A stretch of DNA of 42,354 nt from a virus. The position numbers and the translations under genes were made by a program. Under the pieces are notes generated by a model, which saw nothing but the letters and a program-made list of their open reading frames with translations, was not told where the DNA came from and ran no database searches. This document shows positions 1 to 42,354 of the stretch, one piece after another. The stretch spans positions 1-42,354 of the IMG/VR virus record IMGVR_UViG_3300031599_000011; one strand, written 5' to 3'. Each line of letters starts with the position of its first letter. Position 1 is the stretch's first letter.

Positions 1-37
1 ACACTTATATGTACATTAAAGTGTTCCATGGAGTGTT

Positions 38-526
38 ATGAAGAAAGTAAGGAATAAGAAATACAATGCTAATAAGACTACTAATCAGTTTTATAAAGCA
101 GCATTGAGAGACAAAGCTGTGTTGTTTGTGACTAATGGTAGAGGAGCCCGTATGGTGAACCTATGTAATGGCAGACAGTACCAACCTACGCTTGAAACTA
201 CCAGAATCATAGAGAATCTAACCACTAAGTGGTGTATTTTGTGTGCTGTAATATTAAAAGACCAGTCACACTCGTCTTATGCGTCTTACTACGTCCACTA
301 TTTTAATGAGACGAGAAAACAGCATCAAATCTCTGAAGAAGCTGATAAAGTACATCAAGAATTACTGAAATCCTGTAACAAAACACACCTAGTGAATCTG
401 GGCTGGATTGCTGTCCCTCACTTATATGAGTTCGACGAAGAACAGGCTAACAGTATATTCGACCAAGCAGGTGCTTGGAAAGACCCAGCTGAATGGGAAA
501 AACAACTTAACTTGAAGGAAGAGTAA
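38..526 (+). CDS. Hypothetical phage protein, 162 aa
   Basis: I do not recognise a family. The start follows a GGAGTG ribosome binding site at about 30-35. The N-terminus is strongly basic (MKKVRNKKYNANK) and the C-terminus is acidic and charged, ending LNLKEE. There is no signal peptide or membrane segment, so it is probably a soluble cytoplasmic protein. The first gene visible in a packed run of small plus-strand genes, it ends one base before the next start, which suggests cotranslation. The preceding 37 bases contain an inverted repeat (1-6 with 19-24) that may continue beyond the window edge. The reading frame and codon use match its neighbours, so it is a real gene of unknown function. 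Confidence 0.75.
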   Translation: MKKVRNKKYNANKTTNQFYKAALRDKAVLFVTNGRGARMVNLCNGRQYQPTLETTRIIENLTTKWCILCAVILKDQSHSSYASYYVHYFNETRKQHQISEEADKVHQELLKSCNKTHLVNLGWIAVPHLYEFDEEQANSIFDQAGAWKDPAEWEKQLNLKEE

Positions 527-527
527 A

Positions 528-1082
528 ATGTCTATAAATAAAGCAGTACTAGATCTTATAACCAAAGAGTTTGAATTGCTGTACTTAGAAGCAATGAAAC
601 TACAGGTAATCTTGAAGGATCTACCTGAGGCCATCTCACATGAACAAGAACGTCTGATGCGTAAGCAACTCGTTGCCATGAATGATTACCTAAATGTCCT
701 ACAAGCACGTATGGACGAACTTGAATACGATATTGCCGCTGAAGAGGCAGATGAGGATAACCTAGAAGAAGAAGGTCTGTACGAGTTAGACATGGATGGT
801 GTACCAGACTACACCACACTTGAATGCATTATGTTTTATGCACGTGATGGGATGCCTATTGCACGAGCAGAGTGGGCAGGTCGTAAGCATGTAGCTATCA
901 TGCCTGGGTACCCTAATGGTATTGAGGCTAACGAAGTTACATGCAACCTTCATGAGATTCCACATAATTCGGTTATATACGTACAACCTTACTGGGTATC
1001 TATGGATACAGTTAGAAGTATTACTACTTGGTCTCCTAGCGCAGAAGACACACTTGCAGAAGATTGGTATATTGTAGAGTAA
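528..1082 (+). CDS. Tad2-like (DUF2829) anti-Thoeris protein with N-terminal helical extension
   Basis: Residues about 96-184 resemble the Tad2/DUF2829 family: a short helix, then R113-x2-W116-x-G, a beta strand with AIMPGY, then W168, D174 and the closing LAEDWYIVE. The closing segment is nearly identical to the LAEDWVIVE ending I recall for phage SPO1 Tad2. Tad2 proteins bind and sequester the cyclic ADP-ribose-type signal made by the Thoeris ThsB protein, so the NADase effector is not triggered. Residues 1-70 form a separate helical region (QLVAMNDYLNVLQARM) resembling the small phage family called crAss001_48-related; that link is weaker. An acidic linker (about 71-90) joins the two. Tad2 proteins are normally about 90-110 residues, so the extension is unusual. 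The start, one base after the upstream stop, is preceded by AAGGAAGAG. Confidence 0.8.
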   Translation: MSINKAVLDLITKEFELLYLEAMKLQVILKDLPEAISHEQERLMRKQLVAMNDYLNVLQARMDELEYDIAAEEADEDNLEEEGLYELDMDGVPDYTTLECIMFYARDGMPIARAEWAGRKHVAIMPGYPNGIEANEVTCNLHEIPHNSVIYVQPYWVSMDTVRSITTWSPSAEDTLAEDWYIVE

Positions 1083-1105
1083 TCCAAACAGATAAGGCGG
1101 TTCCC

Positions 1106-1276
1106 ATGAGTAGAACAAAAAGTAAACCATACACAGGATCCAAAGCAGTGGATGCATCTTGTCGTAGTCATGGGGATTGCCCTGCTTGTAAGGGTGACCG
1201 GGAGCATAAACATGCAAAGCAACGTCCAGCAGGATCAATTACCTCTGAGATCATACGGTATGACACCGAGGGGTGA
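1106..1276 (+). CDS. Small Cys/His-containing phage protein, 56 aa
   Basis: The start at 1106 (MSRTKSKPYTGS) is chosen because AAGGCGG lies about seven bases upstream; an in-frame start at 1064 would fall inside the previous gene. The protein is short and basic. It contains C-x5-C-x2-C (CRSHGDCPAC) followed by histidines, which could bind a metal ion such as zinc. Similar small proteins with a TGSK...CR.HG.CP.C pattern are, as I recall, common in tailed phages without known function. It ends four bases before the next gene and its last codons supply that gene's GGGTGAG ribosome binding site. Confidence 0.7.
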   Translation: MSRTKSKPYTGSKAVDASCRSHGDCPACKGDREHKHAKQRPAGSITSEIIRYDTEG

Positions 1277-1280
1277 GCCA

Positions 1281-1577
1281 ATGCCTCAGACTATTGAGGA
1301 ATGGAAGCACCTTGTAGATCTAGGTGAGAAAGCTATGTTCAGAGACAAGGAGACTATCTCCATGTTAAAGATGAAGGTTAATAACTTAGAGCAGAAGCTC
1401 AAAGCTAAGAAGCCATTAGTAGCTACACCTACATCTGCAAAGATATCAACTAAAGAGTGCCCACAGTGTGGCGCCACTAATCTACTCACATTTACCAGTA
1501 TGAATATGAAGACATGTTCCACATGCCGTATTGATATACCTTGGTATTTAGAAGAAGGTCAGAAGCCTTTATTTTAG
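1281..1577 (+). CDS. Zinc-ribbon phage protein, 98 aa
   Basis: The start at 1281 follows GGGTGAG; a longer in-frame reading from 1152 would overlap the previous gene almost entirely. Residues 1-45 form a charged helix likely to make a coiled coil (MPQTIEEWKHLVDLGEKAM onward). The C-terminal half carries two CxxC pairs (CPQC and CSTC), the signature of a zinc ribbon, and ends in GQKPLF. Zinc ribbons of this type bind nucleic acid or proteins. The combination of N-terminal coiled coil and C-terminal ribbon resembles a conserved phage family of unknown function. It lies between a small Cys/His protein and a nucleotide kinase. Confidence 0.75.
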   Translation: MPQTIEEWKHLVDLGEKAMFRDKETISMLKMKVNNLEQKLKAKKPLVATPTSAKISTKECPQCGATNLLTFTSMNMKTCSTCRIDIPWYLEEGQKPLF

Positions 1578-1585
1578 GAGTTATT

Positions 1586-2119
1586 ATGGAAGGTGTTAAG
1601 TTATTCGGTATAGCAGGACTAGCGCAATCAGGTAAAGACACCGTTGCAGAGATCCTAGCTGAATACTATGAGGCAGATATCATTGCATTTGCTGATCCAA
1701 TAAAGCTAATGCTTGAGATTGGCCTTGGTATTACCTACGATGAGTTATACAAAGGTGATAGGTCAGGAGTGCATCCTAAGTACGATGTGTCAGTACGTCA
1801 TATGATGCAGACCCTAGGCACTGACTGGGGACGTAAGTACATCGGTGAGGATGTATGGTTGAAGGCCATAGAGATGCATATACTGGCTAATGGCAATGAT
1901 TTTCAGGTAGTTAGTGATGTACGCTTCGAGAATGAAGCAGCTTGGGTACGCGAACATGGTGTACTGATTCATGTACATGGTAGAGGTGGTATTCCTGGCA
2001 ATCATGCTAGTGAAAGTGGTGTGCTAGTAAATAAATTAGATATTGTCATAGACAATTCTGGAAGTATGGCTAAACTACGTGGCCAGATTGAACACATAGT
2101 AGAATCTGTAGTTAATTAG
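1586..2119 (+). CDS. Deoxynucleoside monophosphate kinase
   Basis: The protein probably phosphorylates dNMPs to dNDPs to supply phage DNA synthesis, as phage T4 gp1 does. The P-loop is at residues 11-19 (GLAQSGKDT). The motifs QTLGTDWGR and SDVRFENEA are typical of the phage dNMP kinase family and contribute the nucleobase and phosphate sites. Length (177 residues) is shorter than T4 gp1 but usual for compact phage members. The start at 1586 is preceded by TAGGAG and is immediately followed by the conserved first strand and P-loop; a start at 1541 would lie in the previous gene. It acts in the cytoplasm on salvaged host nucleotides. Confidence 0.85.
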   Translation: MEGVKLFGIAGLAQSGKDTVAEILAEYYEADIIAFADPIKLMLEIGLGITYDELYKGDRSGVHPKYDVSVRHMMQTLGTDWGRKYIGEDVWLKAIEMHILANGNDFQVVSDVRFENEAAWVREHGVLIHVHGRGGIPGNHASESGVLVNKLDIVIDNSGSMAKLRGQIEHIVESVVN

Positions 2120-2131
2120 AGGAATAGTAGT

Positions 2132-2290
2132 ATGGATTTAAAGGCTAAGATACTTCGCCAAAAGAAGTTAGATTACGTGAAAGGTGAGATAGCTAACTAT
2201 GAAATGGCAGTTAAACACGGGAAGGATTGGGCTAACCAGTTCAACCTCAAAAAACTAGCAGAGCTTAACGCTAAACTGCTATCACTCTAG
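2132..2290 (+). CDS. Small helical protein, 52 aa
   Basis: This short gene begins MDLKAKILRQKK and ends LAELNAKLLSL. It follows the kinase by twelve bases with AGAGGAA upstream, and it ends just before a strong terminator, so it is the last gene of this transcript. The sequence is lysine-rich and predicted to be almost wholly helical, with leucines spaced for a coiled coil. No function can be assigned. Support comes from the ribosome binding site, gene spacing and exact fit between the kinase stop and the terminator. Confidence 0.65.
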   Translation: MDLKAKILRQKKLDYVKGEIANYEMAVKHGKDWANQFNLKKLAELNAKLLSL

Positions 2291-2310
2291 GCCATTGAGC
2301 CAATCACAAG

Positions 2311-2334
2311 AGACACCTAAGGGTGTCTTTTTTT
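2311..2334 (+). terminator. Rho-independent terminator
   Basis: A seven-base-pair stem (AGACACC at 2311-2317 with GGTGTCT at 2322-2328) encloses the loop TAAG and is followed by a T run to 2334. It closes the transcript that starts before the window and separates it from the hairpin promoter a few bases downstream. Confidence 0.85.
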
Positions 2335-2336
2335 AT

Positions 2337-2355
2337 ACGCGCTCCGCACGTTTTG
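2337..2355 (+). promoter_or_regulatory. Putative N4-type vRNAP hairpin promoter
   Basis: The inverted repeat is 2337-2342 with 2346-2351, one mismatch in six pairs, around the triloop TCC (GGA on the template strand), followed by TTTTG. Coliphage N4 vRNAP recognises a template-strand hairpin with a purine at the loop centre, numbered -11. Counting from the loop centre at 2344 puts +1 on G2355, which fits initiation with G. The leader then runs 28 bases to the MoxR gene start at 2384, with an AGGAA ribosome binding site. The presence of a vRNAP gene in this genome supports the call. Confidence 0.65.
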
Positions 2356-2383
2356 TTGAATTAACTAATTATTAGGAACAATT

Positions 2384-3400
2384 ATGGAATTATCTACAAA
2401 AGACATCCCTCAAGCGGTTGTCGGAACTCTATTCGCAGGTCTGGTACCATTTATTAAGGGTAGCCCAGGCATTGGTAAGTCTGACATTGTACGTCAGGTT
2501 GCTGAAGAACTTAATTTAAAGGTTATAGACTTTCGTCTAAGCCAAGCTGATCCAACTGATCTACAGGGGTTCCCTGGTGTTACAGCAGAAGGTCGCTCTA
2601 CATTTCACCCAGGTGAGATGTTTCCTATTGAAGGTGACCCTATTCCAGATGGATTTAGTGGATGGTTACTCTTCTTAGATGAGATGAACAGTGCGCCAGT
2701 ATCTGTACAAGCTGCCTCATACAAGCTATGCCTTGATAAGCAGGTAGGCCAGCATAAACTACATAGCCATGTTGCTATTGTGGCTGCAGGTAACCTGACT
2801 ACAGACAAGGCCATCACGACTCGTATGAGTACGGCTATGCAATCACGTCTTATTCATTTAACTATGGCAGTAGACCCTAATGCGTGGCTTAAGTGGGCTA
2901 CTACAGCTGGTATTGATCATCGCATCACCAGCTTCATTGAATATCGTAAGGAACTCTTACATAAGTTTGATCCATCACATGCAGGAGATACGTTTCCTTG
3001 CCCTCGTACATGGGAGTTCTTATCTAAGCAGATTGATGGTAAGGCTAAGTTGAACCATATTGATATGGTATGTGCTGCAGGTACTGTAGGTGAAGGCCCA
3101 GCATTGGAGTTTAAAGGTTTCAGTGAGATCTTTGATAGCCTTCCTAAAATTAAAGATATTATTAATAAGCCTAAGACAGTGCGTATTCCTAATGAGCCAA
3201 GTGTTCACTATGCTCTAGCTGGTTTGATCTCGTATGAGGTTACCCCAGAGAACATTGACTCATTGGCAACATTTGTGGAGCGTTTACCAGCAGACTTCCA
3301 AGTAGTTACATGGAAATCATCTGTACGACGTAATCCTGAAATCATTAACGCACCTTACATTGATCAGTGGATCACTAAGAACGCTCAGGAGATGCTATGA
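2384..3400 (+). CDS. MoxR-type AAA+ ATPase (N4 gp24-like)
   Basis: Walker A is at residues 26-33 (GSPGIGKS) and Walker B at 95-100 (LLFLDE), followed by MNSAP. A sensor-1 asparagine appears in VAAGN, with an arginine-finger region after it (SRLIHL). This arrangement belongs to the MoxR/RavA group of AAA+ proteins, which work as ring-shaped chaperones together with VWA-domain partners. A VWA gene follows two genes downstream. N4 and relatives carry the same ATPase-VWA pair (gp24 and gp25 by memory) without a firmly established job. The start at 2384 follows AGGAACAATT. Its end overlaps the next start by four bases (ATGA), so translation is coupled. Confidence 0.88.
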   Translation: MELSTKDIPQAVVGTLFAGLVPFIKGSPGIGKSDIVRQVAEELNLKVIDFRLSQADPTDLQGFPGVTAEGRSTFHPGEMFPIEGDPIPDGFSGWLLFLDEMNSAPVSVQAASYKLCLDKQVGQHKLHSHVAIVAAGNLTTDKAITTRMSTAMQSRLIHLTMAVDPNAWLKWATTAGIDHRITSFIEYRKELLHKFDPSHAGDTFPCPRTWEFLSKQIDGKAKLNHIDMVCAAGTVGEGPALEFKGFSEIFDSLPKIKDIINKPKTVRIPNEPSVHYALAGLISYEVTPENIDSLATFVERLPADFQVVTWKSSVRRNPEIINAPYIDQWITKNAQEML

Positions 3401-4284
3401 GATGTTTAACAGCTTTAGACCATGCCAAGACCACCGATGTATTCAGTGAGCTTATTAGTTGTAGGAAAGATGTAGGAGTTAATAAAGGCCTAGCCAACCT
3501 GTCAGGACAGTACACTCCTAGATTCGATCCAGAAACCTTGGATAGGTACTTCGTTCAGCAATCACATGGTGGTATAGGATCCAAGGTATATGAGGATGGC
3601 TCTTTTGATCTTTTATTCCATGTGCCGCGTAATATTAGATACCTTGAGCCTCTAGGTATTGTGGTATCACCTATACGTTACTGCATTGATTTAATGACTG
3701 AAATAAAAGGACATCGGGAAGGAAAGCCTTACGTTAAGGTGCCTAAGAACAATCTTGATAAAGACTTCATGATGATCATGGATATGTCTGATCCAGAAGC
3801 AGAATACAAAGGGTTTGGTTTAATAAGGAAGCGAAATCCTGACAGCATTAAGTTCATACCTAATGAAGATGGTACCTATTCGCCTCAGAATTTGGTGACT
3901 GATAACGTCTACATGCCTCCTAATAAAGAGGTGCGTAAGGCTCATAAGACTAAAATTGATGATCTCATCAAGAAGGTAACACTTATGAGCTACATTAAGA
4001 GTGACGGTAAGTTAGTCTTAACAGACCCAGACGAGTTCGGAGATCTGTATCGGATGTCCGATAGAGGTGATAATGCTGCCATTAAGTATGCTGCTATCTT
4101 GGAGTTCGTTGAGAGTAGTTATGATGCTCAGATGTGTATGAAGCAGGTAATTGAATCCCCAGATAATTACAGATTATCCTATCTAACACGACATTGCGTT
4201 AAAAACATGCTGAAATATTACTCAGACTTCCGTAATGAAGTTGGAGTGGATCACTTTACATGTAAATTCAATTACAGAACATAA
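3397..4284 (+). CDS. Hypothetical protein between MoxR ATPase and VWA protein
   Basis: I do not recognise a domain in these 295 residues. It overlaps the ATPase gene by four bases and is followed by the VWA gene after twelve, so it is part of the same operon and probably of the same complex or pathway. The sequence is soluble, mixed alpha and beta, with no signal peptide or membrane segment. Residues 1-110 carry the more hydrophobic strands (FDLLFHVPRNIRYLEPLG), and the C-terminal third looks helical. It could be an adaptor or substrate of the ATPase-VWA pair; that is inferred from position alone. Confidence 0.8.
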   Translation: MRCLTALDHAKTTDVFSELISCRKDVGVNKGLANLSGQYTPRFDPETLDRYFVQQSHGGIGSKVYEDGSFDLLFHVPRNIRYLEPLGIVVSPIRYCIDLMTEIKGHREGKPYVKVPKNNLDKDFMMIMDMSDPEAEYKGFGLIRKRNPDSIKFIPNEDGTYSPQNLVTDNVYMPPNKEVRKAHKTKIDDLIKKVTLMSYIKSDGKLVLTDPDEFGDLYRMSDRGDNAAIKYAAILEFVESSYDAQMCMKQVIESPDNYRLSYLTRHCVKNMLKYYSDFRNEVGVDHFTCKFNYRT

Positions 4285-4296
4285 ACGGAGATTATT

Positions 4297-5460
4297 ATGG
4301 AAGAGAAATACCCACAAGTTGATATTACACCAGCACTCCAAAAGGAGCTGGATAAGTCCAAGATTGGTTTAATGATGCAAGGGGGTACCTTCCTGATATC
4401 TGTCGGTCTTATGATGAAGCATGTGTTTACCAATGCTATTGATACTGCAGCCACTGATGGCAAACGTATTATGTTTAACCCATCGTTCTTTAGCTCACTA
4501 AGTAAGCAGGAACGTATTGGTGTATTGGCACACGAGATTATGCACGTAGCCCTAATGCATATGATTCGTCTAGGTACTCGTGACCATAGTGTGTATAACC
4601 AAGCTGGTGACTTTGTCATCAACGATATACTACGCAATAGTGGATACGTACTGCCTGAGCCACACCTATATGATGCTAAGTATCATGGTTGGAGTACTGA
4701 AGAGGTCTATGATGACTTGATCAAAGACCAGGATGCACAGGATCAGCCTAATACTTTAGGTGGTGATGTGGACTTCTCTGGTGATCAGGACGAAGACACT
4801 CAGAATGACATTGCTAGTAGTGTCCAAGATACTGTTATCAAGGCTAGAGCTCAAGCTAAGATGGAAGGTGGTGAGGAAGCTGGAAAGATTCCTGGTGAAG
4901 TTGATCGTATGATTGACGAACTCATCAACCCGGTCTTAGATTGGACTCAGTTGTTAGCTAGATTCATGGATTCTACTGCTAAAGATGACTACACATGGGC
5001 ACGTCCTAACAGACGATATATGCCCAATCACTACATGCCTACGATGTACTCAGAGAGTATTGATCACATCACAGTGGCAGTAGACACATCAGGTTCTGTT
5101 AGTGAGGCTATGCTTGCAGAGATTCTTACTGAGGTGAAGAGTATCTATGATACCTACCAACCAGATAAGATGACAATCCTAGACTGTGACTACAAGATCC
5201 ATAACATACATGAAGTGGATGATAGTACTGAGATCATGAAGCTTAAGTTCTCTGGTAATGGAGGTACGTCCTTTATACCACCACTAGAGTACTGCAAAGA
5301 GCATGATACTAACGTACTGCTCTACTTTACCGACTTATATGCTGAGACTATCAGACCGGAGGACGGATATGAGTTTGAAACAATGTGGATCTGTTACTCC
5401 AAACACGATCCGCAACCTTATGGGGAGACAATATACTATGAGTCAGATCACGCATGGTGA
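4297..5460 (+). CDS. VWA-like protein with HExxH metallopeptidase motif (N4 gp25-like)
   Basis: The N-terminal region contains H79-E80-x2-H83 in LAHEIMHVALMH, the layout of the DUF2201 putative metallopeptidase family. The C-terminal region holds a von Willebrand A fold with an intact metal ion-dependent adhesion site: D263-T-S265-G-S267, T324 in GGTSF and D346 in YFTDLY. A charged acidic linker (about 140-200) separates the halves. VWA proteins of this type partner MoxR ATPases such as the one two genes upstream. Possible roles are proteolysis or remodelling of a host or virion complex; none is proven. The start at 4297 follows ACGGAGATTATT. Confidence 0.85.
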   Translation: MEEKYPQVDITPALQKELDKSKIGLMMQGGTFLISVGLMMKHVFTNAIDTAATDGKRIMFNPSFFSSLSKQERIGVLAHEIMHVALMHMIRLGTRDHSVYNQAGDFVINDILRNSGYVLPEPHLYDAKYHGWSTEEVYDDLIKDQDAQDQPNTLGGDVDFSGDQDEDTQNDIASSVQDTVIKARAQAKMEGGEEAGKIPGEVDRMIDELINPVLDWTQLLARFMDSTAKDDYTWARPNRRYMPNHYMPTMYSESIDHITVAVDTSGSVSEAMLAEILTEVKSIYDTYQPDKMTILDCDYKIHNIHEVDDSTEIMKLKFSGNGGTSFIPPLEYCKEHDTNVLLYFTDLYAETIRPEDGYEFETMWICYSKHDPQPYGETIYYESDHAW

Positions 5461-5686
5461 GGTACTAGCTAAAGTAACCTTTGGCTATGACTTTAAATTA
5501 GTAATGCCACTAGATGACGCAATGACATTGATGAAGTCCTTCAAGAATGCTGTTGTTGTTAATGAGGACTATGGTAAGGCGCCTACTTTCTCATCTTTCA
5601 AGTTGGAAGATAGTAAGATGAAGATAGAGCTGGTACATCAATTGGAAATTAATAAGGCTATGTCTAAAGCCCATTTGGTGACTTGA
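5438..5686 (+). CDS. Hypothetical protein, 82 aa
   Basis: The start at 5438 (MSQITHGEVLAKVTFGY) is preceded by GGGGAG and overlaps the end of the VWA gene by 23 bases; the longer reading from 5303 runs in a shifted frame over VWA coding sequence and is rejected. The product is small and soluble, with two predicted beta strands followed by helices. I see no recognisable domain. Overlap with the VWA gene suggests translational coupling and a link to that module. Confidence 0.65.
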   Translation: MSQITHGEVLAKVTFGYDFKLVMPLDDAMTLMKSFKNAVVVNEDYGKAPTFSSFKLEDSKMKIELVHQLEINKAMSKAHLVT

Positions 5687-5687
5687 T

Positions 5688-6188
5688 ATGTATAGTAGTT
5701 CTACCTCTACGAAGATATTTCACGCTATAAAGGACAAGTACACTGCTCCCTTGAAGAAGGGAATTGAGGATAAGTTCTTTAACTATATGTGTACTTTACC
5801 CACCTATATTAAGGGACAGGACTGGTACACAATAGTTACTCCTGACTGTAAGCGAATATACGTATGTAATCCTGTAATTGTTACAAACAATTACAACAGT
5901 GAGTATGTGTATATATGTGATCTGAGTGCAGAGCACCAAACAGGTGTGTTCAAGTACATCAACATGATAAGGCAGTTGGAAGAAACTATATCTAAGATAC
6001 GTAACTACATTACTCTGTTGAATAACAAAGCATCCTGTAACCAGGATATCGCATATGCACTACCTCCTCATATCAATGAGCTGATTCAGCGAAGAACTCC
6101 AGAAACATTCTCTAAAGATGATCTGAGAGATGTTGGTATGTATGCATTACTAAATGAATTACAAATAAGACTTTTACTACTCTCATAA
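5688..6188 (+). CDS. Hypothetical protein, 166 aa
   Basis: Begins MYSSSTSTKIFHAIKDKY one base after the previous stop and ends within the hairpin of the next promoter. The middle region (YTIVTPDCKRIYVCNPVIVT) looks like beta strands and the C-terminal part looks helical. No signal peptide, membrane segment or known motif is visible. It is the last gene of the MoxR-VWA transcript. Function unknown. Confidence 0.75.
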   Translation: MYSSSTSTKIFHAIKDKYTAPLKKGIEDKFFNYMCTLPTYIKGQDWYTIVTPDCKRIYVCNPVIVTNNYNSEYVYICDLSAEHQTGVFKYINMIRQLEETISKIRNYITLLNNKASCNQDIAYALPPHINELIQRRTPETFSKDDLRDVGMYALLNELQIRLLLLS

Positions 6189-6208
6189 GAGAGCTCCGCT
6201 CTCTTTTG
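6187..6208 (+). promoter_or_regulatory. Putative N4-type vRNAP hairpin promoter, perfect 8-bp stem
   Basis: A perfect eight-base-pair stem (6187-6194 with 6198-6205) surrounds the triloop TCC and is followed by TTTTG. The core AGCTCCGCT is the same as in the N4 P2 promoter as I recall it (template loop GGA). With the loop centre C6196 as -11, +1 falls on T6207, next to G6208. The leader of about 34 bases reaches the SPFH gene with AAGGAA before its start. The same structure overlaps the previous stop codon and could also act as a weak terminator, since it is followed by four T residues. Confidence 0.7.
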
Positions 6209-6241
6209 TGATTATTAATCAAATCTAACTAAGGAATTAAC

Positions 6242-7654
6242 ATGTTTTCATTAATCGTAGGAGTGATATTTGCACTTATCGCTATTGTGGTTTTGATCTA
6301 TAAGATGGCACCACATGACCCAGAGAATGAGCGACAAGTACGGGGTGCTAAGATGGCATCGAAAGCTAAGAATGCTTTAGCTACTTTAGTACTTGTCATC
6401 GCATCCCTGTCAACTATATTTGGATCCATCTCATACAACGATGCTGGTTATTGTACTCATGCACAGACTGCATTCGGTACTGAAGAAGCTTCGTGTTCTA
6501 CAGGATGGTTCTATACCGGTTGGGGACGTACAACTGCATGGCCTCACTATGTGACCATTGCTAACACCAATGACGAATCAATGAGTGGTTCATCAGTACG
6601 TGCACCTTACCCGGTACGCTTGTCTGATAACTGGAATGGTGATGTAACGCAATCTACTCGATTTGCTATCCCACAGGATACTCAGTCGTTTATGGTTATG
6701 CACCGTACATTCCGATCACCTGAGCGTTTAATCACAACTACACTTAAGCCTGCAGTATCTTCATCATTGGATTCGGTTTCTAACCTATTCTCTATGGAAG
6801 ATTACTATGCTGGCGGTAAGCGTGATGAGTATAAGACTGAATACCGTGATGCTGTAACTAAGGGTCGTCCTAAAGTTAAGCAGGTAGTTGTGTCTAATGT
6901 ACGTGGTGCTACAGCGTCTAAGATGAGTTCATCTGATTCAGATGTTGCTAAAGACACTAGTGATCTGGGTAACTTAGCCTCCCTACGTACAGAGATGCAG
7001 AAGGTTACTGTCGATGGTCTAGTAGTTCGTGAAGCTCATGGTTATGTTCAATATGGTATCACTGTAGCGTCAGCTATCCTTGAGAACCTTGATCCAGATG
7101 ATCTATTTGAACAGCAGATGCAGTCTCGTAAAGATGCAGCTTCTCGTCGTATCGTAGCTCAAGAATCTCGTAAAGAGCAGGAAGAGCAACGGTTGTTAGC
7201 GATCCAAACAGGTCAGACTAATATTGCCAAGCGTCAGGCTTCCGCACAGGTTGAGCAGATTGCTCAGACTACCGAAGCTGAGACTACCAAGAAGCTTGCT
7301 CTAATCGCTGCAGAGCGTATGTTAGAAGAAGCAGACATTGCTAGGCAGACAGCTCTAATCAAGCTTGAGCGAGCTAAGATTGACGCACAGGCTGTTACAG
7401 TCTCTGCTGATGCAACTGCTTATGAAAAGCGTGTGGTATTAGAGGCTGATGGTGCTTTGCAACAGAAGCTTGATGCTCACGTAAAGGTTCAGAAGTTCTG
7501 GGCTAATGCAGCTGCACAAATCAATGTACCTACGCAGGTATTTGGTGGTGGTGGCAATACAGGTAACGCTCTAGGCACGGTTGACCAGTTCATGCAGATC
7601 ATGACTATGCAATCAGCTAAAGCGTTACAGGTTGATACAGCTATTACTAAGTAA
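6242..7654 (+). CDS. Membrane-anchored SPFH/band-7-like protein
   Basis: Two N-terminal hydrophobic segments, about residues 2-21 and 44-63, anchor the protein in the host inner membrane. Residues about 65-285 look like an SPFH (band 7, prohibitin) domain, with WPHYVTIANT and the later VDGLVVREAHGYVQYGITVA. Residues about 285-410 form a long alanine-, glutamate- and arginine-rich coiled coil, as in HflK/HflC and prohibitins. The C-terminus is glycine-rich (FGGGGNTGN). Cellular SPFH proteins form large membrane rings that control proteases or membrane domains. In a phage the role is unknown; superinfection exclusion, membrane stabilisation or FtsH control are possible. A vRNAP-type promoter precedes it and a terminator follows. 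Confidence 0.75.
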   Translation: MFSLIVGVIFALIAIVVLIYKMAPHDPENERQVRGAKMASKAKNALATLVLVIASLSTIFGSISYNDAGYCTHAQTAFGTEEASCSTGWFYTGWGRTTAWPHYVTIANTNDESMSGSSVRAPYPVRLSDNWNGDVTQSTRFAIPQDTQSFMVMHRTFRSPERLITTTLKPAVSSSLDSVSNLFSMEDYYAGGKRDEYKTEYRDAVTKGRPKVKQVVVSNVRGATASKMSSSDSDVAKDTSDLGNLASLRTEMQKVTVDGLVVREAHGYVQYGITVASAILENLDPDDLFEQQMQSRKDAASRRIVAQESRKEQEEQRLLAIQTGQTNIAKRQASAQVEQIAQTTEAETTKKLALIAAERMLEEADIARQTALIKLERAKIDAQAVTVSADATAYEKRVVLEADGALQQKLDAHVKVQKFWANAAAQINVPTQVFGGGGNTGNALGTVDQFMQIMTMQSAKALQVDTAITK

Positions 7655-7662
7655 TGGTTAAA

Positions 7663-7697
7663 GGGGTATCTGTTACTAACAGGTATCCCTTATTTTA
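7663..7697 (+). terminator. Rho-independent terminator after the SPFH gene
   Basis: A twelve-base-pair stem with two G-T pairs (7663-7674 with 7678-7689) has the triloop ACT and is followed by TTATTTT. It lies nine bases after the SPFH stop codon and just before the next ribosome binding site. Confidence 0.75.
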
Positions 7698-7707
7698 AGG
7701 AGTATTT

Positions 7708-7911
7708 ATGGGTAAACGATTTCAAAACAATGAGGGGGTTGTCATGATGATGAACCTCAAAGGTATGCACCAAGTACATTCAAATAATGTAAATGGTGTG
7801 CATATCTTTAAGACCACTGATAAACAACGTGCACTAACTCACTTCCAAACTATGGTAGATGAAATGGAGATGTTAGATGATAGCGGAATTAATGATTTGC
7901 CTAGCCCTTAA
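7708..7911 (+). CDS. Hypothetical protein, 67 aa
   Basis: The start follows TTAAGGAGTATTT, a strong ribosome binding site. The product is a short soluble protein rich in methionine (GVVMMMNLKGMH) with no recognisable domain. Its last 35 bases overlap the start of the SleB-type hydrolase gene, which suggests that the two are translated together. Function unknown. Confidence 0.6.
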   Translation: MGKRFQNNEGVVMMMNLKGMHQVHSNNVNGVHIFKTTDKQRALTHFQTMVDEMEMLDDSGINDLPSP

Positions 7912-8293
7912 TGGTTACCATGAGGCTAGAGGAGAGCTTACAGCAGGAGAATTGGCTGTAAATCATGTAGTTATGAACAGAGTTGCTGATTCTAGGTACA
8001 AAGATGATGCCTGCAGTGTTGTAAAAGCAGGAAGATACTGGAATAATGTTCCAGTTCGTAATAGGTGCCACTTCAGTTGGTGGTGCGATGGTAGGTCTGA
8101 TAGTCCTAGAGACATGACAGCCTGGAGCCAATCGAATAAATTAGCTAGTGGTATTGTGTCAGGTATTTACCCTGATATTACCGATGGCTCTACCCACTAC
8201 CATGCTATAGGGATTAGCCCTAACTGGATCTACGATCGAGGTATGGTACGTGTTGGTGTTATAGGTGATCACATCTTTTACAGATGGGAATAG
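7877..8293 (+). CDS. SleB-type cell wall hydrolase (Hydrolase_2 family)
   Basis: The sequence matches the SleB/CwlJ catalytic domain along its whole 138 residues. It has the putative catalytic E16 in YHEARGE, AVNHVVMNRV, HFSWWCDG at about 65-72, STHYHA at 105-110 and a final HIFYRW. SleB enzymes are lytic transglycosylases that cut the glycan strand of peptidoglycan. There is no signal peptide or wall-binding domain, so it would act as an endolysin after holin action, or as a virion-associated or periplasmic activity by another route. The start follows TGGAGATGTTAG. It overlaps the previous gene by 35 bases. It is far from the late lysis cassette at 40076-41099. Confidence 0.85.
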   Translation: MIAELMICLALNGYHEARGELTAGELAVNHVVMNRVADSRYKDDACSVVKAGRYWNNVPVRNRCHFSWWCDGRSDSPRDMTAWSQSNKLASGIVSGIYPDITDGSTHYHAIGISPNWIYDRGMVRVGVIGDHIFYRWE

Positions 8294-8306
8294 CCTAACA
8301 ATTTTA

Positions 8307-8373
8307 TGGTAGTAAATGAGTGTCTTGATGCTTCCCTGCTAGGCATTTGGTTATGAAGAGTTAACCACTACCA
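8307..8373 (+). ncRNA. Possible structured RNA (three-way junction)
   Basis: The 126-base gap 8294-8419 contains a perfect seven-base inverted repeat TGGTAGT (8307-8313) with ACTACCA (8367-8373). Inside it are two smaller helices: 8328-8331 with 8343-8346, and 8349-8353 with 8362-8366. Together they make a compact three-way junction. A weak sigma70-like -10 (TATAAT, 8387-8392) follows but has no good -35. It could be a leader RNA, processing signal or promoter-linked structure. The pairing is seen; the function is a guess. Confidence 0.35.
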
Positions 8374-8419
8374 CCCTATTCTGATATATAATATGTGCCT
8401 TAAATTTAAGGGGTACATC

Positions 8420-8530
8420 ATGAGCATAAATGAAGACGATCTAGCTATAGAATCAGTTGTATCCTTTATAGTAGGAGTAGTATTATCAATAATAACGAAA
8501 GCACTGGATTGGATCACGATACTGCAGTGA
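8420..8530 (+). CDS. Single-pass membrane peptide, 36 aa
   Basis: Starts MSINEDDLAIES after a clear AAGGGG at 8409-8414. The central part, VVSFIVGVVLSIITKAL, is one membrane-spanning helix with an acidic N-terminal tail that would face the cytoplasm. It comes shortly after the SleB hydrolase gene, so a small holin or regulator of lysis is conceivable, but size and position are the only arguments. The stop codon overlaps a GTG start for the next gene (GTGA). Confidence 0.55.
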   Translation: MSINEDDLAIESVVSFIVGVVLSIITKALDWITILQ

Positions 8531-8685
8531 AGATTCAGGAACTGATGTCTCACCTGACTAAGTATTACTCACTAAAAGATGTCTTAGACATTCTTGGTGA
8601 AGATAATGTGAAAGTCTTTTACAAGATGGTTTCCAATGACACTCCCACCGCTACAAAGCCTAGAAGAGTACCAAGCAATTTGTAA
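8527..8685 (+). CDS. Small hypothetical protein, 52 aa
   Basis: Reading from the GTG at 8527 gives KIQELMSHLTKYYSLKDVL and a basic proline-rich end (KPRRVPSNL). The GTGA overlap with the upstream stop suggests coupled translation. An ATG at 8545 is the alternative start, preceded by AGGAA at short spacing. The sequence LKDVLDILGEDNV could be a small helical DNA-binding fold, but this is not strong. Function unknown. Confidence 0.5.
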   Translation: MKIQELMSHLTKYYSLKDVLDILGEDNVKVFYKMVSNDTPTATKPRRVPSNL

Positions 8686-8806
8686 GCGCTCTGTTGAAAT
8701 TCAACAAGAGAATGAAGATAAACGCCACCACGCACGTACACAAGTAGAGCTGCGTAACATGGCAAGAGAGATGGGTATTGATCCAAAGGATCTAATAGAC
8801 CACTAA
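8636..8806 (+). CDS. Small charged helical protein, 56 aa
   Basis: Starts MTLPPLQSLEEYQAICKRS in a different frame, overlapping the previous gene by 50 bases, and ends MGIDPKDLIDH. Nearly the entire product is predicted to be one or two charged helices. A possible ribosome binding site, AAGATGG, lies upstream. Long overlap lowers confidence, but the frame continues well past the previous stop and fills the space to the next gene. Function unknown. Confidence 0.5.
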   Translation: MTLPPLQSLEEYQAICKRSVEIQQENEDKRHHARTQVELRNMAREMGIDPKDLIDH

Positions 8807-8815
8807 TCATACACA

Positions 8816-8865
8816 AACCAGCCTACTCCATAGGGTGTTCCTCCAGGCCTAGTCCTCCTGTGGTT
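8816..8865 (+). other. Possible structured leader upstream of DNA polymerase
   Basis: The gap 8807-8896 contains nested pairings: AACCA (8816-8820) with TGGTT (8861-8865), CCTA (8822-8825) with TAGG (8831-8834), and CAGG (8844-8847) with CCTG (8857-8860). These could form a small three-way junction. The motif GGCCTAG, a short spacer, then GGTTAAAAA occurs here (8846-8870) and again at 12303-12325, upstream of the nuclease gene. It may be a middle promoter or RNA signal. Confidence 0.3.
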
Positions 8866-8896
8866 AAAAACGGACTACCTAATTCCTGAGGTACCT

Positions 8897-10393
8897 ATGA
8901 AACACTTTTACACTGATCCGGACAAGTTCCCGGATGCTGCCCTGTTGATCAAAGAATCTGCCTATAAATACGATGGTGTAATGAAGCACTATGCAGAGCC
9001 CCTACAAGCATGTTTAAAAGTAATGCCATTAGAGTTCAACTCTGCTGGTAAGGCGCCTGCTAAGATGATTAAGGAAGTACTACCTGCACTTTTAGCTGAT
9101 CTGGATGCAGAGGGCATTATTACTGTAATAATAGCCGACTCTACATACTTCAAAGCAGCAACTAAACAATCTAAGTCTGAGCCACACTACAGCTATAAAA
9201 TGCCCTGTATGGTTAAAGGATTTGAGCACATGAATGTATTCCTTACTGCTAACTATCAAGGGCTATTCTATAACCCAGCTCTACAAGAGAAGATAGATAT
9301 AAGTCTTGAAGCTATATCAGCTGACCTAGGTGGTAACTACCAGATAATTGGTCAAGGTATAATTCACTCATCTACTTATGTGGATGATCTAGCTGATATT
9401 AAATTCCAGCTGGAATCTTTACACCAGTATCCCTCACTCACTTGTGACGTAGAGACCTTTGGCCTATCTATTGGTGAGTCTCGTATTGGTACTATTGCAT
9501 TTGCATGGAATCAGCATGAAGGCGTTACTATAAACGTATCTCATATGATTACACGTACAGATGAGGATAAGTGGAAACTAGTTGATCTACTTTACGCTTT
9601 CTTCACCCAGTACAAAGGTAACCTTAAGTACCACAATGCCTCATTTGATATTCGTTGTATTATATACGACGTGTTTATGAGGGAGGTGAGTACTGACTTC
9701 GTTGCTATGGTAGATGCACTGGACGTTATGTTCAGGGACATAGATGACACTAAGATCATCACATACCTAGCTACTAATAACACAGCTGAGAATAAACTAT
9801 CACTTAAACATAATGCGTTTGAGTATGCAGGCAACTATGCTCAGGAAGATATCCATGATATTAACTTGATCCAAAATGTAGATCTTATGAACTACAACTT
9901 GGTTGATTGCCTTAGTACTTGGTATGTATTCAATAAGTATTACGACAAGATGTGTGAGGACGATCAGTTAGAGATCTACCGTAACATATTCATACCATCC
10001 CTTAAGAACATCACTCAGATGGAACTTACAGGTATGCCTATGGATATGCCTTCCATTGAAGTAGTGGAGGAAGATCTCAAAAAGATTATGTCTACTAGTA
10101 CTAGGAACCTTCACAGAACAGAGTTAGTTAAAGACTACCTGTGGCTTGAGCAGAAGAAGGCATTCATTCTTAAGAATACCCTTCTAAAGAAGAAGTTTAA
10201 GCCTCTGGACGAGTTTGTTCAGTCATTGAATACCAATAGTCCTCTTCAGCTTAGCAGTCTCTTATATGGCTTCCTAGGGCTTCCAGTGTTAGATACTACA
10301 GACACAGGGCAACCAGCTACTGGGAAGAAAACCATTAAGAAGCTGTATAAGTTGTTACTTAATCAATATGACATTGATGAGGAGGAGTTGTGA
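8897..10393 (+). CDS. Split family A DNA polymerase, N-terminal half (3'-5' exonuclease)
   Basis: This is the proofreading half of an N4 gp39-like family A DNA polymerase. Exonuclease motifs are present: Exo I D184-x-E186 in CDVETFG, Exo II D251 in NASFD, and Exo III Y333-x3-D337 in YNLVD. Residues about 415-498 begin the polymerase module with TNSPLQLSSLLYGFLGLPV, matching the SPKQL segment of Pol I before the thumb. The protein then stops at LNQYDIDEEEL. The remaining domains are encoded at 11143-12258. The two halves total 869 residues, close to the length I recall for intact N4 gp39. The last codons (GAGGAGG) also form the ribosome binding site of the next gene. Confidence 0.88.
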   Translation: MKHFYTDPDKFPDAALLIKESAYKYDGVMKHYAEPLQACLKVMPLEFNSAGKAPAKMIKEVLPALLADLDAEGIITVIIADSTYFKAATKQSKSEPHYSYKMPCMVKGFEHMNVFLTANYQGLFYNPALQEKIDISLEAISADLGGNYQIIGQGIIHSSTYVDDLADIKFQLESLHQYPSLTCDVETFGLSIGESRIGTIAFAWNQHEGVTINVSHMITRTDEDKWKLVDLLYAFFTQYKGNLKYHNASFDIRCIIYDVFMREVSTDFVAMVDALDVMFRDIDDTKIITYLATNNTAENKLSLKHNAFEYAGNYAQEDIHDINLIQNVDLMNYNLVDCLSTWYVFNKYYDKMCEDDQLEIYRNIFIPSLKNITQMELTGMPMDMPSIEVVEEDLKKIMSTSTRNLHRTELVKDYLWLEQKKAFILKNTLLKKKFKPLDEFVQSLNTNSPLQLSSLLYGFLGLPVLDTTDTGQPATGKKTIKKLYKLLLNQYDIDEEEL

Positions 10394-10803
10394 GCACTGC
10401 TAAAGAATTACTATTCGACCGAATCGTTGATGTGGTTAAACGTACTCCGATACTCCGTGACCATATTAAGGTGATCCATATAAATCTATGTGTTAGGTAT
10501 TCTAGGATACCAACCATTATGTATGGTGAACTTAGGATCAAGTTAACTGATGGGCACGATAGGCCCAAGTTTGAGAAGGCTATGGGCATTGTATTAAGTA
10601 AGATGGATATCATCAGTATTGATAGATGGCGCCGAGCACACAGTACTAAGTACACCGTAGATCTACCATTAAAGGTAGAGATAAAAAACTACCCTGATAT
10701 TCAACTAAGGCAACTACTCACTGGGAAACCACCAGTGTTAATACATTCATGGCGTAACCCAAAGTTCCCTAAAAGGAGTATATTATGGATAAATTCAAGT
10801 TAA
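10390..10803 (+). CDS. Hypothetical protein A inserted between DNA polymerase halves, 137 aa
   Basis: The GTG start at 10390 overlaps the polymerase stop (GTGA) and is preceded by GAGGAGGAG, so it is coupled to the exonuclease half. It has no homing endonuclease motif that I can see (no LAGLIDADG, GIY-YIG or HNH). It shares a faint pattern with the next gene: a GELRIKL strand near the middle and PLKVEIKNYPDIQLRQLL near the end, compared with VLRTSISLEDFPEIALSNYI. The two may be diverged copies of one fold. The protein is basic. Function unknown; a polymerase accessory or linker subunit is possible from position. Confidence 0.75.
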   Translation: MSTAKELLFDRIVDVVKRTPILRDHIKVIHINLCVRYSRIPTIMYGELRIKLTDGHDRPKFEKAMGIVLSKMDIISIDRWRRAHSTKYTVDLPLKVEIKNYPDIQLRQLLTGKPPVLIHSWRNPKFPKRSILWINSS

Positions 10804-11159
10804 GCGACCTAGGGGAGCAGTTTAGGTTAGGTCTATCGAAGCTCTCTACTGGGGCGCAGAGTATCAGTTGGTCACTTGATAACTATAATCTTAAGAGCAA
10901 CACAATTACTGGTGATATTAATTTAGTACTTGATGAGTCAGAGTCTGCTCCATTTAACAGGATGCATACAGTGCTACTTCTGGATCAGCTTAAAGTAGAG
11001 ATGAAGGGTATGACGTATACCCCAGGTCATTTAGTAGACCATCTCACATCTAACATTGTACTACGTACTAGCATTTCATTAGAAGACTTCCCAGAGATAG
11101 CTCTATCTAACTACATCAAAGATGCACAGGAAACTTTGAACTATGAGTGGAATATCTAA
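10785..11159 (+). CDS. Hypothetical protein B inserted between DNA polymerase halves, 124 aa
   Basis: Starts at 10785 after AAAAGGAG, overlapping gene A by 19 bases, and its end overlaps the start of the second polymerase half by 17 bases. It is likely mostly beta structure in the middle (SNTITGDINLVLDES) with helices after it. It is acidic, whereas gene A is basic. It lacks endonuclease motifs. Tight overlaps on both sides indicate that all four products are made from one message in similar amounts. Function unknown. Confidence 0.75.
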   Translation: MDKFKLSDLGEQFRLGLSKLSTGAQSISWSLDNYNLKSNTITGDINLVLDESESAPFNRMHTVLLLDQLKVEMKGMTYTPGHLVDHLTSNIVLRTSISLEDFPEIALSNYIKDAQETLNYEWNI

Positions 11160-12258
11160 GATTAAGAATAGGGATGATGCTATCAAGGTAGCAAGAGTCC
11201 TTAAGTATCTGATGGAGATAAATGAGGTTAGTAAGTTACTAACTGCATTCGTCCCTGCTTTCTTATTCAAGACCATACCCAAGATGGGTAAATGGTTCCT
11301 TCATGGTAACTTTCATTTGGGTGGTACCAAATCAGGACGCCTGAGCTCCTCTAAGATCAACCTACAACAGCTTCCATCTACTGGGAGTAAGTTTGCTAAG
11401 GCAATTAAAGGATGCTTTCAGGCTCCTCCTGGGTGGGTCATAGTGGGTGCTGACTTCTCTAGTCTTGAAGACAAGATTTCAGCTCTTACAACTAAAGATC
11501 CAAACAAGATTAAAGTATATGCAGATGGCTATGACGGTCACTGTTTAAGAGCATTCGCATACTTTGGTAAGCAGATGCCTGATATCGTGGACACAGTTGC
11601 CTCGATCAATAGTATTGAAACGATGTATGAGGCACTTAGGCAACGATCCAAAGGCCCTACGTTTGCTCTTACCTATCAGGGAACTGAGCATACCTTAGTC
11701 AACACACTAGGTTTCTCTAAAGAGGAAGCACGTGAGATTGTTGATAACTATCACGAGCTGTACAAGGTATCCGATGAATGGGTACAAGTTAAGCTCATAG
11801 AGGCTACTAAGAATGGCTATGTAACAGGTGCATTCGGTCTACGCCTAAGAACACCTGTTCTAGCTCAAACGATCTTAAACACACGTCATACGCCCTTTGA
11901 AGCACAGGCTGAAGGACGTACTGCCGGCAACGCATTAGGTCAGTCATACGGACTACTTAATAACCGTGCAGCTAATGAATTTATGGGCAAGGTTCATACC
12001 TCTGCTTATAGATATAGTATTTTACCTATTGCACATATACATGATGCACAGTATTACATGGTAAAAACTGATCCAGATCTAATAGCTTGGTTAAACACAA
12101 ACCTAGTAGATAGCATGTCTTGGCAGGAGTTACCGGAACTTAAGCATGACATTGTTAAGCTAGGTGCAAACTTAGAAATCTATTATCCAAGTATGGGTAG
12201 TAAAATTACAATACCTAATAATGCTACAGCTCAGGAAATCATAGATGCAGCACTATAA
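11143..12258 (+). CDS. Split family A DNA polymerase, C-terminal half (thumb, palm, fingers)
   Basis: This half holds the polymerase active site. TKSGRLSSSKINLQQLPS (63-80) matches the TGRLSS...NLQ segment of Pol I. Motif A is VGADFSSLE with D104. Motif B is R166-x3-K170-x3-F174-x3-Y178-x-G180. Motif C is H300-D301 in IAHIHDAQYY. F174 takes the place of the nucleotide-selecting F762 of E. coli Pol I. Motif C reads HDA, whereas Pol I and T7 have HDE. The protein starts at the thumb (EVSKLLTAFVPAFL), preceded by AGGAAACTTTGAACT as ribosome binding site. It must pair with the product of 8897-10393 to make a proofreading replicase. Confidence 0.9.
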   Translation: MSGISKIKNRDDAIKVARVLKYLMEINEVSKLLTAFVPAFLFKTIPKMGKWFLHGNFHLGGTKSGRLSSSKINLQQLPSTGSKFAKAIKGCFQAPPGWVIVGADFSSLEDKISALTTKDPNKIKVYADGYDGHCLRAFAYFGKQMPDIVDTVASINSIETMYEALRQRSKGPTFALTYQGTEHTLVNTLGFSKEEAREIVDNYHELYKVSDEWVQVKLIEATKNGYVTGAFGLRLRTPVLAQTILNTRHTPFEAQAEGRTAGNALGQSYGLLNNRAANEFMGKVHTSAYRYSILPIAHIHDAQYYMVKTDPDLIAWLNTNLVDSMSWQELPELKHDIVKLGANLEIYYPSMGSKITIPNNATAQEIIDAAL

Positions 12259-12266
12259 AGGTGATA

Positions 12267-12392
12267 CAGTAGTTGCGCTCTCGTTGATGAGCGTACCTAC
12301 TGGGCCTAGCGCTTAGGGTTAAAAAATCAATAAGCCAGGGTTAGTGTTTTTCCCCATAGAGCTGTGGCCCCCGCAGCTGGTGACAGAGGGGG
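12267..12392 (+). other. Intergenic region with stable hairpins
   Basis: Between the polymerase stop (12258) and the next promoter lie about 160 noncoding bases. One hairpin pairs CAGTAG (12267-12272) with CTACTG (12297-12302) and, inside, CGCTC (12276-12280) with GAGCG (12289-12293). A second pairs CCCC with GGGG as the outer arm and AGCTG (12360-12364) with CAGCT (12374-12378) as the inner arm. Neither ends in a T run, so they are not standard terminators. The region may be a processed or structured RNA, or carry a middle promoter. Confidence 0.35.
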
Positions 12393-12421
12393 TACCTTAA
12401 CTAATCTATTAAATAACGATC

Positions 12422-12441
12422 AATGTGCTCCGCACATTTCT
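12422..12441 (+). promoter_or_regulatory. Putative vRNAP-type hairpin promoter, diverged
   Basis: A perfect seven-base-pair stem (12422-12428 with 12432-12438) surrounds TCC. It shares the GTGCTCCGCAC type core with the promoters at 2337 and 6187. Downstream the sequence is TTTCTATG, so the run of T is shorter and the predicted +1 (12441) is a T. It lies 15 bases before the nuclease start codon and fixes that start, since an earlier in-frame ATG at 12424 would be inside the hairpin. Confidence 0.5.
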
Positions 12442-12455
12442 ATGAAGAGAAAACT

Positions 12456-13430
12456 ATGTTCACAAACAATACCAACTTACCGTTGTCTATAGCGGTATGG
12501 TTAAGTAATGATGATTACGATCACAATTCTGATCCATACACTGTAAGTGCTACCAGTTTATTAAAGCCCATTAAGAGCCTTGTATTAGGTAGTAGAATAC
12601 AGAGCGCTTCTTCCACTGACATTGCTGACCTTATCCCTAGTAGGATGGGTACTGCTGTTCATACAGCTATTGAAAACGCATGGCTCAGTAAGAAGCTACC
12701 TGCAGCACTAGCATCCCTACGATTCACCCCTCGAATGATTGATAATGTTCGCATTAATCCAACTAAGGATGAGCTATTCGATGGATGTATCCCTGTTTAT
12801 ATGGAGATACGTGGATCCAAGAAGGTAGGTAAGTACACCGTTTCAGGTAAGTTCGACTTTGTATCTGAAGGTGTTTTAGAAGACTTCAAGACTACCGGTA
12901 CGTATGGGTATATCAATCAATCTAATAAGGATAAGTACATCCAGCAAGGAAGTATTTATAAGTGGCTCTTCCCAGAGATCATTACAGAGCCTTATATGAT
13001 CATTGACTACATCTTTACGGATTGGAGTAGTGCTAAGGCACGTATGGACAAGAGCTACCCCAGTAGCCGTATATTGCCTCAGAAGTACATTCTAAAGTCA
13101 GAGCAGGACACAGAAGCATTTGTTTCTAATCGTATCTCTCTATTGGACAAGTATGAGCACTCTGAGCAATCAGGTATGCCTGCATGTACTCCTGAAGAGC
13201 TATGGGAACGTCCTACTGTGTACAAGTACTATAAAGATCCTGCTAAGAGAGCAAGGTCTACAAAGAACTTCGATAACTCATCTGATGCTTACATTAAGTT
13301 AAGTCAAGATGGTTCAGTTGGTATCGTTGTTGAAGTAAGTGGAGAAGTCAAATTCTGTGCGTACTGCCCTGCTGTTGGCATCTGTGAACAGGCCCAAGGG
13401 TATGTTGCCTCAGGGAGGCTATCAGTATGA
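12456..13430 (+). CDS. RecB-like PD-(D/E)XK nuclease (N4 gp42/gp43-type)
   Basis: The nuclease core is visible: H69 in GTAVHTAIE, D134 in GKFDFVSEG, D143-F-K145 in EDFKTTG, and Q164-x3-Y168. This order (H, D, D-x-K, QxxxY) is that of RecB-family exonucleases. Three cysteines near the C-terminus (C301-x2-C304-x5-C310) resemble the iron-sulphur cluster ligands of AddB and Cas4 type nucleases; the fourth ligand is not certain. Length is 324 residues. Similar proteins are found in the replication block of N4-like phages. It may process DNA ends during replication and recombination or degrade host DNA. The start at 12456 is chosen because it lies after the hairpin promoter. Confidence 0.82.
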   Translation: MFTNNTNLPLSIAVWLSNDDYDHNSDPYTVSATSLLKPIKSLVLGSRIQSASSTDIADLIPSRMGTAVHTAIENAWLSKKLPAALASLRFTPRMIDNVRINPTKDELFDGCIPVYMEIRGSKKVGKYTVSGKFDFVSEGVLEDFKTTGTYGYINQSNKDKYIQQGSIYKWLFPEIITEPYMIIDYIFTDWSSAKARMDKSYPSSRILPQKYILKSEQDTEAFVSNRISLLDKYEHSEQSGMPACTPEELWERPTVYKYYKDPAKRARSTKNFDNSSDAYIKLSQDGSVGIVVEVSGEVKFCAYCPAVGICEQAQGYVASGRLSV

Positions 13431-13588
13431 GTATAAACAATACGACTGGACTAGTCCTATTAATATTGTGGCTAGCAGGTATAGTGTTATCCAAAGGGTT
13501 TTGGTGGACACTATTAGCCATTGTAATGCCACCATGGTCTATTTATATATTAGTGGAGCGGGCTATGGCTATGGCAAATATAATTTAG
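13427..13588 (+). CDS. Small membrane protein, 53 aa
   Basis: Starts at 13427 in an ATGA overlap with the nuclease stop; GGGAGG lies upstream. The residues after MSINNTTG form two hydrophobic segments (LVLLILWLAGIVLS and WTLLAIVMPPWSIYILV), so it is a two-pass inner membrane protein with a short basic-acidic tail. Its location between nuclease and primase genes gives no clear job. Small membrane proteins of this kind could tether replication proteins or alter the host membrane. A longer reading in another frame (13339-13614) is a shadow. Confidence 0.6.
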   Translation: MSINNTTGLVLLILWLAGIVLSKGFWWTLLAIVMPPWSIYILVERAMAMANII

Positions 13589-13600
13589 TAAAGGAACTCT

Positions 13601-15751
13601 ATGAAAGCATTTGAAGATATGGAGTATTTTGTACCCCAAGAGAAGCTAGTTAAGACTCTGGTGCAGAAGACCCAAAACAGTAACCCGTTATTCTTTCGTA
13701 TTCTGACAGCGTACTACTTCTCAAAAGTAGCGTCGATGATGCGAGTGAATATCAAAACCTTACACCAGGGTACCATTCCTGTGAACACATACGCTGTTAA
13801 TCTCAGTGTATCTGGATCAGGTAAAGGCCTAAGTACCAACATAATTGAAGAGAAGGTGATCCATCTATTCAAGGAACGGTTCTTGTCGGATACTTACCCA
13901 GCTATTGCAGCTGAGAGTATTCACAATGAAGCTATCAAGAGATCTACTAGGAATAATGTTCCTTTAGATGAGATGGAAGAGAAGCTTCATAAAGAGTTCG
14001 AGATGTTGGGCCCACTATTATTTAGCTTTGATTCAGGTACATCACCTGCTATCAAGCAAATGAGGCATAAGTTACTTATGTCAGGCGCAGGCTCTATTAA
14101 CTTAGAGATTGATGAGATTGGATCCAACCTTGTACAGAACACTGACGTATTGACTACGTTCTTGGAGCTGTACGATGTGGGTAAGATCAAGCCGAAGCTT
14201 ATTAAGAACACTGCAGAGAATCTACGTAGTGAGGAGATTGATGGTAAAACTCCCACTAACATGATGCTATACGGTACACCTAGTAAGTTACTAAACGGTG
14301 GTAAGACAGAGGAAGAGTACCTGTCGATGTTAGAGACTGGGTTTGGTCGTAGGTGTATCTTTGGATACTCCACAGCGGTCATAACAGACACGTCTGTAAC
14401 ACCCGAAGAGCTGTTCGATCGCCTAACTGATCACTCATCTGATCAAACGTTAGACGATTTAGCTATTGGTCTTCATAAGTTGGCAGACTCCATTAACTTT
14501 GAGAAAGAAATCCCCTTGCTCAAGGCAGAATCTATCCTACTACTGCAGTACCGTCAGCTATGTGAAGCCAGAGCACGTGATATGCGTGAATTTGAGGACA
14601 TGTTGAAGGCGGAAATGAGCCATCGTTACTTTAAGGCTCTTAAGATCGCAGGCGCCTATGCATTCATTGATAGTAGTGCTGTGATTACTTCAGCTCACTT
14701 GTACAGTGCGTTTAAGTTGGTGGAGGACTCTGGTGACGCTTTTAAGCGTATGCTTAACAGACCTCGCACACACGAGCGTATTGCATTGTACTTGGCTGAT
14801 GCACGAAAGGAAGTGACCCATGTAGACTTAATGGAGGATCTGCCGTTCTTTAGAGGAGGAGCAGCCCACCGGAAGGATATGATGACTCAAGCTATTGCTT
14901 GGGGATATAGGAATAATATTATTATTCGTACTTCCCATTCAGACAGTATTGAGTTCTTTAAGGGTGAAACCATGGACGTAACGGACATGAATAACCTGCG
15001 GATATCTTACTCAGATAATATTGTTACTGATTTTGAGCCAGACTTCGCTCCATGGGATCAACTCCATAACTTGGTAAGTATGCCCGGTTTCCATTACACA
15101 GCTCATCACTTCAATGATAAGTACCGCTCATCAGATAAAGCCATACAAGGCTTTAACCTAGTTATTCTAGACGTAGATGAAGGCACTTCTCTGAAGCAAG
15201 CGAAGATGTTGTTGAAGGATTACCAAGCGTTCTTTGCCACTACTAAGCGTCATACAGAAGCAGATAACCGGTTTAGAATCATTATGCCTTTATCGCATAC
15301 TGTGAGACTGGATACTGCTTTATACGCTAAGTTTATGACAAACCTATTTGAGTGGTTACCGTTCGAGACAGATAGATCCACAAAAGATATCGCACGTAAG
15401 TGGGAGTCTTTTCCTGGAGACTATTCTTATCAAGAAGGTATGACACTAGATGCCTTGATGTTTATCCCTGATACAAATAAGCAAGCAGAGCAACACCAAA
15501 AGATCATGGATCATTCTTCTATGTCTAACTTAGAGCGTTGGTTGCTCTTGAGTGCAGGCGTAGGCAGTCGATCCAATACATTGATCAAGTACACGTACAT
15601 TCTAGTTGATGGGGGTTATAAGATTGAGGCTATTCGCAATGCAGTAACTGCGTTTAACACCAAGCTTAAGAATCCATTACCTCAAGAAGAACTTGAGAGG
15701 ACTGTACTAACCACAGCAATTTCTGCTGTCACTAAACGAGATTCGGAGTAG
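13601..15751 (+). CDS. ATPase-primase fusion (DUF3987-like ATPase, AEP-type primase, PriCT-like)
   Basis: This 716-residue protein probably primes and perhaps unwinds DNA. Residues about 60-300 contain Walker A (72-78, GSGKGLS) and a Walker B-like pair D171-E172 in LEIDEIGSN, resembling the helicase-like domain of DUF3987 proteins. Residues about 500-610 resemble archaeo-eukaryotic primase/PrimPol: D524-V-D526 in LVILDVDEG, H551 in TTKRHT, FRIIMPLS, and D591 in FETDRSTKD. The last 75 residues look like a PriCT domain. N4-like phages have a primase candidate here. The start at 13601 follows AAAGGAACTCT. It begins twelve bases after the small membrane protein. Confidence 0.75.
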   Translation: MKAFEDMEYFVPQEKLVKTLVQKTQNSNPLFFRILTAYYFSKVASMMRVNIKTLHQGTIPVNTYAVNLSVSGSGKGLSTNIIEEKVIHLFKERFLSDTYPAIAAESIHNEAIKRSTRNNVPLDEMEEKLHKEFEMLGPLLFSFDSGTSPAIKQMRHKLLMSGAGSINLEIDEIGSNLVQNTDVLTTFLELYDVGKIKPKLIKNTAENLRSEEIDGKTPTNMMLYGTPSKLLNGGKTEEEYLSMLETGFGRRCIFGYSTAVITDTSVTPEELFDRLTDHSSDQTLDDLAIGLHKLADSINFEKEIPLLKAESILLLQYRQLCEARARDMREFEDMLKAEMSHRYFKALKIAGAYAFIDSSAVITSAHLYSAFKLVEDSGDAFKRMLNRPRTHERIALYLADARKEVTHVDLMEDLPFFRGGAAHRKDMMTQAIAWGYRNNIIIRTSHSDSIEFFKGETMDVTDMNNLRISYSDNIVTDFEPDFAPWDQLHNLVSMPGFHYTAHHFNDKYRSSDKAIQGFNLVILDVDEGTSLKQAKMLLKDYQAFFATTKRHTEADNRFRIIMPLSHTVRLDTALYAKFMTNLFEWLPFETDRSTKDIARKWESFPGDYSYQEGMTLDALMFIPDTNKQAEQHQKIMDHSSMSNLERWLLLSAGVGSRSNTLIKYTYILVDGGYKIEAIRNAVTAFNTKLKNPLPQEELERTVLTTAISAVTKRDSE

Positions 15752-15753
15752 CT

Positions 15754-16074
15754 ATGCCTAGAGGCGATGTATTAATTGCAGTAGATAGTGTCAATAAGGA
15801 CATTATCGCTGAAGCAATCTTTGAACTATCCCATAGAGTTGATGTACAGGACGGTCACACGTTCTTTGTATTTGACGATGTAGAGTGGGATGTAACTAAG
15901 GATCACTCTCTAATCAGCATACAGGGAGCACTAGATGAGATTGGTAAGGATGGTTATGCATTCGTACGCTCATCATATGTAGACCATGCATTACAGATGG
16001 AAGGTAACCTTGCCAAATTTGGTGTGAAAGGTTACGTCACATATGGTAGTTCCCGATCCGAAGTAACCCATTAA
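15754..16074 (+). CDS. Hypothetical protein, 106 aa
   Basis: Begins MPRGDVLIAVDSVNKDIIAEA two bases after the primase stop, with GGAGTAGCT as ribosome binding site within the primase end. It appears to be a small alpha/beta domain (HTFFVFDDVEWDV). I recognise no family. It is in the replication operon between primase and RecA-like ATPase, so a replication accessory role is plausible. Confidence 0.7.
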   Translation: MPRGDVLIAVDSVNKDIIAEAIFELSHRVDVQDGHTFFVFDDVEWDVTKDHSLISIQGALDEIGKDGYAFVRSSYVDHALQMEGNLAKFGVKGYVTYGSSRSEVTH

Positions 16075-16086
16075 TAGGTGGAATCT

Positions 16087-16809
16087 ATGCAAATGAACGA
16101 CAACCTTGTACTCATCTCAGGAAAGAGTGCTACAGGTAAATCAGCTAGTCTGATGAGCATTAAAGATCCTGAAGGAGTTATCTATCTTAATTGTGAGAAC
16201 AACAAGAAACTCCCATTCCGTAGTAAGTTTAAAGAATTTGGCATCACTGACCCATTACAGGTCTATGAAGCATTCGTTGAAGCTGAAGCTATGGATGATG
16301 TACATACAATCATTGTAGATAGTTTGACCTACATGATGGATATGTACGAATCGTACTATGTGCTTACCTCATCTAACACTATGAAGGCATGGGGCGATTA
16401 TGCTCAATTCTTCAAGAAGTTAATGAGCAAGTATGTAGCCGAATCAACTAAGAACGTTATCTTTATTGCCCATACCACTGACATCATGAATGATGCAGAG
16501 ATGGCTCTAGAGACCTTAGTTAAGGTAAAGGGTTCACTTATGAACCAAGGCATTGAGTCCTACTTCTCTACTGTTGTTAGTACGAAGAAGGTTAACTTGA
16601 AGCACCTTAAGCCATACGAAAGCGAACTCTTGGACATCACTGAAGATGAAGAAGAGCTAGGTTTTAAGTATGTGTTCCAAACACGTATCACTAAAGATAC
16701 TGTTAATGAGCGTATGCGAGCTCCACTAAGTATGTGGACTAAGAACGAATCATTCACAGACAACGATGTACAGTTGGTTATTAACCGACTACACGAATAT
16801 TATATTTAA
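16087..16809 (+). CDS. RecA/Sak4-like ATPase (N4 gp44-like)
   Basis: Walker A is G12-x4-G17-K18-S19 in SGKSATGKS, Walker B ends at D78 in TIIVDSLTYM, and a sensor-like strand reads VIFIAHTTD. The arrangement is that of phage Sak4-type, RecA-fold single-strand annealing ATPases, which act with an SSB; the SSB gene follows at once. In N4-like phages an ATPase of this kind sits in the same place. The ATG at 16087 is preferred over the GTG at 16078 because AGGTGG ends five bases before it. It is likely to help recombination-dependent replication or repair. Confidence 0.82.
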   Translation: MQMNDNLVLISGKSATGKSASLMSIKDPEGVIYLNCENNKKLPFRSKFKEFGITDPLQVYEAFVEAEAMDDVHTIIVDSLTYMMDMYESYYVLTSSNTMKAWGDYAQFFKKLMSKYVAESTKNVIFIAHTTDIMNDAEMALETLVKVKGSLMNQGIESYFSTVVSTKKVNLKHLKPYESELLDITEDEEELGFKYVFQTRITKDTVNERMRAPLSMWTKNESFTDNDVQLVINRLHEYYI

Positions 16810-16825
16810 TAAAGGTATTACTACT

Positions 16826-17584
16826 ATGAGTTTTTTAAAGAATTTACAATCATCTGCAGCAATTAAGGTAGAGAAAGACGTTATCGGTGGCGGAAGCTAC
16901 TTACTTGAGTCTGGCGTATACGACATGACTATTGATACTGCATACTTTGATACGTCAAAGGGTGGAGCTATCAGCTTGAACCTAGTGCTTAAAGGCGCTG
17001 GTGGTGAGAACTTACGTCAAACCATCTACATGACTTCTGGCACTGCCAAAGGCTGTAAGAACACTTACATTGATAAGCGCGATGGTTCTACTAAGTACCT
17101 GCCAGGTTTCAACACTGCTAACGCTATCTGCTTGCTATCTAATGGCGAAGAGATGTCTGAGCAGGAAATTGATACTAAGACTTTGAAGTTGTATGACTTC
17201 ACAGCTCGTAAAGAGACTCCTCAGCAGAAAGACGTGATCATGAGCCTATTGGGTCAAGACATCACTGTTGGTGTTCTTAAGATCATCGAAAACAAGAATG
17301 AGCAGAATGCTCAAGGCAGCTACGTACCTAAGTCTAACGGTGCTACTCGTACTTCCAACGAAATCGACAAGGTATTCCGTACCTCTGACCAGTTAACGGT
17401 TAGCGAGATCAATGATGGAGCTACAGATGCTGCGTTCTATGCTAAGTGGTCTGACAAGAACACTGGCAATACTCGTGATAAGTCTGCTGCTAAAGCTGGT
17501 GAAGTTGCTGACACACAAGGTGCCTCACCAATGGCAACTGCTGAAGCTTCATCTGAGCCAAAGAAGAGCTTGTTCGGTAAGTAA
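16826..17584 (+). CDS. Single-stranded DNA-binding protein (N4 gp45-like)
   Basis: Position, length (252 residues; N4 SSB has about 265) and the final EPKKSLFGK agree with N4 SSB. In N4 this protein covers single-stranded DNA, is needed for vRNAP function at early promoters, and activates the host sigma70 RNA polymerase at late promoters through residues near its C-terminus including lysines (from memory). The N-terminal 200 residues contain many beta strands expected of an OB-like fold (GGSYLLESGVYDMTI; GAISLNLVLKG). The start at 16826 follows AAAGG; a reading from 16766 would overlap the ATPase gene. It likely links replication to the switch to late transcription in this phage. Confidence 0.82.
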   Translation: MSFLKNLQSSAAIKVEKDVIGGGSYLLESGVYDMTIDTAYFDTSKGGAISLNLVLKGAGGENLRQTIYMTSGTAKGCKNTYIDKRDGSTKYLPGFNTANAICLLSNGEEMSEQEIDTKTLKLYDFTARKETPQQKDVIMSLLGQDITVGVLKIIENKNEQNAQGSYVPKSNGATRTSNEIDKVFRTSDQLTVSEINDGATDAAFYAKWSDKNTGNTRDKSAAKAGEVADTQGASPMATAEASSEPKKSLFGK

Positions 17585-17586
17585 TA

Positions 17587-17973
17587 ATGCATAAGGCATT
17601 CGACTCACCACTGAGTGTTATTGTAAATAAGAAGGGTAGGAAGTTTATTCTTAACCTGAACAATTACCGTAACACTCACTATCAGACGCTTAACAAAGCA
17701 AAGATCATCTATAAAGATGAGATGCTTACCCAACTTACTGGTGTTAAGTTTAAGTGTCCGATAGAGATTGAGTATTGTCTAATGCCCAAAACAGCCCGTA
17801 GGACGGACTTAGGTAATGTAGGGTCAGTACATCAGAAGTATTTCGAGGATGCTCTTGTAGAGCTTAATTGCATACCTGATGACGACTACACACATATAGT
17901 CCGTACTACATTTGTATTTGGACATAAGGACAAGGATGATCCAAGGGTTATTATTACCGTTACGGAGGTCTAA
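17587..17973 (+). CDS. rusA: RusA-like Holliday junction resolvase
   Basis: The central motif RRTDLGNVGSVHQKYFEDAL with CIPDDD corresponds to the RusA signature D-x(n)-K-x(n)-DAL-x(n)-DD: D74, K84, D88 and D98/D99 are the expected magnesium-binding or catalytic residues. Length is 128 residues, within the usual range of about 120-140. RusA enzymes cut four-way junctions as dimers and would resolve recombination and replication intermediates before packaging. The ORF starts two bases after the SSB stop, and its stop overlaps the next start by one base (TAATG). Confidence 0.82.
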   Translation: MHKAFDSPLSVIVNKKGRKFILNLNNYRNTHYQTLNKAKIIYKDEMLTQLTGVKFKCPIEIEYCLMPKTARRTDLGNVGSVHQKYFEDALVELNCIPDDDYTHIVRTTFVFGHKDKDDPRVIITVTEV

Positions 17974-18449
17974 TGGACATTAAGATGAAGACCGAAGACG
18001 TTCAAGAAGCGATTCGGGAGTATTATATTAGACGGGGGTATATCAGAGAGCGTCTCTTAGATATCCACGTGAAAGGTGGCAGAAAGGTCAAAGGCAACGA
18101 TATACCAAATAATGGTACCGTTGAACTAACCATCACTGATGCCTTCATAGCCCCTATTGAAGAAGATATCATTAAACCATCAACATTCAATGCTGCAAAC
18201 GAGGAAGTAAACTCCCTTGTTAAAGAGTTGGATGGGATTATGGGTGGTGAGGCTGTTGTTGAGCCGGCTACTACTCCATGGGGTGGTGTTATCGAAACAA
18301 CTGAACTTCATACTGAAGAACAGATTGAGATGAACTTTGAAGTAGAGGCAGTAGTAGAAGGACTGAACCAGAAGTTTGGTGTGCCATCTAGTTCTACTGA
18401 TCCAAAACCTCAAAGTGCTGGTCAGAAGTTCAAGAGCCTATTCTCTTGA
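17973..18449 (+). CDS. Hypothetical acidic protein with SSB-like C-terminal tail
   Basis: The N-terminal 70 residues (MKTEDVQEAIREYYIRRGYI, then a KGNDIPNNGTVELTITD strand) form a small domain also seen downstream of RusA in other phages by my recollection. The rest is acidic and probably unstructured. The end, GQKFKSLFS, echoes the SSB end, PKKSLFGK. This may mean that both tails contact the same partner, such as host or phage RNA polymerase or a replication protein. It shares one base with the RusA stop. Function unknown. Confidence 0.7.
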   Translation: MDIKMKTEDVQEAIREYYIRRGYIRERLLDIHVKGGRKVKGNDIPNNGTVELTITDAFIAPIEEDIIKPSTFNAANEEVNSLVKELDGIMGGEAVVEPATTPWGGVIETTELHTEEQIEMNFEVEAVVEGLNQKFGVPSSSTDPKPQSAGQKFKSLFS

Positions 18450-18457
18450 AGTGGTTC

Positions 18458-18607
18458 ATGAGAAGGCTCAAGATATTTGGGTTAGCTCTCTTGTTATTTA
18501 TTGCAATACTGTTCCTGCCCATAGTCTTAGGACTAGGGCTGGTAGCAGTTGTAGGTATGATCTCATGGATCATATCTACAGCAGTTAATGAAGAGTCTGA
18601 TGACTAG
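18458..18607 (+). CDS. Small two-pass membrane protein, 49 aa
   Basis: Starts MRRLKIFGLALLLFIAI and has two hydrophobic segments (about 6-22 and 24-40) separated by a proline, with a positively charged N-terminus and acidic C-terminus (NEESDD). The start at 18458 has only a modest ribosome binding site, but a TTG at 18446 overlapping the previous stop is another choice. It ends inside the last four bases of the vRNAP gene on the opposite strand, so the two transcription units meet tail to tail. Holin-like by size and shape, but no family match is evident. Confidence 0.55.
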   Translation: MRRLKIFGLALLLFIAILFLPIVLGLGLVAVVGMISWIISTAVNEESDD

Positions 18608-21600
18608 TCAATCACACCCAGTAGTGAGGCAGTGTCCATTGCTGCCTTAGTACCACTCTGTGTAGTTGCAGATATTATGTTAGTCACTGGACTAGCATAG
18701 TTATCAAAAGGAGTGGCATCAAATGGTGATGCTAGACCTGCAGCAAGTACATCATTAAGTACTAAGAAGCCTATAGCGTTCAACGGTTTGCCATGGAGCA
18801 AAGCAGAGATAGCACGTAGTATTCTGAAACCGTACTTAGTAAACATCTGTAAGCCATAGTCGTTGGCAAACTGGATGTACTTGTTAGTAGGTGTTTCGTA
18901 GTTAACGAAACCATCCATAACATGTTCCAATGCAGCACTTTCTTCCACACTCTCATGCACAGTCATGTATTGGTAGATTGCATACCTACCAGCAAAGTCA
19001 CTAAACTGCGTGGTCTTCATTAAGGCCTTAAATACTGCAGTGTCATCACTCATGTAAGCATAACGATAAGCTTGACGTGCACCTGCGACAGACCCACCTA
19101 CCTTACCTCCCTTACCTTGAATACCATCAAAGAACTCACTTATCTTAGAAGCATACGAATAAGGATTGTTCAGTACATCAATGTCTTCCACGATAGTTTG
19201 GAATACACCTGCTTTAATAAGAGGCAATATTGGTGATGTATTTATACTACTCTCAACCGTAGATATATCAGCCAATATTTTCTTAGTACTTTTACCAGTC
19301 TTCTTAGCAGTCATTAACTGAAGGTTAAGATCTCTAAGCTGCTTACCATCTTCCACATAGTTATTAAGCTTAATGGCACCTTCTGCCTGCATCTTAACCA
19401 TATACTCAGGTGGTACTCCAGAAAGAATACCTAACATAGTGTTAGACAATACGTTCATAGATAAAGTTGCAGGCCACTTTATTACAATGTTCTTCTTGGC
19501 TGCAGCAATCATCTGTGTCCATGCATTAGTGGCTACTTGCATCTTGTCGCCTCCAGGTAACTGTACCTTTTTGCGACCAAATACTATGTCTATAAACTCA
19601 GCCTGGATCATAACTTTATCAGAACCGGTGTGTGACTTTATGAACCTCTTGGTGCTGTCTGGAAGTATCATATAAAGTTCTCTAAGCTCTTCAGTCTTAG
19701 CGTTTAAAGACACCTCTACGAAGTCTCTGTTACCTTTCATACCTTTTTCACGATACTGTAGGTGCAGCTCTTCAATTACCTTGTTATTAATACGAGGAGT
19801 CTCTTCTTTATCTACGATACCACCATACATATGGCTCAATACAGCTGTCATACCAGCTTTCTGTTCAAATACACGGGCTCTCTTAGACTTCTCCATTGTA
19901 TAGCGGAAGTCCATTACCTTACCAAGCTGATCAGTTACAGGGATCATGATGTTAGGCTTACTGCTCACATAATCAGGATTACCTAGTAGCTTCAATGCTT
20001 CAAGCTTATTCTGTGCACGTACATTTCTTACCAATCTCTTAGCTTTTGCAAAGGCAGCCTTATCCCCACTCTCACTAGCTCTCTTGGTTATACTCTGTCC
20101 TGACATGTTGGTGTTAGTAACAGACATGATGAACTTTTGTCTAATACCATGCCCACCTGACTTATTAACGTACATTCTCATGGTAGCAGGAGAGTCTGTA
20201 TCGGCAGGATCAGTAGGTATAATACCTGGATCCATAACATAACCTTGCTTCTTATACTCGGCCTCCATCTCTACAGTATCCACTCTGATACTAATATCCG
20301 GATTGTAGATATCTTTAGAGTAGCCTGCAGACTGCTGAATATTATTACCATCAAAGTTACGAGCCAAAGACTGCTTATTGAACTCATCAATCTGAGTCAA
20401 TGTGTTGATTGCAGCATTCCTTTCTGAATTATTCGCATGCTCTCGTAGCATAACATTAGCCACAGCCTGTCTAGCATCTTGGGTGTTATATTCAAGGGCT
20501 GTAAGGGTAGCTAATTCATTTATGAGGGCTTCAGCATCTTTCATTACCTCAGGCATTCTAATACCAGGAACACCTTTTAGGTCGTCAGCACGGGCTATCA
20601 GAGCAGCGTTCATCAAGGAACCATCTACTGTGGCCTTTTGTGTTGCCATGATTGATCCAAGGCTGTTAGCCATACCGATGTAGTAATCACCTAATCTGCC
20701 ATATGCATTAAGCTTTTTACGTACATCAACAATAGCCTTAGCTCTGGTAGCATCGTCTGAGATGATACTAGCAAGTGCAGGAATATTAACTTTAGTCCAA
20801 TCTTTAATAAGAGAAGAAATATTAGTCTCTATCAACACTCTTGTGTGTGACTCATCTTCAAACGTAGACAGTGCACCAGCTCCTTCAATATATCCACGTG
20901 ATATGTTAATGGCAATAGCACTTATAGCATCATCGCGTTGTGACTCTAAATTCTTCTTTGCATCCATTAACATCTTTTCAAGGATACGTTGATGAGGTGT
21001 CACATTACCTGTGATCTCACGATACAGCTCAGTTATAAAGTTACGTTTGGATGCCTGCATAGACTTACGAACTATGTCCATCTTGGTTCGACTTTCTATA
21101 CGAGATACTGGGTTGATATATCCTACAAATAGTAATGCGTATGCCTTACCTAACTTACGCTCCAATATCGCATGATCTCTAGCAGAAAGAGTCTTCTCTG
21201 CTAATGGCTTAAGCATCTTCTCAGTTATAGCATCAACTACCTTTTTGTTAGCTGCAGTCATCGCAACAACTGCTTTCTGAGTACGGAATCTAAACTTATC
21301 ATTTACATGAGTAAGCTCTTCTACCATCTGCTCAATAAGTTCAGCATTGTTACCAGCTGGGGTTGCCTTCTGAGCTTTCTCTATAAGACCTTTAGCCCAG
21401 GCCATAACATTCTCTAAGATAGCTAATAGTTTCTGGAAGATAGTATCCTGAGAACCAACTTCTTGATACTTAGATACTTTCATGCCCACTAGAGCGCTGT
21501 TTAGGTGCTCGTTGGTCAATGCGTATGCTAGGAACTCATGCAATCCTGCACGAATCTTGGTGGTACCTTTCTTACCTGAGTCAGTATCTATGTATTGAGT

Positions 21601-24600
21601 CTCTATCATCTGAGCATTGTTAAAAACATAGTCATAAGCTGCTTTAGCAGCCTTGATCTCTTCCTTAACATTGACTGAATACACAGGGTTACCTTTAGCA
21701 TCGCGTTGTAGAAACACTCTCCAAGGCTTACCGTTGTACTTCTCTTCTAGATGAGTAACAGTATCTCTCATAGTGGCACTAAGCTTACGTACGATAGCGT
21801 TAGCCTTTGGGTCACTTAAAGCAGCACGAGTAATGACGTGTACAAGTTCATGTACATAGGACTCTTGTGCAGACGGTGTAACAAGGTTTAAGGCTAATCC
21901 CTTACCAATGTTCAAGAAGACCTTACCGTCTCTCTGACGGCCATATGAGGTCTCACCTTTAGACTGCATGTGTAGCTCGTACTTGTCAGTAGTCTTAATT
22001 ACTTTAGATACGATACGATTAAGTACATCACGAAGCTTTGCTACATGCTCAGGAGAGTTAGTACGATTATCTTTAATACCATCAAATATCTTCTCTACAT
22101 TGCCGGCAATCAAATCACCTGCTTTAGTGTAGCTGAACTCATCATCATTAACAGGGGTAATTGATCCAAGGCTATCTTCGCCGGGTTTCATTTTGAAGGC
22201 TGTACCGGGCATGCCCATGTGATCCACTACACGTAAGCGTTCAAAGAACTCCTTACGGTTAGAAGCTACTTCATCATTCTGTTCCGTCATGCCAGCTATT
22301 GTGTCAGTTATACTGTCACGCAAGAACTCCATTGAATCAGACTCTCTGATATTAACACCGGACATCTCAGGTAAGAATGTACTTACAGAGAAGTTCTTAG
22401 AATTAAAGCCCTCAGTATCTTCAGACATGAAGTTTATGAAGCCATCTAGGTTAGATCTATCACTACCTTGTGTGTGAGCCATAACTTCCATGAAGTTATT
22501 GTATGTGTTCTCGAATATAGAGAAGCCTTCACTAGTTGAGGCAACGTTTTGGTTGTACGTACGTGAGGCGCCAACAGATTGACCAATACTCGTGTACACA
22601 GCGTCAAACGCAGACATAGCGTTGTACTTGCTCATGACAGCACGAACTATAGTATCATCAATACTTTGAACAGTTACTACTATGGATCTGGCTGCTTCAT
22701 TAGCTGTGCGCTTCTCCACTGAGCGTGTGTATGCAGACTTACGTCCATCCTCATTGTTGGTAAGACCACTAATTTTAACAACATTATCAGTGGACGTATG
22801 ATCACGTACTGTTTCATTGGCTAGTGCTGCAAGTCCCTCTTCCTTTAACACAGAGTCAGGTGTGGGCAGATAAGGGCGTAGGGCTGTTAAGGCAGGATCT
22901 TCATAGATCTTAGTTAACTTAGCAGGAGTAAGACTGGCGTAGCCACCAGCAGCATCTATTGCCTTCTTAACTTGCCATCTGTAGTACCAAGACATCATGT
23001 TGACCATCTTGTTAACAGATTGTGCCGTGTCACGCATAGTTAGTATGTTGTCGAGTGTGTCTGTAAGAGTCTCACCATATACTTTGCTTAAGACCTCCTC
23101 GTACTTAGTAACTAAGGGGTATGGCAATAGGCTCTCATTAAGCTTCAGACCCATTAATGAATCTAAACGGGTCTTAAATAATGTAGGATTACTTTTCTGT
23201 ATTCCAGGGGTCTTCAAATCCAGTAAGTTAGTGAATATTTTAACTTTACCTGCGTTATCTGCAGCATGAATACGCTCATATAGCTTACCCAGTTGCCCAT
23301 CGGAAGTGCCATTTATAAAGTTATTAACAAGACTCTTATATTGAGCCATGTAGCTACCCTGCATGATGATTGGTTTAGCAGTGTTACGATCCATTTCTAC
23401 TAATTCTAGTATAGGAGAAAGTCTTTTATGCTTACCGACCAACTTATCTACAGCTAATTTCCATGGATCAATAAGCATGGTGTACACGTCTTTAGTGTTA
23501 CCAGTCTTCTCCCTGAATTTAGGAATACTTTCGTGGAACTCACCTGTCTCTTTATCAGCTAAGAAAATACCACCAGTAGAGAGCATACTAATATTCTTAT
23601 CACCTAGCGCACCGAAGTTCATTAGGGTAAGCATAAATCCACTCGTAATAGCGTCAGTCTCGATAGCTAGGTCGGTAGTGAACGTCTTAGAGTTATCTCG
23701 ACTATCTGCAGTATCTTTAGATTGATCCAGGATTGGACTGGTATTTAGGTAGCTTCCTAATGCCTGTAAGCCGTCCAAACCATGGGCGCCTAGGCCATTA
23801 TCTTGTAGATACTCAGTCACAGAGGATCCATAGCCATCGGCAAACACAGCTGCTGCATTCTCTCGTGTGTCCATATCATTAGCTATGCGATAGAACTCAG
23901 TAACAATCTCGTCATGTTTACCATGATCAATTTTTACTGACTTACTTAATGCCTGAACTACTGCATATTGGAACATCTGGAAGTGGTCACCACCTTGTCC
24001 AGCTGTAACCTCTACACTAAAGCCATCTTTAGATCCTGTAGCATACTTATCAGCGAATATTAGATGGCGAACTAGCTTACTGCCTTGGTAACTGAAGGCA
24101 CTCTCATTGACGTTGTGACGACCATTCTCACCTGTGTTGTATGAAAAGTGAAAGGGCCCATTACTTCCTTCTGCAACATACATGTCATAGAAGTCGAACA
24201 CACCTTGAATTTCATTAACAATACCCAGATTGCGACCTACATCACCCATCTGAAGGTATAGAGGACGATCTTCAATAGCATACTCAAATCCCTGAAGTTG
24301 CTTAAAGAACTCAGTAGCTTCTTCTCTATTCTCAGGTTGAAGAAGGTATAGCATGTCTGGTTTAAATCTCCAATCGACCTTATTCATCCTATTTACGTCA
24401 CTAATTACCTTCTTAGGTAATGGACGTGATGTCTTATTATAAGTAGCACCTGCCTTAAGCTTCTTAATATCATTGCCAAATCTAGGGAACTTAGCTCTAG
24501 GCTCAGTACCTGATATCTTCTGAATCAGAGTAGTGTATGCACTAGCGTTTTTAGCACTAGTAAGGTCAAGAACTGATTGTACTAGGGGAGTTGGTTGACC

Positions 24601-27600
24601 CAAAACAAGATTGCTGTCTGTCTTCTCAGTAGCTATGCGTATAAATGTAACCTGAGAGTCACCGGATTGAAGTGTGTATATGTCTTTAGTTGGTATTTGA
24701 GTCTTAACAAGCATACCAGAGGCGATAAGCGACTCTACCGCTGCCATACCTAGAGACGTAATCATACGATCTCCATGTATTGCCAGTGCATCTTGCTTAA
24801 CCTTGATTCCTAACTGGTTAAACACTGCCTTACCCAACTGTTCTACTACGTTACCGTATAAGGTACCTGCTATGTGTAGTTTTTGTGTGGTCTCATCACT
24901 CATCTTGCGAGCAGTACCTTCACTAGAGGCAATCTTGTGAATGTCCTCAGAAGTATTGTATAAAGTGCTCTGACCCATAGTAGTGACCCAGTTAAGGCCA
25001 GTAATATTGATTATGTTCAGTACATTAGTATCGAACAACGCTTTTATAGTACCCTTATGTCCTTTAGCAGAGTTAGCCCTCTCTTTGGCACCTTTAGCTA
25101 ATAGAAGCATTGGGAACTGTAGTACTTTCCATGTCTGCTTCTTGTCTGCACCAACAGCGTTAACAGAATAGGCGTAGTCATTGCCACGCAAACTCTCAAT
25201 AGCATCAGGCATGTTTTTATACATGATTCGTAATAGATCACGAACACTTCCTAATACTTTAGTCTGACGGTCATCTAATTTAAGAATGTGGGTAATCTTA
25301 GGATAATTCTTGAAGAAGTTTCTAACAGTCTTCAAGTAACTCTTACCTATTAGGGAGTCCTCAGCTATGTCAGGGGTAACAGCTCCCTGTACATCAGTGG
25401 TACTACCATTTCCTGTATTCTCAAAGAAATCACTAAGTTTAATAGAAGAGTCTGGGCTGTCATTAGTAACCACCATGTTGGTAGGTACATCTGTAGCTTC
25501 TTCAAATAAACCGGTCTGCGTGTTGTAAGCTAGCTCTGGATCCAAGGTTGGATTATCTACCTTTCTTTGTGCAGCATCTTCTGCAATATCCTCATGAACT
25601 TGGGCGGACTCTTCTGCAGAGAATGTTAAGAAGTCCTCTTCAACTACAGGAACCACTCCCATCTTAACCAAACGTGCTTCCATGAGCTTCTTTGTCTTGT
25701 TCCACAGCTTGCCTTCCTCTTTAGAGTGCTTTTTGGCTAACTTAGCCTCTAGCTTGCTGATCTGTGACTCAGTTTGGTCAATTATTACCTGATCTTCCAT
25801 TGAAGGAACTTCAGTTACAGGTGCTTGTTCTTTAGGCTTCACAGGAGCCGCTACAGGGACTTCTACAGTTGGGGCATATAATGAGGCCAGTTGAGCATGA
25901 ACGTCTGCTATGGCAGCACTGTCAGTCTCCATGGTAGCAATTAGGGCAGGTGTTTTGGTCTTATTATAGAACCATACCTTCTTACCTTCTTCTGTTGTCT
26001 TATCAACTCCAAATGCTTCAAAATCTATTGTGAAATTGTCAATTGCCTTGCCTAAGTAGGTAACACCACCTAGCTTAGTTGGAAGAGTTGGTGAGTTACC
26101 TGCCTGGATCTCAGCATTGTATGCCTGGATCTCTTGGAACTTAGTGGTCTTAAATGCTTGGTAATCTGACCACTTCTTAAGGAAGTCTAACTTACTGGTT
26201 GCCTCATCAGAATTACCACGCTTAGTTGCTTCAGTAACCTGTGCTATATGCCACTTAAGACCTTTAAACTTACCGTCAGACTCTTCACCTGACATTACTT
26301 GGTCAGACACACTCTCCACGGACTTACGAAGAGCTATGTATGTATCTAGTTTAGTATTTTCACCATCCTTGATGCCAAGCTTATTCTTAACATCTTGCAA
26401 CTCAGCGGACGTAGGAGACCCTTTTCTTGATACGTTACTTAGATCCATGGATCCAAGGGTGTCTTCTATGAATGTCTTCTTGTCTTCCGCAGTGGTCATT
26501 CCCTCTGCTTTGGAGGCTAATAGGTCTACTGCGATCTTTAGAGCATCATTATCTGTAGCACCTTCCACTTCTACTAGGCGAGTATATTCCTCAGCTACTT
26601 GATCTGTACCTGTGAAAGAGTCACCTACGAAATCACTTTGTGCTTTTGGTACTGGCGTACCTAATGCTTCCTGCTCAGTTATGAAAGTCTGAGCCGCTTC
26701 TAAATGCTTATTGTACTCATCCATGTAGGCCTGAGTGTTTTCAGTGGTTCTCTCTCCTACTGGTATTTTTAGATAATCATTAGCAGCAGAGAATCTTATA
26801 AGAGCTACTGTAGGAGAATCAGGTGTCTTTGCAGTAGTTGGATCAAGAGGCACACCTTCCACAGGGGTAGGAGCATTACTCTTATCAATCTCTTCAATTT
26901 GTACAGCAGCTACTTCAGCTCGTTCTCGAACATCCGCAAGTGTGTCACTGACAGTGCTAGCTATCTTAGTACTAACAGCTTTACCATATTCAACAGTGCC
27001 AGACACAGTAGCAGTAGTACCACCCATGCCTGCAGCAACAAATGCCACATCAATAAAGCGATCAATTATCTCGTCTTTGGTGTACTCAGCTCCCTGTGAG
27101 GCAGCAGTATTAATGATGAGTGCTTCCTGAGCTACCTCAGTACCCGACTCCCATGCAGCCTTGCCTAGGATAGTTTTAGCAACTCCCTTAGCTGCATCAA
27201 CAAAGCCTTTCTCAACCAGGCGCTTAACAATGGCATCACCTGTCATCCGGGTGAGAAGGTTTTTAGGTATAACCTTGCCGGCACCGAATCGGTCTAGTAG
27301 GCCAATCAATATACCTGTGCCTATAGCTTTAGCATCGTTTATCTCAACACCCTTGTCTTCCATCTCCAGAGCGGACTCACCCACACCCATAGCACCAGAT
27401 GCTAATGTAGTTCCACCTAGAACCATAATAGCAGCGGTACCACTAAATGGTGCAGTAAGGGCTGCAGCAGCTCCACCTGCTAGTGAGACACCAGAGGTAG
27501 CAAGGTTCTCTTGCATCATTTCCCATACACGACCTAGTGCACTACCCGCTCCACGTTCTTTAAACATTTCACGAACACTCATACCACCAGATAGAGGCTC

Positions 27601-28077
27601 ATAGCCTCCTTCTTCTAGATCTATGATCTGTTGATCTACAACTGACTGGCCCCAATCTTCTACTGATTGGTTGTCCATGAATGATCCAATAGTACGTGCA
27701 CCAGCACCTAACATCTTCTGTGCTTGATCCACAGACATGACGGCAGCACTATCTCGCTCAGATGAGGAGACGCTTGATACATCAAAAGACGTACCATCAT
27801 CCTTTCTATATATAAGGTTTTTTAGGTTAGTACTATTAGCTAGGCGCTCAACTTTGTTGTCTGAAGATATAGATAGACTTTCTGATTTGGTTCTACCAAA
27901 GTCTTGCATACCGGTAGCCGGTGCTGCTTGATATAGACTCTGATCAATGCCCATAGGTACAGTGGCAGCTGGTGCCGAAGGCACAACAGCTGACGCTGGT
28001 TGTAATGATACGTCTGCTAGCTGAGTTTCTTGGTTAGGCGAATTAAGTGGGGTGCTAAGAAGATCTTGCTCAGACAT
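18604..28077 (-). CDS. Virion-packaged RNA polymerase (vRNAP), N4 gp50-like
   Basis: A 3157-residue protein, close to the roughly 3500 residues of N4 vRNAP. The polymerase motifs lie near the middle as in N4: D1475 in IETDAITSG (motif A), R1564-x3-K1568-x7-Y1576 in RNTAKPIIMQGSY (motif B, same spacing as T7 RNAP R627/K631/Y639), and D1825 in SAFDAVYTS (motif C). Residues about 190-330 contain Gly/Ala-rich hydrophobic stretches. The C-terminal third contains H2076-E-L-V-H2080, a metallopeptidase-like motif. In N4 a few copies are ejected into the cell and transcribe early genes from hairpin promoters. It is the last gene of the late minus-strand block; a terminator precedes it. Confidence 0.9.
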   Translation of the reverse strand: MSEQDLLSTPLNSPNQETQLADVSLQPASAVVPSAPAATVPMGIDQSLYQAAPATGMQDFGRTKSESLSISSDNKVERLANSTNLKNLIYRKDDGTSFDVSSVSSSERDSAAVMSVDQAQKMLGAGARTIGSFMDNQSVEDWGQSVVDQQIIDLEEGGYEPLSGGMSVREMFKERGAGSALGRVWEMMQENLATSGVSLAGGAAAALTAPFSGTAAIMVLGGTTLASGAMGVGESALEMEDKGVEINDAKAIGTGILIGLLDRFGAGKVIPKNLLTRMTGDAIVKRLVEKGFVDAAKGVAKTILGKAAWESGTEVAQEALIINTAASQGAEYTKDEIIDRFIDVAFVAAGMGGTTATVSGTVEYGKAVSTKIASTVSDTLADVRERAEVAAVQIEEIDKSNAPTPVEGVPLDPTTAKTPDSPTVALIRFSAANDYLKIPVGERTTENTQAYMDEYNKHLEAAQTFITEQEALGTPVPKAQSDFVGDSFTGTDQVAEEYTRLVEVEGATDNDALKIAVDLLASKAEGMTTAEDKKTFIEDTLGSMDLSNVSRKGSPTSAELQDVKNKLGIKDGENTKLDTYIALRKSVESVSDQVMSGEESDGKFKGLKWHIAQVTEATKRGNSDEATSKLDFLKKWSDYQAFKTTKFQEIQAYNAEIQAGNSPTLPTKLGGVTYLGKAIDNFTIDFEAFGVDKTTEEGKKVWFYNKTKTPALIATMETDSAAIADVHAQLASLYAPTVEVPVAAPVKPKEQAPVTEVPSMEDQVIIDQTESQISKLEAKLAKKHSKEEGKLWNKTKKLMEARLVKMGVVPVVEEDFLTFSAEESAQVHEDIAEDAAQRKVDNPTLDPELAYNTQTGLFEEATDVPTNMVVTNDSPDSSIKLSDFFENTGNGSTTDVQGAVTPDIAEDSLIGKSYLKTVRNFFKNYPKITHILKLDDRQTKVLGSVRDLLRIMYKNMPDAIESLRGNDYAYSVNAVGADKKQTWKVLQFPMLLLAKGAKERANSAKGHKGTIKALFDTNVLNIINITGLNWVTTMGQSTLYNTSEDIHKIASSEGTARKMSDETTQKLHIAGTLYGNVVEQLGKAVFNQLGIKVKQDALAIHGDRMITSLGMAAVESLIASGMLVKTQIPTKDIYTLQSGDSQVTFIRIATEKTDSNLVLGQPTPLVQSVLDLTSAKNASAYTTLIQKISGTEPRAKFPRFGNDIKKLKAGATYNKTSRPLPKKVISDVNRMNKVDWRFKPDMLYLLQPENREEATEFFKQLQGFEYAIEDRPLYLQMGDVGRNLGIVNEIQGVFDFYDMYVAEGSNGPFHFSYNTGENGRHNVNESAFSYQGSKLVRHLIFADKYATGSKDGFSVEVTAGQGGDHFQMFQYAVVQALSKSVKIDHGKHDEIVTEFYRIANDMDTRENAAAVFADGYGSSVTEYLQDNGLGAHGLDGLQALGSYLNTSPILDQSKDTADSRDNSKTFTTDLAIETDAITSGFMLTLMNFGALGDKNISMLSTGGIFLADKETGEFHESIPKFREKTGNTKDVYTMLIDPWKLAVDKLVGKHKRLSPILELVEMDRNTAKPIIMQGSYMAQYKSLVNNFINGTSDGQLGKLYERIHAADNAGKVKIFTNLLDLKTPGIQKSNPTLFKTRLDSLMGLKLNESLLPYPLVTKYEEVLSKVYGETLTDTLDNILTMRDTAQSVNKMVNMMSWYYRWQVKKAIDAAGGYASLTPAKLTKIYEDPALTALRPYLPTPDSVLKEEGLAALANETVRDHTSTDNVVKISGLTNNEDGRKSAYTRSVEKRTANEAARSIVVTVQSIDDTIVRAVMSKYNAMSAFDAVYTSIGQSVGASRTYNQNVASTSEGFSIFENTYNNFMEVMAHTQGSDRSNLDGFINFMSEDTEGFNSKNFSVSTFLPEMSGVNIRESDSMEFLRDSITDTIAGMTEQNDEVASNRKEFFERLRVVDHMGMPGTAFKMKPGEDSLGSITPVNDDEFSYTKAGDLIAGNVEKIFDGIKDNRTNSPEHVAKLRDVLNRIVSKVIKTTDKYELHMQSKGETSYGRQRDGKVFLNIGKGLALNLVTPSAQESYVHELVHVITRAALSDPKANAIVRKLSATMRDTVTHLEEKYNGKPWRVFLQRDAKGNPVYSVNVKEEIKAAKAAYDYVFNNAQMIETQYIDTDSGKKGTTKIRAGLHEFLAYALTNEHLNSALVGMKVSKYQEVGSQDTIFQKLLAILENVMAWAKGLIEKAQKATPAGNNAELIEQMVEELTHVNDKFRFRTQKAVVAMTAANKKVVDAITEKMLKPLAEKTLSARDHAILERKLGKAYALLFVGYINPVSRIESRTKMDIVRKSMQASKRNFITELYREITGNVTPHQRILEKMLMDAKKNLESQRDDAISAIAINISRGYIEGAGALSTFEDESHTRVLIETNISSLIKDWTKVNIPALASIISDDATRAKAIVDVRKKLNAYGRLGDYYIGMANSLGSIMATQKATVDGSLMNAALIARADDLKGVPGIRMPEVMKDAEALINELATLTALEYNTQDARQAVANVMLREHANNSERNAAINTLTQIDEFNKQSLARNFDGNNIQQSAGYSKDIYNPDISIRVDTVEMEAEYKKQGYVMDPGIIPTDPADTDSPATMRMYVNKSGGHGIRQKFIMSVTNTNMSGQSITKRASESGDKAAFAKAKRLVRNVRAQNKLEALKLLGNPDYVSSKPNIMIPVTDQLGKVMDFRYTMEKSKRARVFEQKAGMTAVLSHMYGGIVDKEETPRINNKVIEELHLQYREKGMKGNRDFVEVSLNAKTEELRELYMILPDSTKRFIKSHTGSDKVMIQAEFIDIVFGRKKVQLPGGDKMQVATNAWTQMIAAAKKNIVIKWPATLSMNVLSNTMLGILSGVPPEYMVKMQAEGAIKLNNYVEDGKQLRDLNLQLMTAKKTGKSTKKILADISTVESSINTSPILPLIKAGVFQTIVEDIDVLNNPYSYASKISEFFDGIQGKGGKVGGSVAGARQAYRYAYMSDDTAVFKALMKTTQFSDFAGRYAIYQYMTVHESVEESAALEHVMDGFVNYETPTNKYIQFANDYGLQMFTKYGFRILRAISALLHGKPLNAIGFLVLNDVLAAGLASPFDATPFDNYASPVTNIISATTQSGTKAAMDTASLLGVID

Positions 28078-28098
28078 GTCGATTTATACCTACAATAG

Positions 28099-28122
28099 AA
28101 AAAGGGGCAATTTATGCCCCTT
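28099..28122 (-). terminator. Terminator upstream of vRNAP gene
   Basis: On the minus strand a perfect eight-base-pair stem (28115-28122 with 28102-28109) and a five-base loop precede a short T run (28103-28099). It stands between the 734-residue virion protein and vRNAP, so vRNAP would be made only from messages that read through. Confidence 0.8.
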
Positions 28123-28152
28123 AGTTTACTCAAGTATTACTACAACCTCAAG

Positions 28153-30357
28153 TCATCGGTCATTAGCAATCTTCATACGCAGCTTGAAGGCGTCCTCAAT
28201 AGACTCCTTATCTTCACTACTTATATTTAGATTATCAATCTCTCGACCAAACCCACCACCGATAGTTCGGATATTGCCCCACTGGTTTTTACGAGTAACT
28301 TTATTGAAGAACTTTACAAGAGCTTCCTCTGTCTTAAAATGACCAAGAGCTACTGCATTGTTCAACTCCACTTCTGCCCCTTTAAAAGCTTCTAATGCTG
28401 CTATAGGTTTAAGATCAGATTTTGTAATATCTTGTAGACTGCTAACCTTATTACGCAACTCCGCAATAGAAGCAGTATCTGGTGCAACCTTAGGTACAAC
28501 TACCTTAGAATCGTCACCACCTGTATTTCCTTCTGTCTTAACCTTAGCCTTTTCAATAGCCTTTCTGAAGGCTAGTTGTTGAGCGTTACCTTTGTTACTG
28601 CGAATACCAGAGTCTCTCCTAGCAGTGGATAGATAACCTGATATGCGAGACTGGTGATTAAGTTCAGCAGTTGCCTTGGTCTGTTGCAGATTTACAAAGG
28701 CATTAGACTTACGTTGAAATGATGTATCAGCCAAGTTCTTTGAAATATTCTTCTCGACATTGGCAATAAGAGTAGCCTCATTGTCTACCTTCCAATTACC
28801 TTGAAGAGAGTCTTGAATACTAGCCTTAAGTATAAAGTCAGATATTAGAGACTCATCCATGTAGGCGCCGCTAGCATCTTTGATGCGTAAATCACCTGAC
28901 CTAATCTTATTAACAGTATCAGCTACCGCATCTTGTCCATTATCCCACTGCAGGAAGTCAGGAAACATGTTGGTATCAAGAGTATCTTTAACAAAATCAG
29001 TTACAGTTTGTGCCTTATCTAGTGCACCTGAATACGCATTAGCAAAATCTGAGTGCTCTAGAATGTTGTCATAAGCATTCTGGGCAATCTCAGTGTCCAT
29101 AGTACGTGTAGCAACAGATGCACTAACTTGACCATCATACGTGGCTTTATGCTCACCTTTTAGTGTATTGGATTCAGTACGAAGAGCTTCACGACCTTGT
29201 ACCAATGCAGACTTAGTGGTGGTAGATAGATTAAGTTCATTCAACTGATTCTTAAAACGAGTCTCACGATCTTGAGTACTTGGTTCCTTCTCAAAGCCAT
29301 GTGCTTCAGCTGCTGCTTGTAGCTTGTTACGCATGTCATTAGGCGTTGCAGGATCAATAGTCATGTTACCAGCACTATCAATAGAAACGTACTGACTAGC
29401 ACCTTCAACACGCTCTACAGCGGTCTGCATAGCTGTAATATTCTGTTGCTTAAATGCTTGAGTATTGTTCTCGAACTCTTCAACCAAACGATCTTGGGTC
29501 TTACCAAGTGCACGGTTAGTACTTTCCTCAAACATACCTGCAACCTTGCCAGTATTAATTTGGGTGCCGTACTGTGCAGTATACTCAGGTGATGTTACTT
29601 TATCCCGGAGATCATTAAGAGCACTCTGTCCTTGATTAGCAGCTGCAGTAATCTGTTCTGCTAAATCACGATCAAACTTACCCTGCTGCTCATTATATAT
29701 AACACCTTTACGACTATTAATAGCATCTACTAATGATAGGTACTCTGGACTACTCTTATCCAATCCAGATAACTGGCTCTCAAGTGCTGCGATGTCATTA
29801 GTACTCTGCATGAGACCAATTTCTGTATTAGCAGCAGTCTGTTGATCCTTACCCTGGTAACTTTTAAGTTGTCCACCGGCAGAGCTTATTTGAGAGCTTA
29901 GATCCATATAAGGATTGGCTGCTTGTTGTGCACGAAGACCTGCAATAAGGGATTCCTGTCCTGCAGTGTCTGTAACACCTAACTGATCAAGGGCAAGTTG
30001 TTCCTTATACTGGTTCTCATTTGCACCACGTAACACACCACGTTCCTTATTAAAGGAGGTTTGCAGTGCATCTGCATCAATACGTTTACCATAGCCCTCT
30101 AAGGCAGTAGCAGAGATGTCACCTTGCATGGCATTAAGCCCCGCTAAGTCGGTAGCACCTTCTAACTGACGACGAAGAGCTGCAGTGTTTACATCACTGT
30201 CTTCTTTAAGGCGAGCGTCTACTCCTGATTGGTACGACTTAATACCACCACGGGCCTGATCAATAGCTTTATTAAACAGGTCTCCAGCAGAGGATAAAGC
30301 GTTTACTGAGGTAGCAGAGCTTGGAGCCTGCATTTGTGTCCATCTAGGAGCAGCCAT
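28153..30357 (-). CDS. Internal virion protein, 734 aa (N4 gp51-like by position)
   Basis: The whole length is rich in Ala, Gln, Asp, Ser and Asn and is predicted to be almost entirely helical (RQLEGATDLAGLNAMQGDIS), with no membrane segment. Such proteins lie in the N4 capsid with vRNAP. In N4 the next gene upstream of vRNAP in the late operon codes for gp51, whose size and role I do not recall precisely. It may be ejected into the cell or help load vRNAP. The start MAAPRWTQMQAP follows AAGGAAT eleven bases after the preceding small gene's stop. The C-terminus is basic (KLRMKIANDR). Confidence 0.7.
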   Translation of the reverse strand: MAAPRWTQMQAPSSATSVNALSSAGDLFNKAIDQARGGIKSYQSGVDARLKEDSDVNTAALRRQLEGATDLAGLNAMQGDISATALEGYGKRIDADALQTSFNKERGVLRGANENQYKEQLALDQLGVTDTAGQESLIAGLRAQQAANPYMDLSSQISSAGGQLKSYQGKDQQTAANTEIGLMQSTNDIAALESQLSGLDKSSPEYLSLVDAINSRKGVIYNEQQGKFDRDLAEQITAAANQGQSALNDLRDKVTSPEYTAQYGTQINTGKVAGMFEESTNRALGKTQDRLVEEFENNTQAFKQQNITAMQTAVERVEGASQYVSIDSAGNMTIDPATPNDMRNKLQAAAEAHGFEKEPSTQDRETRFKNQLNELNLSTTTKSALVQGREALRTESNTLKGEHKATYDGQVSASVATRTMDTEIAQNAYDNILEHSDFANAYSGALDKAQTVTDFVKDTLDTNMFPDFLQWDNGQDAVADTVNKIRSGDLRIKDASGAYMDESLISDFILKASIQDSLQGNWKVDNEATLIANVEKNISKNLADTSFQRKSNAFVNLQQTKATAELNHQSRISGYLSTARRDSGIRSNKGNAQQLAFRKAIEKAKVKTEGNTGGDDSKVVVPKVAPDTASIAELRNKVSSLQDITKSDLKPIAALEAFKGAEVELNNAVALGHFKTEEALVKFFNKVTRKNQWGNIRTIGGGFGREIDNLNISSEDKESIEDAFKLRMKIANDR

Positions 30358-30368
30358 TCTAATATTCC

Positions 30369-30866
30369 TTATGCAACGCCACGGTTCTTAACATACTGAT
30401 CAGCAGCAACACGTGCTTGCTCTTCATTCATACCACCTTCACGCTCACGACGCTGCTGACGGTCAAACAGCTCATCATTAACTAGAGATCGTTGAGACTG
30501 GTACTGCTTCTCAAACGAGTTACGTCTAAAGTCTAAATCACTAGCAGCTAACTGGTTCTGCTTGTTAGCCATTGCTAGGTTACCAATGACACCTACAGCT
30601 TGTGTACCGAGATCAAAGTAACCACCTGCACCACCCCAACCCATCTTAGTAGTCTGACCCAGACTGTTAGGTGTATTGGCATTAGTTCCAGGTGCCCAAG
30701 GTGCTTGAGTCTGTGAAGCTAGCTTCTGCTTGGTCATTTCCGCATATGATACTGGTTGCTTGCCATAATCAGGCATTTTCCAGTTAGTCATAGGGTTTGT
30801 AGCTGTCTTTGAGACGCCAGAGTTCATTGGTAGAAAACCTTGCCCCACTTCATATGGATCTGGCAT
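30369..30866 (-). CDS. Small virion-associated protein, 165 aa (N4 gp52-like by position)
   Basis: It begins MPDPYEVGQGFLPMNSGVSK, after AGGAGAAGTAAT. The first part is proline-, glycine- and asparagine-rich; the middle has a hydrophobic patch (GYFDLGTQAVGVIGNLAMANK); the end is a charged helix with many Arg and Gln (ELFDRQQRREREGGMNEEQ). This is similar in plan to small internal core proteins of podoviruses. It lies between two large structural genes, in the place of N4 gp52. Function is inferred from position only. Confidence 0.6.
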   Translation of the reverse strand: MPDPYEVGQGFLPMNSGVSKTATNPMTNWKMPDYGKQPVSYAEMTKQKLASQTQAPWAPGTNANTPNSLGQTTKMGWGGAGGYFDLGTQAVGVIGNLAMANKQNQLAASDLDFRRNSFEKQYQSQRSLVNDELFDRQQRREREGGMNEEQARVAADQYVKNRGVA

Positions 30867-30928
30867 ATTACTTCTCCTAAAATCTTAATTAATAGTAGTT
30901 TACATTGTTGTAACCACTAAGTGAATAG

Positions 30929-32971
30929 TTAACCAATTCCGCTCATCGGATCCAGCTTAGGTAGTGCGATCTTGTTGTCGTAGAAGTACTCTAACTGGTC
31001 ATACACCCTTGTACCTGGATTAGTATCTAAAGTACGTGCATAGAACGTTAGAGGAGACTCATAAGTATTCACCGAGGTTATCATGGTGGATACCATAAGC
31101 TCACTAAAATCAGTCTCTTCTAACATAGATCTCTTCTCTTCAAGATCCTTCCACTGCTCTGCAGAACTGGTTATAAAGTCCTGAGACTCATGCTGTATCA
31201 TCTGTGCTTGATGACCCATGTAAGCATCACCAACGGCCCCTACAGTAGCTATTAGTGTGGATGGGTCAGACAGTGTGAATGTATCAAAGGAGAATCCATC
31301 AGTGCCACCTGTTACGTAAGCAAGGGCAAGTGATATTGCTGCCCTAAGGAATGGATCGTCTATACCTGCAAGTATCTGCTCTAATGCAAAGCTGTAGGCA
31401 ACTGCAGTCAGGAATGCTGATAAGAACGCTGCCATGGTTATCTCAGATCCACGAACAAACATCATGATCAGTACCGATATAGCAATGATCACGAACTTCT
31501 TAATAGCCCTCCAGACTTCCTGATACCACTTTAAGTAATACTCATGTTGTGAGTGGCTAACTACCACATAGCTCTCAAGGAACACCTGTTCTTTTAGTGC
31601 TAACGTAGGAAGCTGTGACACTACACCCAATATTAATGGAATACAGAAGTTAGAGTGATCTAACGAATCTGGATCAGAGTTAACATTGATAGCAACGGAC
31701 GTAGTTACTCCTGAGGGGTAATCTATGACTGTGTGTGCTATCAAACCGGTTATGACTAATCTACGGTAAGTATTCACCCCTGAAGCACTAGGTGCATACA
31801 GTGTTAACGAACCGCTAGGTATATCTAAGTTAAGGGCACCATATCCACCAAGTGATACATCGAACTCTTCTCCATCAACTATGAGGCTACCGTAATCAGT
31901 ACGTGATCCAACAACATTGCTACTAGTAATAGAGTTGAACTGTAGCTTGAAGTTGTAATCACTCTCAGAAATATTGACTGTGTAGTTGTTCTGGTTCCAA
32001 GACACATTACCTGTACTTGGATCTACATGGTTCAAGTAGATAGCATCAAAGAACTCAAATAAATAAGCTTTAGCTGCTTGGGTAGGTGAGTGAATGTTTA
32101 TAGCATTCATAAGGAAGATGTCTGTAATACGGTCTTCCTCATTACCCACGTTAGTAGGTACACCTTCCTTCATCTGGGCAAACACACTCTCAATAGGGAA
32201 GCTAACACTCTTAAGTAAGTGTTTTGCGTCATCAAATTCTTCCTTACGAGAGGGATGGTCAATGTAAACACTATCCAACATAAGTGGGTAGATAGGGAAT
32301 GCTACAAAGTCCTCAGAGTTCTGGTAAGTACTAAATATGTCATGGAATAGGTGAGTATCTTCCATAGCCGGGGAGTATAACTTTATTTTAGTTAGTCCCA
32401 GGTGGAGGTAAGAATACCTAAGTACCTGTGTATTGGGCCCTACAGTTCTATTGGCTACCAACACAGATGAGCTAACAAATGCGTCCAGATCGTCTAAGAT
32501 AGTCTCTGTATATGTATATGTAGTGTCATCCACGTAGGTAGCACTACTGAATACCTTGGTGAACCATACACCTGATAATGAGTAAGCATATGAGTGGGTA
32601 GATGCATCGTAAGTTACTGTAGGGGAGTTGACCTCGTCAATCTGATCCATAGCTGTAGGACTGGAGAATGATGTGCCTGTGATATTAGGTACGCCATCTG
32701 GAAATGCCAGACCTGTTATATAGGTCTCATCTCGTAATGGACTAGTCTGTGTGACAGTAGGTAGTTTGTGTACGTAAGAGGACTTAGCATTGTTTAAGTA
32801 ATTAGAGGCAGCAGTATATCTATTACTGATCAATGCGATCTTGATAGCTTCGGATGCAGAGAGTCCTCGCTTAGAAGCAGTCATTACTGCTGCTTGTACA
32901 GTGGGTATTGTATCTTCCATCTCCCCAAATACAGGGGAGGTGTGTGCTCTTGCTGCCCGATGCCAACCCAT
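30929..32971 (-). CDS. Large structural protein with membrane-spanning segments, 680 aa
   Basis: Residues about 490-565 contain three or more hydrophobic helices (FVIIAISVLIMMFVRG; MAAFLSAFLTAVAYSFAL; AAISLALAYVTGG), unusual for a capsid protein and suggesting that it enters or crosses the host membrane during DNA ejection. The preceding 450 residues look like beta-rich domains (VTYDASTHSYAYSLSGVW). By position it corresponds to the N4 gp53/gp54 group of virion proteins. The start MGWHRAARAHTSP comes eleven bases after the previous gene. It may line or plug the channel used for vRNAP and DNA entry; this is inference. Confidence 0.65.
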   Translation of the reverse strand: MGWHRAARAHTSPVFGEMEDTIPTVQAAVMTASKRGLSASEAIKIALISNRYTAASNYLNNAKSSYVHKLPTVTQTSPLRDETYITGLAFPDGVPNITGTSFSSPTAMDQIDEVNSPTVTYDASTHSYAYSLSGVWFTKVFSSATYVDDTTYTYTETILDDLDAFVSSSVLVANRTVGPNTQVLRYSYLHLGLTKIKLYSPAMEDTHLFHDIFSTYQNSEDFVAFPIYPLMLDSVYIDHPSRKEEFDDAKHLLKSVSFPIESVFAQMKEGVPTNVGNEEDRITDIFLMNAINIHSPTQAAKAYLFEFFDAIYLNHVDPSTGNVSWNQNNYTVNISESDYNFKLQFNSITSSNVVGSRTDYGSLIVDGEEFDVSLGGYGALNLDIPSGSLTLYAPSASGVNTYRRLVITGLIAHTVIDYPSGVTTSVAINVNSDPDSLDHSNFCIPLILGVVSQLPTLALKEQVFLESYVVVSHSQHEYYLKWYQEVWRAIKKFVIIAISVLIMMFVRGSEITMAAFLSAFLTAVAYSFALEQILAGIDDPFLRAAISLALAYVTGGTDGFSFDTFTLSDPSTLIATVGAVGDAYMGHQAQMIQHESQDFITSSAEQWKDLEEKRSMLEETDFSELMVSTMITSVNTYESPLTFYARTLDTNPGTRVYDQLEYFYDNKIALPKLDPMSGIG

Positions 32972-32982
32972 CTACTGCTCCA

Positions 32983-34128
32983 TTATGGTGTTAGAGTAGA
33001 GTATTCTAGTCCAGCACCTTTTACTGCGTTACGAAGTACATTACCAATCTCAGTCTCAGTAACTGGGATAACATACCCGTTTGGATCAGTACCCTTAGCA
33101 ATCTGCCAGATATCACTAACCAACTTAGCTGCTTTCTGTTCAGAGTCACGTGCAAAGCCATTCTTCTGAGCTTCATACAGTGCCTGCTGCTTAGTAACTA
33201 AGATAGACTGCTCAAGCTCAGTTGCACCCTTGTTATCTAGTAGAGTCTTCTCACTACCAAACTTAAGGATCTGTGAGGCTTTAACCAGGTTATCTTGGGT
33301 AGATGTAGTATCTGAACGTGTGGTTCCAGCAGTCACCTCAAGGGTTTGTACCTCAGACAATGCAATAGCACTAGTCATCTGGTCACGTTGCTTAGAAGTC
33401 GTTACAAGACCATCTAGTAGTTGTTCTTTAGCTCGCTCAGTACCATCAATAGTCTCAGCCATTTGCACATGGATCAAGCTGATTTGCTCATCTACGTGTT
33501 GACGCTGTTTAAGACTATTATCCAACGCGTCATCTAACTGGACATCAGTACGCTTGGTAGAAGCAAGCTGTTCTTGAACCTGAGTATTGACTAACACAAT
33601 ACGAGAGTTAACCTCTTCGCGTTGCTTCTCACCAGATAAAATAGCATCATTTAACTGGTCAATAGCTCGTAAAGTACCACTTGTTTGCTCTAACGTCTGT
33701 TCAGTAATCAACTCTCGCTGATCAGCACTAGTAAGCTTTTTGTCATCTAACTCTGTGTTAGCACGTAGTGTTGCATCTACTTGTTCTAGTGTCTGCTTAT
33801 CAAGCATCAACTGCTGCTTACCACTTGTTACCAGTGCATCTGTTGCTTGTGCATCTGTACGTGATGTAGCTGCTACTTGTTCTACGGTTTGAGCGGCTAA
33901 TAGCTCAACCCGCTTCTCTGCTTCTTGCTCACCCATTACAAATGTAACGGAGTGTTGCATAGCAGATTGAATAGATCCTAAATAGACATTAGCGTAGTCT
34001 GCACCTTTGATACGACCCTTAGAGTACTGATCATCTAGATGTGATGTAACCGACTTCATTAACTTGTCGAATACACCGTCACCATTGATCGTGCCGTCTG
34101 TTACGCTACCTACGGTAATGTCTGTCAT
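32983..34128 (-). CDS. Coiled-coil virion protein with tandem repeats, 381 aa
   Basis: Six tandem copies of a helical repeat with the pattern Q-x-x-E-Q/x-x-x-x-T-x-R begin at residues 80, 112, 144, 183, 222 and 261. Their spacing is 32, 32, 39, 39 and 39 residues. The protein is likely a long helix or helical bundle and could be a structural rod or internal core component. By place it corresponds to N4 gp55 or nearby. It starts MTDITVGSVTDG, nine bases downstream of the previous stop, with AAGGTATTAAC as ribosome binding site. No enzymatic motif is visible. Confidence 0.7.
   Translation of the reverse strand: MTDITVGSVTDGTINGDGVFDKLMKSVTSHLDDQYSKGRIKGADYANVYLGSIQSAMQHSVTFVMGEQEAEKRVELLAAQTVEQVAATSRTDAQATDALVTSGKQQLMLDKQTLEQVDATLRANTELDDKKLTSADQRELITEQTLEQTSGTLRAIDQLNDAILSGEKQREEVNSRIVLVNTQVQEQLASTKRTDVQLDDALDNSLKQRQHVDEQISLIHVQMAETIDGTERAKEQLLDGLVTTSKQRDQMTSAIALSEVQTLEVTAGTTRSDTTSTQDNLVKASQILKFGSEKTLLDNKGATELEQSILVTKQQALYEAQKNGFARDSEQKAAKLVSDIWQIAKGTDPNGYVIPVTETEIGNVLRNAVKGAGLEYSTLTP
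33259..33891 (-). repeat. Tandem coding repeats, periods 32 and 39 residues
   Basis: Six diverged copies inside the 381-residue virion protein. Two spacings of 32 residues (96 bases) are followed by three of 39 (117 bases); the difference is seven residues, one heptad. The DNA copies are too diverged to be obvious at nucleotide level. Confidence 0.75.
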
Positions 34129-34137
34129 GTTAATACC

Positions 34138-34440
34138 TTAAAATTTAACAGTAGAGGAGTATACAGTCTCTGTAGAGACAGCGTTGACGTTAATTACATG
34201 AGCCACATTAGATGAGGTCAATACTTCGTAACGCCACACACCTTTCTTGTTTAGTAAATCAGAGAACGTAATCTGACCTGCTACACTGTCAGTAGGAGAA
34301 ACATCACCTGTTAGGGCGATGCTACTAAAGATACCGTCAGGATCCACTGCACGAACGCTGATAGCATCTGCAGCTACTTCTCCAGCTTTTAACTGAGGCC
34401 GGGTAATTGTAAATGTAACAGTAGATCCAACGGTATACAT
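34138..34440 (-). CDS. Small beta-rich virion protein, 100 aa
   Basis: Starts MYTVGSTVTFTITRPQL and alternates short beta strands with turns, like an immunoglobulin-type or cement-protein fold (AISVRAVDPDGIFSSIALTG; GVWRYEVLTSSNVA). It lies between two virion genes downstream of the coat protein, so it may be a head decoration or adaptor. No named family is recognised. The ribosome binding site is AAGGAATAGCT. Confidence 0.6.
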   Translation of the reverse strand: MYTVGSTVTFTITRPQLKAGEVAADAISVRAVDPDGIFSSIALTGDVSPTDSVAGQITFSDLLNKKGVWRYEVLTSSNVAHVINVNAVSTETVYSSTVKF

Positions 34441-34449
34441 AGCTATTCC

Positions 34450-35028
34450 TTATTCATCGTTTACTAGTGCTTGCTGACGAGACAAATTACGTAACTCTGC
34501 CTCGTTTAATGGATCCAGAACTTCAATACTAAACTCTGGTACCAACTTACTCTTACGGATCTTTTGTCCATTAGGTGTCTTAGCATTATAAAACACAGAA
34601 CATTTACGATCTTTGATCATATTGTAGATGATGTGTGGTACATGCCATCCATCAATTGAATCAAATGGTACAAACTTCTTAAATGTACCCAGCTTAGAAG
34701 AGCCAATGGAGAAGATTTCACCTTCCCAGTTCTTCTTGTTAGGGTTCATACATGTAATTCGGATACGTACAAGCTTTGAAGCTTCTTTACGTTTTGCAGC
34801 TAAAATAGCACCTTGAGATGTTGGGGCAGCCTTAACTTCAACTTCCTCATCTTCTTCCTCAGGTTCTAGAGCTTTGTTTACTAACTTACGGAGTTTATCT
34901 ACTCCAGTATTATGACGGTAAGTAACACCCATCTGGTCTGCACGTGCTCGTAGGGAGTCCAACTCACTAGGAATTGCGTTCTCTTCTACTTCATCTACTT
35001 CTACTTCTTGTGTAATTTCATCGTTCAT
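34450..35028 (-). CDS. Virion-associated or head-maturation protein, 192 aa
   Basis: The N-terminus is acidic. Residues about 22-55 (LDSLRARADQMGVTYRHNTG and following) look like a LEM/HeH or SAP-type helix-turn-helix common in phage proteins encoded after the coat gene. An acidic linker follows (EPEEEDEEVEV). The C-terminal half (RIRITCMNPNKKNWEGEIFS to PEFSIEVLDPL) is a beta-rich domain resembling the conserved phage protein often found just after coat genes. The start codon follows GGTAGAAGTAAA. It lies between coat protein and small beta-rich protein; probably structural. Confidence 0.65.
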   Translation of the reverse strand: MNDEITQEVEVDEVEENAIPSELDSLRARADQMGVTYRHNTGVDKLRKLVNKALEPEEEDEEVEVKAAPTSQGAILAAKRKEASKLVRIRITCMNPNKKNWEGEIFSIGSSKLGTFKKFVPFDSIDGWHVPHIIYNMIKDRKCSVFYNAKTPNGQKIRKSKLVPEFSIEVLDPLNEAELRNLSRQQALVNDE

Positions 35029-35070
35029 TTTACTTCTACCTTTTGAAGAGGGTGATCGCCTCTATATGTG

Positions 35071-35095
35071 AAAAAGCCTCCCCCGAAGGAGAGGC
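35071..35095 (-). terminator. Terminator downstream of capsid gene
   Basis: On the minus strand, a GC-rich eight-base-pair stem with a TTCG loop (35095-35076) is followed by five T residues (35075-35071). It lies 20 bases after the major capsid gene stop and would give extra monocistronic capsid message. Confidence 0.92.
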
Positions 35096-35114
35096 CTTAT
35101 TATAAAACTATTGC

Positions 35115-36293
35115 TTAGATTTCAGCAACAGTCTTGATTACAGCTAAACGCTCTGTACGTAGCAACATAGTACCGTAGTACCACTTGATGCTGTAGAAGC
35201 CAGTCTCGCCATACGGGTCAGTAGAACTATGGTTCTCACTAGGACGTACGTGCTTGATCTTAAACTTAACAGTCTTGCCATCAGTTTGGAAACCGATAGT
35301 AGTAAATGCGCCGTCACCAACAACCATCATTGGGAATACGTCGTAGTTACCGCCAGTAGCGTAGTAACCAGCGTTAGCTGATTCAGCAGCACCAGCACCA
35401 GCCCACTTCATCATCTCAGGAACTTCAACGATGCGGAAGCTGTCTACAGAACCAATCTCACCACGAATCACACTACCAGCTTGTGCATACTGAGCTAATG
35501 GGATAAACGCCTTGTTGCCGTGGTAGTCAGTCATCTTCATGATCGCAGGGATCATTTCAGAACCAACGTACATGATACGAGCAGCGTTAACCACTTTGGT
35601 ATCTACCATACGCGAACCAGAGATTACTTTGGTTTGCTTAGGTGTACGGTTGTTGTTCAACTCAATGTTCAACTTAACCAAGTCGTCATAAGTTACAGCA
35701 GAGATTGCACCGGTTTCACCAGACAACTCAGCAGCAGTAGTTGCTACGCCAGTTAGACGTACAACACCAGCACCGTTCAACAAGTCTACCTGAAGTTGAT
35801 CTTCAGTCATCTCGTTAGCAGCCTTCACAGACTCAGTAGTGATGTGCTGAAGTAACTCAGAATCAGAATCGAAGTCCAAAGACTCTTGAGAGTACTCATC
35901 GAAGAAACCAAACTTCTCGATAGAACCTTCAAGTTCGATACGCTTCATGCCAACACGGTTAACACGACCACCAGCTTCAGACAGAGCAGGAATCTTAGCA
36001 GCGATAACACCAACGTCTTTAGATGAACCATATAGGTTACCGTTAGAGATTGTTGCACCAGATGCGTCGATACCTTGATCGTTGATGTTACGATCATCAA
36101 GGATAGGTAGGTAATGGAAACGCTTAATGGTTTTACCCATGTTCTTAGGCATAGCAGTAACGTCAGCCAACTGACCGAAGAAACTTTCTTTTGCCGCTTC
36201 TACAAGAGCTTTCTTGTGGAAGTAATCAGTACGTAACTGTGAACCTACAGTAGAGGCTGTGCCGCCAGCTGGGTCGTTATACTTTGCAGTCAT
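35115..36293 (-). CDS. Major capsid protein (N4 gp56 family)
   Basis: The 392-residue protein has the N4-gp56 coat protein pattern: an N-terminal arm (MTAKYNDPAGGTASTVGSQL, then RTDYFHKKALVEAAKESFF), a beta-rich E-loop-like segment (IKRFHYLPILDDRNINDQG), and later YGETGFYSIKWYYGTMLLR. Length is close to N4 gp56 (about 400). The gene is flanked by an upstream acidic scaffold-like gene and a strong downstream terminator. Codons in this gene are regular and favour GTA, ACT, GAA and GAC-type codons like a highly expressed gene. The ribosome binding site is TTAAGGTGTATTATT. Confidence 0.92.
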   Translation of the reverse strand: MTAKYNDPAGGTASTVGSQLRTDYFHKKALVEAAKESFFGQLADVTAMPKNMGKTIKRFHYLPILDDRNINDQGIDASGATISNGNLYGSSKDVGVIAAKIPALSEAGGRVNRVGMKRIELEGSIEKFGFFDEYSQESLDFDSDSELLQHITTESVKAANEMTEDQLQVDLLNGAGVVRLTGVATTAAELSGETGAISAVTYDDLVKLNIELNNNRTPKQTKVISGSRMVDTKVVNAARIMYVGSEMIPAIMKMTDYHGNKAFIPLAQYAQAGSVIRGEIGSVDSFRIVEVPEMMKWAGAGAAESANAGYYATGGNYDVFPMMVVGDGAFTTIGFQTDGKTVKFKIKHVRPSENHSSTDPYGETGFYSIKWYYGTMLLRTERLAVIKTVAEI

Positions 36294-36326
36294 AATAATA
36301 CACCTTAATAATTAAATAATATTAGT

Positions 36327-37526
36327 TTAAACAAACTTACTAGAAGACATCTTCTCGAACTCTTCGTCACTCATATTGAGAACGTCAAATTCAGGTTTAG
36401 CCTTACTAGGCTTACTTTTTGCAGAACCCGCTGCTCGCCGTTTATCTTTAAGCTTTGGATCTACAGGATTGTTTGTCTTATTAACATTATTTGATTTGGA
36501 TGTACTAGTCGGATTAGTCTTGGTGTCCTGTACGGGGTCACCGAAACCTCCTTTAGCATTGATCGCATCGCCTATCTGTTTATAAGCCTCAATATCAGAA
36601 AGACCATTAAGTCTTCCTAAAATTCGCTCCCGTTCTACAACTTCGCTGACCTGCTTATATATACCTGATGCGACATGCTCGTTAATGACCTTAATGATAC
36701 TAGGATCTTTAGCGATGGTGTCTTTGGACGCTTCGTCCCACTTGTTGCCAATGATGTCGATAGTAGCATTGAAAGATTCTGTGTCTCGAATGTCATCGAG
36801 TATTCCATCTAGAGCTACTTCGCTATCGGAGACAGTGTAAGCTTTTGGTGTATAAGCAATATTGTCAGTGTCTATATCTAGTGGATCCATTCCACTATCC
36901 TTCACAAGCTTCTTGATTGCCTCAGGATCTTTTTTACTAAGATCAATCAAGTAGCTAAGTTTTTCTTCGTCCAGCAAGCCATGGTTATCCAACATCTTCA
37001 TGACTTTAAGGTTGGGCTTAATAGCAGCCATCTTCTTATTGTAGTTAGCACCCATCTTCATCAGATCACGAGCATCTTCTACAGTATCAACCTTCATTTC
37101 CTTACCATTAGCCTTGAAAGAGCTAAGTAAGGCTTCATACTGGACTTTATAGTCTATTTCTTCTTTAGAGTCAACGTCAGCTTCCTTAGAAGCCTCTGTA
37201 GTGTCCTCTGAAGGATCTTCATCCTTATCGTCATCATCGTCAGACTTGTCATCAGAATCACCTTCAGTCGCATCGTCTGCGTCCTCAGAGTCGTCATCAG
37301 AGTCTTGATCAGATTCTTTATCTTCAGAATCTTCATCAGCGTCTTCATCCGTAGTTTCATCATCATCTGCTTCATCATCATCTACGGTTTCGTCATCTGA
37401 CTCTACTACGTCATCTTCTACATCAGGAGAGGCGCTAGCCTCTTCTTCATCTAGTCGAGCCAGTTCAGTAGAGATGGCATCGTTGATCTCATCATCAGGA
37501 AGGTCTAGTGGATTAATAGCAGTCAT
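36327..37526 (-). CDS. Scaffold-like protein with long acidic N-terminus (N4 gp57-like)
   Basis: Residues about 25-125 are almost only Asp, Glu, Ser and Thr (DDDEADDDETTDEDADED), a striking low-complexity acidic region. The middle is helical (YKVQYEALLSSFKANGKEM). The end is Lys- and Ser-rich (KDKRRAAGSAKSKPSKAK). The acidic-helical-basic plan, the length (399 residues) and the place just before the coat gene all fit a capsid assembly scaffold. It is named scaffold-like because no catalytic or fold signature is visible. The ribosome binding site is AGGAGTTGTAAT. Confidence 0.7.
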   Translation of the reverse strand: MTAINPLDLPDDEINDAISTELARLDEEEASASPDVEDDVVESDDETVDDDEADDDETTDEDADEDSEDKESDQDSDDDSEDADDATEGDSDDKSDDDDDKDEDPSEDTTEASKEADVDSKEEIDYKVQYEALLSSFKANGKEMKVDTVEDARDLMKMGANYNKKMAAIKPNLKVMKMLDNHGLLDEEKLSYLIDLSKKDPEAIKKLVKDSGMDPLDIDTDNIAYTPKAYTVSDSEVALDGILDDIRDTESFNATIDIIGNKWDEASKDTIAKDPSIIKVINEHVASGIYKQVSEVVERERILGRLNGLSDIEAYKQIGDAINAKGGFGDPVQDTKTNPTSTSKSNNVNKTNNPVDPKLKDKRRAAGSAKSKPSKAKPEFDVLNMSDEEFEKMSSSKFV

Positions 37527-37527
37527 A

Positions 37528-37860
37528 TTACAACTCCTCTGCTAGTAATTCTTGACGAGTTTCTTCGTCTTCCTTAATACCTTGTTGAGCCATACGACCT
37601 ACTTGCATAACCTTCTGCAGGTACTGACGCACATTGCCAATGGCAATAATGCCGTGGTCAATGATCTTCTGTGAACCATCATCTGCCATAGAGGGATCTG
37701 CCTTCAGGATAACTAACCTGCTTGCCTCATCCATGAAGTAACCTTCATCTATGACGTCTATAAAATCTTTATTAGATACAAGTCGTAGTAACGACTCCAT
37801 CTTATCAACATCCTTACGTGCTGCTTCAATACTTACTTCAATCTGCTCGATTTCATTCAT
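37528..37860 (-). CDS. Hypothetical protein between portal and scaffold, 110 aa
   Basis: Starts MNEIEQIEVSIEAARKDVDK; almost entirely charged helix with a final acidic segment (EEDEETRQELLAEEL) that contains the ribosome binding site of the scaffold-like gene. In N4 a small protein, gp58, occupies the same place. Likely a small head assembly or chaperone-type protein. It starts 53 bases after the portal stop. Confidence 0.65.
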   Translation of the reverse strand: MNEIEQIEVSIEAARKDVDKMESLLRLVSNKDFIDVIDEGYFMDEASRLVILKADPSMADDGSQKIIDHGIIAIGNVRQYLQKVMQVGRMAQQGIKEDEETRQELLAEEL

Positions 37861-37913
37861 TGCTATATACCTTCGTGTCCCCCAGCTTTACCTGTAGGTT
37901 ATCTTGGTTTAGG

Positions 37914-39989
37914 TTATTGAGACTTAGGTGTCTCGTCTTTTTTTAACATACTGTCTGCTGCCTTTAAATCAAGAGCAGATCGTCTATCAAAATCTTTCTT
38001 CTGCATTTCCTTATCCATGTCAGCACCAGACTCACGCTCTAAGAACGTTAGGTCTTCGCTATCAGACTTACTCTCTAAGTTACGAGTCTTAGCCTGTTTA
38101 AGCTGAACATCAACTTGGTTCTCTGCACCCTTAGCTTGCTCATTAAATATCTGAGCCTTAAGGAGTTCAAGCTCCAACTGTGCTTTCTCCTGCTGTATTG
38201 GATCAGGCTGTGGTTGATACTCTTTGATCTTCTTAGCAAGTGTTGGCATCTTACGAAGCATGGCAATCTCTTCTAACAACATCTGACCCATTGAAGGATC
38301 CATTGAGTTACCCATGGTCTGTAGCATAAATGCTAGTTCCTGAGCTTTCTCGTTATCTGTCTCTGCAGTGGAGATACTTAACTTAAGGTCAAAGTTACCT
38401 GATAGGTCATCTCTACGTACCTGTACAAACTCTTCGTTAGTGATACGTACTGTCTCTTCCTCAGAAAGGAATACAGCGTTCATAGCTAGAATCTTACGAC
38501 CAGCTTCACTAATACATGTAGATAAGCGTCGGAGTATACCTAACTCTCGCTTACTTGTGGCATCTAATGTGCCTCGAATACCTGTAGCTGTTGATCCAAG
38601 TGCCTGTCCAGATAGACCTGAAGAGAAAGCTTTAACACCTGTTAGAGATTCTGCTTCCTGGTTCTGTAAGCCTAGCATTACTTCAGCTGACTTAGGTATC
38701 TCTGGATAAGAGCCCATATGGAATGCTTGTCGTGGATCTACAGTGGCATTGAACTCATAGTCCAAGCCCTTCTCGTACTTACGTCTGTTGGTAACATCCA
38801 ATGCATCTTTACGGATACCTAACTGACCATTAGCAGAACGACCCATGATATCAATCATACCGCGAGTTACTGCACCTACTATTTTTTGGTTATCTTCTAG
38901 TAGTGCACCATCTGGCTCACCATAGCTTGAGTTACGCTTAGGCAACATCTGAGCCATAACAAAAGGAATCTTCTTGTCCGGGTATGGGTTCTCTTCCATA
39001 CGGATCATTGTCTCACCAACATAGGTGGCAACAATAGGTTCTACGATACCAGTGTTGTTGATATCCCAGTAGCCCCAGTACTCATATGCTACGAACTTCT
39101 GACGAGGCTTATCCTTAAAGGAAAAGTCTGTGTCATCAGAGTTACCACTATAGTCTGGTTCAGCTAGTACAGAGTGACCAGTAATATTAATCTTATCAAG
39201 GTTTGTATAACGACCATCCTGCTTAAGCTCAGACAAGTCCGTGCTAAAGCGATAGATTAAGAACTGTGCCTTATCAAGATCACCCTTACAGGTTGGGTCT
39301 AGTACAACATCATCCAGGTCACATACCTCAAGAGTAGGTTGGTTCTTAATGATACGAGTTTCCTCTATCATTTCAGTACCAGTCTGAACCTCTTCATATG
39401 GAGGTATACCTTGTGCAGCCATCTGAGCTGCTTGCATAGGATCCTGTACAGGAACCTGTTCAATAATGGGTTGCTCTACTTCAATGATCTCATCTTCATA
39501 TTCCCAACCTACACGGGCAATAACTGTACCTTCGTCTACAATGGCACGTACGTACTCATCAATAAAACGGTTCTTCTTGATCTTAGTATTGAACTGGTTG
39601 TTCAGTACCAGCTGATTCTGTACAGCACCTGCCTTGTCTTCAAAGGTAACAGGCTCTACGTTAAAGATGTCTTCAGTAGATAGGAATGGCTCACTTAGAG
39701 CAGCATAACGCCACTCAGCTTGCTTACGTATAAGTTTAGGTGCAACAGCACTACGTCCAGTACGCTTCTGAATAGCAGCCTTACCTGTAACGTTAAGGTT
39801 GTCTACCCAAGCTTGTACCTTAGTCATTTGAAGAGTATGAGCAGGTAATGCTTCAGTGTAGTCAGCCTTTAGGTCAGAGACCTTAGGAGTGTTGTCCCAC
39901 TCAGCTAATTTAACTGTGCTCTCAGCATATAGATCCTTATCGGAGGTCTCATCTGAGGACACCATTTCTTCATCAAACTGTTCTGACAT
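37914..39989 (-). CDS. Portal protein (N4 gp59-like)
   Basis: This 691-residue protein (N4 portal is about 760) has features of the podovirus portal family: an acidic N-terminus, a beta-rich wing (FEDKAGAVQNQLVLNNQFNT), then VCDLDDVVLDPTCKGDLD, a central segment (VEPIVATYVGETMIRMEENP), and a helical crown with a long C-terminal Gln/Glu/Lys-rich coiled coil (QLELELLKAQIFNEQAKGAE). It forms the twelve-part ring through which DNA is packaged and ejected. It is encoded upstream of scaffold-like and coat genes, the usual head order. The ribosome binding site is AAGGTATCGACAAA. Confidence 0.85.
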   Translation of the reverse strand: MSEQFDEEMVSSDETSDKDLYAESTVKLAEWDNTPKVSDLKADYTEALPAHTLQMTKVQAWVDNLNVTGKAAIQKRTGRSAVAPKLIRKQAEWRYAALSEPFLSTEDIFNVEPVTFEDKAGAVQNQLVLNNQFNTKIKKNRFIDEYVRAIVDEGTVIARVGWEYEDEIIEVEQPIIEQVPVQDPMQAAQMAAQGIPPYEEVQTGTEMIEETRIIKNQPTLEVCDLDDVVLDPTCKGDLDKAQFLIYRFSTDLSELKQDGRYTNLDKINITGHSVLAEPDYSGNSDDTDFSFKDKPRQKFVAYEYWGYWDINNTGIVEPIVATYVGETMIRMEENPYPDKKIPFVMAQMLPKRNSSYGEPDGALLEDNQKIVGAVTRGMIDIMGRSANGQLGIRKDALDVTNRRKYEKGLDYEFNATVDPRQAFHMGSYPEIPKSAEVMLGLQNQEAESLTGVKAFSSGLSGQALGSTATGIRGTLDATSKRELGILRRLSTCISEAGRKILAMNAVFLSEEETVRITNEEFVQVRRDDLSGNFDLKLSISTAETDNEKAQELAFMLQTMGNSMDPSMGQMLLEEIAMLRKMPTLAKKIKEYQPQPDPIQQEKAQLELELLKAQIFNEQAKGAENQVDVQLKQAKTRNLESKSDSEDLTFLERESGADMDKEMQKKDFDRRSALDLKAADSMLKKDETPKSQ

Positions 39990-40033
39990 TTTGTCGATAC
40001 CTTAAACGGGCACGTATTGCGCCATATATTGTC

Positions 40034-40057
40034 ATACTACCCTTATTAAGGGAGTAT
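40034..40057 (-). other. Hairpin between holin and portal genes
   Basis: In the 86-base gap before the portal gene, ATACT (40034-40038) pairs with AGTAT (40053-40057) and CCCTT (40040-40044) with AAGGG (40048-40052), with a one-base bulge and a triloop. There is no T run on the minus strand, so this is not a standard terminator. It may be an RNA processing site or attenuator. Confidence 0.4.
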
Positions 40058-40075
40058 CCTACCACATAACATTAA

Positions 40076-40435
40076 CTATGGCTTTCGCTTATTAATTATG
40101 CCTTCTGCCAGTCCACCCATGAAGTAGAAGCTAACAATTGAAAGCATGATCCAATCAATCTGGAACTCAGCTATTACTCCACGAATATCAGCTACATCCT
40201 TACCCATGAATACCATGACCATAACTAGGATATACGAAGAGATGTACGTACCACCGAACATGAGAGCTAGGTAGCGTTGAGCAATTTTAAATGGTGCATA
40301 AGCAGCCATTATATCAGTCTTAGCCTTAGTCTTAGCAGCAATGGCCTCTGGCTCGCTGGTATGGAATGAATCAATGAGGTCTATACTCTTACTGATTACA
40401 TCTCCACCACCAAAAATAGTGCTTAAAATTCCCAT
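40076..40435 (-). CDS. Holin-like membrane protein, 119 aa
   Basis: Two membrane segments at about 57-77 (ALMFGGTYISSYILVMVMVF) and 93-113 (WIMLSIVSFYFMGGLAEGI), preceded by an amphipathic region and followed by a basic tail (INKRKP). The plan resembles the GTA-type/3TM holin families. It follows the M15 peptidase gene by two bases, so the pair makes a classical holin-endolysin cassette. It would form holes in the inner membrane at a set time and let the peptidase reach the wall. The ribosome binding site is GGAGTAACC. Confidence 0.75.
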   Translation of the reverse strand: MGILSTIFGGGDVISKSIDLIDSFHTSEPEAIAAKTKAKTDIMAAYAPFKIAQRYLALMFGGTYISSYILVMVMVFMGKDVADIRGVIAEFQIDWIMLSIVSFYFMGGLAEGIINKRKP

Positions 40436-40437
40436 GG

Positions 40438-40824
40438 TTACTCCTCCAGTTCAAAGTGTGGCATATCCTGCCAATTCTTCCAGTTACCGCCCCATTTGAG
40501 CTTGTACCCTAGCTGTGCAGCTGCTTGAAGCATTGCTGCAGCTACTAAGGCAAGATGGAGCTTGTCCCAAGATGCTTTGCCTTCAACGTAAGCGTACACG
40601 TCAAGAGCTTTGCCTGATTGGTGGTATGACTTGTTGGTACGTCCATCAGCCTTAGACTTATTTGCTGTGAACAGTTTGGCTTGATCTGCAGTGGTACGCA
40701 GCCCACCAGTAGAAGGGATACCGAAGTCGATATTAGATATTGTAATCGCAAGTTCGCTTATCTCAATTAGTCTAGGGTCTACACCAGCACGATTGTTTAA
40801 AGAGTTCTGACCGAGCTTAAACAT
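40438..40824 (-). CDS. M15-family peptidoglycan peptidase (endolysin)
   Basis: The zinc-binding residues of the M15 (VanY/L-Ala-D-Glu peptidase) family are all visible: H68-x6-D75 in HQSGKALD and H123 in MPHFEL; the family GLR motif is GGLRTTADQAK. It cuts peptide stems of peptidoglycan. No signal peptide is present, so it depends on the holin next to it. The start at 40824 (MFKLGQNSLNNRAG) is preceded by GGGG; a longer reading from 40890 would add unlikely Cys-rich residues and overlap the previous gene. It is 128 residues, typical for a single-domain phage endolysin. Confidence 0.85.
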   Translation of the reverse strand: MFKLGQNSLNNRAGVDPRLIEISELAITISNIDFGIPSTGGLRTTADQAKLFTANKSKADGRTNKSYHQSGKALDVYAYVEGKASWDKLHLALVAAAMLQAAAQLGYKLKWGGNWKNWQDMPHFELEE

Positions 40825-40826
40825 TG

Positions 40827-41099
40827 TTAACCCCGCATCACATAGAAGACTGCAGATACAAGGCCTGCAATCAATAATCGTACAAACCATTCATTCGTAC
40901 CACTAGTCTTGGTAACCGTAGCTAAAGTGATAGCATGTTTGTCTATCTCAGCACTATGTTTGTTTAAGCGGCTATCCTGCGTAGTATTGTGTGCAGTCAA
41001 ACCATCCATCTTGGTATCAATCTCAACGAGCTTTACCATTACATCTACAAGCTTATCTATCTTAGCCTCTAGACGGTCGAACCTGGCGTTAACTTCCAT
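40827..41099 (-). CDS. XhlA-like coiled-coil membrane protein, 90 aa
   Basis: The N-terminal 65 residues form a coiled coil (MEVNARFDRLEAKIDKLVDV, then LNKHSAEIDKHAITL) followed by one C-terminal membrane segment (WFVRLLIAGLVSAVFYVM). This is the plan of XhlA/hemolysin-type lysis accessory proteins. It overlaps the metallophosphoesterase gene by eleven bases and is followed two bases later by the endolysin. The start at 41099 has AGGGAA six bases upstream; the longer reading from 41135 lacks this. It may regulate holin timing. Confidence 0.7.
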   Translation of the reverse strand: MEVNARFDRLEAKIDKLVDVMVKLVEIDTKMDGLTAHNTTQDSRLNKHSAEIDKHAITLATVTKTSGTNEWFVRLLIAGLVSAVFYVMRG

Positions 41100-42294
41100 G
41101 GTAATTCCCTGTAGTATTTGGGGTGATCTTATCATTATTCAGTTCCTTAATCCCTACCTTGTGTCGAATATATTCACCGTATTCTTTATGAAGTACAACA
41201 CAAGACATTGACCGATCTGATCCATAACCAGATTCAGCATGCCATCCATCTACTGGACTGAGAACGTTCCAGCTTTCTACTACCATACCGCCAATCTCCC
41301 TGGCAGTCTTATGATGAATATGACCCATCCAACAGAATCGGTGAGTTGTGTTACCCCACTGCTTAGACATTGTACGTGTGACGTGCTCATAGACTCTTTG
41401 AGGAGTCATACGGTCACCATGATGTGTGACTATAAGATTCGATCCAAACTGGAAGGATACGAATTTAGACACGTTATCTAGTACTTCAATACGTGGATCA
41501 TCTTCATATAATACTTTAAGGAGGATGTTTAGGGAGAGAGCTGCGTCTCTGTCATGGTTGCCACGAGCATTAAGGATAACTACCTTCTCATGCTTCTCTA
41601 ACATCATGTTAACAACACGTCTTAGGAGAGCACCTGCTGCTGTATATGCACGACTGAAGTGTCCATCTACATCTAACACATTACCGCTTTGGGTAGTGTT
41701 AGTGGTGTCATTTGCGTGGAGGAAATCACCCAGGTTAACTAGTAATCCAGTGTGTGCGTCTACACCACGTGTAATTAGTTTATCAAAAGCATCTACTAAT
41801 AGTGCCTCTGCTCTATCAATATTATAGTCTTCATCTCCGGTAGAAGCAGCGTGAGCTAGCATACCTAAATGATGGTCACCAATGACATAACATGACATGA
41901 GGTCAGTATCTGTATTAGTGGGACTAGTAATTTTAATATGTTTATTCTTGAGATCTTCAGCTAATCCTTCAACGAAAGATTTGATAGCCTCTAGTTCAGC
42001 ACCCTTCTTAAGGTCTGTCTTGACCCATTGACGTGATAGGTTACCGTTCTCATCGTAGTAGCTGCTAACACCTTTAACAATGTGTGACTCTGGTGATGTG
42101 TGTACCATGTCATGAGATGGTGAATAGCCTTGTCTGGCTGCCTTTGCTTTGACTCGTGTAATACAAGAGTTAACTGTAGCGTAGGATATTCCTAACTGTT
42201 CAGCTACTCTGGAGATGCTTGGGTTGGCTATTAGAGCGTCTAGTATCTCTGATTGTCGAGGTGAGGCCCATTCCTTGAGTGCTATGTAATTCAT
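41089..42294 (-). CDS. Metallophosphoesterase with N-terminal helix-turn-helix
   Basis: Residues about 130-380 form a calcineurin-like phosphoesterase with all metal motifs: D140-x-H142 in GDHHLG, D190 in GDFLHAND, N246-H247-D248, H292 in HHGD, and GH325-x-H327. Residues 1-55 have a helix-turn-helix (SISRVAEQLGISYATVNSCI). The combined form suggests that a DNA- or RNA-binding part brings the esterase to its target. Substrate unknown: a nucleic acid end, cyclic dinucleotide or protein phosphate are all possible. It is the first gene of the late block seen here, upstream of the lysis genes. The start MNYIALKEWASP lies just before 42294. Confidence 0.85.
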   Translation of the reverse strand: MNYIALKEWASPRQSEILDALIANPSISRVAEQLGISYATVNSCITRVKAKAARQGYSPSHDMVHTSPESHIVKGVSSYYDENGNLSRQWVKTDLKKGAELEAIKSFVEGLAEDLKNKHIKITSPTNTDTDLMSCYVIGDHHLGMLAHAASTGDEDYNIDRAEALLVDAFDKLITRGVDAHTGLLVNLGDFLHANDTTNTTQSGNVLDVDGHFSRAYTAAGALLRRVVNMMLEKHEKVVILNARGNHDRDAALSLNILLKVLYEDDPRIEVLDNVSKFVSFQFGSNLIVTHHGDRMTPQRVYEHVTRTMSKQWGNTTHRFCWMGHIHHKTAREIGGMVVESWNVLSPVDGWHAESGYGSDRSMSCVVLHKEYGEYIRHKVGIKELNNDKITPNTTGNYHGS

Positions 42295-42347
42295 ACGCAG
42301 GTAATATTCCGTATAGTGTTGGTAATAGATATTGACGTAATACTATC

Positions 42348-42353
42348 ATTATA
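42348..42353 (-). promoter_or_regulatory. Possible sigma70-like -10 of a late promoter
   Basis: On the minus strand TATAAT lies at 42353-42348, 54 bases before the metallophosphoesterase start. The matching -35 would lie outside the window. Late N4 promoters use host sigma70 polymerase with SSB, so this is a reasonable place for one, but a single six-base match in an AT-rich gap is weak evidence. Confidence 0.25.
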
Positions 42354-42354
42354 A

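Follow-up and report, generated by a model that had tools for sequence, protein, structure and literature searches.

A DNA polymerase locus of four overlapping genes

IMG/VR record IMGVR_UViG_3300031599_000011 is an uncultured, metagenomic viral record of 42,354 bases, referred to here in its full length as the window. Four open reading frames, at 8897-10393, 10390-10803, 10785-11159, and 11143-12258, follow one another with overlaps of 4, 19, and 17 nt; these genes and the features described within them all lie on the plus strand. The first, of 498 aa, encodes the exonuclease half of a DNA polymerase, which spans the N-terminal region, the 3'-5' exonuclease domain, and the beginning of the thumb; the last, of 371 aa, encodes the polymerase half, with the remaining thumb, palm, and fingers. 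Two small genes occupy the slot between them. Gene A (137 aa) begins at a GTG that overlaps the stop codon of the exonuclease half and has no family match. Gene B (124 aa) is conserved in relatives, always in this slot.

Gene A is preceded by the ribosome site AGGAGG, 4 nt ahead of its GTG start, and gene B by AAGGAG, 6 nt ahead of its ATG start. A first-pass annotation of this DNA had given every gene its own ribosome binding site, which holds for A and B but not comfortably for the polymerase half, where merely AGGA is present, 11 nt upstream. Translation of this half probably depends on coupling through its 17-nt overlap with gene B.

The surrounding genes identify the phage. A PHROG profile search of the window matched an N4-like primase (phrog_2135), exonuclease (phrog_2139), single-stranded DNA binding protein (phrog_743), major head protein (phrog_1357), and portal (phrog_1216). 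With both N4-like replication and head genes, the phage is N4-like (Schitoviridae). The open reading frame listing also contains a 3,157-aa frame at 18604-28077, a candidate for the giant virion RNA polymerase expected of an N4-like phage. Directly upstream of the replication genes, in the window and likewise in relatives, is a cell wall hydrolase gene (7877-8293; Pfam Hydrolase_2, E = 4.4e-19). Other genes include one whose 470-aa product matches Band 7/SPFH weakly and the uncharacterized family phrog_11908 strongly (6242-7654), one for a 387-aa protein matching phrog_1314, which is labeled HNH endonuclease (4297-5460), and a Sak4-like annealing protein gene that overlaps a single-strand DNA binding protein gene (16078-17584).

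The two halves correspond to one N4 gp39-type polymerase

The DNA polymerase family phrog_17 matches the exonuclease half over profile positions 535 to 922 (E = 2.9e-56) and the polymerase half over positions 931 to 1246 (E = 6.9e-74). Because these stretches are consecutive, the halves represent contiguous parts of one polymerase, and the four-frame split described at first pass is confirmed. The polymerase half also matches Pfam DNA_pol_A (E = 1.7e-31). The exonuclease half is 37% identical to residues 1 to 492 of the N4 DNA polymerase and the polymerase half 57% identical to residues 486 to 853; together they comprise 869 aa, against 859 aa for the N4 enzyme, in line with the earlier estimate that they add up to about the length of intact gp39.

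All catalytic motifs are present in the halves, also as first annotated. Exonuclease motifs I (D184-V-E186; 9446-9454), II (D251; 9647-9649), and III (Y333xxxD337; 9893-9907) are invariant in the split relatives. Alignment with relatives places the catalytic D104 of polymerase motif A at 11452-11454 and motif B (R166...K170...F174...Y178) at 11638-11676. Motif C (H300-D301; 12040-12045) reads HDA rather than HDE, as it does in N4 and the other N4-like enzymes aligned. Homology extends across the full length of both halves, as seen with phrog_17 and in a tblastn comparison of the joined halves with phage records. By this homology and the full set of exonuclease and polymerase motifs, the window polymerase is assigned to family A, N4 gp39 type. 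Between the window and a relative, L010, dN/dS is 0.078 for the exonuclease half and 0.044 for the polymerase half, indicating purifying selection on both.

The break lies at the thumb tip

Aligned to the Klenow fragment, the junction falls opposite the stretch LALDYPLP, at approximately residues 617 to 624 of Pol I (we supplied the +323 numbering), which we take from the fold to be the thumb tip, between the thumb helices. In N4 DNA polymerase numbering the break is at approximately residues 486 to 492. Because the exonuclease half already contains the opening part of the thumb, around Klenow N579, the earlier reading that this half ends exactly where the thumb begins has to be revised: the cut is inside the thumb, at its tip.

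The exonuclease half carries a C-terminal tail of about 15 residues past the N4 match (10346-10393), a feature common to all of the split polymerases. Overall, every split copy has approximately 16 to 22 extra residues at the junction, and nearly all intact polymerases are without them. The tail has the consensus ...LxxLIxEHNLTEEEL, and the head of the polymerase half has the consensus M...TRxEAIxxAKxLKxLI. In several loci, the window among them, the EEEL codons of the tail also provide the following gene with its Shine-Dalgarno sequence; conservation of the tail may therefore be partly at the DNA level.

Recurrence of the break among diverged relatives

The first-pass annotation suggested looking for the same split in relatives. 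We scanned IMG/VR with short conserved peptides and kept the best 80 matches per scan (loci numbered with L), giving counts that are not frequency estimates. At least 11 distinct metagenomic sequences have the break at this position. Of 106 polymerases in a non-redundant set, 13 are split here, 92 are intact, and 1 (L177) is interrupted elsewhere by an HNH gene. Over the region compared, the window is matched without a difference by two more IMG/VR contigs (L007/L029 and L008/L030). Two further groups, L009/L010 (polymerase half 88% identical to that of the window) and L017 to L020 (83 to 84% identical), have the same break with gene B alone between the halves; here the exonuclease-half stop overlaps the start of B, and the end of B overlaps the start of the polymerase half. 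None of these six records contains gene A. The identical stretch in two other contigs and the shared break in diverged relatives indicate that the split is due neither to chance nor to assembly error.

The split loci differ in what the slot contains: A plus B, B alone, one of two unrelated genes (C or D), or no gene. Gene C (approximately 150 aa) is found in L048, L056/L054, and L049, and gene D (187 to 206 aa) in L051/L050, L125, and L128. The slot is empty in L055 and L137/L138; in L055 and L137 the two halves overlap by 8 nt, and in L055 the end of the exonuclease half and the start of the polymerase half read GGAGGAGGAACTTAATGGATAG. The two genes inside the polymerase, described at first pass and by implication intrinsic to the split, are thus present in the window, but the A plus B arrangement is specific to this phage: A occurs only in this lineage and B only in close relatives (among the matches listed), and other split loci have one unrelated gene or none.

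All of the split sequences are metagenomic. Among the phage records listed, no isolate has the split; the reference phages examined have an uninterrupted polymerase at this position, as do all 12 relatives found in assemblies of bacterial genomes.

Genes A to D of the slot

Gene A has no match in PHROG, Pfam, NCBIfam, or PADLOC, and none of A, B, C, and D has a convincing match in these libraries. Gene B has no sequence match in the PDB, and fold searches with low-confidence models of A and B gave no convincing hit. We also considered B as a relocated N4 gp38, gp40, or gp41 and rejected this, as there is no similarity.

Gene B is retained in the slot in all three sublineages of the window group, and its dN/dS between the window and L010 (0.116, with pS of 0.74) indicates purifying selection. 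Alignment of B homologues reveals a conserved C-terminal stretch from T95 to W122, ending ...ISLEDFPEIALSNYIKDAQETLNYEW (11067-11150). Among the matches listed, homologues of B and of C were seen only in the slot.

AlphaFold models of A and B, built independently and of low confidence, share their order of elements. The A model (pLDDT 61) has helices at 5-18, 58-71, and 102-108 and strands at 26-36, 43-52, 78-84, 87-94, and 116-122; the B model (pLDDT 69) has helices at 6-20 and 59-68, strands at 24-35, 40-50, 71-83, and 86-98, then short helices and a strand at 120-123. Local alignment of A with the B family scores better than 99.8% of self-shuffles (P = 0.002), and a profile comparison gives P = 0.11, which is weak alone. 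Gene A is probably a diverged tandem copy of B. The same shuffle test gives P values of 0.6 to 0.9 for C and D with the B family, and homology of B to C or D was rejected on this basis.

Phylogeny of split and intact polymerases

The split sequences lie in one region of the trees and do not form one clean clade. A single split clade is rejected by the AU test on the joined halves with junction columns removed (P = 6.4e-5) and marginally on each half alone (P = 0.037 and 0.043). The intact polymerase of L136 falls within the split sequences in the trees of the joined halves and of the exonuclease half and stands beside the C and D lineages in the polymerase tree; the intact L161/L179 lie close to the window group, but only in the tree of the joined halves. 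Since a strict single clade is rejected, the fission does not appear to be a simple one-off event. Two histories would fit: an old fission with later rejoining in part of the lineages, or repeated breakage at the thumb tip. The shared junction extensions favor, without settling, the former. The L136 gene (positions 1331-3931 of that locus), with a slightly longer thumb-tip linker, is a candidate rejoined gene.

A predicted two-chain enzyme and its alternatives

We consider it likely that an ancient fission produced two separately translated halves that form a noncovalent two-chain enzyme, with the junction serving as a slot for small genes. The exonuclease and polymerase halves would be translated apart from one run of overlapping, probably coupled genes. 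They would then associate noncovalently, helices of both chains completing the thumb, to give one polymerase with proofreading. The conserved tail and head could form or stabilize the joint, and the junction would be a site of gain, duplication, and loss of small genes, as with B, its probable copy A, the unrelated C and D, and the empty slots. Such an enzyme is feasible, since the split 43A and 43B proteins of the T4-like Aeromonas phage 25 copurify and have polymerase activity (PMC2988022). We infer from sequence that the halves assemble, are active, and are translationally coupled, and that the enzyme does not require A or B.

How far the slot genes take part is a separate matter. Thioredoxin binds a thumb insertion of T7 DNA polymerase, and by analogy B (with A, C, and D in their own lineages) might be a stoichiometric subunit at the broken thumb tip that acts as a processivity or regulatory factor. 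The retention of B in all three sublineages of the window group, its purifying selection and highly conserved C-terminal stretch, the restriction of B and C homologues to the slot among the matches listed, the overlap of slot genes with the halves, and the plausibility of the thumb tip as a docking site all fit such a role. Yet L055 and L137 have no slot gene, B, C, and D have no detectable homology to one another, intact N4-like polymerases do without these proteins, and neither A nor B convincingly matches a known fold, leaving this an unlikely explanation. Conservation and placement argue for slot genes acting with the polymerase, whereas relatives with an empty slot and the absence of common ancestry argue against a required role. 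A broader proposal, that slot genes are interchangeable, lineage-specific subunits on the broken thumb tip that set the processivity of the split polymerase and represent a recurrent natural route to family A regulatory subunits, we regard as doubtful. A purely passive slot, for its part, would not predict that most lineages have slot genes and that B is conserved.

The split could instead be the mark of a homing endonuclease gene that invaded and split the polymerase gene, after which it disappeared or gave way to the small genes now in the slot. Other N4-like polymerases are indeed interrupted by HNH genes, at N4 residue 610 in VEc25, Pollock, and Pylas and near the position preceding motif A in L177, and splits of this kind are known in T4-like phages (PMC2988022). 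At the present break, though, no HNH gene was found in any locus examined, A, B, C, and D lack matches to HNH, GIY-YIG, or other nucleases, and the no-insert forms bear no scar beyond the short extensions. The locus is therefore not classed among homing-endonuclease splits, as no endonuclease was found at the break, and we think an origin of this sort improbable.

Phage DNA polymerase genes are common hosts of introns, and the interval from 10394 to 11142 might be a self-splicing intron whose removal restores an intact polymerase. The authors who described the split of MEP401-type phages raised an intron for their case and left it open (PMC10580990), and the window interval folds somewhat better than its shuffles (z = -2.4). 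Splicing fails to explain the no-insert forms, since L055 and L137 have nothing between the halves to remove. Moreover, the 360 to 380 nt between the halves in L010 and L020 are wholly taken up by gene B, with synonymous sites near or at saturation; folding z scores reach just -1.7 to -2.4; and neither the window nor the interval matches a group I or II intron or any other RNA family of Rfam, a weak test in that the HNH-split controls are also blank. An intron is accordingly very improbable, and a removed intervening intron or intein does not appear to account for the split. Programmed frameshifting at the overlaps to give a fused polymerase is just as remote: in L055 and L137 the halves could be fused by a +1 shift within their 8-nt overlap, but a single shift fails for the insert forms, given that the exonuclease frame of L010 and L020 meets 12 to 14 stops ahead of the polymerase half and that in the window the changes of frame would demand several shifts and yield a chain with approximately 250 foreign residues.

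The natural two-chain split proposed in the first-pass annotation is supported, and is strengthened by L055 and L137, where the halves abut directly. Its statement that the junction has no intein, intron, or homing endonuclease signature also stands, since none was matched and L055 and L137 have no interval. Its placement of the cut at the very start of the thumb, its ribosome site for every gene, and its implied treatment of A and B as intrinsic are not supported.

Implications of the split

Split replicative polymerases are known and rare. Here, a diverse group has a family A enzyme with an apparently old break at its thumb tip, and the break persists with different small genes or none. The natural series of no insert, B, A plus B, C, D, and a nested intact relative could be used to test tolerance of a cut thumb, the passage of a junction gene to a subunit, and the rejoining of split genes. 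The break likewise supplies a natural site at which to divide engineered two-part polymerases. Split phages may be missed or truncated in surveys that take full-length N4 DNA polymerase as their hallmark; among the open-licence papers covered, one survey of uncultured N4-like viruses uses this hallmark and leaves the split unmentioned in its main text (PMC10654107).

Comparison with known systems

In most MEP401-type phages (Zobellviridae), a family A polymerase is encoded by two genes around a small uncharacterized gene (PMC10580990). The small gene is 77 aa, the polymerase belongs to a different lineage, and the break is just before motif A, at approximately N4 residue 562 versus approximately 486 to 492 in the window. 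With its different break point, the window split is, on alignment, not of the MEP401 type, and the no-insert relatives of the window argue against an intron in this group.

The N4-like polymerase genes of VEc25, Pollock, Pylas, and L177 are likewise interrupted by another gene. In these cases the inserted gene encodes an HNH endonuclease and sits at N4 residue 610 or ahead of motif A, and the phages are scattered close relatives of intact ones. In L177 (2533-5951), the interrupting gene near the position preceding motif A is a 221-aa frame with HNH-endonuclease-like sequence. A separate variation is found in Vibrio phage vB_VpaP-MS02 (L041:2546-5290), whose N4-like polymerase has an in-frame insertion of approximately 65 residues just before motif A; the polymerases of the related Vibrio phages PhiImVa-1 and BUCT194 align in two pieces, like that of vB_VpaP-MS02.

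The T4-like 43A/43B pair offers an analogy to the proposed two-chain enzyme, being a replicative phage polymerase in two chains. Unlike the window polymerase, it is a family B enzyme and is associated with a seg homing endonuclease or an untranslated spacer. The intact gp39-type polymerase of Schitoviridae shares whole-length homology and the same motifs with the window enzyme. In both N4 and the window, the polymerase is followed by a gp42-like exonuclease and a gp43-like primase. N4 and nearly all of its relatives make this polymerase as one chain, whereas the window enzyme is cut at the thumb tip and carries a short extra tail and head.
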